Assembly (NCBI RefSeq): GCF_007197755.1
Contig: NZ_CP041636.1
Span: 2,020,001 to 2,084,000, forward strand
Direction of reading: 5' to 3'
DNA from: Ferrovibrio terrae
GTDB lineage: Bacteria > Pseudomonadota > Alphaproteobacteria > Ferrovibrionales > Ferrovibrionaceae
DNA: 64,000 nt
The notes beneath the pieces were generated by a model. That model worked only from the letters and a program-made list of their open reading frames with translations, made no database searches and was not told the origin of the DNA. Below, piece by piece: positions 1 through 64,000 of the stretch. Each line of letters opens with the position of its first letter. Within the stretch, counting starts at the first letter, position 1. A program made the position numbers and the translations under genes.

Positions 1-622
1 CGGCCAGCCACTGAATGCCCTGTCCGACATCGACGCCGGCCTCGTTGCCGGTGGTCAGCCACTGTCCGATTTTAACGCCGCGCTGCAGGGCGATCTTGGC
101 CAGGTGGCTGCCGAAGCCGCCGCTCTGGCTGATGATTCCCACATTGCCGTCCGCGGGAAAACCGCTCTCGAAGATGGCAGAGAAACTGGCATAGAATCGA
201 TGCGCAACATTAAAGGCGCCGAGGCAGTTCGGGCCGAGCAGGGCCATGCCGGCCTCGCGCACCATGCGACTCAATTCATCCTGCCGCTCACGGCCTTCGG
301 CGCCGGCTTCGGCGAAATCGGCGCTGAACAGCACGGCGCCACCAACGCCGCGCGCCACGCATTGCCGGATAGCTTCCATGGCCGGAGCGGCCGGCAGTGC
401 GATAATCGCCATATCGACGGCTTCAGGCAGATCAGTAACAGAGCTATAGGCTTTGAGACCCTGGACGGTCTCGTAATTCGGATTGATCGGATAGATCGGC
501 CCTTCAAAGCCGGCGTCGAGCAGATACCGGACCGGCCGACCGCCGATACGCGTGGGATTCTCGGATGCGCCAATCACCGCGACCGAGCGCGGTCGCATCA
601 GTCTTGCAAGATCAATGGTCAT
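1..622 (-). CDS. CoA-binding protein / ADP-forming acyl-CoA synthetase, N-terminal part (cut by window edge)
   Basis: The translation opens with an acetyl-CoA synthetase (NDP-forming) CoA-binding Rossmann domain: PRSVAVIGASENPTRIGG near residue 10, then LLGPNCLGAFN and GIISQSGGFG, the last being the start of the succinyl-CoA-ligase-like domain. Proteins of this family make acyl-CoA from an acid, CoA and ATP with release of ADP. Only about 207 residues lie inside the window and the C-terminal part (further ligase domain or ATP-grasp) lies to the left, so it could also be a short CoA-binding-only protein. The ATG at 622 overlaps the stop of the upstream MaoC gene by four bases (ATGA), so the two are translationally coupled and form a minus-strand operon with the next gene as well. 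Confidence 0.85.
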   Translation of the reverse strand, partial: MTIDLARLMRPRSVAVIGASENPTRIGGRPVRYLLDAGFEGPIYPINPNYETVQGLKAYSSVTDLPEAVDMAIIALPAAPAMEAIRQCVARGVGGAVLFSADFAEAGAEGRERQDELSRMVREAGMALLGPNCLGAFNVAHRFYASFSAIFESGFPADGNVGIISQSGGFGSHLAKIALQRGVKIGQWLTTGNEAGVDVGQGIQWLA

Positions 623-1035
623 GCAGTCTCCAGATCGAGGCGCAACCTTGCCTCGCCGATTGCCAGCAGTCTGTCTCCGCTGTGGAGCGTGAGCGCCAGT
701 GTGACCGTATCGGTCGCGCAGGTTTTTACCTTGATGCGATAGGTTGTCGGTTCGCCAGCCTTCACGACATTCAGCAGCTTGCTCTGGAAAGACCCGCCGC
801 GATCCCAGGCCGTGCTGCCGAACAGACTGCAGAGCCAGGATTCAAAAACCGCCAGAATCATCATGCCATGCGCAATCGTGCCGCCAAACGGGGTCTTTGC
901 CGCATAGTCGGGATCGGTATGGATCGGCGCATCCGTGCCATGCAACTGGCCAAATGCGATGAAGCGGGCCTGGGTCAGTTCCGGCCCGGGTCGTTCAAAC
1001 GACTGGCCGACTGTGAGGTCGCGGAGCTTCAGCAT
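619..1035 (-). CDS. MaoC-like (R)-specific enoyl-CoA hydratase domain protein
   Basis: A 138-residue single hot-dog domain of MaoC type. The sequence GQLHGTDAPIHTDPDYAAKTPFG at about residues 29-51 carries the hydratase D-x(4)-H motif (D35, H39), and IAHGMM follows, as in family members. The expected reaction is reversible hydration of an enoyl-CoA. It overlaps the upstream dehydratase gene by 7 bases and the downstream CoA-ligase gene by 4, a tight three-gene operon. A MaoC-like C-terminal-type half beside a FAS1-like N-terminal-type half is the usual arrangement for a two-subunit hydratase, so the two probably form a heteromer (inference). Confidence 0.85.
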   Translation of the reverse strand: MLKLRDLTVGQSFERPGPELTQARFIAFGQLHGTDAPIHTDPDYAAKTPFGGTIAHGMMILAVFESWLCSLFGSTAWDRGGSFQSKLLNVVKAGEPTTYRIKVKTCATDTVTLALTLHSGDRLLAIGEARLRLDLETA

Positions 1036-1460
1036 GGCCAGTACAGGATATGCCGGACCAGCAGTACGTCGCGGCGTTCCACGCCGGCCTGCACACGTTG
1101 CTCCACGACGATAAAGCGCTTGTCGTTGCGAATGTATTTGTCGGCGATACGCACAATCGTCACCAGCGTTTCGCCGAGCCGGGCGCAGTCATACATCTCC
1201 AGTTCTTCCTGGGCATGCAGAACGCCCGGCGGGAACAGCACATTGCTCTTGAAGGCGCGCAGTTCGTTGAGCAGGAAGGCCGGCACCCGGGTTCCTGGGC
1301 CAATAGGGGTGTCGCGATCGCCCATGCAGTCATGGAAGGCGGCGACGGCCGTGGCATCCACGACCAGGGGATAGGGGGCGAAGGTGCGGCCGACCTCGAT
1401 CTCGTCGTAACCGGTTCCTTCCCAGCCGCCCATGCGCCGGTCTGGTTCTGGCGTCGCCAA
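1029..1460 (-). CDS. MaoC / FAS1-like dehydratase N-terminal-type subunit
   Basis: 143 residues. The N-terminal segment WEGTGYDEIEVGRTFAPYP is typical of the FAS1-like dehydratase half of MaoC-type hydratases, and the pattern VPAFLLNELRAF...FPPGVLHAQEELEMYD fits the hot-dog fold. It lacks the D-x(4)-H active-site motif seen in the next gene, so it is likely the non-catalytic, substrate-shaping half of a two-gene hydratase. First gene of the minus-strand operon; its promoter region (1461-1598) is shared with the divergent MmgE/PrpD gene and holds operator-like repeats. Confidence 0.75.
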   Translation of the reverse strand: MATPEPDRRMGGWEGTGYDEIEVGRTFAPYPLVVDATAVAAFHDCMGDRDTPIGPGTRVPAFLLNELRAFKSNVLFPPGVLHAQEELEMYDCARLGETLVTIVRIADKYIRNDKRFIVVEQRVQAGVERRDVLLVRHILYWPC

Positions 1461-1524
1461 TGATCGTCCTCCGGCGCTGTGTGCATCCGACTACCCGGCA
1501 TTTTCCTATTCCGGGACGTCTTTA

Positions 1525-1566
1525 TTGTCAACAGTTGACCATCTAAGTTGAAGACTGTTAACAATC
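1525..1566. promoter_or_regulatory. Two operator-like sites in divergent promoter region
   Basis: GTCAACAGTTGAC at 1527-1539 is a perfect inverted repeat (6-1-6), within TTGTCAACAGTTGACCA at 1525-1541. A second copy lies on the opposite strand at 1555-1565 (reads TTGTTAACAGT on the minus strand). The same motif, with ACAGTT at its centre, occurs upstream of the acyl-CoA dehydrogenase (3022-3038) and between the AMP-ligase and DUF35 genes (6402-6418). Likely binding sites of a TetR- or GntR-type repressor encoded outside the window (inference). Confidence 0.6.
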
Positions 1567-1598
1567 TGGCCTCCAGAAGCCGGAACAGGCATCAGAGC

Positions 1599-3008
1599 AT
1601 GACCCAACATTCCCCTATCCGCACCCAATCCCAGCGCCCGCCCACGCAGGATCTTGCCGAGTTTACAGCCGCCCTGTGCTTTGAAGACATTCCGGCACCG
1701 GTGCTGGATCGGGCCAAGCTGCTGATCTTGGACTCATTGGGCGTCGGCCTTGCCTCCAACGCCTATCCGTTTGCCGATCGGGTGGTTGCGGGCGTTGCAG
1801 TGCATGGCGAGGCCGGGACGTGCCGGCTGATCGGCCGACGCGAGCGTCTACCGGTGCGGGATGCCGCGCTGGCGAATGGCGTGCTGATGCATGGCCTCGA
1901 CTTCGATGATACCCATCTGAACAGCATCGTCCACACCACGGCCACCAGCCTGCCCTGCGCCCTGTCGTTCGCGGAGCAGCTTGGTTTGCATGGCCGCGAT
2001 CTGCTCACTGCCTACGCCGCTGGCGGCGAGGCCGCGATCCGCATCGGGCTTGCGATTGATGGCGGGTTCCATCATGTCGGTTTCCATGCCACTGGAGTGA
2101 TCTCGCATTTCAGCTCCGCCATTGTCGCAGCAAAGCTACTTGGCCTTGATGCGGCGCAAACGATGATGGCCCAGGGCATCGCTGGCAGTACGGCATCGGG
2201 TATCCAGGTTTTCCTGGAGGAAGGCGCGTGGACCAAACGCCTGCATCCCGGTTGGGGTGCGGTAGCCGGGATTACTGCTGCACGTCTGGCGCAGCACGGC
2301 TTCGTGGCGCCGTCACGGCCGCTCGAAGGAAAATTCGGCCTGATCGAAACACATCTGCAGGCGCATGCGGGCGGCGCCAAGCCGGAGGCTGTCGCGGCCG
2401 GTCTTGGCAAGACCTGGCATCTGGCGGATACCGCGATCAAGCCGTATCCGGTCTGCCATTTCATCCATGGCTGCGCCGATGCGGCAATCGAGCTGCATCG
2501 CGACCTCGCCGGCGAAGAGATCGAAGCTGTCGAGGCGCTGCTGCCGCAGCCCACGCTGCATATCGTTGCCGAGCCCGCCGCACAGAAGGAACGGCCGACG
2601 ACCGATTATGAGGCGAAGTTCTCGACGCAGTTTGTCGTGGCGGCCTGCCTGCTGAAAGGCGGCTTCGGTCTGCCCGATCTGCAGCCGGCGGCTCTGGCAG
2701 ATCCGCAGGTGCTGGCACTGTCTGCGCGTGTGCGTTGCGCGATCGATCCCGACACGGCTTTCCCGACCTATTTCTCGGGTGGCGTGAAAGTCACGACGCG
2801 CAGCGGCCGCCAGTTGTCCAGGCATGTCCGGGTCAATAGCGGGGCAGGAGACCGGGCACTGCAGCGCGATGAGGTCATCAGGAAGTTCATGGCTTCGGCC
2901 TCGCTGACCGTGTCGCGGCAAAAGGCCGATGACATCTGCAACGCGGCGCTGACGCTGGAAACCATTTCGGTTGACCGGCTGATGTCGGCGCTTAGCCTCG
3001 CCGATTAA
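1599..3008 (+). CDS. MmgE/PrpD family protein
   Basis: 469 residues, the usual family length. Recognised by the N-terminal helical domain LDRAKLLILDSLGVGLA, the segment LANGVLMHGLDFDDTH (about residue 100), GWGAVAGITAARLAQHGF and the later YPVCHFIHGCADAA. Family members include 2-methylcitrate dehydratase and cis-aconitate decarboxylase; many homologues in such clusters act on unknown carboxylic acids, so a specific substrate is not assigned. The ATG at 1599 is chosen because an in-frame TTG further upstream would put the operator-like sites inside the coding region. It probably supplies or consumes the acid handled by the CoA ligases of this block. Confidence 0.85.
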   Translation: MTQHSPIRTQSQRPPTQDLAEFTAALCFEDIPAPVLDRAKLLILDSLGVGLASNAYPFADRVVAGVAVHGEAGTCRLIGRRERLPVRDAALANGVLMHGLDFDDTHLNSIVHTTATSLPCALSFAEQLGLHGRDLLTAYAAGGEAAIRIGLAIDGGFHHVGFHATGVISHFSSAIVAAKLLGLDAAQTMMAQGIAGSTASGIQVFLEEGAWTKRLHPGWGAVAGITAARLAQHGFVAPSRPLEGKFGLIETHLQAHAGGAKPEAVAAGLGKTWHLADTAIKPYPVCHFIHGCADAAIELHRDLAGEEIEAVEALLPQPTLHIVAEPAAQKERPTTDYEAKFSTQFVVAACLLKGGFGLPDLQPAALADPQVLALSARVRCAIDPDTAFPTYFSGGVKVTTRSGRQLSRHVRVNSGAGDRALQRDEVIRKFMASASLTVSRQKADDICNAALTLETISVDRLMSALSLAD

Positions 3009-3021
3009 GGCCTGCTCTAGA

Positions 3022-3038
3022 TTGCAGACAGTTTACAG
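3022..3038. promoter_or_regulatory. Operator-like site upstream of acyl-CoA dehydrogenase
   Basis: TTGCAGACAGTTTACAG matches the site at 1525-1541 in 11 of 17 positions with the ACAGTT core in the same register. It sits about 95 bases before the acyl-CoA dehydrogenase start and just after the MmgE/PrpD stop, so the dehydrogenase gene probably has its own promoter. Confidence 0.5.
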
Positions 3039-3132
3039 GTTTGGGCGACTGTCGTAAAATCGGCGCAACGGAATAGGCTGGTGCGGTGCCACCGGAAAGT
3101 CTCGCGCAGCATCAGGTTAAAAAGGGAAGAAA

Positions 3133-4290
3133 ATGCCTCTTTTCAATGACTTCGGCTTCACTGAAGAACAGAAGATGATGCGCCAGAGCCTGCTGAATCT
3201 GGCCGAACGTCATCTGCCGCCAGAGAAGATTCGTGAGCTGGATCGCGACAGCGGGTGGCCGAAGGAGGCTTACAAGGCGCTCGCCAAGGATGGTTGGCTC
3301 GGTTTGCTCTATCCGGAGCGCTACGGCGGTCTCGACGGCAGCTACAAGGATGCCTGCATCCTGCTCGAGACGCTGTCCTATCATTACGCCTGCTTCGCGA
3401 CGACCTACATGACCAGTGCGATCTATGCCGGTCTGCAGCTGCTTTATAACGGCAGCGAGGAGCTGAAGCAGGACTACATGGTGCCGCTGATCCAGGGCGA
3501 TATTTACATCGCCTTCGCACTGACCGAGCCACAGACCGGTTCGGACGCAGCCGCGATCAAGACCCATGCCGTGCGCGACGGCGACGACTATATCGTGCGG
3601 GGCCAGAAGTGGTTCATCACCTCGGCTCATGTCGCTGATTATATCGTGCTGGTGGTCAAGACCGATCCTTCGGCGCAGCCGGCGCATAACGGCTTCAGCC
3701 TGTTGCTGGTCGATGCCAAGGCCAAGGGCGTAAGCATCAAGCCCATCGAGACGATGGGCCGGCATACCACGCATACCAACCAGATATTCTTCGATGATGT
3801 GCGCGTACCAGCGCGCAATCTGATCGGCCAGGAAAACCGCGGCTGGCGCATCCTGATGCGTGGCCTGAATCTGGAGCGCATGGCGATTGCGGCCTGTGGT
3901 GCCGGCAATGCGCAGAAGGCCATCGATATCGCGCAGGACTATGCGACGCAGCGCATCCAGTTTGACCAGCCGATCAGCAAGTTTCAGGTGATCTCTCACA
4001 AGCTGGCCGACATGCGCATCAAGGCCGAGATTGCTCGGCTGATCACCTATCGCACGGCAGAAATGCTGGATGCCGGCTGGGATGCCAAGATGGAGACCGC
4101 CATTGCCAAAATCGTTGCCACAGACAACGATTTCGAATGCGCGAATATCGGCATGCAGGTGATGGGCGGCGCTGGTTTCTCGATGGAACATGATATGCAG
4201 CGCCTGTTCCGCGACTCGCGGCTTGGCCCCATCGGTGGCGGCAGCAACGAAATTCAGCGCAATATCATCGCCAAGCTGATGGGCCTGTAA
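3133..4290 (+). CDS. Acyl-CoA dehydrogenase
   Basis: 385 residues, full family length. FALTEPQTGSDA at 128-139 is the FAD/substrate-binding signature, and RIQFDQPISKFQ and the C-terminal GPIGGGSNEIQR are standard. The usual catalytic glutamate of medium-chain enzymes just before the GT/GS motif is replaced by glycine; instead Glu248 in GLNLERMAIAA occupies the position used as base by isovaleryl-CoA and long-chain dehydrogenases. It oxidises an acyl-CoA to the 2-enoyl-CoA, which the neighbouring MaoC proteins could hydrate. Electrons would pass to ETF, encoded at 9204-10887. A MaoC gene follows after 17 bases. Confidence 0.95.
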   Translation: MPLFNDFGFTEEQKMMRQSLLNLAERHLPPEKIRELDRDSGWPKEAYKALAKDGWLGLLYPERYGGLDGSYKDACILLETLSYHYACFATTYMTSAIYAGLQLLYNGSEELKQDYMVPLIQGDIYIAFALTEPQTGSDAAAIKTHAVRDGDDYIVRGQKWFITSAHVADYIVLVVKTDPSAQPAHNGFSLLLVDAKAKGVSIKPIETMGRHTTHTNQIFFDDVRVPARNLIGQENRGWRILMRGLNLERMAIAACGAGNAQKAIDIAQDYATQRIQFDQPISKFQVISHKLADMRIKAEIARLITYRTAEMLDAGWDAKMETAIAKIVATDNDFECANIGMQVMGGAGFSMEHDMQRLFRDSRLGPIGGGSNEIQRNIIAKLMGL

Positions 4291-4307
4291 GGCGCGAGGA
4301 TCCGCAT

Positions 4308-4781
4308 ATGACCGTCGATACACCGAAGCCGCGTGGCATGTATTTCGAGGATTTCGAGATCGGCCAGACCCTGCTGACCGGCCGCCGTACCATTACTTCG
4401 ACGGATATCGTCAACTTTGCCTGCCTGTCGGGCGACTTCAACGACGTCCATACCAATTTTGAATATGCGAAGACCACACCGTTCGGCGAGCCGATTGCCC
4501 ATGGCCCGCTGGTCTTCGCCGTGGCCGCCGGCCTCAATTACGCTTCCGGCATCAATGACGGCACACTGATCGCGCTTCTGGGTATCGACAAATGGCGCAT
4601 GAAGCTGCCGGTGAAGCATGGCGACACCATTCACGTGCAGACCAAGGTGATCGCCAAGAAGGAAACCAGTCAGCCGGACCGCGGCGTGGTGACATTTGCG
4701 CGCAGTTTCGTGAACCAGCGCGGCGAAGCGGTTCAGGAGATGGAAATCACCATCATGTACCGGCGCCGTCCGGCCGACTGA
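4308..4781 (+). CDS. MaoC family dehydratase
   Basis: 157 residues. FACLSGDFNDVHTNFEYAKTTPFG carries the MaoC hydratase motif (Asp and His separated by four residues), followed by IAHGPLVFAVAAGL. The complete single-domain length suggests an (R)-enoyl-CoA or mesaconyl-CoA-type hydratase. It lies 17 bases after the acyl-CoA dehydrogenase on the same strand and would act on its enoyl-CoA product. It is the third MaoC domain in 4 kb, so different chain positions or substrates are probably handled. The convergent AMP-ligase gene ends five bases away. Confidence 0.88.
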   Translation: MTVDTPKPRGMYFEDFEIGQTLLTGRRTITSTDIVNFACLSGDFNDVHTNFEYAKTTPFGEPIAHGPLVFAVAAGLNYASGINDGTLIALLGIDKWRMKLPVKHGDTIHVQTKVIAKKETSQPDRGVVTFARSFVNQRGEAVQEMEITIMYRRRPAD

Positions 4782-4785
4782 GCGA

Positions 4786-6315
4786 TTATTCGCTCTGCTT
4801 TGAAACCCAGGCTTCGACCTCGGGCCGGATGATCTTGCCGGTATTGTTGCGCGGCAAACTTCCCTTCGGCACGAACAGCACGCGCTTCGGCCGCTTGTAG
4901 GCAGCGAGCTCGGCACGGCAGAGCGCGATCAGCTCCTCGGCCTGCGGTGCTGGCGTGTCGGTGGCCACCACCAGTACCGGCACTTCACCCCAGCGTGCGT
5001 CAGGCTGGCGCACCACCACGGCTTCAGCCACCTGCGGATGCTGCATCACCACGCGCTCGATCTCGGCCGGATAGATGTTCTCGCCGCCGGACTTGATCAG
5101 ATATTTGCGGCGGTCGACATAGTCGATCTTGCCATCGGCACGGCGGACAAAAACGTCACCGGAATGATACCAGCTGTCGGCGAAGGCTTCCGCTGTCGCT
5201 TCCGGCGCATTCCAGTAGCCGCTGAACAGCGTCGGTCCACGCATCAGCAATTCTCCGGGCTGGCCGTCAGGTACCGGCTGTCCTGCCTCATCAACCAGCA
5301 GGATTTCGCAAAGCAGGCTTTCCGTCTTGGCGAAATCCTCCGGCGCCACGCCAGCAGCAAGGCGACCGGCCGAGGCTGGCGGCATGCCGGTTTCGGTGCT
5401 GCCAAAGGTATTCGTGAAAGGGACGCCAAGGATGCCGGTGAGGGCAGCGATTTCCTGTGGCGCAAACAGGTCCGCCAGTGCGCCGAACTTCTTCAGCCGC
5501 TTCACCTTCGGCTTGCGTTCGCGCAGGTAAGCCAGCGTCTGCTCGACCATGCCGGGGAAGAAGATCAGGTTGCTGAGCGGCTCCTGCTCAAGATAGTCGC
5601 AGATGGTCGGCAGGTCCGGTCCATCCAGCACAACAACCTTGCCGCCGAGCATCAGCGTGCCGAGGCCCAGCTCCACGGAGGCCATATGGAACAGCGGTGA
5701 CCAGGCGAGGAAGGTGTCTTCGCCATTCACGCCATAGTCGGTGACATAGACCAGCAGACGGGCCAGCATGGCGCGCTGGCTGATCAGTGCGCCCTTAGGC
5801 AAACCGGTCGTGCCGCTGGTATAAATGATGAAGAGACCGTCTTCCGGATCGCTGTCGGCGGGGGGCAGTGGCGTCGTTGATTGCAAAGCGAGGCGGCTTT
5901 CAAGCTCGGCACCGGTTTCCAGCACGGTCATGGCCGTACCGGTTTCTGCCAGCTGCGCCTTGAACCGGGTCGACACGAACGCCGCCTTGGGCGCCACCAG
6001 GGTGATGCAGTGTTTCAATTCAGCGGATGAAAGCCGCCAGTTGAGCGTGGCGACGACGGCGCCCAGCCGCAGCGCGGCAATCGAGAGTTCGAGGAAGATC
6101 GGGTCGTTTTCGCTGAGAATGCAGATGCGGTCGCCACGCCGGACGCCCATCTCGGCCAGGAGATGCGCCAGCCGGGTCGCGCGCTCACTCAGTTGCCGGT
6201 AGGTCTGCATTCGGCCAGACGACGCCAGAGCAGGCCGATCAGGGTGCAGGCTGCACTGCTTGTCGAAAATGGCACTCAAGGAAAGACGGGCAGCGCGGCG
6301 GACATTATCTATCAT
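4786..6315 (-). CDS. AMP-dependent acyl-CoA synthetase
   Basis: 509 residues. The adenylation P-loop IIYTSGTTGLPKGA is near residue 165; NTFGSTETG, the YHSGDVF and DRRKYLIKSGGENIYPAEIE motifs and the C-terminal PRNNTGKIIR with its catalytic lysine are all present, so the enzyme should be active. It activates a carboxylic acid to its CoA thioester through an acyl-AMP. The ATG at 6315 is taken because the sequence matches family N-termini (LSAIFDKQCSLHPDRPAL). It is transcribed divergently from the DUF35/thiolase genes and shares with them the operator-like site at 6402-6418. Confidence 0.92.
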   Translation of the reverse strand: MIDNVRRAARLSLSAIFDKQCSLHPDRPALASSGRMQTYRQLSERATRLAHLLAEMGVRRGDRICILSENDPIFLELSIAALRLGAVVATLNWRLSSAELKHCITLVAPKAAFVSTRFKAQLAETGTAMTVLETGAELESRLALQSTTPLPPADSDPEDGLFIIYTSGTTGLPKGALISQRAMLARLLVYVTDYGVNGEDTFLAWSPLFHMASVELGLGTLMLGGKVVVLDGPDLPTICDYLEQEPLSNLIFFPGMVEQTLAYLRERKPKVKRLKKFGALADLFAPQEIAALTGILGVPFTNTFGSTETGMPPASAGRLAAGVAPEDFAKTESLLCEILLVDEAGQPVPDGQPGELLMRGPTLFSGYWNAPEATAEAFADSWYHSGDVFVRRADGKIDYVDRRKYLIKSGGENIYPAEIERVVMQHPQVAEAVVVRQPDARWGEVPVLVVATDTPAPQAEELIALCRAELAAYKRPKRVLFVPKGSLPRNNTGKIIRPEVEAWVSKQSE

Positions 6316-6393
6316 GGCGTTACGGGGCCGCGATGCGGCAATTCCTTCCAGCGATTAAGCATTGACGGGCTATTTAAACCAAATTACCTTGCG

Positions 6394-6426
6394 ATTGTAA
6401 CCTGTGTACAGTTTGCAGAATACAAT
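6394..6426. promoter_or_regulatory. Operator-like site in divergent promoter
   Basis: CTGTGTACAGTTTGCAG at 6402-6418 repeats the ACAGTT-centred motif of 1525-1541 and 3022-3038. It is bracketed by an outer inverted repeat, ATTGTA at 6394-6399 and TACAAT at 6421-6426. It sits between the AMP-ligase (minus) and DUF35 (plus) starts and could control both. Confidence 0.5.
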
Positions 6427-6492
6427 TTGTCTCAATCACCCCTCGGCTCGCTCTAGCGGAGCATGATTGCGGCAGTATGCATAGGAGGAGAC

Positions 6493-6927
6493 ATGCCCCG
6501 CAGGCAAAGTCCTGTCGATGCGGCCGGGCTGGCTGGTGAGCCACCGGGTTCTCCAGCCATGGCTGCCTATGCGGAGCATCTGCAGGCGGGCCACTTCAGG
6601 ATTCAGCACTGCGTAGATTGCCGCCGGCACGTGTTCTATCCGCGCGTGATCTGCCCGCATTGCGCCTCGGACCGCCTGCGCTGGGTCGAACCCGCTGGCA
6701 CCGGAACGGTCTATTCCACCACGGTGGTCCGTCGCTCAGACGACAAGGGCGGCCCCTATAATGTCGCGCTGATCGATCTGGATGAAGGTGTGCGGCTCAT
6801 GTCGCGGGTCGAGCGACTGGCCCCTGAAGCCGTGCATATCGGCATGCGCGTCCGGGTCCATGTCGCCCAGTTGAATGGCGTGGCGGCGCCAGTTTTTGCT
6901 CCGATTCCCGAAGGCGACCCGGCATGA
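6493..6927 (+). CDS. Zn-ribbon / OB-fold (DUF35) acyl-CoA-associated protein
   Basis: 144 residues. HCVDCRRHVFYPRVICPHC gives the CxxC...CxxC zinc ribbon, followed by an OB fold (WVEPAGTGTVYSTTVV, IDLDEGVRLMSRVE). DUF35 proteins pair with thiolase-like or hydratase partners and bind acyl-CoA. The ATG at 6493 is preferred over an upstream in-frame start because a strong AGGAGG lies at 6483-6488 with 4-base spacing. The stop overlaps the thiolase start by four bases, matching the usual obligate pair. Confidence 0.9.
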   Translation: MPRRQSPVDAAGLAGEPPGSPAMAAYAEHLQAGHFRIQHCVDCRRHVFYPRVICPHCASDRLRWVEPAGTGTVYSTTVVRRSDDKGGPYNVALIDLDEGVRLMSRVERLAPEAVHIGMRVRVHVAQLNGVAAPVFAPIPEGDPA

Positions 6928-8078
6928 CCGGCCTGCGCGGAAAGGCGGCCTTTGTCGGTGCCACCACCGACTTCATCGCCGGTGCGCGCGGCCATAGCGC
7001 GTTGGAAATGCTGGCGCTGGTGGCCAAGGCAGCGGCGGCCGATGCTGGCATCTCCGTGCGTGATATCGACGGGCTGTTCGTCGGCATGCAGTCGGAATTT
7101 CTCAGCACCCTTGCGCTCTCTGAATATCTCGGCCTCCGTCCGCGCTTCACCGACAACAACAGGCTCGGCGGTTCTTCCTTCCTGGCGCATACCCAGCAGG
7201 CCGCACTGGCGCTGGATGCCGGCCTCTGCGACGTGGCGCTCATTTGTTATGCCAGCAACCAGCGCAGCGCGCTTGGCCGGCTGCAGACTTCGGTCACCGG
7301 AACATGGTCGGATGTCGAGGCGCCTTTCGAGGCCCGCTTCCCTGTCAGTTCCTACGCACTCTCTGCCGCGCGCCATATGCACGACTACGGCACGCGGCGG
7401 GAAGATCTGGCGGCAGTGGCGGTTGCTGCGCGCGACTGGGCCCGGCTGAATCCCGAAGCCTTTGCCCGCGATCCGCTGCGTATTGCCGATGTGCTGGCGC
7501 AGCCGATGGTGTCCGATCCGCTTGGCCGGCTGGATTGCTGCCTGGTCACCGACGGTGCGGCCGCGGTGATCATGACCAGGGCTGACCGCGCGAAGGACGC
7601 ACGCAAAGCGCCGGTATACCTGCTGGGTGCGGCCGCGGAGCAGTGGCACAAGCAGATTTCGGCCATGCCCGATATCTGTGCTACGGCAGCCTCCGTGTCG
7701 GGCGCGCGCGCGCGCGCCATGGCGGGCGTCGGTATCGGGGACATCGATGTGGTCGAGCTCTACGATGCCTTCACCATCAGCACCGTCCTGCTGCTGGAAG
7801 ACCTGGGCTTCTGCCCCAAGGGTGAAGGCGGGCGGTTCGTCTCCGACGGCCATATCGCCCCTGGCGGCAGCCTGCCAGTCAATACGAATGGTGGTGGTTT
7901 GTCCTGCTGCCATCCCGGCATGTACGGCCTGTTCACCCTCGTCGAGGCGATCAGGCAATTGCGTGACGAGGCCGGTGAACGGCAGGTCGCCGGTGCCGAT
8001 ATCGCGCTTTGCCAAGGCAGTGGTGGCGTTTTCTCAAGCCAAGTTACCAACATTCTGGCAACGGGGGCGGCCTTGTAG
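6924..8078 (+). CDS. Thiolase-like protein (SCPx/acetyl-CoA acetyltransferase family)
   Basis: 384 residues with thiolase-fold signatures: the N-terminal half ends in LCDVALICYAS, VVELYDAFT lies in the middle, and NTNGGGLSCCHPGMYGL is near residue 325. At the position of the usual nucleophilic cysteine the protein reads RLGGSSFLAHTQQA (about residues 80-93), so the nucleophile is missing or replaced by serine, as in the poorly characterised DUF35-partnered clade. It may therefore act as a lyase/retro-aldol enzyme or as a complex partner instead of a classical thiolase (inference). It overlaps the DUF35 gene by 4 bases. A run of eight GC dinucleotides lies inside the gene at 7702-7717. Confidence 0.85.
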   Translation: MTGLRGKAAFVGATTDFIAGARGHSALEMLALVAKAAAADAGISVRDIDGLFVGMQSEFLSTLALSEYLGLRPRFTDNNRLGGSSFLAHTQQAALALDAGLCDVALICYASNQRSALGRLQTSVTGTWSDVEAPFEARFPVSSYALSAARHMHDYGTRREDLAAVAVAARDWARLNPEAFARDPLRIADVLAQPMVSDPLGRLDCCLVTDGAAAVIMTRADRAKDARKAPVYLLGAAAEQWHKQISAMPDICATAASVSGARARAMAGVGIGDIDVVELYDAFTISTVLLLEDLGFCPKGEGGRFVSDGHIAPGGSLPVNTNGGGLSCCHPGMYGLFTLVEAIRQLRDEAGERQVAGADIALCQGSGGVFSSQVTNILATGAAL

Positions 8079-8121
8079 CCCCGGGTGGACTTCAATGCAG
8101 AAAAATCCAAGGGAGAGAAGC

Positions 8122-9102
8122 ATGATGAAGACGGGTGTATTGGCAGGTGCCGTGTTGGCCATGGGATTGCTCGCAGTCTCGGGTGCGCAGGCGCAGAACT
8201 ATCCGACCCGACCGGTCAAGATGATCGTCGGTTTCAGCGCTGGCGGCACCATCGACGTTGTCGGTCGTATCATCGGCGAGCATCTGTCCTCAAAAATGGG
8301 CCAGCCCTTCGTAGTGGAGAACCGCACTGGCGCCAACGGCATGATCGCGGCTGAAATCGTCGCGAAGGCCGATCCGGATGGCTACAACATCTTTGTCAGC
8401 AACAGTAGCACGATCACGCTGAATCCGACGCTGTTCAAGGACATCCGCTACAATCCGGAGCGCGATTTCGCTCCGATCACCACGGCGATCTCCGTGCCGC
8501 TGATCCTCGCGGTCAATCCGGAGCACCCGGAAGGCGGCAAGCTCAAGACGCTCAAGGATCTGATCGACCTTGCCAAGTCCAAGCCGAACACGATCCCTTA
8601 CGGTTCGGCCGGTAACGGCAACATCACCCAGCTGGCCTTTGAACTGCTGAGCGACCGTGCCGGGGTGAAGATGGTTCATGTACCGTATCGTGGTGCCGCG
8701 GCCGCCCAGGTTGCAGTGTTGAGCAAGGAAGTCGTTGCCGTCTTCGATACCATGAGCGCAGTGCCGCATGTAAAGGCGGGTAAGCTGCGTGCGCTGGCGG
8801 TATCTTCTGCCCAGCGTGTGCCGGAGCTGCCGGATGTTCCGACAGTGGCCGAACTCGGCTTCCCCGGCTTCGATGTCAGCTTCTGGGTTGGCTTCTTCGT
8901 ACCCAAAGCAACGCCAGCCGCCATCGTCGATCGGCTCAACAAGGAAATCCATGCGGCAACGGCTGTGCCGGAAGTGAGAGCAAAGCTGCTGGCCCAGGGC
9001 GGCATCCTGACCCAGTCGCCGACAGACTTCGCGAAGAAGATCACCGAAGAGACCAAGATTCTCGCCGACGTGGTAAAGAAGAACAATATCCAGGCCGACT
9101 GA
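8122..9102 (+). CDS. Tripartite tricarboxylate transporter (Bug family) solute-binding protein
   Basis: 326 residues. A cleavable signal peptide ([19 protein letters not shown]) is followed by [23 protein letters not shown], which is the Bug-family ligand loop, then [20 protein letters not shown] and a C-terminal [15 protein letters not shown]. These periplasmic proteins bind small carboxylates for TctAB permeases; no tctA/tctB lies in the window, which is common for Bug proteins. The start at 8122 has GGGAGA nearby, with a second ATG at 8125 also possible. It lies 43 bases after the thiolase gene and ends in a clear terminator, so it closes the CoA-thioester operon and probably delivers its substrate. 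Confidence 0.93.
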
Positions 9103-9123
9103 TCCGGATCAGATCGAACGGGG

Positions 9124-9152
9124 AAATCGGCGCCCACAGGCGCCGATTTTTT
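9124..9152 (+). terminator. Rho-independent terminator
   Basis: An 11-bp perfect stem (9124-9134 with 9139-9149), a CACA loop and a run of six T (9147-9152). It follows the Bug-type binding protein and separates it from etfBA. Confidence 0.92.
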
Positions 9153-9203
9153 CATCCAAAGAACAAGAATGTCCTCAGATCAAGGAAGAGAGAGTGTCGT
9201 CTT

Positions 9204-9953
9204 ATGAAGGTACTGGTCGCGGTCAAGCGCGTGGTGGACTACAACGTCAAGATCCGCGTGAAGGCGGACAAGACGGGTGTCGATCTCGCCAACGTGAAGA
9301 TGTCGATGAATCCGTTCGACGAGATTGCCGTCGAGGAAGCCGTGCGCCTGAAAGAGGCCGGCACGGCCACGGAAGTGATCGCCGTCTCGATCGGCACCGC
9401 GCAGTCGCAGGAGACGCTGCGCACGGCGCTGGCGATGGGCGCCGACCGCGGCATCCTGGTCAAGACCGACGCAGACGTGCAGCCGCTGGCGGTGGCCAAG
9501 ATCCTGGCGAAGATCGCGGAGGCTGAAGCCCCGCAGCTGGTGATCGTGGGCAAGCAGGCGATTGACGACGACAGCAACCAGACCGGCCAGATGATGGCCG
9601 CCCTGCTGGGCTGGGCCCAGGGCACGTTTGCCAACAAGGCAGCCCTTGCCGACGGCAAGGCGACCGTGGTGCGCGAAGTGGACGGCGGTCTTGAGACGGT
9701 GGAGCTGAAACTGCCCGCCGTGGTCACCACCGACCTGCGCCTGAACGAGCCGCGCTATGCGTCGCTGCCCAATATCATGAAGGCGAAGAAGAAGCCCATT
9801 GAAGAGAAGACACCCGAGGATTACGGCGTCGATATCGCGCCCAGGCTGAAGACGCTGTCGGTGGACGAACCGCCCAAGCGCAAGGCCGGCGTCAAGGTGC
9901 CGGACGTTGCCACCCTGGTGCAGAAGCTGAAGACCGAAGCGGGAGTGATCTGA
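9204..9953 (+). CDS. etfB: Electron transfer flavoprotein beta subunit
   Basis: 249 residues, standard EtfB/FixA length. It begins [20 protein letters not shown]; the ETF-beta signature lies in [26 protein letters not shown] and AMP-binding residues in [16 protein letters not shown]. With EtfA it carries electrons from acyl-CoA dehydrogenases to ETF-quinone oxidoreductase. It is followed one base later by etfA and preceded by a terminator, so etfBA is its own transcription unit. Confidence 0.97.
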
Positions 9954-9954
9954 G

Positions 9955-10887
9955 ATGAGCGTGCTGGTAATCGCTGAACACGATAACGCCTCGCTCAAGG
10001 CCGCGACGCTCAATGCCGTGACGGCCGCCCAGGCCATCGACGCCGATGTGCATGTGCTGGTCGCCGGTGAAAAGGCCGATGCGGCCGCCGCGGCTGCCGC
10101 CAAGGTCGCCGGTGTGGCCAGGGTGATCCATGTCGAGGCCGCGCATTACGCGCATGGCCTGGCCGAGCCTCTCGCCGTGCTGATCGCCGAGCTGGGCAAG
10201 GGCTATGGCGCCATCGTCGCGCCGGAGACCACGTCCGGCAAGAACGTGATGCCGCGCGTGGCAGCTCTGCTCGATGTGATGCAGATTTCCGGCATCGTCG
10301 AGGTGAAGTCGGCCGATACCTTCGTGCGTCCGATCTATGCCGGCAACGCCATGGCGACCGTGCAGTCGGGCGACAAGATCAAGGTCGTCACCGTGCGCAC
10401 CACCGGTTTTGCCGCCGCCGCCGCTGACGGCGGCTCGGCCAGCGTCGAGAAGGGCACGGCCGCCAGCGATCCGGGCGTGTCGACGTTCATCGGCCAGGAG
10501 CTGCAGAAGTCGGACCGTCCGGAGCTGACGGCGGCCAAGATCATCGTCTCGGGTGGTCGCGGCATGGGCTCGGGCGAGAATTTCAAGCTGATCGAGGCCG
10601 TGGCCGACAAGCTGGGTGCCGCGGTCGGCGCCAGCCGCGCCGCCGTGGACGCCGGCTTCGTGCCGAACGACTACCAGGTCGGCCAGACCGGCAAGATCGT
10701 CGCGCCGCAGCTCTATGTCGCGGTCGGCATCTCGGGTGCGATCCAGCATCTCGCCGGCATGAAGGACTCGAAAGTCATCGTCGCCATCAACAAGGACGAA
10801 GAGGCGCCGATCTTCCAGGTTGCCGATTACGGCCTGGTCGGCGATCTGTTCAAGATCCTCCCCGAACTCGAAGCCGAATTGAAATAG
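9955..10887 (+). CDS. etfA: Electron transfer flavoprotein alpha subunit
   Basis: 310 residues. The C-terminal FAD domain carries [26 protein letters not shown] and [24 protein letters not shown], both diagnostic for EtfA/FixB. It begins one base after etfB. Housekeeping ETF for acyl-CoA oxidation, and the natural partner of the dehydrogenase at 3133-4290. Ends with a terminator at 10970. Confidence 0.97.
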
Positions 10888-10969
10888 GGATCAAATTCCG
10901 GCGGCGCTCGCCTCCCTGTGTCTGCGCTCCGGATGGCTTGGATCGGATATCCGATTAAAAGTCCGACTT

Positions 10970-10996
10970 GCCGGGGCTATCAGCCCCGGCATTTTT
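10970..10996 (+). terminator. Rho-independent terminator of etfBA
   Basis: Perfect 9-bp stem GCCGGGGCT / AGCCCCGGC (10970-10978 and 10982-10990) with a 3-base loop, followed by ATTTTTC. Confidence 0.9.
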
Positions 10997-11199
10997 CGGA
11001 TGCCGACTTGACGCCGTTTTCGTCGAAGGAAACGCCAGAAAACGGCCAAATTATTGATGAGCTTTTTGGGCCATTCCCGGCATGTTTTGGAACTGGCCTA
11101 TCCTAAAATTCTCCTGAAGTATTTGTATCAAGTCCACCGAACAGACCGCTCTGTATAGTGTGGAACTTGGCTCTCGATGGCACGCCTCGGGAGAGCCTT

Positions 11200-11216
11200 A
11201 TTCCGCATTGCGGAAT
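11200..11216. promoter_or_regulatory. IclR-type operator, perfect palindrome
   Basis: ATTCCGCATTGCGGAAT is a perfect 8-1-8 inverted repeat about 105 bases before the BKACE start. Near-identical copies flank the local iclR gene (16612-16628, 16675-16691) and precede the bicupin gene (17524-17540). Confidence 0.75.
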
Positions 11217-11321
11217 GGCAATACAGCGCACGCGCTTGGAACCCTTCTTCTCTATAGAACCGGGTCAGAGATTGCCGTTGGATGACGGCAACGGAAGAGC
11301 CTAGGGGAGCGGGGCCGGAGG

Positions 11322-12200
11322 ATGCAATCACGCGTCATCATCACTTGTGCTGTCACCGGCAACCAGACCACGCCGGAGATGACGCCGCATCTGCCCATCA
11401 CACCGGCGCAGATCGCCGAGGCCGCCTTGGGCGCGGCCGAGGCTGGCGCTGCCGCGGTACATATCCATGTGCGTGATCCGCAGAGCGGAAAACCGTCCAT
11501 GGAGATCGACCATTATCGCGATGCGGTCGAACGCATCCGGGCCAAGAACCAGCAGTTGATCATCAATCTGACCACCGGACCGGGCGGCCGTTTCGTGCCC
11601 AGCCCTGATGATCCAAAAGTGGCTGCGCCGGGGACAACCTTGATGCGGCCGGAAGATCGCGTCACCCACATCGCGCTGCTGAAGCCCGACATTGCCACGC
11701 TCGATCTCAACACCATGAATTCGGGCAAGCAGGTGGTGATCAATACGCCGGAGAATGTCCGCCGCATGGCCGCAGTGATCAACGCGGCCGGCGTGAAGCC
11801 GGAGATAGAGCTGTTCGATTCCGGCGATATCGCACTCTGCCGCGACCTGATCGCCGATGGCACGCTGAAAGGTCCGCTCCTCTGCTCGGTCGTGATGGGC
11901 GTGAAATACGGTTTCCAGCCATCGCCCGAGACTGTGCTCTATGCGCGCAGCCTGCTGCCGCCCGGCACGGCCTGGACCGCGTTTGGCACCGGCCGCTCCT
12001 GTTTTCCGATGGTGGCGCAGTCTTATCTGGCCGGTGGACATGTCCGCGTTGGCCTGGAGGACGCCATCTTTCTGGAAAAAGGCGTGCTGGCAGAAACCAA
12101 TGCCGCCATGGTCGCCAAGGCGCGCAACATTGTCGAATCGGTTGGCGGTGAGATCGCGACGGCCCAGCAGGCCCGCGAGATACTGTCCCTGGCGGTATGA
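11322..12200 (+). CDS. BKACE family (DUF849) beta-keto acid cleavage enzyme
   Basis: 292 residues. HIHVRDP at 47-53 supplies the zinc-binding histidines (H47, H49) typical of 3-keto-5-aminohexanoate cleavage enzyme and its relatives. These enzymes use acetyl-CoA to split a beta-keto acid into acetoacetate and a new acyl-CoA. LTTGPGGRFVPSPDD, IATLDLNTMNSG and VGLEDAIFLEKG match the family core. The true substrate within BKACE cannot be told from sequence alone. First gene of an operon with a Bug-type binding protein, SDR and aldehyde dehydrogenase, under the palindrome at 11200-11216. Confidence 0.9.
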   Translation: MQSRVIITCAVTGNQTTPEMTPHLPITPAQIAEAALGAAEAGAAAVHIHVRDPQSGKPSMEIDHYRDAVERIRAKNQQLIINLTTGPGGRFVPSPDDPKVAAPGTTLMRPEDRVTHIALLKPDIATLDLNTMNSGKQVVINTPENVRRMAAVINAAGVKPEIELFDSGDIALCRDLIADGTLKGPLLCSVVMGVKYGFQPSPETVLYARSLLPPGTAWTAFGTGRSCFPMVAQSYLAGGHVRVGLEDAIFLEKGVLAETNAAMVAKARNIVESVGGEIATAQQAREILSLAV

Positions 12201-12259
12201 CCATGACTGATACCAACGAAAAACATTCGCGGAAAAAACCAGCATCACGCGGAGGAAAC

Positions 12260-13228
12260 ATGCGTCTGCTCTCACTCGCCCTGTTCGGCCTTGCTCTCCT
12301 GCTTTCACCCGGTCATGACGCTGCGGCGCAGGCCTGGCCGGATCGGCCGGTCACCATGATCGTGCCATTCCCGGCCGGCTCTGCTGTCGACTTCCTGGCG
12401 CGCGCCACCGCATCAGAACTCAGCGACAGGCTCGGTAAACCCTTCATCGTCGAGAACCGGACTGGTGCAGGCGGCAATATCGGTGGCGCCGCTGTCGCCA
12501 AGGCCAAGCCGGATGGCTACACGCTGCTGTTCGGAACCCCGTCACCGATCGCGATGAACAAGCTGATGTACAAGGGTCTGACCTATGACTCCGAAAAGGA
12601 TTTCATCCCGGTCGCGCTGGTCGCCAAGTCGCCGCTGATGATCACCACGCGGCTCGACTTTCCGGCCAAGACCTTTGCCGAGCTGATCGACTACGCCAAG
12701 AAAAATCCGGGCAAGGTGACTGTCGGCAATCCAGGCAACGGCACGCTCGGCCATATCACGGCTGAGCTGGTCCAGCAGTTCACTGGCACGAAGATGACTG
12801 CTGTGGCCTATCGCGGCACCGTACCGCTGATGACCGATCTGCTGGGCGGGCAGGTCGATGTTTCGGTCGACTTCATGCCGACCTATGTGCCGCAAGTGAA
12901 GGAGAACAAGCTGAAGGCGCTGGCGGTGACGACGAGTACGCGCAGCAAATCCTTGCCTGATGTGCCGACAGTACAGGAGGTCGGCTTCAAGGGCTTCGAA
13001 GCCAGCGCCTGGTACGCCATGGTTGCACCGACCGGAACGCCGCCGGAGATCATCGGCAGAATCAACAAGATTGTGAATGACTTCTTGAAAACCGACAAGA
13101 CCAAGGCTCTGCTGGAGCAGAATACGCTCGAAGGCATCGGCGGATCGCCGGAAGACCTGAAAGCCTTCATTGCCGCCGAACTGAAAAAGTGGAAACCGGT
13201 GATCGAGGAAGCCAAGATCGAGATGTAA
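12260..13228 (+). CDS. Tripartite tricarboxylate transporter (Bug family) solute-binding protein
   Basis: 322 residues. The signal peptide MRLLSLALFGLALLLSPG...AAA is followed by WPDRPVTMIVPFPAGSAVDFLAR, VENRTGAGGN and DGYTLLFGTPSP, and closes with LPDVPTVQEVGFKGF, the full Bug pattern. The start is placed at 12260 because GGAGGA (12251-12256) lies 3 bases upstream and a signal peptide begins there. It is the second orphan Bug protein in the window; its placement inside the BKACE operon suggests it binds that pathway's carboxylate substrate. Confidence 0.93.
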   Translation: MRLLSLALFGLALLLSPGHDAAAQAWPDRPVTMIVPFPAGSAVDFLARATASELSDRLGKPFIVENRTGAGGNIGGAAVAKAKPDGYTLLFGTPSPIAMNKLMYKGLTYDSEKDFIPVALVAKSPLMITTRLDFPAKTFAELIDYAKKNPGKVTVGNPGNGTLGHITAELVQQFTGTKMTAVAYRGTVPLMTDLLGGQVDVSVDFMPTYVPQVKENKLKALAVTTSTRSKSLPDVPTVQEVGFKGFEASAWYAMVAPTGTPPEIIGRINKIVNDFLKTDKTKALLEQNTLEGIGGSPEDLKAFIAAELKKWKPVIEEAKIEM

Positions 13229-13238
13229 GGAATAGTCA

Positions 13239-14000
13239 GTGACCAGTATCGAAATTCCCGTGCTACCTGCCCCCAAGGTTGCGCTAGTTACCGGCGGCAA
13301 CAGTGGCATCGGCAAAGCAACAGCAGCACGTCTCGCTGCGCTGGGCTCAACTGTCGTCGTCGGTTACAACAGTCGACAGGCTCAGGCCGAGGAAGTGATC
13401 TCTAGTCTGCAAGGCAGCGGGCATATAGCGCTTCGCGTCGCTATCGAGGATGCGGCCTCAATCTCGGCAGCAGTCAAGACCGTGGAGGATCGCTACGGCC
13501 GGCTCGATGCGCTGGTGAATAGCGGCGGTGCCACTACGCCGGTGCCGGTCGCCGATCTCGACAAGTTGACTGACGAGATTTTCGATCGCACGGTCATGAT
13601 CAATTTGCGTGGGCCGTTTGCCATGATCCGCGCTTTCCGCCCGCTGCTCGAACGCGGTGAGGGTGCTGCGATCGTGAACATCTCCTCTATTGCCGCGCGT
13701 ACCGGACTGGGCAGCAGTCTGGCCTATCTGTCGGCCAAGGCCGGCGTCGATGCGCTGACCATCGCTCTCGCCAAGGTGCTGGCGCCACGCATCCGTGTCT
13801 TCTCGGTGTCGCCGGCCGGCGTCGATACCGACTTCGTCCCCGGCCGCAGTCGTGAACAACTGGTGAAAACCGCAGAGAAGCTGCCACTGGCGCATGTCAC
13901 TACGCCCGACGACGTCGCGCGTGCCGCGATTGCCTGTATCGTCAGTCTGACCAGTTCGACCGGCATCGTTGTGCCGGTGGACGAGGGCCGGCATCTCTGA
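13239..14000 (+). CDS. Short-chain dehydrogenase/reductase
   Basis: 253 residues, GTG start. The Rossmann motif TGGNSGIG is at 18-25, and the catalytic set Ser149/150, Tyr163 and Lys167 lies in NISSIAARTGLGSSLAYLSAKAG. The usual NNAG segment reads VNSGG here. It probably oxidises or reduces a hydroxy/keto intermediate with NAD(P). It begins 10 bases after the Bug gene and is followed after 7 bases by the aldehyde dehydrogenase, so the two likely carry out successive alcohol-aldehyde-acid oxidations (inference). Confidence 0.92.
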   Translation: MTSIEIPVLPAPKVALVTGGNSGIGKATAARLAALGSTVVVGYNSRQAQAEEVISSLQGSGHIALRVAIEDAASISAAVKTVEDRYGRLDALVNSGGATTPVPVADLDKLTDEIFDRTVMINLRGPFAMIRAFRPLLERGEGAAIVNISSIAARTGLGSSLAYLSAKAGVDALTIALAKVLAPRIRVFSVSPAGVDTDFVPGRSREQLVKTAEKLPLAHVTTPDDVARAAIACIVSLTSSTGIVVPVDEGRHL

Positions 14001-14007
14001 GGGTGTG

Positions 14008-15423
14008 ATGGACAAGTTGAAATTTTATATCGACGGTGCCTGGGTCGATCCCGCCATGCCCGCAACACTGGGCGTACAGAATCCCGCCACCGAAGAAATC
14101 TTCGCGAAGATCAGTCTGGGATCTCGGCAGGATGTCGACCGCGCGGCCGGCGTAGCCCGACGCGCTTTCGCGAGCTATTCCGTCACCAGCGCAGAAACAC
14201 GGCTCGGCTATCTGCGCAAGATTATCGCCGGCTTCAAGGCGCGTCTGCCCGAACTGGCGCGCACCATGACGCTGGAAATGGGCGCGCCGATCACCTTCGC
14301 CACCGAACGCCAGGCCACAGTTGCGCTGTTCCATTTCGAGGAAATCGTGCGCGTGCTGGAAAAATACAATTTCGAGGAACCGATGGGGCCGGGTGTGGTG
14401 CGCCGCGAGCCGATCGGCGTCTGCGGGCTGATCACGCCGTGGAACTGGCCGCTGAATCAGGTCGCTTCCAAGGTGGCACCCGCACTGGCCGCCGGCTGCA
14501 CCGTCGTGCTCAAGCCGAGCGAGATCGCGCCGCTCAGCGCGCTGCTGTTCGCCGAGATCCTGCATGATGCGGGTTTACCGCCGGGTGTGTTCAATCTGGT
14601 CAACGGCGATGGCCCGACCGTGGGCGAGGCGATTGCAGCCCATCCCGGGATCGACATGGTGTCGTTTACTGGCTCGACTGCGGCTGGTATCCGCGTTGCG
14701 AAGCTGGCGGCTGATACGGTCAAGCGCGTGGCACAGGAACTGGGCGGCAAGTCGGCTAATATCATCCTGCCCGATGCCGACCTGCAGGCCGCCGTGATAC
14801 AGGGTGTTCATGCCTGCTATACGAACGGCGGCCAGAACTGCCAATCGCCGACGCGCATGCTGATCCCGCGCGCACAGCGCGATGAAGCCTTTGCAGCGGC
14901 GCGCGTGGCGGTCGATGCCGTACGACTGGGCGATCCGCTCGATCCGGCGACGACGCTGGGGCCGATGGTAAGCCAGGGCCAGTTTGACAAAATCCAGGCG
15001 TTGATCCAGTCGGGTATTGATGAGGGCGCAACACTGGTGGCCGGCGGCACGGGGCGACCGGCCGAGATCAATCGGGGCTACTATGTGCGGCCCACGGTGT
15101 TTGGAGATGTCACGCCGCAAATGAAGATCGCGCGCGAGGAAATCTTCGGCCCGGTGCTGTCGATCATGAGCTACGACAGCGAGGATGAAGCCATCGAAAT
15201 CACCAATGACACGCCATTCGGCCTGGCGGGTTTCGTGCAATCGAAAGACCGTGATCATGCCCGCGCCGTTGCCAATCGCATTCGCGCAGGCCGCGTCTAT
15301 CTCAACGGTGCACCGTTTGACCGCAGCCTGCCGTTTGGCGGCTACAAGCAGTCAGGCAACGGGCGTGAGTTCGGCGTCTTTGGTTTTGAGGAGTATCTCG
15401 AGGTAAAGGCCATTCTCGGCTAG
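14008..15423 (+). CDS. NAD(P)-dependent aldehyde dehydrogenase
   Basis: 471 residues from the ATG at 14008. TPWNWPLNQVASKVAPALAAG and FTGSTAAG are present; the general base is Glu244 (QELGGKS), the nucleophile Cys278 (GGQNCQSPTR), and the C-terminal PFGGYKQSGNGREFG is normal. It oxidises an aldehyde to the acid. Last gene of the BKACE operon, ending in a strong terminator. Confidence 0.95.
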   Translation: MDKLKFYIDGAWVDPAMPATLGVQNPATEEIFAKISLGSRQDVDRAAGVARRAFASYSVTSAETRLGYLRKIIAGFKARLPELARTMTLEMGAPITFATERQATVALFHFEEIVRVLEKYNFEEPMGPGVVRREPIGVCGLITPWNWPLNQVASKVAPALAAGCTVVLKPSEIAPLSALLFAEILHDAGLPPGVFNLVNGDGPTVGEAIAAHPGIDMVSFTGSTAAGIRVAKLAADTVKRVAQELGGKSANIILPDADLQAAVIQGVHACYTNGGQNCQSPTRMLIPRAQRDEAFAAARVAVDAVRLGDPLDPATTLGPMVSQGQFDKIQALIQSGIDEGATLVAGGTGRPAEINRGYYVRPTVFGDVTPQMKIAREEIFGPVLSIMSYDSEDEAIEITNDTPFGLAGFVQSKDRDHARAVANRIRAGRVYLNGAPFDRSLPFGGYKQSGNGREFGVFGFEEYLEVKAILG

Positions 15424-15458
15424 CGGCGCGGACAACGCTGCTGGAACCTCCCACTGGA

Positions 15459-15493
15459 ACGCCGGCGCTTCATCGAGCGCCGGCGTCTTTTTT
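15459..15493 (+). terminator. Rho-independent terminator
   Basis: 11-bp perfect stem ACGCCGGCGCT / AGCGCCGGCGT (15459-15469, 15476-15486), 6-base loop, then CTTTTTT. It lies between two convergent genes; the T-run faces the plus-strand operon. Confidence 0.92.
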
Positions 15494-15494
15494 G

Positions 15495-16538
15495 TCAGTT
15501 GGCGAACTTGTCCAGGCCTTTGCGCTGCAACCATTTCGAGAGCTCATCGGCCACCGCCTCGTTGTTGAGGTCGGCAAACGGGATATGCGAATTTCCCTTC
15601 AGTCCGGCATCCGGCAGCTTCAGCACTTCACAGTCGCCACCATGCTTGTTGACGATACCGCAAAAGGTTTTCGCCACCTCAGCCGAGGTTTTCCAGATCG
15701 GACGCGTGTCGGTGTAGTCGCCGAACACCATCTGGATCGGGAATTTGGTCAGTTTCATGAATTCAGCCATCGGAACCGAATGCGGACCATACGGCGCCTT
15801 CGGCTGCGGCTCGGGGCCTTCGCCGATCGGGAATACGAAGCCTGGCGTCTCGTAAGCGACGATGCCCTTCATGTTGCTGCTCGTGGCTTTCACGGCAGAC
15901 AGAAGTGCACGCCAGCCGCCGGCCGAATTGGTCAGCGCCACCACGGGCCCGATACGGTCGATGGCCTGGCCGCCGGCTTCGGCCTGCAGCAAGGCATTCT
16001 CCAGCGTGTCGTATTCGTCGTAGCGGGCGCGTGTCGCCTGGTTCCAGGCTTCCTTGTCACTGGTGGGGAATTGCAGGCCCGGATTCCAGTTCGGGTAGGT
16101 GACGCCAAAGCGCCAGGCGGCAAAATTGCGCTGGTCGAAGTAGTCGGGCGTGTAGGTGATCGGTTCGCAGCTCCAGTTGGCGCGGCCGACGCGCGGCCCG
16201 TCCCACAGATAGACGGGATAGCCTTTGCGCAGGAACATGCTCTTGAAGCCTTCGCCACCATCCCAGCGGTTCTCCCATACCTTGGTGCTGGAACTGTGCC
16301 ACAGGATCAGGCCAGTCTGCCGACGCTTCTGCGGGACGAAATATTCGACATAGCCGTGATCGCAGGACAGCGTCTCGGCCGGATTCTTGGGATTGGAGAT
16401 GATCTTGCCGCCGACTTCGTAGGCGCCGGTCGAGTCCAGGATGATGGGCGGTTTTGCCGCAGTCTGGGCAACAGCCATATGGCTCAGCCCGGCAAAGGCC
16501 AATGTAGCAACAGATAAGTAGACCTGTTTCCAGCGCAT
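15495..16538 (-). CDS. Periplasmic alpha/beta hydrolase
   Basis: 347 residues with a Sec signal peptide cleaved after about residue 24 (SHMAVA-Q). TGLILWHSSSTKVWENRW resembles the strand-3/oxyanion region of secreted esterases, the nucleophile elbow is TNSAGG (Ser205) in place of GxSxG, and a late GNSHIPF gives the likely catalytic His. It is exported, so it would act on a substrate before uptake, for example hydrolysing an ester or lactone whose acid is then bound by the Bug protein (inference). Divergent from iclR; both start regions hold IclR-type palindromes. Confidence 0.8.
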   Translation of the reverse strand: MRWKQVYLSVATLAFAGLSHMAVAQTAAKPPIILDSTGAYEVGGKIISNPKNPAETLSCDHGYVEYFVPQKRRQTGLILWHSSSTKVWENRWDGGEGFKSMFLRKGYPVYLWDGPRVGRANWSCEPITYTPDYFDQRNFAAWRFGVTYPNWNPGLQFPTSDKEAWNQATRARYDEYDTLENALLQAEAGGQAIDRIGPVVALTNSAGGWRALLSAVKATSSNMKGIVAYETPGFVFPIGEGPEPQPKAPYGPHSVPMAEFMKLTKFPIQMVFGDYTDTRPIWKTSAEVAKTFCGIVNKHGGDCEVLKLPDAGLKGNSHIPFADLNNEAVADELSKWLQRKGLDKFAN

Positions 16539-16611
16539 GTTGGGTTCCTCCCGTTTTTATACCGGTGACCCTATCGGCGGCGTGAGCGCAACGGCACGGG
16601 AAGTTCCAGTC

Positions 16612-16691
16612 ATTTCGCAATCCGGAATGGCGTGGATAATGCCGTCCCCGCCGGCTTGCCATTCCATGGGCGACATTTCACAATGCGGAAT
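16612..16691. promoter_or_regulatory. Two IclR-type operator sites between hydrolase and iclR
   Basis: ATTTCGCAATCCGGAAT (16612-16628) and ATTTCACAATGCGGAAT (16675-16691) each differ from the perfect palindrome at 11200 in three of 17 bases. They are 63 bases apart, about six helical turns, on one face of the DNA, which suits repression or activation of both divergent genes by IclR dimers. Confidence 0.65.
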
Positions 16692-16715
16692 AACCAGCAC
16701 CTTGAGGAAACGACC

Positions 16716-17507
16716 ATGCCCCTGGCCAGCGACCGGGCCACCGATCAGGTCCAATCGGTCACGCGTGCGCTGGATCTTCTGCAGGCGCTGAACCGTCAGA
16801 AGGTCGCGTCGATCAAGCAGCTGCATGACACCACAGGCCTGCCCAAGCCGACCATCGTGCGGCTGCTGAAAACGCTGACGGCCAAAGGCTATGTCGCCAA
16901 CGACCCACGTCAGGGCGGTTATTCTGTGACCTCGCTGGTGCGCGCGCTGAGCTGTGGCTTCCATGGCGACCCGCTCGTGGTCGAGGCCGGCCGGGCATGG
17001 GCCATCGATCTCACCCGGCGTTTCAAATGGCCGGCCGCGATTGCCGTGCTGGATGAGAACGCAATGACCGTGCGCTTCAGCACCATTCCCGAAAGTCCGA
17101 TCTCGCCGTTTCATGGCACGGTCGGTTTAAGGCTGAGTCTGGTATCGCGCAGCCTGGGTCGGGCGTATCTCGCTTTCTGCCCCACGGCCGAGCGCAATAT
17201 CCTGTTGCAGATGCTCTCGGCCTCGAAGGATCCGGAAGATGCTGCGGCACGCCGGCCGGCGGCGCTGCTGCGCGCGCTGCAATCCATTCGCAGCCAGGGC
17301 TTTGCCGAACGCGATCCGAATGTCGAGCCGAAGTCCTCTTCCACGCTGGGGGTGCCGGTGATGGATGGCGATCGCGTGGTGGCAACGCTGGGCCTGACTT
17401 ACTTCACCTCGGCGATGAAACGCGCCCAGGCGGTCGAACTCTATGTGCCGCATCTGCGTTCGGCAGCGGACAATATCACGCGCAGCATCAGTCGCCTGGG
17501 CAGCTGA
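16716..17507 (+). CDS. IclR family transcriptional regulator
   Basis: 263 residues. The N-terminal winged helix (VQSVTRALDLLQAL, then SIKQLHDTTGLPKPTIVRLLKTLTAKGYV) is followed by the IclR effector domain (SSTLGVPVMDGDRVVATLGLTYF). The ATG at 16716 with GAGGA upstream is chosen; earlier in-frame starts would overlap the operator at 16675-16691. Four related palindromes in front of this gene, the hydrolase, the BKACE operon and the bicupin operon make it the probable local regulator of all of them. Confidence 0.92.
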   Translation: MPLASDRATDQVQSVTRALDLLQALNRQKVASIKQLHDTTGLPKPTIVRLLKTLTAKGYVANDPRQGGYSVTSLVRALSCGFHGDPLVVEAGRAWAIDLTRRFKWPAAIAVLDENAMTVRFSTIPESPISPFHGTVGLRLSLVSRSLGRAYLAFCPTAERNILLQMLSASKDPEDAAARRPAALLRALQSIRSQGFAERDPNVEPKSSSTLGVPVMDGDRVVATLGLTYFTSAMKRAQAVELYVPHLRSAADNITRSISRLGS

Positions 17508-17523
17508 ATCTCACCGCCGCCCC

Positions 17524-17540
17524 GTTCCGCATTGCGGAAT
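17524..17540. promoter_or_regulatory. IclR-type operator upstream of bicupin operon
   Basis: GTTCCGCATTGCGGAAT is identical to the perfect palindrome at 11200-11216 except for the first base. It lies 84 bases before the bicupin start. Confidence 0.7.
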
Positions 17541-17624
17541 ATGGCCGGAAACTTCGCCACGCATACCCCTGCCTTCAATATGATCCGGCTCGTATTGACC
17601 GGTGCATGACGAGGGAGGCGTGCC

Positions 17625-18536
17625 GTGTATAGCCCCAATGATCCGCGCGCGAGCCTGGCCGCGAAACCGGCCGGCGCGCCGGTGGCGCCGATCACCGCCT
17701 ATGGCGCCTGCGAATATGTGCGCTTCTATGACGAGAAGCAGCGCGACGAGCCCGAGGGCAAGACCTGGTATGCGCGTGGCCAGAATTTTCTGATCGCGAT
17801 CACGGATGCCGTTGAGGGCGCCGTACTGGCACGCGATGCGCAACCAGACGAATATGCCATCATCCTGGATGATCCGAAGCTGGAAGTGGAAATCACCACG
17901 GCAGATGGAGTGCAGCGCGTGAAAGGCGGGTCGCTCGCCTTCATTCCGCCCGGCAAGTCGAGTGTGAAGGTAATCAGGCCCGGTCGCATCGTGCGCATGT
18001 TCACCACGCAGTCGACCGATCTGGCTGCCAAATGCATCAATGCGGCATCATACAAGAATCCGAAGCCTGCCGTGGCGCTGGCCAAGCCCTGGCCGACCCC
18101 GGCGGATGGTTTCAAGCTGCGCGTCTATACGCTGGATGTACCACCGGAGAAGGGCCGCTTCGGGCGTATCTGGCGCTGCACGACCCTGATGATCAACTAC
18201 ATCGATCCGCGCCAGGGTCCGCGCGATCCCACCACGCTGTCGCCGCATCACCACGATGATTTCGAGCAGGGTTCACTGGCGCTGGAAGGTGAGTTCGTCC
18301 ATCACATCCGATGGCCTTGGACTCCGAACAAGCATATCTGGCGCGACGACCAACACGAACTCTGCGGAAGCCCGTCGATTGCCGTCATACCGCCGCCCTC
18401 GATCCATACCACCGAGGCGTGCGGCAAGGGGCTCAACCAGCTCGTCGACCTGTTCTGCCCGCCACGCATGGATTTCTCTCTGAAGCCCGGGTGGGTGCTG
18501 AACGCCGACGATTACCCAATGCCAGAATCGAAGTGA
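17625..18536 (+). CDS. Bicupin-like metal-dependent protein of unknown function
   Basis: 303 residues, GTG start. The C-terminal cupin shows [20 protein letters not shown] (His and Glu ligands) and a later [12 protein letters not shown] histidine; the N-terminal half ([26 protein letters not shown]) is a second, degenerate cupin barrel. The family is unnamed here; plausible roles are an isomerase, lyase or dioxygenase on a small acid. It is followed one base later by the HpcH aldolase, so both should be made together under the palindrome at 17524-17540. Confidence 0.7.
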
Positions 18537-18537
18537 C

Positions 18538-19302
18538 ATGACAGACGTGCGTTCCTTCCGCCAGCGCATGCTAGCCGGTGATAAACTCGTCGGCACCTTC
18601 CTGAAGACGCCGACCAGCCATGCCACCGAGATCGTCGCCGGCCTGGGGTTCGATTTCGTGGTGATCGACCAGGAACATGCGCCGTTCGACCGCACCACGA
18701 CCGACATCGCGCTGATGGCGGCGCGCGGCAGCAAAATCCCGGCGCTGGTTCGCGTCTCAGGTCCGGACGCGGTGCTCTCCGTGCTCGATTGCGGCGCCAG
18801 TGGCATCCTGATGCCGCATGTCGCAAGCGTGGAATACGCACGTGAGGTGGCGGCGCTCTGCCGTTATCGCGGCGGTCGCCGCGGTTATGCCACCAGCACC
18901 CGCGCTGGCGGCTATACGGCAGTGCCGATGTGGCAGCATATCCGTGCCTCTGACGAGTCCATTGCCGTCGTCGCCCAGATTGAGGACCCGGAAGCGCTGG
19001 ATGAGATCGATGCGATTGCCGCCGTCGAGGGCATCGACTCGCTTTTCATTGGCCGAGGCGACCTGACGGCGGCCTTTGGTAACGAAATGCCCAATCCGCC
19101 TGAAGTCCGTACTGCTGTCGAAAAGATTTGCGCCGCGGCGCGCAGGGTAAACAAACCAGTCAGTGTGTATGTCGGCGCCCGTCCGGAAGCCGAATGGTTG
19201 CGCGACCAGGGTGCGACCACCTTCATCCATAATTCAGACCAGGGCTTCCTGCGCCAGGCGGCCGCCAAGGGCCTGGCCGAGATGCGCGACGTCTTTGGCT
19301 GA
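18538..19302 (+). CDS. HpcH/HpaI family class II aldolase
   Basis: 254 residues. It keeps every catalytic residue known for HpaI: His47 in DQEHAPFD, Arg72, and the metal ligands Glu149 (AQIED) and Asp175 (GRGD). The family cleaves 2-keto-4-hydroxy acids to pyruvate (or oxaloacetate) and an aldehyde. The aldehyde could feed the aldehyde dehydrogenase of the co-regulated BKACE operon (inference). It lies one base from the bicupin gene and 4 bases from the next gene. Confidence 0.92.
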   Translation: MTDVRSFRQRMLAGDKLVGTFLKTPTSHATEIVAGLGFDFVVIDQEHAPFDRTTTDIALMAARGSKIPALVRVSGPDAVLSVLDCGASGILMPHVASVEYAREVAALCRYRGGRRGYATSTRAGGYTAVPMWQHIRASDESIAVVAQIEDPEALDEIDAIAAVEGIDSLFIGRGDLTAAFGNEMPNPPEVRTAVEKICAAARRVNKPVSVYVGARPEAEWLRDQGATTFIHNSDQGFLRQAAAKGLAEMRDVFG

Positions 19303-19306
19303 CGCC

Positions 19307-19948
19307 ATGCAGGAAATCCGCCCCGCCGATCTTGCTGGCGATGCTGCCTACAAGCTGCTCTGCGGTATTGTCGTGCCGCGACCGATCGCCTGGGTCAGCA
19401 CCATGTCAGCGGACGGCGTTTCAAATCTGGCGCCGTTCAGTTGCTTCACCTTCGTGTCGCACACGCCGCCGATGCTGGGCATCAGCATCGGGAGACGACC
19501 GGGTGGTCTGAAGGATACCGCGCGCAACATCCATGAAACACAGGCCTTCGTCGTGCATATTGGCGACGAAACGCTGCTCGATCCACTGCATCGCAGCGGC
19601 GGTGAATTCCCGCCCGACGTGAGCGAGGCCGATCTGCTCGGGCTCGAACTCGTGCCCAGCCGTCTGGTAGCGCCGATGCGGGTGGCCCGAGCCCCGATCG
19701 CCATGGAATGCCGGTTGCACAAGGTGGTCGATTTTGGCAACAACCAGTTCTTTGCTGGCGAAATCCACCTGTTCCATATCCGCGAGGACCTGGTGACGGG
19801 CACCCGGATCGATGCTGCCCGCTTGCGCCCTGTCGCACGCCTGGGCGGACCAAATTATTCCACGCTGGGCGAGATCATCGGCAAGGCGCCCCAGTCTGAA
19901 TCACCGATCGAACAATCCAACCCGCAGAAAAGCGTCGTCAGCGGTTAG
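19307..19948 (+). CDS. Flavin reductase-like (FMN-binding split barrel) protein
   Basis: 213 residues. CGIVVPRPIAWVSTMSADGVSNLAPFSCFT and SHTPPMLGISIGRRPGGLKDTARNI match the flavin reductase-like domain; FNIF-type residues are conserved later in FVVHIGDETL. Such proteins bind FMN and often act as reductase partners or as flavin-dependent oxidoreductases with unknown substrates. The ATG at 19307 starts 4 bases after the aldolase stop. No obvious oxygenase partner sits in this operon. Confidence 0.85.
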   Translation: MQEIRPADLAGDAAYKLLCGIVVPRPIAWVSTMSADGVSNLAPFSCFTFVSHTPPMLGISIGRRPGGLKDTARNIHETQAFVVHIGDETLLDPLHRSGGEFPPDVSEADLLGLELVPSRLVAPMRVARAPIAMECRLHKVVDFGNNQFFAGEIHLFHIREDLVTGTRIDAARLRPVARLGGPNYSTLGEIIGKAPQSESPIEQSNPQKSVVSG

Positions 19949-19981
19949 GGCGCGTTTGACACAGCATCAGGAGGCAGTGCG

Positions 19982-20953
19982 ATGACCGATCCCATTCTTA
20001 TGTTTTCCAAGACCGTCGAAGAGTATTCCGACGCGCCGGATTCGGTGATCGAGGACATTCTGCGTGGCGGTGTCGATCTGCATTGCCATAGCGGCCCGTC
20101 GGTGATGCCGCGCTCGCTCAATCACCTGCAGGCGATCCTGGAAGCGCAGGAGGCTGGCATGCATGCCGTGCTGTTCAAGGATCACTACTATTCTGTCACG
20201 CCGGTAGCAAAATTCCTCGAAGAGACGATGCCGGATCTGCGGATCAATCTTCTAAGCGGCGTAGCACTCAACAATACCGTCGGCGGACTCAACATCTATG
20301 CCGTCGATCACATGCTGAAGCTCGGCGGGCAGATCGTGTGGATGCCGACTTTCAGTGCCGCTAACCATCTGCGCCACGGTCACCGGCATGTCATCCTGCC
20401 GACCAAAGAGCAGATGCTGAAGCCGACCGGCCTGTCGGTGGTTGATGACAAAGGTGACCTGAAGGAAGAGGTCAAGCCAATTCTGGATCTGATCGCCGAG
20501 GCCGATGCCGTTCTGTCGGCTGGCCACCTGCATATCAGTGAAATCTGGCCGCTATTCGATGAAGCGAAGAAGCGTGGCGTGAAACGCCTGCTGGTCAACC
20601 ATCCGACCTTCGTGATCGATGCCACGCTGCGCGACATCAAAGAACTGGTCGGAATGGGTGCCTATATCGAGCATTCCTTCTGCATGTTCATCAACGAGAC
20701 CTACAACAAGAAATTCACCGGCGAGCAACTCAAACAGCTGATCGAGGCGGCTGGTGTCGATCACACGATCCTGGGTTCCGATCTGGGCCAGGCGAAGAAT
20801 CCACATCCGGTCGCGGGTTTCCGCGCCGTGATCCGGCTTTGCCTCGGACTTGGCTACAACGAAACCGAAATCCGCAAGATGATCGGACAGAATGCCTGCA
20901 AGCTGATGGGATTGCAGGAACCAGAACTGCGAGTGGTGGATGCGGCCAAGTGA
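19982..20953 (+). CDS. DUF6282-type metal-dependent hydrolase (amidohydrolase-like)
   Basis: 323 residues. GGVDLHCHSGPS gives the HxH metal motif (H34, H36). Further likely ligands are the His in FKDHYYSVTP, HLHISEI, VNHPTF and the Asp in ILGSDLGQ, a full TIM-barrel metallohydrolase set. The family is uncharacterised; by fold it hydrolyses a C-N or lactone bond. It is the last gene of the IclR-controlled operon, 33 bases after the flavin reductase, with a possible ribosome site AGGAGG at 19969-19974. Confidence 0.8.
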   Translation: MTDPILMFSKTVEEYSDAPDSVIEDILRGGVDLHCHSGPSVMPRSLNHLQAILEAQEAGMHAVLFKDHYYSVTPVAKFLEETMPDLRINLLSGVALNNTVGGLNIYAVDHMLKLGGQIVWMPTFSAANHLRHGHRHVILPTKEQMLKPTGLSVVDDKGDLKEEVKPILDLIAEADAVLSAGHLHISEIWPLFDEAKKRGVKRLLVNHPTFVIDATLRDIKELVGMGAYIEHSFCMFINETYNKKFTGEQLKQLIEAAGVDHTILGSDLGQAKNPHPVAGFRAVIRLCLGLGYNETEIRKMIGQNACKLMGLQEPELRVVDAAK

Positions 20954-20969
20954 GGGATCGCCCCGGGCG

Positions 20970-22226
20970 TCAGGGGCGTCGCAGGATCTGTGCCGGCTCG
21001 CGCCGCACGGTCTGGCGGCCATTCTTAAACACCATGCAGGGCTCGGCCAGTTCAGCCAGCGCGTCGCTCGGCTGCGCGCTGTCGAGCACCACGAGATCGG
21101 CCGGGTTGCCGACGGCGATTCCATAGTCGGACAGTTTCATCAGTCGCGCCGGCAGATGCGTCACCAGGTCGAGACAGGCTGCGAAATCGTCCGGATCCAT
21201 CTGCGCCACATTCGCGTAGAAATTGGCCATTCGCAGCAGGGATGCATCGCCGAACGGCGTGAAAGGGTTCAGCACATTGTTGGTGGCGATCGAACAGGTC
21301 ACGCCCAGCTGGACCAGACGGTGCGCCGGGGTCAGGCCGCGCGGTACGTTATGGCTGGCATTGCGACCGGTTAAGTAAAGGTCAGTGGCTGGCAGCACCG
21401 TGAGTGCCACGCCGCTCTCGGCCAGCAGTCGCGCCGCCGCCGCCAAGTCTTCCGGCGGCAGAGCCGAAAGTTTCGTGACATGGCCGATGGCCACGCGACC
21501 CTGCCAGCCATGCGCGACGGTCTGCCGGCAGACCTCGTCCAGATGACGCCAGGACGGGTTGAGGTCGAAATCGAGGTGGAAGTCGAGATCGACATCAAAG
21601 TTCCGTGCCAGTGCAAACAGCCGCGCGATCTGGGCCTCAGGATCGCTGTCGGTGTAGGGGCAGCCGCCGAGCAGGTCAGCGCCATCTTTCAGCGCCGCCA
21701 CCAGCAGATCCTCGGTGCCGGGATCGTTGGTCAGGCCTTCCTGGGGGAAGACGCAAATCTGCAGGTCGATCGCCCAGGCGTAATCCTGTTTCAGTTTCCT
21801 GATTGCTGCGAAGCTGCGCAGCTCGACACGTGGATCGACCTCGACATGGGTGCGCATCCGGGTCGTGCCTTTGACGATGGCCATGTCCAGCACGCGGGCG
21901 CCACGGGCATAGACATCCTCCTCGGTGAAGCCGCGTTTCAGCTCCGAGACCGCGCGGATCGCCGCCGACAGGTCGCCGCCATGCCCGGCCTCGGAATGCG
22001 CGTGGCCGCAGCGGCCGAGCAGGCAGGCTTTGTCGAGATGCACATGGGTATCGACGAAACCGGGCAGCACGGCCCGACCCGCCGCCTCGCAAACCAGGGT
22101 GGCCGGCGTCTGAAGCTGCCCGAGAGCGGCAATCCGGCCCCCGCGGATGCCGATATCGACCGGCACGGCGGCGTCGGCCAGGCGGGCCTGGCGCAGAATC
22201 AGGTCGAAGGCAGCATCTGACGACAT
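20970..22226 (-). CDS. Amidohydrolase, cytosine deaminase / AtzC-like
   Basis: 418 residues. LPGFVDTHVHLDKACL gives the HxH zinc motif (H61, H63) with the HLDK signature of the cytosine deaminase/N-isopropylammelide hydrolase branch; IGHVTKL supplies another His and TNNVLNPFTPFGD the acidic residue. The expected chemistry is hydrolytic deamination or dealkylation at a ring or amidine carbon. The start at 22226 (MSSDAAFD) is chosen because longer versions cross the palindrome at 22280-22297. It is convergent with the DUF6282 gene and divergent from the SnoaL-type gene. Confidence 0.85.
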   Translation of the reverse strand: MSSDAAFDLILRQARLADAAVPVDIGIRGGRIAALGQLQTPATLVCEAAGRAVLPGFVDTHVHLDKACLLGRCGHAHSEAGHGGDLSAAIRAVSELKRGFTEEDVYARGARVLDMAIVKGTTRMRTHVEVDPRVELRSFAAIRKLKQDYAWAIDLQICVFPQEGLTNDPGTEDLLVAALKDGADLLGGCPYTDSDPEAQIARLFALARNFDVDLDFHLDFDLNPSWRHLDEVCRQTVAHGWQGRVAIGHVTKLSALPPEDLAAAARLLAESGVALTVLPATDLYLTGRNASHNVPRGLTPAHRLVQLGVTCSIATNNVLNPFTPFGDASLLRMANFYANVAQMDPDDFAACLDLVTHLPARLMKLSDYGIAVGNPADLVVLDSAQPSDALAELAEPCMVFKNGRQTVRREPAQILRRP

Positions 22227-22279
22227 TTTTGGCACTCGTATTTGCGGCTTGCAGGCCGGAGCTGGGCGACTATAGTGCG

Positions 22280-22297
22280 TAAAGTGTATGCACTTTA
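22280..22297. promoter_or_regulatory. GntR-type operator in divergent promoter
   Basis: TAAAGTGTATGCACTTTA has perfect 7-base arms around TATG. It lies between the amidohydrolase (minus) and the SnoaL-type gene (plus), and its TGTATGCA core recurs at the gntR/ABC promoter and at the atzF promoter. Confidence 0.65.
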
Positions 22298-22347
22298 TGG
22301 GCCAGCCTTTGCCCAAGCAAGCCAAGCCCTCGACCGGGAGCCAGATT

Positions 22348-22770
22348 GTGAATTCCTTCGCCAGACAGACCCTGCCGGATGCCGAGCCAGACGCTGAGAT
22401 CGTGCGCGCCTATCTCGAGGCCTCGATGGCGCCGGATCCGGACCGTGCCGCCACCTACATGCTGCCCGGCACCAGGATTACCTTCACCGGCGGCAGGGTC
22501 TTCGACCATCCGCGTGGGCCGACCGGTTTCAATGCTGGTCGCTATCGCTGGGTAAAAAAGCGCATGGACCGCTTCGATGTCTGCCCGGGCGAGGGCGAGA
22601 CTGTGGTCTACAGCGTCGGCACGCTCTATGGCGAATGGCCTGACGGTACGCCTTTCGAAGGCAACCGCTATGTCGACCGCTTCGTGGTGCGCGATGGCAA
22701 GATCGTCGCCATGGATGTGTGGAACGACAGCGCCGAACGCATTCTCACCCGCAAGGGTATCGAGGCCTGA
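22348..22770 (+). CDS. SnoaL/NTF2-like protein of unknown function
   Basis: 140 residues. The pattern AEIVRAYLEASMAPDPDRAATYM...VYSVGTLYGEWPDGTPFEGNRYVDRFVVRDGKIVAMDVWNDSAERIL is that of the NTF2-like cone fold (SnoaL type). Members are small isomerases, hydrolases or decarboxylases with few conserved residues. The GTG at 22348 with GGGAG at 22335-22339 is preferred: an in-frame ATG at 22288 lies inside the operator. It probably acts in the same pathway as the divergent amidohydrolase. Confidence 0.7.
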   Translation: MNSFARQTLPDAEPDAEIVRAYLEASMAPDPDRAATYMLPGTRITFTGGRVFDHPRGPTGFNAGRYRWVKKRMDRFDVCPGEGETVVYSVGTLYGEWPDGTPFEGNRYVDRFVVRDGKIVAMDVWNDSAERILTRKGIEA

Positions 22771-22791
22771 GCCTTCGCTGCGACAAAGCCG

Positions 22792-23544
22792 TCAGGCGGC
22801 ACTACGGCGCGGCTTCTGTGGCGTCGGTTCGATTTCGTCGGCATAGGGTGCCAGGATATCGACCAGATCCTGGCTGCGCTGCTTCGATGGCGCGACCAGC
22901 GCACGGCTGGCTACAGCGTCCAAATGGTGATGCATCATGGACATAACGTCGTCGGTGCGCCCGCTGGCCAGTGCATCGATGATGGCGCGATGCTCGGTAA
23001 TGCCGCATTCCGATGAATGCGGCCGGCTGAACGTCGAGAGCGTCAGGCAGCAGCGATAGGCCACCTCGCTGACATAGCGGGTGAGGATCGGACTGCTGGT
23101 CATCTGCGCCAGCAAGATATGGAATTCGGTGGCGAGACGGATCGAGATCGCGTCCGGTCCGTTACGCGCAGCATCTTCCTTGTCGACATGGGCCTTCAGT
23201 TCGGCAAGCTGCGTCTTGCTGAGATGACCGGCGAGTTGGCGCACCACCAGCCGCTCCAGCTCCATGCGCACATCGAAAGTGGTGCGCGCTTCCTGCCAGC
23301 TAGGCGTCGCCACCACCGCAATGCGGTTGCGCCGCAACTCGACCAGGCCCTCGGCCGCAAGCTGTCCAAGTGCCTGGCGCGCGATGGTGCGGCTGACGCC
23401 GAAGCGTTCCCCCAGCGCGTCCTCGGGGAGTTTGGCGCCCGGTTCAAGCGCCTGTTCGATAATGGCGCGGCGAAGCGCGCGACAGATGGTACCGACCTTG
23501 TCCTCGGCAGGTTCGCGCTGCCTCTTGGCACTGCTCTTGGCCAT
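22792..23544 (-). CDS. GntR family regulator with FCD domain
   Basis: 250 residues. The N-terminal winged helix (PEDALGERFGVSRTIARQALGQLAAEGLVEL) is followed by an FCD ligand-binding domain (LERLVVRQLAGHLSK, then EFHILLAQ, HRAIIDAL and HHHLDAV carrying the metal/ligand histidines). It sits between the SnoaL-type gene and the divergent ABC transporter operon, and its promoter region holds two copies of the TGTATGCA motif. It probably represses those genes and responds to a carboxylate effector. Confidence 0.92.
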   Translation of the reverse strand: MAKSSAKRQREPAEDKVGTICRALRRAIIEQALEPGAKLPEDALGERFGVSRTIARQALGQLAAEGLVELRRNRIAVVATPSWQEARTTFDVRMELERLVVRQLAGHLSKTQLAELKAHVDKEDAARNGPDAISIRLATEFHILLAQMTSSPILTRYVSEVAYRCCLTLSTFSRPHSSECGITEHRAIIDALASGRTDDVMSMMHHHLDAVASRALVAPSKQRSQDLVDILAPYADEIEPTPQKPRRSAA

Positions 23545-23587
23545 TTCACTGGTCTCTGACTGCTGGGCCAGGCGGTTGCCCGGTGTT

Positions 23588-23719
23588 CATTCTGTATGCA
23601 CTTTATCGGGCAGACTGCATAACAAAGCGCCGCACAATAGTGCGAGTCACCATACTGCCGGGGCGGGAAAGGGTCAATATAAGCCCGGCTAGCGTGGCAT
23701 TAAGATTGCATACACTTTC
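23588..23719. promoter_or_regulatory. Two GntR-type operator half/full sites in gntR-ABC promoter
   Basis: GTATGCACTTTA at 23594-23605 (context TTCTGTATGCACTTTA) and, on the opposite strand, AAAGTGTATGCA at 23707-23718 match 12 bases each of the palindrome at 22280-22297. The second ends five bases before the ATPase start codon, so binding there would directly block initiation of the ABC operon. Confidence 0.6.
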
Positions 23720-23723
23720 ATCC

Positions 23724-24584
23724 ATGAACAGCATGCAGACATCGGCTGGCCTGACGGCGGCCGGAAGCATCGAACCGCTGCGGGCCATCGAACTGTCCGG
23801 CGCGGCGGTCACCTTCGGCCGTGGCGACAAGGCGGTACCCGCCCTGTCGGAAACCACGCTCCGCATCGCCGATGGCGAATTCGTCGCCCTGGTCGGTCCA
23901 TCCGGCTGCGGCAAGTCGACGATTCTGCGGCTGGCGAGCGGGCTGGTGCAACCGACCAGCGGTGCCGTCATCGTCGGTGGCCGTGAGGTGGCAGCCAAGG
24001 CGCTGCGCATCGGCATGGCCTTCCAGAATCCGACCATGCTGCCGTGGATGACGATCGAGCAGAACATCATGCTGCCGCTCAAGATCGTCGAACCCTATCG
24101 CTCGGACTATCGCCGCAAGCGCCGTACCACCTTTCGAGACAAGGCCTATGCCCTGCTGGACCAGGTCGGCCTCAAGGGTTTCGGCAAGCATTTTCCCTGG
24201 CAACTCTCCGGCGGCATGCTGCAGCGCGCCAATCTTTGCCGCGCGCTGATCCATGAACCCCGCCTGCTGCTGCTGGACGAACCGTTCGGTGCCCTCGACC
24301 AGTTCACCCGCGAAGAGCTTTGGGCGATCATGCAGGACCTCTGGATGACACACCGGCCAACTGTTCTGCTGGTGACGCATGACCTGCGTGAGGCCGGCTT
24401 CCTGGCCAGCCGAATCTGTGTGATGAGCGCGCGGCCCGGCCGCATCATCGACGACAGCGCGGTGGAATTCGCCCGCCCGCGCACCATCGCCATGACCTTC
24501 GAACCGGATTTCGTGACGCTGAACCAGCGCCTGCGCGAACTGATCGTCCATACGCGGAGCGCGCCTGGAGCGGGAGAGGTCTGA
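23724..24584 (+). CDS. ABC transporter ATPase (SsuB/TauB type)
   Basis: 286 residues from the ATG at 23724 (a second ATG at 23733 is possible). Walker A GPSGCGKST, signature LSGGMLQRANL, Walker B LLLLDEPFGALD and the switch histidine in LLVTHDLREA are intact. It belongs to the nitrate/sulfonate/taurine uptake family. The permease gene begins 2 bases after the stop. Start choice is uncertain because no strong ribosome site is visible: the region is taken up by the GntR site. Confidence 0.92.
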   Translation: MNSMQTSAGLTAAGSIEPLRAIELSGAAVTFGRGDKAVPALSETTLRIADGEFVALVGPSGCGKSTILRLASGLVQPTSGAVIVGGREVAAKALRIGMAFQNPTMLPWMTIEQNIMLPLKIVEPYRSDYRRKRRTTFRDKAYALLDQVGLKGFGKHFPWQLSGGMLQRANLCRALIHEPRLLLLDEPFGALDQFTREELWAIMQDLWMTHRPTVLLVTHDLREAGFLASRICVMSARPGRIIDDSAVEFARPRTIAMTFEPDFVTLNQRLRELIVHTRSAPGAGEV

Positions 24585-24586
24585 CC

Positions 24587-25357
24587 ATGCCAACAAATCT
24601 GCGCCAGAAAGTCTGGTCCTTCGGACTGATCGTACTGTTCTTCGTTGGCTGGGAAGTATTTTGCCTGGCCAGCGGTATGTCAGACCTGATCCTGCCGCGT
24701 CCGTCGCAGGTGGTGGAAACGCTGATCAACCGCTTCCCGGTCCTGTGGCCACATATCATCCGCACCATTTACACCACACTGCTCGGATTTGCGCTTGGCG
24801 TTGCACTCGGCGTGGTGCTGGGGGCGATGATCGGTGTGTCGCGGGTGGCTTACGATACGGCCTATCCACTGCTGATCGGTTTTTCCTCGATCCCGAAAGT
24901 CGCAGTGGTGCCGATCTTCGTGCTGTGGTTCGGCTCGGGCGAAGTGCCGGCGATCCTCACCTCGATCTCGATCTGCTTTTTTCCCATCGTGGTCAACATT
25001 GCCACCGGCCTCGCCACCACCGAGCCGGAAATGGAAGATGTGCTGAAGGCGCTGGGCGCCAGCAAGTTCGACATCCTGTGGAATGTCGGCCTGCCGCGTA
25101 CGATGCCCTTCTTCTTCGCCTCGTTGAAAGTGGCGATCACCTATGCCTTCGTCGGCACCGTGCTGTCCGAAACTGTCGCCTCCAACCGCGGCATCGGCAA
25201 CGTGATGATGACGGCGTCTTCCAACTTCAACGTGCCGCTGGTGTTCGCCGGCCTGTTCATTCTCGCGGGCCTGGGCGTGCTGCTTTACCTGCTGTTTTCG
25301 CTGATCGAGGGGCGCGTCACCGGTTGGGCCACGCGTAAGAACGACATCGCGGTTTGA
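24587..25357 (+). CDS. ABC transporter permease (SsuC/TauC type)
   Basis: 256 residues with about six membrane helices. It carries the EAA-type loop in EPEMEDVLKALGASKFDILWNVGLPRTMPFFFASLK. It is the membrane subunit for the ATPase 2 bases upstream and the binding protein downstream. The substrate type (sulfonate, nitrate, pyrimidine, thiamine precursor) is not decided by the sequence; the amidohydrolase neighbours favour an N-heterocycle or ureido compound. Confidence 0.93.
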   Translation: MPTNLRQKVWSFGLIVLFFVGWEVFCLASGMSDLILPRPSQVVETLINRFPVLWPHIIRTIYTTLLGFALGVALGVVLGAMIGVSRVAYDTAYPLLIGFSSIPKVAVVPIFVLWFGSGEVPAILTSISICFFPIVVNIATGLATTEPEMEDVLKALGASKFDILWNVGLPRTMPFFFASLKVAITYAFVGTVLSETVASNRGIGNVMMTASSNFNVPLVFAGLFILAGLGVLLYLLFSLIEGRVTGWATRKNDIAV

Positions 25358-25406
25358 TCGCCGCACCAGATTTTTCGCTGACTGGGTTCACACGAGGAGG
25401 ACGGAC

Positions 25407-26432
25407 ATGTTTTCAAAGCTGACAGCACTGGTCATGGGCGGCATGCTGGTTGCCGGTTCCGCCATGGCGCAGGATACTAATATCAAGTTCACCCTGGGCT
25501 GGAAGACCCAGGGCAGCGATGCGGCCTATCTGCTGGCGTTGGAAAAGGGCTACTTCAAGGCCGAAGGCCTGAACGTGGTGATCGACCAGGGCGAAGGCTC
25601 GGGCGCCACAGTCACCCGCATCATGTCGGGCGCCTATGACGCCGGCTTCGGCGATGTCAATGCCATCATCCAGAACGCCTCGACGCGGCCGCAGGACTCG
25701 CCGGTCATGGTTTACCAGATGTGGAACCAGCCGCCTTTCACCATCGGCGTCAAGAAAAGCAGTGGCATCAACACGATCAAGGACCTGGAAGGCCGAACCC
25801 TGGGCGGATCCCAGGGCACGCCGACCATGCGCCTGCTGCCGGTTTTCGTGCGCAAAAACGGCCTGGACGCCAGCAAGATCAAGACGACCAACATGGCGCC
25901 GAACCTGCAGGAGCCAATGCTGATCAAGGGCGATGTCGATGGCGTGCTCGTGTTCAACATCACCAGCTACTTCAACCTGGTGCTGAACCGCCAGGATCCG
26001 GACAAGGACTACAAGTGGTTCAACTTTGGCGACTACGGCATGGATCTGTATTCCAACGGCATGATGGTGTCGCGCAAGCTGATCCAGACCAATCCGAAGG
26101 CGGTCGCTGGCCTGGTGCGTGCCGTCAACAAGGCGATGCTGGAAATCGGCAAGGACCAGAATCTGGGCATGACCGCGGTCGCCAAGTATGACAACCTGGT
26201 CGATATTCCGGTCGAGAAGCGTCGCCTGCAGTACTCCTTCGATAACCTGATCGTCTCGCCCGAGATGAAGGAAATCGGCATCGGCGACATCAAGGATGAC
26301 CGCATGGCCCGTGCCATTGCCATCGTGGTGGAAGGCTACCAGCTGGAGCGCGCTCCAGCCGTGTCGGAAGTCTTCTCCCGCGAATTCCTGCCGCCGAAAA
26401 GTGAGCGCGCACTCACCTATACCAAGAACTAA
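25407..26432 (+). CDS. ABC transporter substrate-binding protein (NMT1/SsuA-like)
   Basis: 341 residues with a signal peptide (LTALVMGGMLVAGSAMAQ). KFTLGWKTQGSDAAYLLALEKGYFKAEGLNV is the NMT1/THI5-like opening, and VIDQGEGSGATVTRIMSGAYDAGFGDVNA the ligand loop. Relatives bind taurine, sulfonates, nitrate, or pyrimidine and hydroxymethylpyrimidine compounds. A strong GAGGAGGA ribosome site lies at 25394-25401. Third gene of the ABC operon, followed by an amidohydrolase. Confidence 0.92.
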   Translation: MFSKLTALVMGGMLVAGSAMAQDTNIKFTLGWKTQGSDAAYLLALEKGYFKAEGLNVVIDQGEGSGATVTRIMSGAYDAGFGDVNAIIQNASTRPQDSPVMVYQMWNQPPFTIGVKKSSGINTIKDLEGRTLGGSQGTPTMRLLPVFVRKNGLDASKIKTTNMAPNLQEPMLIKGDVDGVLVFNITSYFNLVLNRQDPDKDYKWFNFGDYGMDLYSNGMMVSRKLIQTNPKAVAGLVRAVNKAMLEIGKDQNLGMTAVAKYDNLVDIPVEKRRLQYSFDNLIVSPEMKEIGIGDIKDDRMARAIAIVVEGYQLERAPAVSEVFSREFLPPKSERALTYTKN

Positions 26433-26451
26433 GGGCGCGGAGAGGCAGCGC

Positions 26452-27891
26452 ATGGGGCACGTTCATGCCACCAGCCTCTTCTGCGGTCCCGAACAAGGCC
26501 TGAAGCATGACGCCGTCCTCACGCATGAGGGCGGCGTCATCGTTTCTATCGAAGCGGCGGCCAAGCCGGAGCCGGGCCGCCGGCTGGTGATCCCGGCGTT
26601 GGTGAACGCGCATGACCATGCCCGGCCGGCCGCGTCATCCTTCGGCAGCCTGAACATGCCGCTGGAAACCTGGATCCTGCGTTCACCGCTGATCACGCCG
26701 CCCGATCCTTACCTGACGGCCGCCATATCTTTCGGCCGCAATGTCCGCGCCGGCACCGGCACCATGATGGTGCATTACACCAAGCCGAGCGGCCGTATGG
26801 GCATGGCGGACGAAGCCAGAGCTATCGCCCGCGCCGCTGGTGATGTCGGTATCCGTATCGCCTTTGCACTGGCGGTGCGCGACCAGAATCCGCTGGTCTA
26901 TGGTGATGCCGCCGAGATTCTCGCCGGACTGCCGCCGGTCCACCGCGCCGTCATCGAGCAGGGCCTGCCACCCAGCCCGCCATCACCGCAGGCCTATCTC
27001 GACCTGATCGAAGAGATCGCCACGGCCATCGCCGGCCCGATGGTGGATGTGCAGCTTGGCCCTGCCGGCGTGCAGTGGTGTTCGCGGCCGCTGCTGGAGG
27101 CGATTGCCGCGCATTCTGCCCGTACCGGCAGGCGCATCCACATGCATCTGCTGGAAACCGTCTACCAGCGGCGCTGGGCGGATCAGGCTTTCCCCGAAGG
27201 CGTGGTGCATTACCTGCGCGACATCGGTTTTCTGTCCGAACGGGTGACGCTGGCGCATTGCATCCATGCCCGGCCGGGCGAACTCGACATGATTGCGCGA
27301 TCCGGGGCGCGGATTGTGACGAATTTCAGCTCGAACCTGCACTTGCATTCCGGTCTGGCACCGATCTCCGACGCTCACCGCCGCGGTTGCGCCATTGCGG
27401 TCGGCGTGGATGGGGTGGCGCTGGATGAAGACGATGATGCCCTGCGCGAAATGCGTCTGGTGCAGATGGCGCATGACGGTATCGGCTTCGAGCGGACCTG
27501 GAGTCGCGCGGAATTTCTCGGCCTTGCGATCCGCAATGGTCGCCGCGCCACCGGAGCACCCGGCGCTGGTTGGCTGCAGCCGGGCGAACCGGCCGACTAT
27601 GCTGTGATCGATTATGACCGGCTTGACCGCGATGCCATCATGCCAGTCGATCCGCTCGATCTGCTGTTTGCCCGCGGGAATGCCTCACATGTGACAGAGG
27701 TTGTGGTGGCGGGACGCATCGTGGCGCGCGCCGGCCTGCCGACGGGCATAGACCTGCCGGCAATGGAGGCCGATCTGCGGGCCGCCTACCGCAAGGCGAT
27801 AGACGCTCAGTCAGGATTCCTGTCGGCCTGGACTGTGCTGGAGGGTGCAGTCAGCCGCTGGTACACCGAGACTTGCGGCTGCGGGGCATGA
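26452..27891 (+). CDS. Amidohydrolase (metal-dependent, subtype with HxH)
   Basis: 479 residues. VIPALVNAHDHARP gives HxH (H54, H56), HMHLLET and LAHCIHA supply two further histidines, and IAVGVDGVALDEDDD the catalytic aspartate. It resembles the cytosine/guanine deaminase and chlorohydrolase branch of the superfamily and would deaminate or dechlorinate an imported ring compound. The ATG at 26452 lies 19 bases after the binding-protein stop. The transporter/hydrolase operon suggests direct processing of the imported substrate. Confidence 0.86.
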   Translation: MGHVHATSLFCGPEQGLKHDAVLTHEGGVIVSIEAAAKPEPGRRLVIPALVNAHDHARPAASSFGSLNMPLETWILRSPLITPPDPYLTAAISFGRNVRAGTGTMMVHYTKPSGRMGMADEARAIARAAGDVGIRIAFALAVRDQNPLVYGDAAEILAGLPPVHRAVIEQGLPPSPPSPQAYLDLIEEIATAIAGPMVDVQLGPAGVQWCSRPLLEAIAAHSARTGRRIHMHLLETVYQRRWADQAFPEGVVHYLRDIGFLSERVTLAHCIHARPGELDMIARSGARIVTNFSSNLHLHSGLAPISDAHRRGCAIAVGVDGVALDEDDDALREMRLVQMAHDGIGFERTWSRAEFLGLAIRNGRRATGAPGAGWLQPGEPADYAVIDYDRLDRDAIMPVDPLDLLFARGNASHVTEVVVAGRIVARAGLPTGIDLPAMEADLRAAYRKAIDAQSGFLSAWTVLEGAVSRWYTETCGCGA

Positions 27892-27907
27892 TGCTGCCGG
27901 CCTGACG

Positions 27908-28285
27908 TCAGGCTTCGAGCAGGCTCACATGCGCTGAGACGACGCGCCAGCCATCGGCCGTGCGGATCCAGGTCTGGCTCTGGCGCCCGGTCTTGGTGCT
28001 GTTCTTGCGCTTGAATTCTGTATTTGCCGTGGCGAAGTCGCGGCCATAGGTGGTGATGCGCGTGTTGTAGATCTCGCGCTCAAGTCCCACTGAAGGGCGG
28101 CCGGCACGAAACGCCCTGATCTCGTCGTAGGAATGCAGGTTTTCGGTCACGCCATAGCGCAATGTCAGCGGACTGTTGTGGAACAGCTCATCCAGAACGG
28201 CGACATCGTTGGTGGTCAGCGCCTTTTCATAGCGCATGAAGGCTTCGGTCATTTCGGCCACGACCTCGGGAATATTGATGTCCAT
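27908..28285 (-). CDS. atzH: AtzH / HpxZ family protein (1-carboxybiuret decarboxylase-like)
   Basis: 125 residues. [33 protein letters not shown] followed by [21 protein letters not shown] and a C-terminal [22 protein letters not shown] is the DUF3225 family: HpxZ of oxalurate catabolism and AtzH of cyanuric acid mineralisation, described as a 1-carboxybiuret decarboxylase. It is 8 bases after the AtzE-like amidase, giving the gene order G-E-H known from the Atz system. The choice between the Hpx and Atz roles is inference; presence of AtzF at 35769 favours Atz-type chemistry. Confidence 0.8.
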
Positions 28286-28293
28286 GTAATCCT

Positions 28294-29682
28294 CTAGACG
28301 GCTTTCGATGCGGCAATACCGATGGTTTCCAGATGTCTGGCCACCCGCAATGCCAGCTCTTCTTTCCAGGGCGCGGCAATGATCTGCACGCCGATGGGCA
28401 GCTTGCCGGCACGCTCGGCATAGGGCGCCGTCACGACAGGCAGGCCAATCGCCGAGATCGGCTGCGTGAACAGGCCGAGGTTGGCGCGCACCGGCATCTC
28501 GGCGCCGTTCAGCGTCATCATCACCTGGCCGAGCTTCGGCGCGACGCGCGGGGTTGCCGGTGCCAGGATGATGTCGACATCCCTGAACACTTCGGCCACA
28601 CGTGCGCGGTACCAGGCGCGAAAACGATGCGCCTGCACCAGCCAGTCGGAGGGCAGCATCAGGCCGGCGAGAAACCGGTCGCGCACGGCGGGGTCGAAAT
28701 CATTGGCGCGGGTCTTCAGCCGTTCACGATGCAGGTTGGCGCCTTCGACAGTGGTGATCACATAGGCCGCCGCGCGGCCGCGGCCGGCTTCGGGGATGGT
28801 GATGCGGCGCTCGGTCTTCAGCGCTTTCGCAAAGGCGGCGACGGCTTCATGCACCTCCGGATCGCCCAGCACCATGAAGTAATCATCAGCCACGGCGATG
28901 CGCAGGCCGTCGATGCCGCCATCCAGCTTTGCGGTCACAGGTTCCACCGGCCGCTGTGCGCACCAGCTGTCGTTCTCGTCTGGCCCCTGCATGGCGTCAT
29001 AGCTCAGCGCCAGATCGGTCGCCGAGCGTGCCATCGGACCCAGGTGATCGAGATCGGCCACGAACAGGAAGCTGCCATGACGGCTCAGTCGGCCGAAAGT
29101 CGGCTTGAGGCCGAACAGGCCGCAGAGCGAAGACGGCACGCGGATTGAGCCGTTGGTATCCGAACCGAGCGCCAGCGGCACCATGCCGGCCGCCACCGAA
29201 GTGCCCGAGCCGCCGGATGATCCGCCCGACATGCAGGTCGGATCATGCGGATTACGCGATGGGCCGTAATGGATATTCTCGCCGGTGAAGTCGTAGGCGT
29301 ATTCCCCCATGTTGAGTGCGCCGACCAGAATGGCACCGGCGGCCTCCAGCCGCTGCACCAGCGTGGCATCGGCTCTGGCCGGGGGATCGTCACGGTTGAT
29401 CTTTGAGCCGGCCAGCGTCGACAGGCCGGCCACATCGAACAGATTTTTGACGGCGAAAGGCACACCTGCGAGCGGCCCCAGCGTCTTGCCTTCGTCATGC
29501 GCCTGGTCGATGGCGGCGGCGCGGGCACGGGCACGTTCAGACGTGACGGCGGTGAAGGCGTTGAGCGTGGCATTGGTTGCCTCGATGCGGGCCAATGAGA
29601 CACGGAGTGCTTCGGTTGCGGAAATCCTGCCGCCGCGCACGGCAGCGGCAATTTCATGCGCCTTGCTCTGGAAATCGATCAT
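28294..29682 (-). CDS. atzE: AtzE / HpxY family amidase
   Basis: 462 residues, amidase signature family. The catalytic triad is complete: Lys79 ([14 protein letters not shown]), the cis-Ser at about 155 ([10 protein letters not shown]) and the nucleophile Ser179 ([10 protein letters not shown]). Together with the AtzG-like protein encoded just upstream it matches the AtzE-AtzG pair, which hydrolyses 1-carboxybiuret, and HpxY-HpxX of oxalurate breakdown. The GatC-like partner is needed for stability in the known system. It starts 10 bases after atzG. Confidence 0.85.
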
Positions 29683-29692
29683 GACTGGCGCT

Positions 29693-29881
29693 TCAGGGTT
29701 TGAACACCGAGGCCGGCTCGATTGTATCGGGCAGCGGGAAGTCCAGTACGGCCAAGGCGATCTGGCGCGACCGGATGAGATTATCGAGCACGTTTGGTTT
29801 CCATTCCGGCGCGATGGTCAGGTTCATCGCGGCGGCTGTGGCCTCCATGAAGGCTTCGGCGTCGAACGTATCCTTGCTCAT
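29693..29881 (-). CDS. atzG: AtzG / HpxX small subunit (DUF4089, GatC-like)
   Basis: 62 residues. FDAEAFMEATAAAMNLTIAPEW then VLDNLIRSRQIALAVLDFPLPDTIEPASVF is the DUF4089 pattern, including the closing PLPD-x-EPA-x-VF. This small protein binds and stabilises the adjacent amidase (AtzE or HpxY) as GatC does GatA. Its start overlaps the stop of the peptide-ABC ATPase by four bases, tying the amidase complex to the importer by translational coupling. Confidence 0.82.
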   Translation of the reverse strand: MSKDTFDAEAFMEATAAAMNLTIAPEWKPNVLDNLIRSRQIALAVLDFPLPDTIEPASVFKP

Positions 29882-30948
29882 GCGACCTCCTCGATCATTG
29901 GGTCGGGACTCTCTTCGCCCCCGGCGAGAGTATCGGCCAGCGGGAAGTGGCAGGCAACGGAATGGCCAGGGCCGACACCCTGCAGCATCGGCATCGCCTC
30001 GGTACAGGCCTCGGTGCCGTTCGGACAGCGCCCGTAGAAACGGCAGACTTTCGGATCGGGATCGATCGGGCTGCGCGGCTCGCCGGAAATCCGCAGGCGC
30101 GGGGTGTCTTGCCCTGGCTCGAAATGCGGGATCGCGGAGAGCAACGCCTTCGTATAGGGATGCGCCGGCTTGCGGAATACCCGCTCGGCTGGTCCGGTTT
30201 CCACGATCTTGCCCAGATACATCACCATGACGCGATCACAGAGCAGCCGCACCACGTTGAGATCGTGGCTGACAAAGAGATAGCTCATGCCGAGCCGCTG
30301 TTTCAGGTCTTCCAGCAACTGCAAGATCACTACCTGCACCGAAACGTCGAGGGCTGCGGTCGGCTCGTCGAGGATCAGCAGGTCTGGTTCAACGGCAATC
30401 GCCCGCGCGATACCTACACGCGCCTTCTGGCCGCCCGACAATTGGTGCGGGAAGCGGCCTAGCAGTTCCATGGGCAGGCCGCACATGCCGGCCAATTCCT
30501 CGACGCGGGCCTTCAGCGCAGCCCCTGGCATCGGCTTCAGGCGTCGGATCGGGTCGGCGATGGCGGTGAACGCCGTGAAGCGTGGATTGAGGCTGTCGCC
30601 GGCATCCTGGAACACCATCTGAATGCGTGGGCGATAAGGACTGCGGCCAAAGCCCTTCGCTGGCAGATGGCCAATTTCCTCGCCATCGAGATGGATGCTG
30701 CCATCGGTGAGGTCGAGCAGGCGGGTCAGGATGCGCACCAGCGTCGACTTGCCGCAGCCGCTTTCGCCGACCAGACCGAGCGTCTCGCCCTTGCCGATGG
30801 TGAAGGTGACGTCGTCCACAGCGTGCAGCATGGAGACAGGTGTTGTAGCACCGCGTGCGCGTTCAAACAGGCCGGGCTTCTTGCCAACCGCGAAATGCTT
30901 GTGCAGCGCCTGTGCATCCAGCAGTGGTTTGTTGAATATATCCTTCAT
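29878..30948 (-). CDS. Peptide-type ABC transporter ATPase (DppF/OppF)
   Basis: 356 residues from the ATG at 30948. Walker [10 protein letters not shown], signature [15 protein letters not shown], Walker [13 protein letters not shown] and the oligopeptide C-terminal cysteine region ([18 protein letters not shown]) are present. It overlaps the DppD-type gene (upstream) and atzG (downstream) by 4 bases each. It energises import of the compound that the coupled amidases degrade. Confidence 0.94.
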
Positions 30949-31916
30949 AGCGGATTCCAGCAGGCGACCATGCTGTCTTTCAATTCGCCCATGACCTGCG
31001 GCAGGGCCTGGTCGCAACGCGCCTGCCGGCGTTCGCAGCGCGCGCTGTAGCGGCACGGCGGAATCTCGGCGGCACGCAGGTCGGGCAGATTACCGGGAAT
31101 GGCGGCCAGGTCTTTCAGGCTGACGCTCGGCTTCGGCGTCGCAGCGATTAGTTTGGCGGTGTAGGGATGGCGCGGATGGTGGAACAGTTCGATGGTCGGT
31201 GCGGCTTCAACGATATGGCCGGCATGCATCACCACGATGTGGTCGCAGTATTCCGCCGCCATGCCGAGGTCGTGCGTGATCAGAAGTGTCGACATGCCCT
31301 GTTCGGCGCCCAGTTCGGCGATCAGGTCCATGATCGCCGCCTGGGTGGTGACATCAAGGCCGGTGGTCGGCTCGTCGGCGATCAGCAGCTTGGGTGAGCA
31401 GGCCAGTGCAATCGCGATCATGATGCGCTGGCACATGCCGCCGGACAGTTCGAAGGGATAAGCCCTGGCCCGGCGCTGCGGATCGGGGATGCGCACCTTC
31501 ATCAGCATTTCGACGGCACGCTGCGGTGCTTCCCGACGCGTGACATTGCCATGCTGCAGCAGTACATCGGCGATCTGGTCGCCGACCCGGCGGATCGGGT
31601 TCAGCGCCACGCGCGGGTTCTGGAAGATCATCGAGATTTCGCGGCCGCGAATGTCGCGTAGCACGTTCTCCGGTGTGTTCAGCAGGTCGAGGCCGCCGAA
31701 GGTGGCGGTGCCCTGGCTGACCCGGCCGGCGGCATCGAGAATGCCCATCACCGTATAGGCGGTGACCGATTTGCCGGATCCGCTCTCGCCGACGATGGCG
31801 ACCATCTCGCCCTTGTTGATGTTGAAGTTGACGCGCTCCAGCGCCTTGACGATGCCGCCACGAGTGCGGAATTCGACACTGAGATTGTCGACTGAGAGAA
31901 CCGGAACAGCACTCAT
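30945..31916 (-). CDS. Peptide-type ABC transporter ATPase (DppD/OppD)
   Basis: 323 residues. Walker A GESGSGKS, signature [16 protein letters not shown], Walker [14 protein letters not shown]-terminal oligo/dipeptide extension with [16 protein letters not shown]. It pairs with the next gene as the two-ATPase set of Dpp/Opp systems. 31 bases separate it from the DppC-type permease gene. Confidence 0.94.
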
Positions 31917-31947
31917 GTGCGCCCCGCTTTATCGCTGGTCGACGCAC

Positions 31948-32799
31948 TCATGTGCGTCTCCGGGGATCAACGATGTCGCGCAACCCATCGCCCAGCAGGT
32001 TAAAGCAGAACACGGCGGTCATCAGTGCCAGGCCGGGAAACAGCGCCACCCACCATTCGCCCGAGATCATATAGGCGGCGCCCTCGGCCACCAGGATGCC
32101 CCATTCGGGCGTCGGCGGCGAAATGCCGAGTCCGATGAAGGACAGCCCTGCCGCGTTGAGGATGGCATAGCCCATGGTGAGCGAGCACTGCACCATCAGA
32201 ATAGGAAGAATGTTGGGCAGGATCTGCATCAGCAGGATGCGGCCTTCGCCGTTGCCTGACAGCCGCGCGGCTTCCACGAAGCCGGCATTGCGTCGGATAT
32301 TGGCTTCGGCGCGGGCGACGCGCGCGTACAGTGGTGTGTTGATGATCGCGGTCGCCAGCACGATATTACCCACCGTGTTGCCCAATGCTGCGACGATACC
32401 CATGGCCAGCACGAACAGCGGGAAGGCCATGATGGTATCGGCCAGGCGACCGACCAGGCGATCGATCCAGCCGCCGAAAAAGCCGGCGGCTATACCGGCC
32501 AGCGCACCAATCGCAAAAGTCAGGATCACCGAGGCAAACGCAATTCCGAGATCGAGCCGGGTGGCAACCAGCACGCGGCTGAAAATGTCACGACCCAGCG
32601 CATCCGTTCCGAACCAGTGCTGCGCCGACGGAGGTTTCAGTGTCATGGCACCATTGGTCTGCAGTGGATTGTAAGGCGCAATCCAGGGACCGAAGATGGC
32701 GCAGAGCAGGATGAATCCGAACAGGCCGAAGGCAAACAGCGTGACCGGATTTTCGGTCAGCACATAGCGGATATGCTTGACGGTTGCTGCGGTGCTCAT
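31948..32799 (-). CDS. Peptide-type ABC transporter permease (DppC)
   Basis: 283 residues with an N-terminal OppC-type extension (GPWIAPYNPLQTN, FGTDALGRDIFSRV) and about six helices; the EAA loop lies in ARAEANIRRNAGFVEAARLSG. It overlaps the DppB-type gene by four bases. Confidence 0.93.
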   Translation of the reverse strand: MSTAATVKHIRYVLTENPVTLFAFGLFGFILLCAIFGPWIAPYNPLQTNGAMTLKPPSAQHWFGTDALGRDIFSRVLVATRLDLGIAFASVILTFAIGALAGIAAGFFGGWIDRLVGRLADTIMAFPLFVLAMGIVAALGNTVGNIVLATAIINTPLYARVARAEANIRRNAGFVEAARLSGNGEGRILLMQILPNILPILMVQCSLTMGYAILNAAGLSFIGLGISPPTPEWGILVAEGAAYMISGEWWVALFPGLALMTAVFCFNLLGDGLRDIVDPRRRT

Positions 32800-33809
32800 G
32801 CGTCAAATCCCACGCGTGGATCGATCACGATATACAGAACGTCGATAGCGAGGTTGAGCGCCACATAAAGCAGCGCCATGGTCAGCACGAAACCCTGGAT
32901 CGGCGCATAGTCGGAAGCAATCAGCGCCTCGATGGCGAAGGTGCCGATCCCGGGCCAGGAAAAGACCTTTTCCACCAGCACATTGGCCCCGAGCAGGAAG
33001 GAAAAGACCATGCCCAGCGTGGTGATCACCGGCAGCATCGCATTGCGGAAGGCATAACCGTAGATGATCTTGCCCTTGGGCAGGCCCGACGCGCGGGCGG
33101 TGCGGATGAAGTCGCTGTTCAGGACTTCCAGCATGGCGGCGCGGGTCATGCGGGCCAGCGGCGCCATGGTGAAGATCGCCAGTGCGATCACCGGCAGCAG
33201 CAGTTGCGCGCAGGCAGCGCGGAAGGTTTCGAGATTGCCCTCGATCAGCGCGTCGATGGTGTAAAGCCCGGTCACCGTCGTGGGTGCGGAGAAAAATATG
33301 TCGAGACGGCCAAGCGGGGCGGGAGCCCAGCCCAGCCGGTAATACAGCAGGTAGACCAGCAGCAGCCCGGTGAAGAAGGCTGGCAGCGACACGCCGGCGG
33401 TGGTGATGACGCGGCAGGCATGGTCGACCAGCGATCCCGGCCGTGTCGCCGCAAGAATCCCCAGCGGCACGGCGATCAGCACGGAAACCAGCAGGCCATA
33501 AAGCGTGAGTTCCAGCGAAGCCGGCAGGCGGGTGCGGATTTCGGTCAGCACCGGCTGGCCCGTGGCAATCGAATTGCCGAGATTGCCGGTGCTGAGATCT
33601 TTCAGGTATACGACGAATTGTTCCGGCAGGGTCTTGTCGAGGCCGAGGCTCTTGCGCACTTCGTCGATGGCCTGCTGGGTGGCGGCGGGTCCGGCAAAGA
33701 AGGCGGCCGGATCGCCAGGCAGTGCGCGGGTGAGCAGGAAGGTGACGATCAGCACGCCGATCACGCTCGGCACAGCCGCCAGCAATCGTTTGCCAATCAA
33801 GCGCAGCAT
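32796..33809 (-). CDS. Peptide-type ABC transporter permease (DppB)
   Basis: 337 residues. The typical DppB start MLRLIGKRLLAAVPSVIGVLIVTFLL and the EAA loop MTRAAMLEVLNSDFIRTARASGLPKGKIIYGYAFRNA are present. It lies 30 bases after the binding-protein gene in the dppABCDF-type order. Confidence 0.94.
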   Translation of the reverse strand: MLRLIGKRLLAAVPSVIGVLIVTFLLTRALPGDPAAFFAGPAATQQAIDEVRKSLGLDKTLPEQFVVYLKDLSTGNLGNSIATGQPVLTEIRTRLPASLELTLYGLLVSVLIAVPLGILAATRPGSLVDHACRVITTAGVSLPAFFTGLLLVYLLYYRLGWAPAPLGRLDIFFSAPTTVTGLYTIDALIEGNLETFRAACAQLLLPVIALAIFTMAPLARMTRAAMLEVLNSDFIRTARASGLPKGKIIYGYAFRNAMLPVITTLGMVFSFLLGANVLVEKVFSWPGIGTFAIEALIASDYAPIQGFVLTMALLYVALNLAIDVLYIVIDPRVGFDA

Positions 33810-33839
33810 CGCCGCTCCCCTGCTCTACGCGCCCTGGCC

Positions 33840-35462
33840 TTACATCTTCTCGATTTGGCGGAAATCGAGCTGGCGGTGGAACCAGTAGGTGTAGCCCTTG
33901 ATGTTCTTCTGCATGCCGACATCGAGAATCTGCTGGTACAGCGGAATACGCGGCGCCTCGTCCATTGCCAGCTTGATGAAGCCCATCACGTCGTTCTTGT
34001 ACTTGGCCGGATCGGTCTCATAGCGGGCGGAATCGATCAGCGCATCCATCTTCGGGTTCTTGTAGGCCATGGTGTTGAACACCGCATTCTGGCCGTGATA
34101 GCCCCAGAAGAAGAAGTAATCCGGGAAGTTCAGCCAGCCGCCGAAGCTGGCGATGTGGATCGGCCGGTTCTTCTGCAGCATGGCATTGCGGAAATTCGCA
34201 CCCGGAATCTTCTCGATGCTGGCCTTGATACCGATCTTCCCCAGGCTTTCCTGAAGCAGCACGGCCTCCGGTTCGGATGCGGTGGCATCGCCCAGGTCGA
34301 TCGAGATGGTGGTCTCAAACCCGTCTGGATAGCCCGCCTCGGCCAGCAGTTTCTTGGCCTTGTCCAGGTCGGTCTTGTAGGGGAAGGGTTGCGGCCAGCT
34401 GGCGTCCTTGGGCGCATCGCCCGGCCCCATCGCCATCGGAATGCCACGACCGTAGACCGCCGACTTGTAGATCTGGTCATAGGGCACCGCATGGGCGACC
34501 GCCTGACGCACCTTCACATTATCGAACGGCTTCTGCGTGGTGACCAGGCCGATGTATTTCAGCGAATTCTCGATCGGCACGCCGACCACGATGTATTTGC
34601 CTGACCCCTTTTCGGCGACGATCTCTGAAGAATCCTTCTGCGGCATATCGACCGAGATATCGGCATCGCCGCGTTCCATCAGGGCGCGGCGGTTGCCGGG
34701 CGACGGAACCTCGCGGATGATCACGCGCTTGAGCTTGGGCAGCGGACCGCTTTTCCAGTCGTCATTGCGATTGAAGGTGATTTCCTGGCCCGGGGTCCAC
34801 TTGTCCAGCTTGAAGGCACCACCGGCGGCGGAGTTGGTTTTCATCCACTCCATGGCCCAGGGGTCTTTGTCTGTGGCATGCTTCTTGGCCAGTTCTGAAT
34901 TGTAGATGGCCGGCACCACCACAGCCATGTCGGGCAGCGACAGCTTGTCCTTTTTCGGCAGATCGACGCGGAAGGTGAGCTCATCCACGACAACGAACTG
35001 CTCCGGTTTGGTCAGGCTGCCGGCGGCCATCTGGAAGGTCGGGAAGCCGCCGACGCTGACGGCGCGGTCATATGACCACTTCACGTCCTTCGCCGTGACA
35101 GGCGCGCCGTCATGGAATTTTGCATCCTTGCGCAGCTTGAAGGTTATCGAGGCGCCGTCGGGAGCGACGCTGTAGCTCTCGGCCAGTTCAGGCTCGATCT
35201 TGCTGTAGTCGTAGCTCAGCGTGCCGTCTGGAAGCGTCTTGCGGCCGAAGGTGACCAGGCGGTCATACATGTTCCACGCCGCCACATAGGAGCGGAAGCT
35301 GGTGCCGAGACCATGGATATCGAGATTGTTCGGACCATTCTCCACCAGCACCAGCAGGGTTTCCTGGCGGGACTGCGCAGCGGCCGGGGCGGGCGTAAGT
35401 GTGGTCAGCAGAGCTGCAGCGACGATGGCGGATGAAGCGGATAGGAATACGCGGCGTTGCAT
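33840..35462 (-). CDS. Peptide-type ABC transporter substrate-binding protein (DppA family)
   Basis: 540 residues from the ATG at 35462. The N-terminus MQRRVFLSASSAIVAAALL has a twin-arginine-like signal ending ...PAPAAAQS. Further on, FKLRKDAKFHDGAPVTAKDVKWSYDR and VRQAVAHAVPYDQIYKSAVYGRG are the SBP_bac_5 family marks. These proteins bind peptides, opines or other amide-rich molecules. It is the first gene of the dpp-atzGEH operon, under the divergent promoter that holds TGTATGCA sites. Confidence 0.93.
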   Translation of the reverse strand: MQRRVFLSASSAIVAAALLTTLTPAPAAAQSRQETLLVLVENGPNNLDIHGLGTSFRSYVAAWNMYDRLVTFGRKTLPDGTLSYDYSKIEPELAESYSVAPDGASITFKLRKDAKFHDGAPVTAKDVKWSYDRAVSVGGFPTFQMAAGSLTKPEQFVVVDELTFRVDLPKKDKLSLPDMAVVVPAIYNSELAKKHATDKDPWAMEWMKTNSAAGGAFKLDKWTPGQEITFNRNDDWKSGPLPKLKRVIIREVPSPGNRRALMERGDADISVDMPQKDSSEIVAEKGSGKYIVVGVPIENSLKYIGLVTTQKPFDNVKVRQAVAHAVPYDQIYKSAVYGRGIPMAMGPGDAPKDASWPQPFPYKTDLDKAKKLLAEAGYPDGFETTISIDLGDATASEPEAVLLQESLGKIGIKASIEKIPGANFRNAMLQKNRPIHIASFGGWLNFPDYFFFWGYHGQNAVFNTMAYKNPKMDALIDSARYETDPAKYKNDVMGFIKLAMDEAPRIPLYQQILDVGMQKNIKGYTYWFHRQLDFRQIEKM

Positions 35463-35768
35463 GACAGGTCCCCCGTTGCTGCGTGTCTGATGGCTGCTGT
35501 CTTTGCAACCGATGTGCCAATACGGGGCGGGGGGCACGTGGGAAGGGATAATCGCCTGTTGCGGCAGGAGAAACTCTTCCGGGGATGGTTCGTGCTTGCC
35601 GAAGCGTCGCTCACAAAAAACGGTGAAATAATAGGCATATGCTCCGGATTGTATGCAATGCTTGGGCAATTGCCTCAAGCTAGAACATTGATTTACCAGA
35701 GATTTAACAGCCCCTGTGCCGGTATGGCAATTGCATACAATGCATCAGTTTCCTTTGGAGTCAGGCTT
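35463..35768. promoter_or_regulatory. Divergent promoter region with paired inverted operator copies
   Basis: 306 bases without a gene. ATTGTATGCAAT (35648-35659) and its exact reverse complement ATTGCATACAAT (35730-35741) lie 82 bases apart, about eight helical turns, so a looped repressor complex is possible. GGCAATTGCC lies between them at 35665-35674. The TGTATGCA core matches the GntR sites at 22.3 and 23.6 kb. Confidence 0.6.
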
Positions 35769-37610
35769 ATGGATATCTCGCTCGACCTGAAAAGCGTCAG
35801 TGCTGCCTATGATCAGGCCTTGCGGCCCGCGGCGCTGGTCTCGGCCATTTACGACCGTATCGAGGCGCGCGGCGAGGAAGGCGTCTGGATCACTCTGGTG
35901 CCGCGGGAAACAGCCATGGCCCGCGCCGCTGCGCTGGAGGCGTCGGGACGCGGGGCGCAACAGCCACTGTGGGGCATTCCCTTCGCGGTGAAGGACAACA
36001 TCGATGTGGCCGGCTTGCCGACGACAGCCGCCTGCCCGGACTTCACCTTCATGCCCGAACGTTCGGCGACAGTGGTGGAGAAACTGCTGGCTGCCGGCGC
36101 GATTCTCATCGGGAAAACCAATCTCGACCAGTTCGCCACCGGCCTCGTCGGTGTGCGCAGTCCTTATGGTATCGCGCGCAATCCATTCAATGCCGATTAC
36201 ATTCCAGGCGGATCCAGTTCCGGATCGGCGGTTGCTGTCAGCGCCGGCCTCGTCAGTTTTGCCCTGGGCACCGATACGGCCGGCTCGGGCCGCGTCCCGG
36301 CCGGCTTCAACAACATCGTCGGCCTGAAACCGAGCATCGGGATTCTGAGTGCCAGCGGCATGCTGCCCGCGTGTCGGGCACTCGATTGTATCTCGATCTT
36401 CGCGCTGACCACCGACGACGCCAGTACCGTGCTGGCCGCGGCCGCCGGATACGATGCTTCGGATGCTTACAGTCGCGCGGTTCCGGCCGGCTGGCAGGCG
36501 CACGCCTCGGCGGTGCCACAGGGGTTCCGCTTCGGCGTGCCGCGCGAAAGCCAGCTTAAATTTTTCGGCAACCGCGCTGCCGAGACACTTTTCCAGGATG
36601 CCGTCAGCCGCATGCTCGCGCTGGGGGGCGAAAAAGTGGAAATTGACTACGCGCCCTTCGCCGAAGCCGCGGGGCTGCTCTATACGCCGGCCGGTACGGG
36701 AGAACGCACGGCAGCGCTGGGCGACTTCCTCGACAGCAACCCCGAAGCGCTGCACCCCATCACGCGCAAGATCATCGAGGCAGGGAAACAGGCATCCGGC
36801 GTCGATGTGCACCGACATTATTATCGTATCCGCGAACTGCAGCAGGCCTCGCTCGGAACGTGGCGGAAAATCGATGTGATGCTGCTGCCGACCAGCGGTA
36901 CGATCTACCGGATCGAAGACCTGCTTGCCGATCCGGTTCAACTGAACAGCAATCTCGGCTATTACACGAACTTCGTGAATTACTTCGATCTTGCCGGACT
37001 GGCGGTGCCGAATGGCATCCAGCCGGATGGGCTGCCGGCCGGAATCACACTGATCGGGCCCTGCTTCACCGAGCCGCTGCTGGCCGCCATTGGCGGCGCG
37101 TTCCATCGCAGCGTCGGCCTGCCACTCGGCGCGACCGGGCATGGCATGCCCGACGCTTCAAAGTCGACGGCCATGCCGGGCACCAGCGCGAACTATCCCT
37201 ATATCAACCTCGCCGTCTTCGGCGCTCATATGTCGGGGCTGCCGCTGAATTACCAGTTACAGACTCTGGGCGGACGGCTGGTTGCCGAATGCCACACATC
37301 GCCCGATTACCGTCTCTATGTCATAGCAGGTGCGTTGCCGCGACCAGGCCTGGTGCGGACGCGGCAGGATGGCATGGCGATTCTCGGTGAACTCTGGCAG
37401 CTGCCGATCGCGGCTTTCGGGACTTTCGTCGCCGGGATTCCGGTTCCGCTGGGGATCGGTGACGTGAAAATGGAAGATGGTCAGATGGTCAAGGGCTTCC
37501 TCTGCGAGGCCATCGCCGCAGCGGATGCGCCGGATATCACGTCGCTCGGCGGATGGCGGGCCTGGTTAAAGGCGGCGCAGCCGGTGCCGGCTCTGGCCGC
37601 GTCGCGGTGA
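35769..37610 (+). CDS. atzF: Allophanate hydrolase
   Basis: 613 residues, the two-domain length of AtzF/allophanate hydrolase. The N-terminal amidase domain has Lys75 (PFAVKDNID), cis-Ser near 149 (PGGSSSGSA) and nucleophile Ser173 (DTAGSGRVP). The C-terminal domain (about 455-613) shows VFGAHMSGLPLNYQL and ITSLGGWRAWL, typical of this family. It splits allophanate to two ammonia and two CO2. The ATG at 35769 with GGAG eight bases upstream is taken; the frame opens much earlier. Divergent from the dpp-atzGEH operon, it completes that pathway. Confidence 0.92.
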   Translation: MDISLDLKSVSAAYDQALRPAALVSAIYDRIEARGEEGVWITLVPRETAMARAAALEASGRGAQQPLWGIPFAVKDNIDVAGLPTTAACPDFTFMPERSATVVEKLLAAGAILIGKTNLDQFATGLVGVRSPYGIARNPFNADYIPGGSSSGSAVAVSAGLVSFALGTDTAGSGRVPAGFNNIVGLKPSIGILSASGMLPACRALDCISIFALTTDDASTVLAAAAGYDASDAYSRAVPAGWQAHASAVPQGFRFGVPRESQLKFFGNRAAETLFQDAVSRMLALGGEKVEIDYAPFAEAAGLLYTPAGTGERTAALGDFLDSNPEALHPITRKIIEAGKQASGVDVHRHYYRIRELQQASLGTWRKIDVMLLPTSGTIYRIEDLLADPVQLNSNLGYYTNFVNYFDLAGLAVPNGIQPDGLPAGITLIGPCFTEPLLAAIGGAFHRSVGLPLGATGHGMPDASKSTAMPGTSANYPYINLAVFGAHMSGLPLNYQLQTLGGRLVAECHTSPDYRLYVIAGALPRPGLVRTRQDGMAILGELWQLPIAAFGTFVAGIPVPLGIGDVKMEDGQMVKGFLCEAIAAADAPDITSLGGWRAWLKAAQPVPALAASR

Positions 37611-37611
37611 G

Positions 37612-37671
37612 AGCCGACTTTACCGCTCTGCCCAGCTGGGAAATACCGGAAACTGCAGATGAGTTAGCTGC
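37612..37671 (+). repeat. Dispersed 60-base intergenic repeat, copy 1
   Basis: Begins AGCCGACTTT directly after the atzF stop and is about 80 percent identical, with two single-base gaps, to 60310-60371. Both copies are in the same orientation. No hairpin or gene is evident in it. Confidence 0.65.
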
Positions 37672-37746
37672 TCGGGCAACTATTGTTCGCACGCTTTAGC
37701 AGCGGTGTGTCTCAAATTGCCCATGATTGAATTTGCAAACCCCTGT

Positions 37747-37783
37747 CATTGACCTGATCGCTCGTCGCCCGATCAGGTCAATG
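37747..37783. terminator. Long inverted repeat between convergent genes
   Basis: Perfect 14-bp arms CATTGACCTGATCG (37747-37760) and CGATCAGGTCAATG (37770-37783) with a 9-base loop. It lies between the convergent atzF and coxG-like genes. No T-run follows on either strand, so it is a probable bidirectional, possibly Rho-assisted, stop or an mRNA-stabilising hairpin. Confidence 0.55.
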
Positions 37784-37807
37784 CAGATGGGGCACATCAG
37801 TCGGCGG

Positions 37808-38380
37808 TTAAAGCGAGAGGTAGAATGCTGCGGCAGCCGTTAGAACGACGACGGCTGCGATGACCAGCGGGCGGATGCTCTGTGCCGGTTTCTCTGGCAA
37901 TGCCGCGGCAGAGATTTTCGCTGTCGGGTTTGCCGTAGAGGTGCTTTCTGCGATCTCGACGAATTTTCTGAAGAAGTCTTCGGCCATTTTTTTCGCAGTC
38001 GTATCAATGAGGCGGGCGCCAATCTGCGCCAGCTTGCCACCGACGGCCGCCTCGACCTCGTAATGCAGCTGGGTCACGCTGCCAACCGTAGTCAGTTTCA
38101 CGGCGGCGCTGCCCTTGGCAAAGCCCGCCGCGCCGCCGCTGCCTTCGCCGGAGATCACGTAGGAATTCGGCGGGTCGAGCTCGGACAGCGTCACCTTGCC
38201 GGAAAAGCCGGCCTTGATCGGGCCAATCTTCGCCGTCACCTTGGCCAGCAGCACGTGGTCGCCCTCGCGCGTCACCGTCTCGCAGCCGGGAATGCATTGC
38301 CGCAGCACGTCGGGGTCGTTGAGCGCGTTCCAGACATGCTGCCGGTCCGCGGCAATGCTGACGTCACCTGCCATTTGCAT
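37808..38380 (-). CDS. coxG: CoxG-like SRPBCC protein
   Basis: 190 residues. The SRPBCC (CoxG) domain covers residues 1-145, with VWNALNDPDVLRQCIPGCETV and FSGKVTLSELDPPNSYVISGEGSGGAAGFAKG as hallmarks; a C-terminal helix (VIAAVVVLTAAAAFYLSL) anchors it in the membrane. CoxG recruits molybdenum hydroxylases of the CO dehydrogenase family to the membrane, which fits the hydroxylase genes at the head of this operon. Last gene of the minus-strand operon. Confidence 0.88.
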   Translation of the reverse strand: MQMAGDVSIAADRQHVWNALNDPDVLRQCIPGCETVTREGDHVLLAKVTAKIGPIKAGFSGKVTLSELDPPNSYVISGEGSGGAAGFAKGSAAVKLTTVGSVTQLHYEVEAAVGGKLAQIGARLIDTTAKKMAEDFFRKFVEIAESTSTANPTAKISAAALPEKPAQSIRPLVIAAVVVLTAAAAFYLSL

Positions 38381-38392
38381 CTTGTCGGTTCC

Positions 38393-39604
38393 TTAGTGAA
38401 GTGCCGGGGAGACAGCGGTCTCGCGCATCACTGCCTCGACCGAACGATAGCGTTCCGCCATCTGCCGTTCCTCGGACGTCAGAATCTGCGCCTGCATATA
38501 GGCGCCGAGGCTGCGCGCATGACCCACGAGAAAACGCCCGATCGGCTGGCGCTGGCTGTCGTAAGTCTTCAGCGCCTGCACGGGATCGTCCGGCAGTTGC
38601 GCCAGAGCCTGCGTGAGCGACTTCGCATCGGCCGCTGCCTTGGTCACGCCCATGCCGCAATGCGGCCGGGCCACAAAGGCGGCATCACCGAGCAGCGCGA
38701 CGCGGCCGAAGGCGAGCTGCGGCGAGTCCAGGTCGTAGATCGGCTGCACGAGAGGCTGCGTCGCCTTGTGCACGATCTCGGCAAACTGCGGCGCCAGCAC
38801 CTCGTCGGCGGCGCGCAGCATGGCCTGGTGTACATCGGCGCGAATCAGCTGCGGCGGGATGCCGTCGTCATGCCGGTGGCCCTGTTCGTCGGTTAGCAGG
38901 TCGGGCAACTGGCTCTGCTCGTCGGCCGGGCGATACCAGACGAAGTTGAAACGGCGATGCCCGCGCGCCAGATTGTCCCCGGTGCCGGCGACGGGATAGC
39001 CTAGTATCTGCTCGCCCGGCGGCAGGCAGAAGGCAAAGCGCTCGAAGATGGCGCGATGCGTGGCTTCCGACAGCACGGCTTCATCCGCGAGGCCGCGCCA
39101 GGCGACATAGCCGGCATAGCCCGGGCGAACCTGCGGCAGCAATTGCTGCCGGACAGTCGAACGGATGCCATCTGCGCCGATCAGGATATCGCCATGCTGC
39201 TGCGACCCATCGGCGAGGGTGACCGCAACACCAGCGTCATCCTGCTCGAACGCACGCAAACCTGCGCCGAAGCGATAAAGATCAGCCGGCAGTGCCGCCT
39301 TGAGCAGGTGATAAAGCCGTCCCCAGGCGGTGAGAATCTGCGGCAGGGTGCTTTCCTGCAGCACCTGGCCGTCGCGACCCAGCGTGATGCGACCGGGCAC
39401 CGGCACGCCGATCTTGTCATCAACCGTAAGCCCGGCCACCTCAAGGCAGTCAAAGAGTTCAGGATGCGTGACGATGCCGGCGCCACGGCCTGAGAGAGTC
39501 GCATTGGCGCGTTCCAGCACCAGCACGTCCCAGCCGGCGCAATGCAGCATGTTGGCCGCCAGCAGGCCGCCCAGCGAGCCGCCGGCAATCAGCGCGCGCC
39601 GCAC
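38393..39604 (-). CDS. FAD-dependent aromatic monooxygenase (PHBH fold)
   Basis: 403 residues. The FAD motif GGSLGGLLAANML at 8-20, the DG motif IGADGIRSTVR, and the GD motif RVALLGDAAFVARPHCGMGV are complete. RGAGIVTHPELFDCL resembles the 2,6-dihydroxypyridine hydroxylase branch, from memory and not from a search. It should hydroxylate an electron-rich aromatic or N-heteroaromatic ring using NAD(P)H and O2, probably on the product of the molybdenum hydroxylase encoded in the same operon. Confidence 0.88.
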   Translation of the reverse strand: MRRALIAGGSLGGLLAANMLHCAGWDVLVLERANATLSGRGAGIVTHPELFDCLEVAGLTVDDKIGVPVPGRITLGRDGQVLQESTLPQILTAWGRLYHLLKAALPADLYRFGAGLRAFEQDDAGVAVTLADGSQQHGDILIGADGIRSTVRQQLLPQVRPGYAGYVAWRGLADEAVLSEATHRAIFERFAFCLPPGEQILGYPVAGTGDNLARGHRRFNFVWYRPADEQSQLPDLLTDEQGHRHDDGIPPQLIRADVHQAMLRAADEVLAPQFAEIVHKATQPLVQPIYDLDSPQLAFGRVALLGDAAFVARPHCGMGVTKAAADAKSLTQALAQLPDDPVQALKTYDSQRQPIGRFLVGHARSLGAYMQAQILTSEERQMAERYRSVEAVMRETAVSPALH

Positions 39605-39608
39605 CGGA

Positions 39609-40049
39609 TCACGCTCCGGCTTCGGCGGCCGGATAGTTCAGTTCGATCGTCACGCCGGAGGGATCGGTCAGGAACAGCTGGTGCAGGCCAAGCGAGGGCA
39701 CCGTGCGTTCAAAAAACTCCAGGCCGCGAGCAGTCAGGTTTTTACGCATCGCCGCCAGATCGTTGGCGGTGAAGGCGATATGATCGACCGTGCCGGTGCC
39801 CTGCAGGCTGTCGAGCGGCTTGTCACCGAGATAGTCGATCAGGCCCTGCGGATCGTTCGGATCGATGCCGATGATATGGACGGTGCCGTATTCCTTGTCG
39901 TCATCATCGCCCATGTAGAGCCAGATGCCGGGGAATTTGAATTCGGGCCGGAAGCCGACGCGAAAACCCAGGATGTCGGTATAGAAGGCGCGCGACGCCT
40001 CAAGGTCGGTCGTGCGGATCGAGTAATGCGCCAGCCTGTTGATGCCCAT
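39609..40049 (-). CDS. VOC (glyoxalase/dioxygenase) family protein
   Basis: 146 residues. Two beta-alpha-beta-beta-beta modules: NRLAHYSIRTTDLEASRAFYTDILGFRVGF and VDHIAFTANDLAAMRKNLTARGLEF, with metal-binding His and Glu in LAHYS, VDHIAF and TIELNY. Size and position suggest a ring-cleavage dioxygenase or isomerase acting after the monooxygenase gene, which starts 4 bases downstream. The specific reaction cannot be told. Confidence 0.82.
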   Translation of the reverse strand: MGINRLAHYSIRTTDLEASRAFYTDILGFRVGFRPEFKFPGIWLYMGDDDDKEYGTVHIIGIDPNDPQGLIDYLGDKPLDSLQGTGTVDHIAFTANDLAAMRKNLTARGLEFFERTVPSLGLHQLFLTDPSGVTIELNYPAAEAGA

Positions 40050-40067
40050 AGCTGCTTCCTCCCGTGT

Positions 40068-40771
<704 letters not shown>

Positions 40772-40772
<1 letters not shown>

Positions 40773-41521
40773 CAGTGGCGCCCCTGTCCGAGATAGACGC
40801 GCTTGACCTCGGCATTCGTCCGCACCTCCTGCGGCGTGCCATCGGCCAGCAGCTCGCCATGATGCAGGACGATGATGCGTTCGCAGATACCCATCACCAG
40901 CTTCATCTTGTGTTCGACCAGGATGATGGTGCGGTCGCGGCTCAGGCGCTGGATCAGGTCCATCATCACCCGGGTTTCCTCGGGCGACATGCCGGCGGTG
41001 GGCTCATCCAGCAGCAGCAGGACCGGTTCGGCGGCCAGCGCCATGGCGATTTCCAGCGCGCGCTGTTCGCCATGCGCCATGTCCTGCGCGATGCGGTCGG
41101 CCTGTTTCTCCAGCCCGACGAGTGCAAGAAGTTCGCGGGCGCGGCGGTTCACCTCGGTATAGCCGTCGCGGTTGCGCCACGGATTGAGGCCGACCTGACG
41201 TGCCTGCACGGCCACGCGCACATTCTCGAAGGCCGAGAGTTTCGGGAACACGTTGGTGATCTGGAACGACTTGGCGATGCCGTTGCTGGCAAACTTGTGC
41301 TGCGGCAGGGTCGAGATGTCGCGGCCCTGGAACAGCAGCTGTCCCGTGGTGGGTGGGAAGGCGCCGGACAGGATGTTGAAATAGGTGCTCTTGCCGGCGC
41401 CGTTCGGGCCGATAATCGCGGTCAGCTTGCCGCGCTCGAATTCGATGGAAATATCTTTCAGGGCAACGAAACCCCCAAAGCTTTTGCCGACGTTGCGAGT
41501 CGACAGGATGATCTCGCTCAT
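40772..41521 (-). CDS. livG: Branched-chain amino acid-type ABC transporter ATPase (LivG)
   Basis: 249 residues. Walker A GPNGAGKST, AHGEQRALEIAMALA signature, Walker B LLLLDEPTAGMSPEE and the LivG-type ITNVFPKLSAFENV. It overlaps livM by 4 bases. Confidence 0.94.
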
Positions 41522-42483
41522 TTCCGCACCATCCAGGCCAGCGCCGAGCCCCAGATTCCCTTGGGGAAGAACAGGACGAAGATCACGAAGACGGCGCCGA
41601 GTACGAGTTGCCAGTGACTGGTCATCGTGGTCAGCATGTCTTCCAGCAGCAGGAAGGCGGCGGCGCCGACGAAGGGCCCGAAGAAGGTGTTCATGCCACC
41701 GAGGAGCGCCATCATGACGACCTGTCCGGACGTCAGGTAATGCAGGGTCTCGATCGGCACGATCGACAGATGCAACGCCTTCAGCGCACCGGCCAAGCCG
41801 CAGAAGGCGCCCGAGATCACGAAGGCGATGAACTTGACCCGTGCCACGTCGTAACCGCAGGCGCGTGCGCGGCTTTCATTCTCGCGGATCGCCTCCAGCA
41901 CGGCGCCGAAGGGAGAGGCGAGCAGGCGGGAGAACAGCCACAGCGCGAAGGCGACGAAGGCCAGGATGACGTAGTACTTCGTCGTCGGATTGAGGAAATT
42001 GACGCTGAAGCCGAGGATGCCGATTTCCGACAGGTTGATGCCGCGCAGGCCGTTTTCGCCGCCGGTCAGGTTCACCGCCTGATAGAAGAGGTAGTAGACG
42101 CATTGCGACAGCGCGAGCGTCACCATCGCAAAGTAGATGCCGCGCGTGCGGATCGCCAGGAAGCCCATGATCGCGGCGAAGAATGCCGATAGCAGCACGC
42201 CGATCAGGATCGAACCGAACCATGGCACGCCGAAATGCACCAGCGCGATGCCGCAGCCATAAGCGCCGGAACCGAGGAAGGCGGCATGGCCGAAGGACAG
42301 CAGGCCGGTATAGCCGAACAGCAGGTTGAACCCGACGGCGTAAAGCCCGAGCACGAGAATGTTCACCGCCAGCGCTTCGTAGGGCATCAACCAGGGGAAG
42401 ACGAGCAGGACGGCAATGGCCAGGGCGGCGCGATGGCGCTTGCCGAAGGCAATGAGGGAGGCGGCGCTGGTCGTAGCGATCAT
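41518..42483 (-). CDS. livM: Branched-chain amino acid-type ABC transporter permease (LivM)
   Basis: 321 residues, about ten helices. NLLFGYTGLLSFGHAAFLGSGAY is the LivM signature; IRENESRARACGYDVARVKFIAFVISG is the cytoplasmic coupling loop. It lies 3 bases after livH. Confidence 0.94.
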   Translation of the reverse strand: MIATTSAASLIAFGKRHRAALAIAVLLVFPWLMPYEALAVNILVLGLYAVGFNLLFGYTGLLSFGHAAFLGSGAYGCGIALVHFGVPWFGSILIGVLLSAFFAAIMGFLAIRTRGIYFAMVTLALSQCVYYLFYQAVNLTGGENGLRGINLSEIGILGFSVNFLNPTTKYYVILAFVAFALWLFSRLLASPFGAVLEAIRENESRARACGYDVARVKFIAFVISGAFCGLAGALKALHLSIVPIETLHYLTSGQVVMMALLGGMNTFFGPFVGAAAFLLLEDMLTTMTSHWQLVLGAVFVIFVLFFPKGIWGSALAWMVRK

Positions 42484-42486
42484 GGC

Positions 42487-43377
42487 TCAGCCCATCAGTC
42501 CGGCGCGGCCGAACAGTCCCTGCGGGCGGACCAGCAGCACCAGCGCCATCAGCAGGAAAATCGAAACCTTGGCCATTTCCGGCATGAACAGCGACGTCAT
42601 GGCGACGACGATACCCACCATGAGTCCGGCGGTGACCGCACCAATCAGCGAGCCCATGCCGCCGACCACGGTGACCACGAAAGCCTCGGCCAGCACCGGA
42701 ATGCCCATCTCGGGCGTCACGGCCTGCAGCGGGGCGGCAAGGATGCCGGACAGGCCGGCAATACCGGTGCCCATGCCGAAGACCAGCAGCCAGATTTTCG
42801 ACACATCGATGCCGAGCACTTTCAGAATTTCCGGGTCACGCGCACCGGCGCGGATGATCAGGCCGAACTTGGTCTTCTCGATGAACAGCCAGAGGCCCAG
42901 CACCAGCACACCCGTCGCGCCGATCAGGAACAGACGGTAGAGCGGGAAATGGCCGATGCCGATATCGACCGCACCGCGCAGGCCGGCTGGGGTGCTGAAG
43001 GGAATACCGTTCAGGCCGAACAGAATACGAATGGTTTCGATGAAGACGTAGCCCAGGCCGAAGGTCAGCAGCAGCGGATCGTCGATATTGCGGCCATAGA
43101 GCGGCCGGATCAGGAAACGCTCGACCACCAGCCCGATGGAGCCTACGGCCAGCGGGACGAGGACGAGGCAGATCCAGAAGTTCTTGGTCAGGCCATAGAG
43201 GAAGACACCCATATAGGCGCCGACCATGTAGAAGGCGCCATGGGCGAAGTTGACGATGGTGAGCATGCCAAAGATCAGCGACAGACCGATAGCCAACAGA
43301 ACAAAGACTGAGCCGAGCGCCACGCCGGTGACGACCTGTAACAGCAATAAATCCAGGGTGAGACCAGACATCACCAT
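42487..43377 (-). CDS. livH: Branched-chain amino acid-type ABC transporter permease (LivH)
   Basis: 296 residues, about eight helices. IGLSLIFGMLTIVNFAHGAFYMVGAY is the LivH signature; GARDPEILKVLGIDVSKIWLLVFGMGTGIAGLSG is the loop. A second ATG two codons in (43371) is possible. Confidence 0.94.
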   Translation of the reverse strand: MVMSGLTLDLLLLQVVTGVALGSVFVLLAIGLSLIFGMLTIVNFAHGAFYMVGAYMGVFLYGLTKNFWICLVLVPLAVGSIGLVVERFLIRPLYGRNIDDPLLLTFGLGYVFIETIRILFGLNGIPFSTPAGLRGAVDIGIGHFPLYRLFLIGATGVLVLGLWLFIEKTKFGLIIRAGARDPEILKVLGIDVSKIWLLVFGMGTGIAGLSGILAAPLQAVTPEMGIPVLAEAFVVTVVGGMGSLIGAVTAGLMVGIVVAMTSLFMPEMAKVSIFLLMALVLLVRPQGLFGRAGLMG

Positions 43378-43409
43378 TCCTTCATCACGGCGTAGCGCTC
43401 GGAACTCAA

Positions 43410-44669
43410 TTAAGCCTTGTGGCCAAGATCGGCGCAGGAGCGCAGATTCTTCTCATCGGGTGTCTCGACTCCGACGATGCTGAACACGTCGTTCTTGTCC
43501 TTCATGTCCTTGCTCTTGGACTCGATCACCAGAACCGACTGGACGGACTGGTGGTCGCAGTCGCGATAGTATTGCGGGCCCTTGTAGAAGTCGTATTTCA
43601 GGGCGCGCATGGCCGCGACAACCTTGTCGGTGTCGGTGCTGCCGGCAGTCTTGGCGGCAGTAAGCACTGTGCGGACGCCGGCATAGCCCAGCGCACCGTA
43701 ATCGGACGGCACCGCCCCGCCATTGGCGGCGCGGAACTTGTCGTTGAACGCCTTGGCGGTCGGAACGGTGTCTTCCAGGCGCCAGTAATACGAGGTGCCG
43801 CCGACCACGCCCTCGAAAATCTCCGGACCGCCGGCAACGCGGGCGGTATAGAGCAGGACGGGGGCGACGATCTTGATCTTTTCCTTCAGGCCGAATTCGG
43901 TGGCCTGCTTCACGGCGTTGACCTGGTCGCGGCCGAAGTTGCAGATGCAGAGCACGTCGGGACGCAGCGACTGGATGCGCGGCAGGAAGGCGGAATAGTC
44001 GTTGGCGCCGATCGGATGGCGGATATCGGCCAGCGTCGTGGCGCCGAGCGGCTTGCCGGCAGATTCAAAGCCACGCACCATTTCATGGCCGTAGGCATAG
44101 TCGGCGGTCAGGTAGACGACTTTCTTGCCGAACTTGGAGAAGGCATAGCGGCCGACGGCGCCGGCGGTCATATGCGGATTGAGCGCCTCGTGGAAGGTGA
44201 ACTTGCTCCAGTCCTTGACCTCGTTGATCGCATCCGACTGGCTGATCGAATTGAAGATCACGCCGCGTTCTTTGGTCACGTTGTTGATCGAGAGCTGCAC
44301 GGCAGCCGACAGCGAGCCGACGACGTAGTTGACCTTGTCCTTTTCAATCAGTTCCAGTGTGCGGGTCGCCGCTTCACCGGGATTGAGCTTGTCGTCGCGG
44401 ACGAGCAGTTCGGCCATGCGGCCCTGGAAGCCGCCGGCGTCGTTGAATTCCTTGACCGCGATTTCGGCGGCCTTGACCTGATCATTTGCTTCGGCACCGA
44501 ACGGGCCGGTCAGCGGCACCGGGAAGCCGATCTTGATCGTGCCGGTCTGTGCCTTGGCGATCGAGAACAAGGACGGGGTAAAGCCCGCGAGGGCGACGCC
44601 GCCGGCACCGGCAGCCAGAACTTCACGCCGGCTCATGCCGGAGCGCTTGGAGTTACGCTTGCTGATCAT
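43410..44669 (-). CDS. Liv-type ABC transporter substrate-binding protein, Tat-exported
   Basis: 419 residues from the ATG at 44669. A twin-arginine signal (GMSRREVLAAGAGGVALAGFTPSLFSIAKAQ) is followed by IKIGFPVPLTGPFGAEANDQVKAAEIAVKEFNDAGG, the Peripla_BP_6 opening. Liv-family proteins near ring-hydroxylating genes often carry aromatic acids or amides instead of amino acids. It lies between the molybdenum hydroxylase and livHMGF, so it likely imports the hydroxylase substrate. Confidence 0.93.
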   Translation of the reverse strand: MISKRNSKRSGMSRREVLAAGAGGVALAGFTPSLFSIAKAQTGTIKIGFPVPLTGPFGAEANDQVKAAEIAVKEFNDAGGFQGRMAELLVRDDKLNPGEAATRTLELIEKDKVNYVVGSLSAAVQLSINNVTKERGVIFNSISQSDAINEVKDWSKFTFHEALNPHMTAGAVGRYAFSKFGKKVVYLTADYAYGHEMVRGFESAGKPLGATTLADIRHPIGANDYSAFLPRIQSLRPDVLCICNFGRDQVNAVKQATEFGLKEKIKIVAPVLLYTARVAGGPEIFEGVVGGTSYYWRLEDTVPTAKAFNDKFRAANGGAVPSDYGALGYAGVRTVLTAAKTAGSTDTDKVVAAMRALKYDFYKGPQYYRDCDHQSVQSVLVIESKSKDMKDKNDVFSIVGVETPDEKNLRSCADLGHKA

Positions 44670-44733
44670 GGTTTCCTCCACATGGTTATGTTGCGGCCCT
44701 TCTTGTGGCCGTTTGATACGCGCCTGCTGAAAC

Positions 44734-47130
44734 TCATTTTCTCCCGGCTTGGACTTTGCCCAATGCCAGCAATATCGATTCGGGTGTGAACGGCTGCGCC
44801 GTGAGACTGACATTCAGCGGCCGCAGCGCGTCGTTGATCGCGTTCATCACCGCGGCCGGTGCGCCAGCCGTGCCGGCTTCGCCCGCGCCTTTGGCGCCAA
44901 GTTCGGAACTGGCGGTCGGCGAGACGACATGGCCCACAATGATATCCGGCATTTCGCCGGCCATCGGCACCAGGTAGTCGATCATCGAACCGTTCACCAG
45001 CTGGCCGCGATCGTCGTAGATGCAATGCTCGAACAATGCGCCGCCCAGTCCTTGCACGACGCCGCCGCGAATCTGTTCGTCGACCAGCTGCGGATTTATG
45101 ATGGTGCCGCAATCCTCGACGCACCAATGCTTCAGCAGGGTGACGAAACCGGTCTCGGTATCGACCTCCAGATATGAACCCTGGATGCCGTTGGTGAAGA
45201 CGAAGGGATAGTCTTTCTGCACGTAATGGCGCGTCACCACGAATTCGGGCTGCAGGCCTTTTGGCAAGGTATCCGGCCGGAAGTAGACGACGCGGCCAAT
45301 CTCTTCCAGCGGGAGTCGTTCGTTGCCGGTGTCGGCATCGACCACGGTGCCGTTGCGGATGTCGAGGGTCTCCGGCGCGGCCTGCAGCATGGCGGCGGCA
45401 ACGGCGAGGATATTCTGCCGCAGCGCCTTGCCGGCCTGCAGCGCTGCTTCGCCGCCGATGCCGGCGCCGCGCGAGGCCCAGGTACCGCCGCCATAGGGCG
45501 TGGCATCGGTATCGCCAGTGATGACGCGGACTTTTTCCATGGTGACACCGACAGCGGTCGCCGCGATCTGCGCGATGATCGCCTCGGTGCCCTGGCCCTG
45601 CTCGGTCACGCCGGTGGCGCAGATGATGGTGCCGGTCGGATCGAGCCGTATGGTGCAACCATCCTGCGACGAGATGCGTGCGCCACCGATGCCGTAGAAG
45701 GCCGACGATGGGTTGGTGACTTCGATGAAGCTGGCCAGGCCGATGCCGCGATAGACGCCACACTTGCGCAGCTCGGCCTGCTCGGCGCGTAAGCCGTCGT
45801 AATCCATCAGCGCCAGTAATTTGTCGAGCGAGGCGTGATGCGACAGGCTTTCATAGGGCAGGCCAGCAAGGCCAGTGTAAGGATAGGCGTCATCGGGGAT
45901 CAGGTTACGCCGGCGGATCTCGGCAGGGTCGATGCCGAGTTTGCGCGCGGCCAGATCGACCAGGCCTTCGGTGACCGCGCAGGCCACCGGATGTCCGACC
46001 GCGCGATACTGGCAGGTCACGTTCTTGTTCTGGAACACCACTTCGGTGGAAGCGCGATAGGCTTTGTGCTTGTAGGGGCCGCCGACCAGGTTGACCACCT
46101 GATTGGCCTCGACCGCGCTGGTGCGCGGATAGACCGAGTAGGGCCCGATGGCCGTGCGGTCGTCGATCTCGAAGGCCAGGATCTCGCCATCCGTGTTGAC
46201 CGCGATCCTGCCCTTGATGCGGTGATCGCGGGCATGGATGTCAGTGACAAAAGATTCGAGCCGATCGGCGATGAATTTCACCGGCCGCCGCAGCAGAACC
46301 GACAGGGCCGCCGTGGCCATTTCGTCGGGATAGATATGAACCTTGATGCCAAACGAGCCGCCGACATCCTTGCAGATCACCCGCACATCGGATTCGGTCA
46401 GGTTCAGATGCTTGGCCAGCAGGTTCTGGATCATGTGCGGCGCCTGCGTCGCCTGATAGGCGACCAGCTTGCCCTCGGCCGGCTGGTAGTCGGCCAGCAC
46501 GGCGCGTGGTTCCAGGCAGACGCCGGTATGGCGGCCGGTATGATACACTTCCTCGAAGACATGATCGGCGGCGGCGAAAGCAGCATCGACCTCGCCGGTC
46601 ACCAGTTCGCGCCTGAAGGCGAGATTGTCGCCCAGTTCAGGGTGGATTACCGGTGTGCTGGCGTCCAGCGCGGCTTCCATATCGACGACGGCGGGCAGTT
46701 CTTCCCACTCGACCACCACCATTTCGGCGGCATCTTCGGCTTCGGCGCGGGTCTCTGCCACCACGGCGGCCACGGCCTCGCCCTGCCAGCAGGCGCGGTC
46801 GATGGCAAGCGCATGCTGCGGCGCGGATTTCAGCCCCTTCATATGTGTCAGCACACCGACCCAGGGCGTGATCACCTTCGCAAGCTCGGGTCCGGTGACG
46901 ATGGCGATGACGCCGGGCATCTCCTGCGCGGCTGCGCGGTCGATGCCGATGATTTTGGCATGCGCATGCGGGCTGCGCACGAAGACCACATGCGTCATGC
47001 GGGGCAGGGTGATGTCATCAACGTAAGTCCCGCGCCCCTGCAGCAGCTTTTTGGCGTTCGGGCGCGGCACGGTGCGCCCGATATAGCTGTTCGGGCGGTC
47101 GAAGAAGGAGACGGGCGGAGCGCTGCTCAT
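44734..47130 (-). CDS. Molybdenum hydroxylase large subunit (xanthine dehydrogenase family, CoxL-like)
   Basis: 798 residues from the ATG at 47130. KLLQGRGTYVDDI, VGGSFGIK (256-263) for the molybdopterin site, and the catalytic Glu751 in AKGAGEAGT are present, so it should be active. The active-site loop reads QYRAVGHP (374-381), neither the AYRCSFR of true CO dehydrogenase nor the common AYRGAGR, so the substrate is not CO. It hydroxylates a ring carbon next to nitrogen or an aldehyde, using water. It overlaps the iron-sulfur subunit gene by four bases. Confidence 0.92.
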   Translation of the reverse strand: MSSAPPVSFFDRPNSYIGRTVPRPNAKKLLQGRGTYVDDITLPRMTHVVFVRSPHAHAKIIGIDRAAAQEMPGVIAIVTGPELAKVITPWVGVLTHMKGLKSAPQHALAIDRACWQGEAVAAVVAETRAEAEDAAEMVVVEWEELPAVVDMEAALDASTPVIHPELGDNLAFRRELVTGEVDAAFAAADHVFEEVYHTGRHTGVCLEPRAVLADYQPAEGKLVAYQATQAPHMIQNLLAKHLNLTESDVRVICKDVGGSFGIKVHIYPDEMATAALSVLLRRPVKFIADRLESFVTDIHARDHRIKGRIAVNTDGEILAFEIDDRTAIGPYSVYPRTSAVEANQVVNLVGGPYKHKAYRASTEVVFQNKNVTCQYRAVGHPVACAVTEGLVDLAARKLGIDPAEIRRRNLIPDDAYPYTGLAGLPYESLSHHASLDKLLALMDYDGLRAEQAELRKCGVYRGIGLASFIEVTNPSSAFYGIGGARISSQDGCTIRLDPTGTIICATGVTEQGQGTEAIIAQIAATAVGVTMEKVRVITGDTDATPYGGGTWASRGAGIGGEAALQAGKALRQNILAVAAAMLQAAPETLDIRNGTVVDADTGNERLPLEEIGRVVYFRPDTLPKGLQPEFVVTRHYVQKDYPFVFTNGIQGSYLEVDTETGFVTLLKHWCVEDCGTIINPQLVDEQIRGGVVQGLGGALFEHCIYDDRGQLVNGSMIDYLVPMAGEMPDIIVGHVVSPTASSELGAKGAGEAGTAGAPAAVMNAINDALRPLNVSLTAQPFTPESILLALGKVQAGRK

Positions 47131-47621
47131 GCGCCGCTCCCGCCGGCAGCTTTCCGGCGTGCGTCGAGCACGGTCGCGATGGCATCGACAATCGCGTGAT
47201 AACCGGTGCAGCGGCAGTAATTGCCGGAAATATGCGCGCGGATTTCCTCGCGATCGGCATTGGGATGCTGCTCGACCAATTCGGCGGCGGTCGCCAGCAT
47301 GCCCGGCGTGCAGAAGCCGCATTGCAGGGCGTTATGCTTGTGAAAGGCGTCCTGCAGATCGGCAATGGCACCGCTGTCGCTCAGGCCCTCGATGGTATCA
47401 ACCGACGCGCCGTCGGCCTGCACGGCCAGCATCAGGCAGCCGCGCACGGCGGTGCCGTTGACCTGGATGGTGCAGGCGCCGCAGACACCGTGCTCGCAGC
47501 CGAGATGCGAGCCGGTCAGGCTTAGTTCATTGCGCAGGAAATCGATCAGATGTTGGCGCGCGGATACGCGGCGCCGCAGCTTCTGTCCGTTCACGATCAC
47601 GTTGATATCGTGCTGCTCCAT
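47127..47621 (-). CDS. Molybdenum hydroxylase [2Fe-2S] small subunit (CoxS-like)
   Basis: 164 residues with both clusters complete: the ferredoxin-type Cys42, 47, 50 and 62 (GCEHGVCGACT) and the hydroxylase-type Cys101, 104, 136 and 138 (CGFCTPG, NYCRCTGY). It passes electrons from molybdenum to FAD. The order FAD-FeS-Mo subunit is that of coxMSL operons. Confidence 0.95.
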   Translation of the reverse strand: MEQHDINVIVNGQKLRRRVSARQHLIDFLRNELSLTGSHLGCEHGVCGACTIQVNGTAVRGCLMLAVQADGASVDTIEGLSDSGAIADLQDAFHKHNALQCGFCTPGMLATAAELVEQHPNADREEIRAHISGNYCRCTGYHAIVDAIATVLDARRKAAGGSGA

Positions 47622-47629
47622 GGGACTCT

Positions 47630-48472
47630 CTAGGCTGAGGTAAGCAGGGACGGCAGGGCGCGCTGCAGCAGCACTCCGGCCAGATGCAGTTTGGTCTGCG
47701 GCCCTGCATTCAGGTCGCCGCTGGGCTCAAGATCTTCGGCCAGGCAGGCGCAGGCGGCTTCGATTCCGGCCGCGCCATCTTTGACAAGGCAGGCTGCGGC
47801 GCGGTCGGCGGCCACGGGGCGATCCGCCACGCCGAAATAGGCGAGTCGCAGCGTGCCGGGCTGCGGTGATGCCGCCGCCAGGCCGATCATCGCGTAGTCA
47901 CCGTGGCGTCGCGCCAGTTCCGAAAACGCAAAGCGATGACTGGCGGTTGCCTTCGGAAACTCGATGGCTGCCAGGATTTCGCCCGGGCGCAGATCGGTCT
48001 CGAACAGGCCGTGGAAAAAGCCCGCGGCCTTGACGCGGCGCTCAGCGCTGCGGCCCCGGAGGATGAAGGTCGCCTCCAGCGCGGTTGCGCAAGCCGGCAG
48101 TTCGGCTGCCGGATCGGCAAAAGCAAGGCTGCCGCCGATGGTGCCGCGGTTGCGGATGGCGGGGTGCGCGATATGCGGCATTGCCGCTGCCACCAGCGGT
48201 ACGTATCTGGAAATGATGGGAGATTTCTCCAGCGCCACATGCGTCGCCAGCGCGCCGACCACGATGGTCTCGGCGGTCTCCCGGATGCCCTGCAGATCGG
48301 CGATGGCATTGATATCGATCAGGAGTGTCGGACGGGACAGGCGCAGATTGAGCGACGGGATCAGGCTCTGGCCGCCGGCCAGGATTTTTGCCTCGTCGCC
48401 ATGCTGATCCAGCAGATCAAAGACCTGCCCGAGCTCGCGCGCCTTCACATAGCCGAACGGCGGTGCCTTCAC
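47630..48472 (-). CDS. Molybdenum hydroxylase FAD-binding subunit (CoxM-like)
   Basis: 280 residues. AKILAGGQSLIPSLNLRLSRPTLLIDINAI and AHPAIRNRGTIGGSLAFADPAAELPA are the FAD-binding motifs of the CoxM/xanthine dehydrogenase middle domain. First gene of the minus-strand operon that runs to coxG at 37808; its promoter faces the tetR-like gene. Confidence 0.93.
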   Translation of the reverse strand: MKAPPFGYVKARELGQVFDLLDQHGDEAKILAGGQSLIPSLNLRLSRPTLLIDINAIADLQGIRETAETIVVGALATHVALEKSPIISRYVPLVAAAMPHIAHPAIRNRGTIGGSLAFADPAAELPACATALEATFILRGRSAERRVKAAGFFHGLFETDLRPGEILAAIEFPKATASHRFAFSELARRHGDYAMIGLAAASPQPGTLRLAYFGVADRPVAADRAAACLVKDGAAGIEAACACLAEDLEPSGDLNAGPQTKLHLAGVLLQRALPSLLTSA

Positions 48473-48576
48473 CGGTTTCCTCCTGCAGCCCGCATTGTGT
48501 ATGAATTCCGGGCCCTTCCGGCTTCTGTGGCCGGCGCGAGGACGTTAGGCGAGCGTATCGCGATGAGTCAATACTA

Positions 48577-48592
48577 TTTATCATCTGATAAA
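48577..48592. promoter_or_regulatory. TetR-type operator palindrome
   Basis: TTTATCATCTGATAAA is a perfect 7-2-7 palindrome between the divergent coxM-like and tetR-like genes, well placed to control both. Confidence 0.7.
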
Positions 48593-48618
48593 CAACGATT
48601 GTGAAGGTGCGCTGCAAA

Positions 48619-49314
48619 ATGACGACGGTAAACAAACGAAAAAAACCGAAGGCTGGAACAGCCCCCAAGCGTCATCGTCTGCTCCCGGATGAGCGCGAGA
48701 AGCAGATTGTTCTCGGCGCGATCCGGTTTTTCGCGGAAGTCGGCTTCGACGGGCAGACGCGCGAATTGGCCAAGCGGCTGGGCATCACGCAGCCACTGCT
48801 GTTCCGCTATTTCCCGACCAAGCAGGACCTGGTCGATCGCGTCTATAAGGAGATCTACCTCAACCGGTGGAATCCGGAATGGCAGGACTGGATCGAGGAT
48901 CGCAGCACGCCTGTAGCGGTGCGGCTGAAACGGTTCTACACGGAATACTATCCGACCATCGTGAATCACGACTGGATGCGCATCTTCTTCCAGGCCGGCA
49001 TGCGCAATGTCGGCTTCAACCAGCGCTATCTGCGGCTGGTGCGCGAACGGATCCTGCTGGTGCTGTGCGGCGAGGTCCGCCACGAATGTGGGTTGCCGTC
49101 TGTTGCCACGGTTCCGGTCAGTCCCGCCGAGCTGGAGCTGTACTGGGGTCTGCACGGCTCGATCGTCTATGACGGCATCCGCCAGTATATTTACGGAACG
49201 GCGGTGCCGCCCGAGCCAACGGCGGTCACCAATGCAAAGATCGATATTTTCATGGCCGGGCTCAAACCGGCCGTAGCCCGGCTGATCAAACGGCAGGCCG
49301 GCGATGGCGAGTAG
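48619..49314 (+). CDS. TetR family transcriptional regulator
   Basis: 231 residues. The N-terminal helix-turn-helix reads TRELAKRLGITQPLLFRYFPTKQDLVDRVY; the rest is a ligand-binding domain without a named family. The ATG at 48619 is chosen with GAAGGTG at 48603-48609; a GTG at 48601 is also in frame. It probably represses the divergent hydroxylase-transport operon through the palindrome at 48577-48592 and responds to its substrate. Confidence 0.9.
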   Translation: MTTVNKRKKPKAGTAPKRHRLLPDEREKQIVLGAIRFFAEVGFDGQTRELAKRLGITQPLLFRYFPTKQDLVDRVYKEIYLNRWNPEWQDWIEDRSTPVAVRLKRFYTEYYPTIVNHDWMRIFFQAGMRNVGFNQRYLRLVRERILLVLCGEVRHECGLPSVATVPVSPAELELYWGLHGSIVYDGIRQYIYGTAVPPEPTAVTNAKIDIFMAGLKPAVARLIKRQAGDGE

Positions 49315-49377
49315 AGTGCCTTTTGAGGGAATTGAATGCTGTCGTAAGCTTTGTCAGCAGCTTGATCAGCTAAGGGC

Positions 49378-49432
49378 TGGCGCGGGCGGGGAGGATCGAC
49401 CCTCCCCGCCGTAAGCTTGGGAAGCTCACATA
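49378..49432 (-). repeat. 3' remnant of a tRNA-Gly(CCC)-like gene (possible att site)
   Basis: On the minus strand this reads an anticodon arm with GAGCTTCCCAAGCTT, a T arm around GTCGATC, an acceptor strand CGCCCGC and CCA. The D arm and 5' acceptor strand are absent, so it is not a working tRNA. It corresponds to the 3' half of tRNA-Gly(CCC), the part that integrases duplicate. A second copy lies at 60266-60324 in the same orientation. Confidence 0.55.
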
Positions 49433-49487
49433 TGGGGATTCTGTCGTCTTAAAAAAGTCCCACGAAATTCTGCGACCAATCGGATGT

Positions 49488-50459
49488 TTAGGAGGACCTG
49501 CTCCTGGTCACGTCCGACGGCCGGATGCCGAAGCGGCGGCGGAACATCGTGCTGAAATGCGAGGAGCTGCTGAAGCCGACGCGATAGGCGATCTCAGTGA
49601 GTGAGCGGGCATTGTGGTCGGATCGCAGCAGCATGTCATGGCCCAGCTCGATCCGGCGGTTCCAGATCCAGTTCGACACCGACTGGCCCTCGAGGCGGAA
49701 GAGGGCATGCAGGTAGCGCAGCGAAACGCCATTGCTCTTGGCGATCAGCTCCGGACTCAGCGCCGGTTCGCAGAGGTGATCCTCGATCCAGGCCTTGACC
49801 GACCGCAGGCGTGCCTTCTGTACCACCTGCTCCGTCATCGGTTCATCCCGATGGGCGGAATCGAAGGCTAGGGCCAGGACGTCCATCAGCTCTTCGCCGA
49901 GGCGGGCCCGAATTGCCGTGTCCAGATTGGTGCCCTGGCTGGCGAGCATCGAGCAGAATTCGACAGCGATACGGCCCAGTCCGCGCCCGGTGCTCATGGT
50001 CGCTGCCAGCGGCGCCTGGCCGCCGGCAAAGCGGTTGCCGAAGGTCTCGCGGGGAATCTCAAGATAATAGGACCGCACCTTGCCCATGCATTGCAGGTCG
50101 TAGGGCTCGGAGGCGCAGAACAGGGCGCCCACGCCCGCCGAAGTGTGGAACGAGTCGCCGGACTGTACGACGTTGACGCTGCCGTGCTGGATGAACTGGA
50201 CGTAGTAGCAATCCTTGTCCAGCTTCGACAGGTGCGACTTCCGCCTGGAGATCAGCTGCTGCGACACCAGGCATTCCGTCATGGCGACATTGCCGAACTG
50301 GGTTTCGCGGATGAAGCCGTCGTAATTGTCCGGATCGTCCGCCTTGACGTTGACGTGAACGTAAACGTCGCAAATGGCATCGCGCCAGGCGGCATAGCGT
50401 TTGGCACGATCCAATGCTTCGGTCGAGAATACCAAATCCATGCTGTCCTCCCACGCCAT
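49488..50459 (-). CDS. AraC family transcriptional regulator
   Basis: 323 residues. The N-terminal part is an AraC-binding-like domain of the NphR/FeaR type (RETQFGNVAMTECLVS, CYYVQFIQHGSVNVVQSGDSF). The C-terminal double helix-turn-helix contains VSLRYLHALFRLEGQSVSNWI and SLTEIAYRVGFSSSSHFSTMFRRRFGIRPSD. A second ATG six codons in (50441) is possible. It is divergent from the sugar-type ABC operon and the likely activator of it. Confidence 0.92.
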   Translation of the reverse strand: MAWEDSMDLVFSTEALDRAKRYAAWRDAICDVYVHVNVKADDPDNYDGFIRETQFGNVAMTECLVSQQLISRRKSHLSKLDKDCYYVQFIQHGSVNVVQSGDSFHTSAGVGALFCASEPYDLQCMGKVRSYYLEIPRETFGNRFAGGQAPLAATMSTGRGLGRIAVEFCSMLASQGTNLDTAIRARLGEELMDVLALAFDSAHRDEPMTEQVVQKARLRSVKAWIEDHLCEPALSPELIAKSNGVSLRYLHALFRLEGQSVSNWIWNRRIELGHDMLLRSDHNARSLTEIAYRVGFSSSSHFSTMFRRRFGIRPSDVTRSRSS

Positions 50460-50711
50460 CCAATGGACAGCGGCCTGCCGTGCAACGCCGGCGGCCGCGT
50501 TTAGTCTCGTTCGAACTTGAACGGCGGAACGTCAGCATTCTTTGCCAATCCCGAATATCGGGCAACAGGAAAACGCTTCCGCCCATTGCGAGTGCACGCA
50601 CAGGCAAGATTCTTGCGCATATGGAAAAGAAGTACCGCGCTCCGAGGTGTAGGAAAGCTCCCGGCAGCCTGTTCTCCGGGCTGCCCAAATCAGTTGGGAG
50701 GCAAACAACTT

Positions 50712-51686
50712 ATGCTCCGCGCGGCGAATCTGACCCAGGAGCGCATCGTGCTGGTGCTGGCGCTTGTCCTTACGGCAGCCTTCGCCATCTCCCTGCCGGG
50801 TTTCCTGACATCTCAAAATCTCCTCGCGCTGCTGCGCAGCGTCTCGGTACTCGGCGTGCTGGGGATCGCAATGGCGCTGGTGGTGATCGGGCGTGGCATC
50901 GACCTGTCGCTGGTCGCCGTGATGGCGGTGTCGCTGGCCTGGACGCTGAATCTCGTAACAGGCGGCATGCCGCTTGGCATCGCGCTGCTGCTGGGACTGG
51001 GTTTCTGCTTGCTCTCCGGGCTGATTACCGGCTTCCTGATTGCCTATGTCGAAATCCCGGCGATCTTTGCCACGCTGGCGATGGGCACTTTCATCTACGG
51101 CTTCGGCCGCTATTTTCTGATCACGCTCGATGTCGTCTATCTGCCGGATGCCGCGCGTTCCATTGTTTGGATTGGCAGCGGTTCCTTCATGGGAATTCCG
51201 GTGCCGGTGCTGGTCTTCGGCGGCGTCTGCCTGCTCGGCGCGCTGTTCCTGCGCTATGTCAAATCCGGCCGCTTCATCCGCGCTATCGGTGACAATCCGC
51301 TGGCCGCAAGGATCACCGGCATTCCGGTGCGTCCCGTCATTGTCATGCAGTATGCGCTGTCCGGTCTGATCGGCTTCGTCGCCGGTCTGGTGACCGCCAC
51401 ATCGGTGGCCAGCATGAACATCCGGGTCGCCAACTCCACCTTCGTCTATGACGTGATCCTCGTCGTGGTGCTTGGCGGCATCGGTCTGTCTGGCGGCAAG
51501 GGGGGCGTGCGCAATGTCATCGTCGGCACGCTGCTGATCGGCGTCCTGATCAACGGCATGACGATCATGGATATCCAGTACACGGTCCAGAACGTCATCA
51601 AGAGCCTGATTCTGCTCGCGGCCATCGTCGCCGACACCATCATAAACCCCCGGGACGAACAGACCGCGCAACAGGGCGATATCTAG
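50712..51686 (+). CDS. CUT2-type ABC transporter permease (RbsC-like)
   Basis: 324 residues, about ten helices. VVIGRGIDLSLVAVMAVS is the CUT2 permease signature; AIGDNPLAARITGIPV and a VLGGIGLSGGKGG loop follow. GGGAGG at 50696-50701 supports the ATG at 50712. It is the first of two permeases in this operon; the second is fused to another domain. Confidence 0.92.
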   Translation: MLRAANLTQERIVLVLALVLTAAFAISLPGFLTSQNLLALLRSVSVLGVLGIAMALVVIGRGIDLSLVAVMAVSLAWTLNLVTGGMPLGIALLLGLGFCLLSGLITGFLIAYVEIPAIFATLAMGTFIYGFGRYFLITLDVVYLPDAARSIVWIGSGSFMGIPVPVLVFGGVCLLGALFLRYVKSGRFIRAIGDNPLAARITGIPVRPVIVMQYALSGLIGFVAGLVTATSVASMNIRVANSTFVYDVILVVVLGGIGLSGGKGGVRNVIVGTLLIGVLINGMTIMDIQYTVQNVIKSLILLAAIVADTIINPRDEQTAQQGDI

Positions 51687-51719
51687 ATTTTACAAAAAAC
51701 AAACCCAACGGAGGAAATC

Positions 51720-52727
51720 ATGAAGGGTATTACAGCGCTGCTGGCGGCAGCCGCCATCCTGTCGGCCAGTTCCCTGGCCAGCACCTCGGCCACTGCGCAG
51801 GGGATCGACGATCCCGCGCGGGCGTCGCATTACGCAGCCTTCAAGGGGAAGCGGGTCGTATTCGTGCCGATTGCGATGGGCTTCGATCTCACAGAAGGCT
51901 GGGCGGCGGGCATCCGCAACGCGCTCGAGCCGCTCGGCGTGAAGTTCGATATCCGCGATCCCAACTGGAACACCGATGCCGGTGCGCAGGCGATTACCTC
52001 GCTGATCGCGGAAAAGCCGGATGCCATCGTGGTGCACAATCCGGATGTGCAGTCCTATGCCCGCCTGCTCAAGCGCGCGGAAGAGGCCGGCATCTATGTT
52101 GTCCAGGTCAATATGCGCTCCAGCTACTCGACCGACGGTTTCGCCGGGGCCGACTATGTCGGCATGGGCGAGCGCATCGCCAATCGCCTGATCGAGAAAT
52201 GCAGTCCGGCCAATGGCGGCAACGGCAAGATCGCCATCATGCAGGGCGTGTTGACCGCGGCGGCCAGCGCCTATCAGATGAAGGGCTTGGACAATGTACT
52301 GTCCAAGAACCCGCAGATGAAGGTCGTTGCCAACCAGGCGGCCGACTGGGACGCGACCAAGGCTCGGAGCATCATGGCCACCGTGCTGCAGCAGCATCCC
52401 GATCTCTGTGGCGGTGTCGGATTCTGGGATGTGATGGATGTCGGTACCGGGGCCGCGATCCGCGAATCCGGCAAGAAGGTGCACTGGATCACCCAGGGCG
52501 GTGGCAACCAGGCCGCCTGTGACAACCTGAGCAAGGATGTCTACAGCGAAGTGGTGAGCTACGACGTGCCGGCCCAGGCGCGCGACATCGCCAACATCAT
52601 TCAGTCGCTGTTCCAGAACAAGCCCAAGCCGGGTGCGACGAAGACGACACTGTTCTCACCGCTCACCTTCATCACCAAGGAGAGCATGAAACCTGGTGCC
52701 TGCTGGACGCTCGAGACCAAGAAGTAG
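51720..52727 (+). CDS. CUT2-type ABC transporter substrate-binding protein
   Basis: 335 residues with a signal peptide ending SATAQ. RVVFVPIAMGFDLTEGWAAGIRNALEPLGVKFDIRDPNWNTDAGAQAITSLIAEKPDAIVVHNPD is the Peripla_BP_4 ribose-binding-type opening. Relatives bind sugars, polyols or autoinducers; a non-sugar ligand is possible given the CoA-ligase neighbour. It ends just before a strong hairpin. Confidence 0.92.
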   Translation: MKGITALLAAAAILSASSLASTSATAQGIDDPARASHYAAFKGKRVVFVPIAMGFDLTEGWAAGIRNALEPLGVKFDIRDPNWNTDAGAQAITSLIAEKPDAIVVHNPDVQSYARLLKRAEEAGIYVVQVNMRSSYSTDGFAGADYVGMGERIANRLIEKCSPANGGNGKIAIMQGVLTAAASAYQMKGLDNVLSKNPQMKVVANQAADWDATKARSIMATVLQQHPDLCGGVGFWDVMDVGTGAAIRESGKKVHWITQGGGNQAACDNLSKDVYSEVVSYDVPAQARDIANIIQSLFQNKPKPGATKTTLFSPLTFITKESMKPGACWTLETKK

Positions 52728-52736
52728 CACGCGTCA

Positions 52737-52768
52737 TTCCGGGGCCGGCCGTGTGCCTGGCCCCGGAA
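52737..52768 (+). promoter_or_regulatory. Intercistronic hairpin abutting the next start codon
   Basis: A perfect 10-bp stem TTCCGGGGCC (52737-52746) / GGCCCCGGAA (52759-52768) with a 12-base loop ends two bases before the ATG at 52770. The 3' arm includes the only GGAA ribosome-site candidate. It probably lowers translation of the permease relative to the binding protein and protects the upstream mRNA end. Confidence 0.7.
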
Positions 52769-52769
52769 C

Positions 52770-54914
52770 ATGATTCCATATCCAGGTCCCCAGATGCCCA
52801 TCGCAGATACCATTGCCTATTGGCGCTACAGACTGGTGCCAGATCATATCGTTGGCGAAATTCTCGCCAAAAGGTGGATCGACAACGCCATCCCCTTTAC
52901 CATCCTGGTCACAGTGCTGGCCGGCTTTGGATATGCCATGCCGGATTTCCTCAGCCTCGGCAGCATGACGGCGCTGACCCGGCAGCTCGGCGAATTCGGC
53001 ATTGTGGTCATCGCCATGACCATCGTCATGCTGGCTGGCGGGATAGATCTCAGCGTCGGCTCAGTGCTGGCGCTGGCGAATATCACTGCGCTGGCGATGC
53101 TGAACCTCTTCCAGTTGCCGGTTGGGCTGGCCTTCACGATCACACTGGCGGTCGGCGCCACGGTCGGCCTGGTGAATGGCCTGCTGATTGGTTATCTGCG
53201 TCTGCGCGCTTTCCTCACCACGCTGGTCACACTGATCATCGTGCGTTCCATCGTCGATATGCTGCTGCTGAAATATGCCGTGCAGATTTCGGCTGGTTTC
53301 GTTGATTCTGCCGTCTGGGATTTCATCGGGGACGGCAAGATCGCGCAGGTGCCGTTCAGTTTCGTGCTGTTTCTGGTCATTGCCATCGTCGTGCATCTGG
53401 TGTTCAGCCGCACCCGGCCGGGCTGGCATCTGATGGCGGTGGGCGGTTCGCGCCGCTCGGCTCATAATGTGGGCATACACGTGCGCCGCACCGTCTGCCT
53501 CACTTATGTCATCTCGGGCACACTCGCCGCACTGGCGGGTTTCCTGTTCGCCGCGCGCCTCGGCGGCGCTGGATCGGATGTCGGCATCGGTCTCGAGATC
53601 ACGGTACTGACGGCAGCCGTGCTCGGCGGCAACAGTCTCGGCGGGGGGCGCGGCTCGGCGGCCAAGGCCGTGCTCGGTGCGATCACCGTCATGATTATCA
53701 TCAACGGACTGGTGCGCGTGGGCGCCGGCAGCGGTGCGAATTCCCTGATCCTCGGCCTCATCCTGCTGGCTGCGGTGGCGATCGACGTTCGCTGGCTGAA
53801 GAACCGGCACAAGGTGCTGGCCAAGGTCTATGTCTCGCCAGCCTTTCGCAGCCTGCCGGCGCCGCCCGGCACTGAGCGGGGCTCGTCTTCGCCCTATGCG
53901 CTGAACGACCGCCTGCGTGATGTGTCGTTGATTGGCCTGAACCAGGTCGATGGGCCCGAGGACGTGATCCTGGATGAGAACGATCACATCTACACTGGTA
54001 CCCGTACCGGCGACATCGTACGGTTCTTTGCGCCCGACTACACGCGGCAGGAAGTCTTCGCCCATGTCGGCGGCCGCCCGCTCGGCATGGCCTTTGCCCG
54101 GGACGGTGCGCTGATTTGCTGCATCGGTGGCATGGGTCTGTATCGCATTGGCATGGACCGGCAGATCGCCAAGCTGACCGACGAAACCAACCGCACGCCC
54201 TTCTCGATCATCGACGATGCGCGTCTGCGGCTGGCGGACGATCTGGACATCGCGCCGGATGGCCGCATCTTCTTCAGCGAAGCGACCACCCGCTACGAGA
54301 TGCATGAATGGCCGGTCGATGGTCTCGAATCGCGCGGCAATGGCCGCATCATCTGCTATGACCCGCGGACGAACACGACGCGGACGGTGCTGCGGAACCT
54401 GACCTTCCCCAATGGCATCTGCATGACCCACGACGGCGAATCCTTCCTCTTCGCCGAGACCTGGAGCTGCAGCGTCAGCCGGTATTATTTCGGCGGTCCC
54501 AGAGCGGGAACCGTCGAGACGGTGATTCCGGACCTGCCTGGTCATCCCGACAACATCAACCGGTCCTCGGATGGCACCTACTGGCTGGCGCTGGTCGGCG
54601 TCCGGACGCCGAGCATGGACCTCGCACTGAAAATGCCCGGCTTCCGACGCCGGATGGCGCGTCGCGTGGCGCCCGATGAATGGCTGTTCCCCAATATCAA
54701 TACCGGCTGCATTGTCCGGTTCGATGAAAGCGGTCGCATCCTCGATGTGCTCTGGGATCTCGGCGGCAAGAACCACCCGATGATCACCTCGATGCGCGAG
54801 CACCGGGGGCATCTCTATATCGGCGGCATCTCCAACAACCGGATCGGCAGGCTGTCGCTGGCCGGTGCCGATCCGAACTGGACCGGGCCGCAGTCCTACT
54901 GGGGCAGCAAATGA
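52770..54914 (+). CDS. CUT2 ABC permease fused to a C-terminal beta-propeller (SMP-30/strictosidine synthase-like)
   Basis: 714 residues in one frame. Residues about 38-342 are a complete CUT2 permease (MLAGGIDLSVGSVLALAN at 88-105, VLGGNSLGGGRGS near 284). A short linker (343-380) leads to a beta-propeller at about 385-710: LNQVDGPEDVILDENDHIYTGTRTGDIVRF, LDIAPDGRIFFSEAT, FPNGICMTHDGESFLFAETW, and LPGHPDNINRSSDGTYWLALVG. These strands match SMP-30/gluconolactonase and strictosidine-synthase-like lactonases. A permease with ten helices would place the propeller in the cytoplasm. It may process a lactone as it enters (inference). Overlaps the next propeller gene by 4 bases. Confidence 0.85.
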   Translation: MIPYPGPQMPIADTIAYWRYRLVPDHIVGEILAKRWIDNAIPFTILVTVLAGFGYAMPDFLSLGSMTALTRQLGEFGIVVIAMTIVMLAGGIDLSVGSVLALANITALAMLNLFQLPVGLAFTITLAVGATVGLVNGLLIGYLRLRAFLTTLVTLIIVRSIVDMLLLKYAVQISAGFVDSAVWDFIGDGKIAQVPFSFVLFLVIAIVVHLVFSRTRPGWHLMAVGGSRRSAHNVGIHVRRTVCLTYVISGTLAALAGFLFAARLGGAGSDVGIGLEITVLTAAVLGGNSLGGGRGSAAKAVLGAITVMIIINGLVRVGAGSGANSLILGLILLAAVAIDVRWLKNRHKVLAKVYVSPAFRSLPAPPGTERGSSSPYALNDRLRDVSLIGLNQVDGPEDVILDENDHIYTGTRTGDIVRFFAPDYTRQEVFAHVGGRPLGMAFARDGALICCIGGMGLYRIGMDRQIAKLTDETNRTPFSIIDDARLRLADDLDIAPDGRIFFSEATTRYEMHEWPVDGLESRGNGRIICYDPRTNTTRTVLRNLTFPNGICMTHDGESFLFAETWSCSVSRYYFGGPRAGTVETVIPDLPGHPDNINRSSDGTYWLALVGVRTPSMDLALKMPGFRRRMARRVAPDEWLFPNINTGCIVRFDESGRILDVLWDLGGKNHPMITSMREHRGHLYIGGISNNRIGRLSLAGADPNWTGPQSYWGSK

Positions 54915-55981
54915 GCTTCCTTTTTACGCGGGTTCTGGATTCCTTTCTCGGTCGCGGCGAGAGCGCCATCACCGTGCCGGCCCTGGATGGCGCGCTGCGG
55001 CCGAACCGGCGGCTTGATGATGCAGCGGAACGCATTCCGGTTCACGCGCCGGGCGGCATCGCGTCCGGTCGTGATGGCCTGGTGGTCAGTTCCGGCAGCG
55101 AACTGCATCTTCTGGGTGGTGGTTCCGGTAAAATCCTGCACCACGCCGCGACAGAGATCAGTTGCTTGGTGGCAGTCGCCGGTGGAATCGCTTTTGGTTG
55201 CGATGATGGCAGTCTTGCAATCATCGGCGGCGAATTCGATGGGGTCGCTTTCCTGCCGCAGGAGGGTGCGCGCTGCCCCACGGCGATGGCCGGGGAGGGT
55301 GACATCCTCTATGTCAGTCATGGTTCGGCGCAGAACCCGCCGTCTGCCTGGCAGCGCGATCTGATGGAACGGAATGCTTCCGGATCGATCTGGCGGCTCG
55401 ACCTGCGCAGTCGCAAACAGCAGCGCATCGCCGCCGGACTCGCGTATCCCGCCGGATTGGTGGTATCAGGCGATGGATTGATTGTCGCGGAGAGCTGGAA
55501 ACACCGGATCGTCCTGCTCGACAAAACAACCGGCATGCTGCGGCGGCAGATTCAGGGTGACCTGCCCGGTTATCCCGGCCATATCGGCCGCGGGCCGCAT
55601 GTGGGTTATGTCATGACCATGTTCGCGCCACGCAACCAGCTGGTGGAGTTCATCCTGCGCGAGGACCAATACCGATGCCGGATGATGGCGGAGGTCGATC
55701 CGCGCTACTGGGTCGCGCCCACATATCGCAGCGGCCGATCCTACTACGAGCCGCTACAGGGCGGCGGCGTCAAGCAGCTCGGCATCCTGAAGCCCTGGGC
55801 ACCGACATTGTCCTTCGGCATGGTTGCCCTGCTGGATCAGGACTGCCTGCCTGTCGACAGCTTCCAGAGCCGCGCCGATGGCGCGACGCATGGCATTACT
55901 GGCGCAGTCGTTCATGACGGAGCGCTGTATGTGGCATCAAGAGGCGACGATGTCGTTGTCCGGCTCGATCTCGGTTCGTAA
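54911..55981 (+). CDS. Beta-propeller protein, SMP-30/gluconolactonase-like
   Basis: 356 residues, no signal peptide, hence cytoplasmic. The blade motifs VHAPGGIASGRDGLVVSSG, LAYPAGLVVSGDGLIVAESWKHRI and LPGYPGHIGRGPHVGYVMTM correspond one for one with the fused propeller (FPNGICMTHDGESFLFAETW, LPGHPDNINRS), but identity is low. It overlaps the fusion gene by 4 bases, so the transporter module makes two different propellers. Likely a lactonase or ligand-binding propeller. Confidence 0.75.
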   Translation: MSFLFTRVLDSFLGRGESAITVPALDGALRPNRRLDDAAERIPVHAPGGIASGRDGLVVSSGSELHLLGGGSGKILHHAATEISCLVAVAGGIAFGCDDGSLAIIGGEFDGVAFLPQEGARCPTAMAGEGDILYVSHGSAQNPPSAWQRDLMERNASGSIWRLDLRSRKQQRIAAGLAYPAGLVVSGDGLIVAESWKHRIVLLDKTTGMLRRQIQGDLPGYPGHIGRGPHVGYVMTMFAPRNQLVEFILREDQYRCRMMAEVDPRYWVAPTYRSGRSYYEPLQGGGVKQLGILKPWAPTLSFGMVALLDQDCLPVDSFQSRADGATHGITGAVVHDGALYVASRGDDVVVRLDLGS

Positions 55982-55995
55982 AGGCAGGCCCGGTC

Positions 55996-57492
<1,497 letters not shown>

Positions 57493-57528
57493 GCCGCCGG
57501 GATTGAGTATGAAGACCGGAGTTGGGAT

Positions 57529-60186
57529 ATGAGGACGACACGCGCGATCCGAACCATCACATCGATTGCGGATGTCGAGGCCCTCGAGGCGATGCCGTAT
57601 GACGCGCTGGTCCGCGCGCACACGCTGCTCGACCTGTTCCGCGCCACGGCAGAACTGCATCCGTCGCGGCCGGCGCTGACCATGATCGCCGCCGGCGGCT
57701 ATGTCGGACAATCCGCCACGCTGACGCATGCAGATCTGTGCCGGGCCATTATCCGCGCGGCCAATTTCTTCCATCGACTCGGCAAAGATACAGGTGGCGT
57801 CGTCGCATTCCTGACGCCGGTCCTGCCCGGCATGGTCGAAGCGCTTTATGGCGCGCAGACAGCCGGGGTGGCCAGCACGATCAACTATCTGCTGAATGCA
57901 CCGGTGATTGCCGATCTGCTCGCGGCAGAAGGCGCGACCACCCTGGTCATTCCAGCGGAGGAACTGGATGCGGACGTGTGGCGCAAGGCGAACGAGGTCA
58001 TCGCGCTGACGCCCACATTGCGCAACATTGTGGTGCTGGGGGCATCAGCCAGCATTGCGCCCGGTCAACTGGATTTCAACGCGGAACAGGCGCGCTGCCG
58101 TTCTGATGGTCTCGATTTCGACAGCACGGCCGGTCGCAATACGGTCTGCGCCCTGTTCCACACCGGCGGCACCACCGGCCGCCCGAAGCTGGTGCAACTG
58201 ACGCACGGCAACCAGATTCATGCCGCCTGGAGCTTCGCCCAGGTGCATGGCCTGGATGAACTGGATTCCGTGATCAACGGCTTTCCGCTGTTCCATGTCG
58301 GCGGCACCATCACGTCGGGGCTGTCGGTTCTGGCAGCCGGGGGCCATATGATCGTGCCGTCGCCGTATGGGTTGCGCGACAAGGGCGTGATCGCGACCTA
58401 CTGGAAGATCGTCGAAGATTTCAGGGTGACGATTGTCGGCGGCGTGCCGACCTCGATTGCCGCCATCACCGAAGTGCCGCTCGATGGCGCCGATATCTCT
58501 TCGGTCCGTATGGGGCTCACCGGCGGCGCCGTCTGCCCGAAGGCGGTCAGCGACCGGTTCCAGTCGCGCACCAGCATCCGGCTGTATGAAACCTACGGCA
58601 TGACCGAAACTGCGGCAGCCATCGCCTTCAATGCCGGCCGTGCCATGCCGGTGCAGGGCAGCGTCGGCTTCCGCGCGCCCTTTGCCCGCACGCGCGTCAC
58701 CAGTTTAGATCCCGCGCGGGAGAATATGCCCTGCGCGCCGCAGGAAAGTGGTCTGGTGCAGGTCACCGGTCCGCAGGTTTTCCCAGGTTACGTCGATCCC
58801 GCGCATAATCGGGGCATCCGCAGTCCGGATGGCTGGCTGATCACTGGCGATGTCGGCTATCTGACCGAGGATCAGCGCCTGGTGCTGACCGGGCGGGAAA
58901 AGGACCTCATCGTCCGCAGTGGGCATAATATCAATCCATCCGACATCGAAGATGTCGCCAATGTCTTTCCTGGTGTGCAGATCAGCGCGGCCGTCGGTAT
59001 GCCTGATGCCTATGCCGGCGAAGTGCCGGTACTGTTCGTCGTGGCCTCGCTGGATGCGGCCATCGACATGGAGGCTCTCGACCGGTATCTCGGCAAAGTC
59101 ATCGCCGAACCGCCGGCGCGGCCGAAGCGGATTTTCCAGATCGATGCTCTGCCGACCACCGCCGTTGGCAAGATCGTCAAGAACGATCTGCGCGACCGCG
59201 CCATTGAGGAAAAGGTGAGAAGCGAGATCGCAGCCGTCTTCGGCAGGCCGGTCCCCGCGACAATACAGGTCGGGAAAGACGACAAGCTGAACACGGTGGT
59301 CCGTGTTGAGATCGCGGCAACGTATGGGGCCCCAGTCCAGGCCCTGAAAGCTGCACTGGAACCATTGCCGCAGAGGTATGACATTGTGATTGCGCAGGCC
59401 GGTGAACCGGAGGCAGAGCCCGTATTGCTTAGCCGGTCAGGACATGTCGCCACCATCACGCTGAACCGGCCGTCAGCCCTGAATGCGTTGTCGCCTGAAG
59501 TGGTGGGCGCACTGGATCGCGTTCTGGACGCACTGCATGCCGATGATACGACGCGGGTCGTGATCCTCACTGGCGCCGGCAGGGCATTCTGCGCCGGGGG
59601 TGACCTGCTCGGCTTTGGCCGGGAACTGGAACTCGATCCGCCGTCGCTGATCGACACGCTGGCGTATAACCAGCGGGTAGTCGAAAAGCTGAGGGCACTG
59701 CCGATGCCGGTGCTGGCGGCTGTCAACGGCGTGGCTGTGGCCGGCGGACTCGAAATGATCCTTGCCTGCGATGTCGTCATCGCGGCCGAGACGGCCAAAA
59801 TCGGCGATGGCCACGCCCGATATGCCATCGTGCCTGCCGCCGGGTCGACAGTGCAGCTGTTGACCCGGATGCATGGAGCGCATGCCAGGCACATGCTGTT
59901 CAGTGCCGAGCTGTTTCCGGCCCGGCAATGCATGGACTGGGGGCTGGTCAATGAGGTGGTTCCGGCAGAGCAGCTGCACGATCGGGTGCAGGATATCGCC
60001 CGGCAGTACAGCCAGCAGAGTCCTGCAGTGCTAAGACATATGAAATCGCTGGCGCGCGCCGTCCATGACGGGGTCGTGCAGACCGGCCTGCGTGCCGAAC
60101 TGAGCGCTTTTCAGACTCATCTGACGAGCCGTGATCTCGTGGAGGGACTGCTTGCTTTCCGCGACAAGCGGCAGCCCCGTTATTGA
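57529..60186 (+). CDS. Fusion of AMP-forming acyl-CoA synthetase and enoyl-CoA hydratase-like (crotonase) domain
   Basis: 885 residues. The N-terminal two thirds are an acyl-CoA synthetase: CALFHTGGTTGRPKLVQLTHGN near residue 204, YETYGMTETAA, LITGDVGYLTEDQRLVLTGREKDLIVRSGHNINPSDIE, and TTAVGKIVKNDLR with the catalytic lysine. From about 635 a crotonase domain follows: oxyanion-hole GAGRAFCAGGDL and NGVAVAGGLEMILACD. Glu742 sits where rat hydratase has Glu144, but the Glu164 position, exactly 20 residues later, is His762. The hydratase may thus be a lyase, isomerase or hydrolase. One chain could both activate and transform the acid imported by the operon. Confidence 0.88.
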   Translation: MRTTRAIRTITSIADVEALEAMPYDALVRAHTLLDLFRATAELHPSRPALTMIAAGGYVGQSATLTHADLCRAIIRAANFFHRLGKDTGGVVAFLTPVLPGMVEALYGAQTAGVASTINYLLNAPVIADLLAAEGATTLVIPAEELDADVWRKANEVIALTPTLRNIVVLGASASIAPGQLDFNAEQARCRSDGLDFDSTAGRNTVCALFHTGGTTGRPKLVQLTHGNQIHAAWSFAQVHGLDELDSVINGFPLFHVGGTITSGLSVLAAGGHMIVPSPYGLRDKGVIATYWKIVEDFRVTIVGGVPTSIAAITEVPLDGADISSVRMGLTGGAVCPKAVSDRFQSRTSIRLYETYGMTETAAAIAFNAGRAMPVQGSVGFRAPFARTRVTSLDPARENMPCAPQESGLVQVTGPQVFPGYVDPAHNRGIRSPDGWLITGDVGYLTEDQRLVLTGREKDLIVRSGHNINPSDIEDVANVFPGVQISAAVGMPDAYAGEVPVLFVVASLDAAIDMEALDRYLGKVIAEPPARPKRIFQIDALPTTAVGKIVKNDLRDRAIEEKVRSEIAAVFGRPVPATIQVGKDDKLNTVVRVEIAATYGAPVQALKAALEPLPQRYDIVIAQAGEPEAEPVLLSRSGHVATITLNRPSALNALSPEVVGALDRVLDALHADDTTRVVILTGAGRAFCAGGDLLGFGRELELDPPSLIDTLAYNQRVVEKLRALPMPVLAAVNGVAVAGGLEMILACDVVIAAETAKIGDGHARYAIVPAAGSTVQLLTRMHGAHARHMLFSAELFPARQCMDWGLVNEVVPAEQLHDRVQDIARQYSQQSPAVLRHMKSLARAVHDGVVQTGLRAELSAFQTHLTSRDLVEGLLAFRDKRQPRY

Positions 60187-60265
60187 CTTACCTTTAGCGC
60201 GGGGCAGGTTTTCGAGGAAAATGAGCTCGACGTCAGCCCTGCCGGCTGTTCAACCAGCTAAGCCC

Positions 60266-60324
60266 TGGAGCGGGTGAGGGGGAATCGAACCCCCGTCGTA
60301 AGCTTGGGAAGCCGACTTTCCCGC
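60266..60324 (-). repeat. 3' remnant of a tRNA-Gly(CCC)-like gene (possible att site)
   Basis: On the minus strand: GCTTCCCAAGCTTACGAC (anticodon CCC), T arm GGGGG-TTCGATT-CCCCC, acceptor strand CACCCGC, discriminator T and CCA. The 5' side has only GCGGG and no D arm; total 59 bases against 74-76 for a tRNA. Its T arm and 3' end are intact, so it is a better-preserved version of the copy at 49378-49432. Not counted as a functional tRNA. Confidence 0.6.
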
Positions 60325-60371
60325 TCCGGCCAATTGGAAAAATATCGGAAAACTGCAGATCGGATTGCTGC
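60310..60371 (+). repeat. Dispersed 60-base intergenic repeat, copy 2
   Basis: Starts with AGCCGACTTT at the edge of the tRNA-Gly remnant and matches 37612-37671 at about 80 percent, in the same orientation. Confidence 0.65.
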
Positions 60372-60441
60372 CCGTGTGGGGCATGCCAGACAGGAAAACG
60401 GCTTGCAACATCGTGTTCAGTTTGTCTGAACGGCGTGTGCT

Positions 60442-61119
60442 TCAGTGCCTGACAACCATGTTCTTGTGTTCCAGCCGGCTCAGAAGGCGCACTAGCGGCC
60501 ACAGCAGAGCCAGGTAGATCAGGGCCGCCAGAACGATCGGCGAGGGATTGTACAGCAGCGACTGGGCATCGCGTGCCACGCGCAGAAGTTCGGGCAGCGC
60601 GACGACGCTGGCCAGCGTAGTGAGCTTCACCACCTCGATGCTGTTGCCGATCAGGTCGGGCAGCACATTGCGGGTCGCCTGCGGCACCACCACGTAAGTC
60701 AGCGCCTGCAGCCGGCTGAGGCCGGTGGAGCGTGCGGCTTCCATCTGGCCCTGCGGCACAGCCAGCAGGCCGGCGCGGAAAATCTCGCCGTAATAGCTGG
60801 CGTTGTTGAGCAGGAAGCCGAGCGCCACGGCGAACAGCTTGGGCATGTCGATGCCCAGGAAGGGGAAACCGAAATAGATGAAGATCAGCAGCACCAGCGG
60901 CGGCAGCGCGCGGAAGACGTCGACATAGATCGCGATCAGGATGCGGACCAGTCGGCTTTCGGTTTGTGTCGCGACCAGTGCCACGAACAATCCGCCGGCC
61001 AGGCCGAGCGGAATCACCAATGCGGAAAGTCCGATGGTGGTGAGCAGGCCCTGCAGCAGGAAGGGCAGCACCTGCTGGAATACCTCGAGATTGAAGAAAT
61101 TGCGCAGCAGGGCGTCCAT
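60442..61119 (-). CDS. Polar amino acid-type ABC transporter permease
   Basis: 225 residues, about five helices. IYVDVFRALPPLVLLIFIYFG and AARSTGLSRLQALTYVVVPQATRNVLPDLIGNSIEVVKLTTLASVVAL are the HisMQ/GlnP marks. Last gene of the minus-strand transport operon, one base after the other permease. Confidence 0.93.
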   Translation of the reverse strand: MDALLRNFFNLEVFQQVLPFLLQGLLTTIGLSALVIPLGLAGGLFVALVATQTESRLVRILIAIYVDVFRALPPLVLLIFIYFGFPFLGIDMPKLFAVALGFLLNNASYYGEIFRAGLLAVPQGQMEAARSTGLSRLQALTYVVVPQATRNVLPDLIGNSIEVVKLTTLASVVALPELLRVARDAQSLLYNPSPIVLAALIYLALLWPLVRLLSRLEHKNMVVRH

Positions 61120-61120
61120 G

Positions 61121-61801
61121 TCAGACTTTCCACTGCCAGCGGGTTTCCAGGCGGCGCGCCGCCAGGATGACCGGAATGAAGATCACCAGATAGGCCGCCG
61201 CCGCCATGGTCAGCGGCGTGGGATTGCCGGCATTGCTGGTGGCGGAGTGAGCATTGTTCAGCACCTCGCTGAGCGCCACCACCGAGCCGAGCGCGACATT
61301 CTTGCTGATGGCGATCACGCGGTTGGTCAGCGGCGGCACGGCAATACGAAAAGCCTGCGGCAGGATCACCGAGGTCATAGTCTGCCACCAGGTCAGGCCG
61401 GTGGAGCGTGCCGCTTCCCACTGGCCGCGCGGCAGGCTCAACATGCCGCCCCAGATGCATTCTTCAGCATAGGCCGCCAGCACCAGCGAGAGTGACAGCC
61501 AGGTGGCGGTCAGTGCCGACATCGACAGGCCAATCAGCGGGAAGGCAAAGAAAAAGATGATGATGACGACCAGCGGCGGCAGGGCGCGCATGATATCGAC
61601 GAAGGCGACGATCGGCAGCGACAGCCAGGGCTGCTGCAGGGCGCGCAGGATGGCCAGCGCAAGGCCCAGCACAAGTCCGGTCACGGTGACGAGTATGCCG
61701 ACCCCGGCGGTGACGCCCATGCCAGCAATGATATCGGGCCAGTAGCGCGCCGCGACCTCGGCATTGAAGAAGGTATGCAGGAAGCGGTCGAGCCCGTCCA
61801 T
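61121..61801 (-). CDS. Polar amino acid-type ABC transporter permease
   Basis: 226 residues. FVDIMRALPPLVVIIIFFFAFPLIGL and AARSTGLTWWQTMTSVILPQAFRIAVPPLTNRVIAISKNVALGSVVAL place it as the second HisMQ-type subunit. It overlaps the ATPase gene by one base. Confidence 0.93.
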   Translation of the reverse strand: MDGLDRFLHTFFNAEVAARYWPDIIAGMGVTAGVGILVTVTGLVLGLALAILRALQQPWLSLPIVAFVDIMRALPPLVVIIIFFFAFPLIGLSMSALTATWLSLSLVLAAYAEECIWGGMLSLPRGQWEAARSTGLTWWQTMTSVILPQAFRIAVPPLTNRVIAISKNVALGSVVALSEVLNNAHSATSNAGNPTPLTMAAAAYLVIFIPVILAARRLETRWQWKV

Positions 61802-62550
61802 TATTCGTGGCCGCCAGTATAGCGCGCCAGGAAAGCGCGTGTACGGTCATGCTTTGGCGCGCCGAACACGTCGGCGGGCGTGCCTTCCTCGACGATCACG
61901 CCGCCATCCATGAAGATCACGCGGTCGGCCGCGGCGCGGGCAAAGCCCATTTCATGGGTGACGACCAGCATGGTCATGCCGTTCTCGCGCAACTGGCGCA
62001 TCACTTTCAGCACCTCGCCCACGGTTTCGGGATCGAGGGCGCTGGTCGGTTCATCGAACAGGATGATCTTGGGCTGCAGCACGATGGCGCGGGCGATACC
62101 CACGCGCTGCTGTTGCCCGCCGGACAGCTGAGCCGGATGGGCCTGCGCCTTGTCGGCCAGACCGACGCGCTCCAGCGCCGCCATGCCGAGCCGGTCCGCT
62201 TCGGCGCGGGATTTGCCCTGTACCTTGCGCAGCGCTAGGGTCACGTTGCCCAGCGCGGTGAGATGCGGGTAGAGATTGAACTGCTGGAATACCATGCCGA
62301 TATGCTGGCGGACGGCGTTGATATCCACGTCCGGTCGGCTGATATCGGCGTCGCCCACCATGATCTGGCCGGACTGGAAACTCTCCAGCCGGTTGCAGCA
62401 GCGCAGCATGCTGCTTTTGCCCGAACCGGACGGGCCGATGACGCAGACCATCTCGCCGGGAAAGACCCTCAGGTCAATCCCGCGCAAGACCTCAAGGGAG
62501 CCGTAGGCCTTGTGCAGGCCTACGAGCTCCAGGATCGGTAACGCACTCAT
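61801..62550 (-). CDS. Polar amino acid-type ABC transporter ATPase (GlnQ-like)
   Basis: 249 residues. Walker [10 protein letters not shown], signature [17 protein letters not shown], Walker [15 protein letters not shown], and [29 protein letters not shown]-type Q-loop (QQFNLYPHL) is that of GlnQ/HisP. Energises the two permeases downstream. Confidence 0.95.
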
Positions 62551-62587
62551 ACTGACTGTCGCGGACTGACTCTCCGTACCGGAATGC

Positions 62588-63433
62588 TTACGAGCATTTC
62601 AGGGTGACCGGGGTCGCATCGTAGCCTTCCATGTTCGGCACGCCATGACCCGGCGCGATCACCACGGCAGCGGCGTCCGGACCCGGCTTGAAGCCGAACC
62701 ATTTCTCGGCCGCCTTGGCCACGAAGCCATCCTTCTTCATGCATTTCAGCGCCATCGAGGCAGCGTCGCGGCCGGCCTTGTCGTCGCCGCGGAAGGCCAG
62801 CGCCCAGACCAGACCGGTAGTGATGGTGTAGCTGGTCTTGACTTCCTGGTTCTGCTTCGCCGCCCAGGCCGATACGGTGTTGCCGCCCAGATTGGCATCG
62901 GCGCGGCCCGACTGCACGGCCTGGATGGCGTCGGAATTGCTGCCATAGACGTCATATTTGAAGCCGTATTTCGCGGCATTGTCGCGCGTCCAGGTCTCGT
63001 AGGCCGAGCCCTTGTTGACGGCGATGGTCTTGCCCTTCAGGTCATCCAGGCTCTTGATGCCCGGCGCCGACTTCTTCTCGACGAAGGTGAAATCGGTGTT
63101 CAGATAGCCTTCGGTGAACAGCAGCGTCTTGGCGCGTTCCGGGGTCACTGTCACCGGCGCCAGCACGAAATCATACTTCTTGGCGTTCAGGCCCGGAATC
63201 AGGCCGGAGAATTCCGTTCCTTCCACTTCCAGCTTCTTGCCCATGCGCTTGGCCATTTCCTCGCCCAGCTCGATGTTGAAGCCCTGCAGGCCGCCACCGA
63301 GCTTGACCATCGCATGCGGGGCGAAGGTGGCATCGACGCCGGTCTTCAGCACCTGCGCCATGGCAGGCATGCCGACGGTCAGAATCAGGGTGCCGATCGC
63401 GGCCAGGCCCAGGTTGAGTTTGAAAGACGTCAT
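62588..63433 (-). CDS. Polar amino acid-type ABC transporter substrate-binding protein
   Basis: 281 residues from the ATG at 63433. Signal peptide [27 protein letters not shown], then [41 protein letters not shown], the SBP_bac_3 opening, and [30 protein letters not shown]. It lies 44 bases after the N-carbamoylase gene, so its ligand may be an N-carbamoyl amino acid, hydantoin or amino acid. Confidence 0.93.
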
Positions 63434-63477
63434 GATTACCCCCGTTGTTGCAGTGATGGATGAAAACGAAAACCCGT

Positions 63478-64000
63478 TCAGTCCGGTGCGGTCCCCAGCG
63501 GTGCGCCGGCGCCGGTGCGTTCGACGATCAGCTTGTAATGCTCGGGCCGACGATGCTTGGCGAAATTGAAGACATGCTCGCGGAAGGTTTCGCCGATGCT
63601 GAGATCGGCACTGGTGAAGATCAGCTCGTCTTCCTCGCTCTGCGCCTGCGCGGTGATCTCGCCGGTCGGCGCCACGATGGCGGAACCGCCGATCATGTGG
63701 AAACCGTCTTCCTTGCCGCATTTGGCTGCAGCCGCCACCCAGATGCCGTTCTGATAGGCATTGCCCTGCAGCGAGAGCAGATGGTGGAACATGCGCAGGT
63801 GCGGCGGCTCGTTCCAGTGGATGTTCCAGCTCGGCGTGTTGTAGCCCAGTGCCACGATCTCGGCGCTCTGCAGGCCCATCACGCGATAGGTCTCGGCCCA
63901 GCGCCGGTCGTTACAGATGCACATGCCGATCCGCGCGCCCAGCGCGTCCCAGACCTTGAAGCCTTCATTGCCGACCTCGAAGAATTTCTTCTCCAGATGC
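63478..64000 (-). CDS. N-carbamoyl-D-amino-acid hydrolase-like nitrilase (5' end outside window)
   Basis: About 174 C-terminal residues are present. MCICNDRRWAETYRVMGLQ carries the nucleophilic Cys and matches the D-carbamoylase signature; HLEKKFFEVGNEGF just before it holds the catalytic Lys; IVALGYNTP, FHHLLSLQGNAYQNGIWVAAAAKCGKEDG, IVAPTGEI and FREHVFNFAKHRRPEHYKLI follow carbamoylase order. The enzyme would release ammonia and CO2 from an N-carbamoyl amino acid, the second step of hydantoin use. The catalytic Glu and start lie right of 64000. It heads the operon with the polar amino-acid transporter. Confidence 0.88.
   Translation of the reverse strand, partial: HLEKKFFEVGNEGFKVWDALGARIGMCICNDRRWAETYRVMGLQSAEIVALGYNTPSWNIHWNEPPHLRMFHHLLSLQGNAYQNGIWVAAAAKCGKEDGFHMIGGSAIVAPTGEITAQAQSEEDELIFTSADLSIGETFREHVFNFAKHRRPEHYKLIVERTGAGAPLGTAPD

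Follow-up and report, generated by a model that had tools for sequence, protein, structure and literature searches.

Does the importer encoded at this locus of Ferrovibrio terrae carry an enzyme in one half of its own channel, and what would such an enzyme do to the cargo? In the 64,000-nucleotide stretch of genome analysed here (the window), a preliminary description from the letters alone had pointed to an ABC permease of the CUT2 type joined to a beta-propeller. We lean slightly towards the reading that the gene encodes the second permease subunit of a CUT2-type importer with a cytoplasmic C-terminal metal-dependent hydrolase, most likely a lactonase, which would open the ring of the cargo on entry.

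A permease and a propeller in one open frame

The gene encodes a single chain of 714 residues in a frame without interruption, with an ATG start, and its coordinates and strand in Table 1 are exact. All Pfam matches in the chain exceeded the curated cut-offs, namely BPD_transp_2 at residues 68-335, SSL_N at 375-419, SGL at 425-610 and Str_synth at 490-575. The earlier claim of a CUT2-type permease running unbroken into a propeller is thus borne out by one open frame with Pfam domains of both halves. The operon has the order permease, binding protein, fusion, second propeller, ATPase and acyl-CoA ligase/enoyl-CoA hydratase, with an AraC-type regulator divergent from it. The normal partner permease mentioned in the preliminary description is also present; BPD_transp_2 matched it with 72.6 bits and the fusion with 117.3 bits (cut-off 26.8), and it shows 28% identity to the permease half of the fusion. 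The mechanical open reading frame of this partner begins at 50517, and the Pfam and NCBIfam scans used positions 50634-51686. Judging from the operon, the channel would be a heterodimer of the two permeases. The ATPase contains ABC_tran in two stretches of one chain (188.4 bits), and the binding protein matched Peripla_BP_4 with 144.4 bits (Pfam).

Table 1 Genes of the importer locus, with positions counted from the first letter of the window
Feature	Position	Strand
AraC-type regulator, divergent	49488..50459	-
Partner CUT2-type permease, no propeller	50712..51686 (start inferred from relatives' length)	+
Periplasmic substrate-binding protein (Peripla_BP_4)	51720..52727	+
Fusion: CUT2-type permease (about residues 34-340), linker (340-375) and strictosidine-synthase-like six-bladed propeller (375-714) with putative metal ligands E397/D491/N548/D594/N595	52770..54914	+
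Second propeller, paralogue of the fused one, metal-ligand positions lost (putative pseudo-enzyme); ATG overlaps the fusion stop (ATGA)	54911..55981	+
ABC ATPase, two ABC_tran stretches, AraG/XylG/RbsA models nearest	55996..57492	+
Acyl-CoA ligase fused to an enoyl-CoA hydratase domain	57529..60186	+

The system shares its permease family, two-domain ATPase, Peripla_BP_4 protein and operon layout with the CUT2-type sugar importers (RbsC, AraH and YtfT permeases; AraG and RbsA ATPases), and is set apart from them by the propeller at the C-terminus of one permease and by the further propeller gene behind it. The NCBIfam equivalog models for known sugar importers were missed by a wide distance, the best scores being 139.9 bits against a cut-off of 398 for the permease, 468.4 against 689 for the ATPase and 63.3 against 335 for the binding protein. 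Therefore, this operon does not encode a known sugar importer, and specificity for ribose, arabinose, allose, galactofuranose or AI-2 was rejected.

The topology of the chain was examined in 82 aligned fused sequences, a set that leaves out a truncated second copy of 580 residues at locus L018. Between the last membrane helix and SSL_N, the linker (residues 340-375) measures 36 residues in 65 of the 82, 34 in 16 and 35 in one, close to the 38 residues counted earlier. Lysine plus arginine averaged 5.1 per sequence at the N-terminus, 2.0 in residues 143-147, 4.4 in residues 214-238 and 5.2 at the C-terminus; the means were 0-0.3 in six of the remaining loops and 1.0 in residues 286-296. By this positive-inside pattern both ends are predicted to lie in the cytoplasm, and so is the propeller, as had been proposed before. 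Residues 214-238 would, by analogy, form the region of contact with the ATPase. Along the chain, conservation is highest in the propeller (mean column identity 0.77, vs 0.68 for the permease core). For alignment A1 the 81 other fused rows were thinned to 38, with one kept per 85% identity and with L034_24 and L032_10 left out on account of length. The AF2 model of the fusion reached a mean pLDDT of 81 and a pTM of 0.57, and the mutual orientation of its domains is not reliable.

Recurrence of the fusion

The same fusion was found in at least 80 loci of other records, at 56-92% identity and with both halves in one frame, and is thus not unique to one assembly. These 80 loci are part of the 318 relatives found, and one of them (L032) ends with its contig at residue 661. 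The closest relatives found were Ferrovibrio records. Within the genus the fusion occurs unevenly, in 3 of 10 genomes, of which some are incomplete. At the level of the order, 5 of 17 other genomes carry the fusion, one as a partial match (6 of 18 with the window's own); in the class it is present in at least 8 of 384 other genomes, again with one partial match (9 of 385 with the window's own), a lower bound with two candidates scored per genome. Fifteen plasmid records contained at least 80% of the fusion query. The names under the match in these records were SMP-30/gluconolactonase in 10, ABC transporter permease only in one, and ribose permease plus hypothetical protein in one; three had no annotation. 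On a RefSeq plasmid of Shinella sp. HZN7 the fusion is annotated as a single CDS. Genes for a MocR-like regulator, HMG-CoA reductase, the permease and the binding protein come before it there, and it is followed by a gene named 'strictosidine synthase', which is the second propeller, and then by the ATPase gene. A split version suspected from the match to this plasmid (two BLAST pieces, three features) was rejected in view of the one CDS.

When the propeller alone was used as the query against 398 genomes of the phylum, 44 matches were obtained: the window itself, 16 close ones (57-69% identity), 23 distant ones (29-42%) and four weak ones (26-30%), the last being second propellers that adjoin fusions. 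Every open frame among the 16 close matches is at least 707 residues long, so none of them is split, and the failure to find a close propeller relative apart from a permease favours our preferred reading. The 23 distant matches are free-standing SSL proteins, none of which is fused to a permease (regions of 8-13.5 kb). Split versions of the fusion, then, are lacking among the close matches; the nearest thing is a functional counterpart (1 of 23), a free-standing SSL gene in genome G708 (L148) that lies divergent beside a CUT2-type operon, 72 bases stop-to-stop. Like the fusion system, this protein has all three Pfam domains and adjoins genes for Peripla_BP_4, a two-domain ATPase and BPD_transp_2; unlike it, the gene is separate and divergent, shows 34% identity to the fused propeller and is the only such case among the 23. 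The position of this gene beside such an operon speaks for our preferred reading; no second propeller was found at this locus. No CUT2 permease was detected within the 8-13.5 kb regions around the remaining 22 genes, and SSL proteins as such are therefore not tied to CUT2 importers, a point against that reading.

Fold, putative metal site and a second propeller

Foldseek searches with the predicted structure matched rice TGW6, a xylonolactonase and, with E about 1e-15 to 1e-9, strictosidine synthases, lactonase RPA3624, PON1 and DFPase, which supports a six-bladed propeller fold. Among solved structures TGW6 was the best match. Sequence profiles agreed with the fold matches, and the lactonase scores were weak. 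In the Pfam scan Str_synth (73.6 bits, cut-off 25) outscored SGL (51.2 bits). The propeller in what had been called a lactonase-like propeller therefore stands, and its putative metal site is conserved, but the family is better described as strictosidine-synthase-like than as SMP-30/SGL. With strictosidine synthase and SSL proteins such as TGW6 the fused propeller has in common the Pfam domains and the best fold and sequence matches. It differs from strictosidine synthase in its fusion to an importer, its predicted cytoplasmic location and the threonine at residue 673 in place of the catalytic glutamate. In the Rauvolfia enzyme this glutamate is Glu309; its position aligns with T673 through a weak ungapped HMMER stretch (4.5 bits; about 11 bits in another profile comparison), and threonine occupies it in all 81 fused sequences with a residue there. 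Strictosidine synthase activity was thus rejected for the fused propeller, since the catalytic glutamate is replaced by threonine.

The putative metal ligands were assigned by spacing and alignment. None of the residues E397, D491, N548, D594 and N595 varies among the 82 fused sequences; many of these sequences are close relatives, and the rows do not count as 82 independent cases. The successive distances between these residues are 94, 57, 46 and 1. The Ca ligands of PON1 are E53, N168, N224, D269 and N270, and their spacing is similar. More broadly, the fold and the ligand spacing resemble those of the Ca-dependent hydrolases with six-bladed propellers, lactonases as well as phosphotriesterases (PON1, DFPase, RPA3624, xylonolactonase, SMP-30 and the DrSOD propeller), and so does the ligand pattern of Glu, Asn/Asp, Asn and Asp(-Asn), whereas identity between the fused propeller and PON1, DFPase, RPA3624 and xylonolactonase is 11-16% in the Foldseek rows shown. 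We know of no member of this group that is part of a transporter. Deinococcus radiodurans is described as having a natural fusion of a Cu/Zn superoxide dismutase with a propeller lactonase whose Ca ligands are Glu200, Asn290, Asn339 and Asp381 (PMC12362111). Their spacing of 90-49-42 resembles the 94-57-46 found here, and the partner differs, a superoxide dismutase there and a permease here (PMC12362111). The invariance of the ligands favours a hydrolase over a sensor, as far as sequence can indicate.

The preliminary description had envisaged a single propeller per channel. This has to be revised, because the next, overlapping gene encodes another propeller. It is a paralogue of the fused one (hhalign 99.9%, E 5e-32, 20% identity), and its model is a confident propeller (pLDDT 89) with strictosidine synthases as the top structural matches. 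In 15 sampled second propellers, alanine stands at the position of D491 in all 15, the Asn at 548, the Asp at 594 and the Asn at 595 are kept in none, and the position of E397 holds Glu in one and Asp in 10. A role as a second enzyme is not supported, the ligands being lost. The start codon overlaps the stop of the fusion in 69 of 73 readable loci (ATGA in 51, GTGA in 18). These counts cover 73 of 81 loci; L017, L032, L045, L063, L074, L076, L081 and L082 were dropped for contig ends or because the start rule chose another frame, which is no evidence of absence. The importer is thus probably made with two propellers, one live and one dead.

These features suggest the following mechanism. The binding protein would hand a small, uncharged cyclic molecule (a lactone or a comparable cyclic ester) to the heterodimeric channel, and the fused propeller, if it binds metal as its residues suggest, would open the ring as the molecule exits. 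The charged hydroxy acid so produced would be trapped in the cell and could pass through a CoA ligase or CoA transferase to beta-oxidation-type enzymes. The second propeller, translationally coupled and with its metal site lost, would probably dock as a structural or regulatory partner; from the gene overlap we infer a complex with one propeller of each kind.

Gene neighbourhoods, candidate cargo and competing readings

Neighbourhood markers were searched by tblastn anywhere in the locus in 80 loci. The resulting classes were ligase (21 loci), HMG (9), aminotransferase/quinone-oxidoreductase (9), glutamine-synthetase-like (8) and AhpD-like gene only (2), and 31 loci, some on short contigs, had no marker set. 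Mapped on a quickly built tree of the fusion, the classes required 13 changes, vs 43.9 when shuffled. In the ligase class, which is that of the window, an AraC-type regulator was present in 20 of 21 loci and a hydratase in 14. N-formylglutamate amidohydrolase and isochorismatase accompany the glutamine-synthetase-like class. For the window, the ligase-hydratase next door suggests that a carboxylic acid is activated with CoA, and this enzyme is a possible next metabolic step in the operon class.

The HMG class, picked by HMG-CoA reductase or lyase, forms a single branch (SH-aLRT 100). Among its nine members (tblastn), reductase, CaiB-type CoA transferase and ECH were each found in 9, lyase in 8 and MocR in 7. 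At locus L033, from Mesorhizobium norvegicum, the genes for HMG-CoA reductase, CoA transferase and ECH come first and are followed on the same strand by those for the permease, binding protein, fusion, second propeller, ATPase and finally HMG-CoA lyase; neighbouring genes overlap or are at most 68 bases apart. There the NCBIfam model for degradative HMG-CoA reductase (TIGR00532) scored 443.8 bits against a cut-off of 259.95, and that for HMG-CoA lyase 396 against 246. The lyase in L039 and the reductase in L040 are on the opposite strand. A tenth case is the Shinella plasmid, with the degradative reductase directly 5' of the operon. Degradative HMG-CoA reductase, CoA transferase, ECH and lyase beside the operon suggest that the importers of this clade bring in mevalonolactone and open its ring.

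Degradative HMG-CoA reductase was found in 12 of 385 genomes of the class, and the regions around 10 of the 12 matches were read. The fusion operon adjoined the reductase in one region (two more fusion operons lay within about 18 kb), TRAP components were present in five, and a Peripla_BP_6 binding protein in three, the window's genome included; in the region of G018 the 12 neighbouring proteins scanned included no recognised transporter. Across the 10 regions, SSL profiles matched only in the fusion-bearing genome, and no SSL propeller was found with other transport genes. The reductase loci with other transport genes share the degradative reductase with the HMG class and in some cases the MocR-type regulator, CoA transferase and ECH. 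They differ in having TRAP or Peripla_BP_6 components, and the stretches read around them contain no SSL propeller. Some reductase loci are without the CoA transferase/ECH set and may belong to another pathway. In F. terrae itself the reductase lies about 256 kb from the fusion operon, and no HMG-CoA genes were found beside the window's operon. Mevalonate as the window's own cargo is not supported, because the reductase set stands elsewhere with a Peripla_BP_6 binding protein. The propeller, absent from the other reductase regions read, goes with this importer and not with HMG-CoA reductase as such. On one reading the TRAP transporters take up the acid and the fusion importer takes up the neutral lactone, which needs opening; equally well, the propeller may simply be part of this importer type.

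In an alternative that we regard as unlikely, the propeller is a regulatory or gating domain, which would detect the cargo or its product on the cytoplasmic side and turn import down or up, with the dead second propeller in the same assembly. C-terminal regulatory domains control some other ABC importers, and the restriction of the propeller to this importer type among the reductase regions read would fit such a role, as would the translationally coupled partner without a metal site and the nearly fixed linker length. A mere sensor, however, need not retain a full metal site, and every one of the putative hydrolase-family ligands is kept throughout the fused sequences (82 of 82); the free-standing SSL relatives mostly keep them too.

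We consider it quite improbable that the propeller does work as a metal-dependent hydrolase but is no lactonase, and acts on another bond (e.g., an ester, lactam or glycosyl ester) that differs by clade. The HMG clade offers a natural lactone substrate in mevalonolactone, and CoA-activating enzymes recur in several settings, both of which count against it. In its favour, the neighbourhood classes do differ by clade (CoA ligase-hydratase, HMG-CoA, glutamine-synthetase-like, and aminotransferase with quinone oxidoreductase), and the best solved-structure match is TGW6. The rice protein acts on a sugar conjugate of auxin. That the joined gene is a sequencing or assembly artefact, or a one-off joining of two unrelated genes, can practically be dismissed: only the oddity of the architecture speaks for it, and against it stand the recurrence in frame at 80 loci of other records, which excludes a missed stop or frameshift, the F. 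terrae genome in one contig (4.26 Mb, with one copy of the fusion), the single CDS annotated on the RefSeq plasmid and the conserved linker length.

The lactonase reading has evidence against it as well. Ligand conservation also fits a non-catalytic ligand-binding domain, the neighbourhoods vary widely (31 of 80 loci in no class), and the glutamine-synthetase-like and aminotransferase classes are not obviously related to lactones. Its extension to a whole importer class with transport-coupled ring opening is proposed tentatively, somewhat against the balance of probability: one channel half would carry an active lactonase, a coupled dead copy would cap the complex, and the acid would be trapped at the exit, with lactones that differ by clade and mevalonolactone in one of them.

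The deoxyribonate/deoxyribonolactone system was considered as a lead and dropped; according to that report, the transporters are MFS proteins and the lactonase is separate, and the words ABC transporter, permease and strictosidine are absent from its main text (PMC6365646). In the open-access literature, judged by title and the start of the abstract, no description of the fusion or of a mevalonate ABC importer was found. The component families are known; the way they are combined, with a hydrolase-like propeller built into an importer permease and a dead copy beside it, was not found described in that literature. To our knowledge, the known types of ABC importer as a rule do not alter the chemistry of what they carry. 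If the preferred reading is true, a widespread importer with a hydrolase in its channel subunit and a dead twin beside it would offer a direct way to test metabolic channelling at the membrane. Proteins annotated 'SMP-30/gluconolactonase' or 'ABC transporter permease' would gain a function, and Mesorhizobium and its relatives would have a probable route for the uptake of mevalonolactone.

Genes flanking the operon in the window

The gene next to the fusion operon joins an acyl-CoA ligase and an enoyl-CoA hydratase in one chain. Using the hydratase part as a marker, we found it in 14 of the 21 loci of the window's operon class, while in the remaining seven the marker had no match or a separate enoyl-CoA hydratase (ECH) gene was present. 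Upstream of the operon lies a putative molybdenum-hydroxylase gene set, in which large, iron-sulphur and FAD subunits were judged by eye, together with a TetR regulator, the sole member of this group that was compared with Pfam.

Features in the window and in other regions
Feature	Region	Position
Acyl-CoA ligase and enoyl-CoA hydratase, 885 residues	window	57529-60186
Putative molybdenum-hydroxylase set and TetR regulator	window	44734-48472 (-) and 48601-49314 (+)
MocR, HMG-CoA reductase, CoA transferase and ECH set	L136, window's own genome (G000:C1:1806000-1825000)	6119-12278
Three fusion operons, no more than about 18 kb apart	L138 and L139 (genome G354, contig 25)	about 37-56 kb
Free-standing strictosidine-synthase-like (SSL) gene, divergent from adjoining CUT2-type operon	L148 (genome G708, contig 127, 1-8000)	2203-7165
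Fusion operons adjoining genes for a glutamine-synthetase-like protein, N-formylglutamate amidohydrolase and isochorismatase-type hydrolase	L046, L057, L061, L062, L071, L075, L078, L093	

HMG-CoA reductase sets and an unfused arrangement

The L136 set resembled the one in the HMG-class loci, but carried a Peripla_BP_6 binding protein in place of the fusion operon. In G354, one of the three fusion operons adjoins HMG-CoA reductase, and an HMG-CoA lyase sits between two of them. The CUT2-type operon in L148 encodes a binding protein, an ATPase and a permease, followed by an alcohol-dehydrogenase-like gene; together with the SSL gene it is possibly an unfused counterpart of the fusion system.

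Fusions in records classified in other phyla, and the glutamine-synthetase-like loci

Fusions from two records classified in other phyla, a Deltaproteobacteria MAG (L030) and a Terriglobia MAG (L032), were nested among those of Alphaproteobacteria in the tree, a placement that may reflect either horizontal transfer or mis-binned contigs. The glutamine-synthetase-like loci often also contained an RpiR regulator and an AhpD-like gene, and their pathway may involve an amine or amide.
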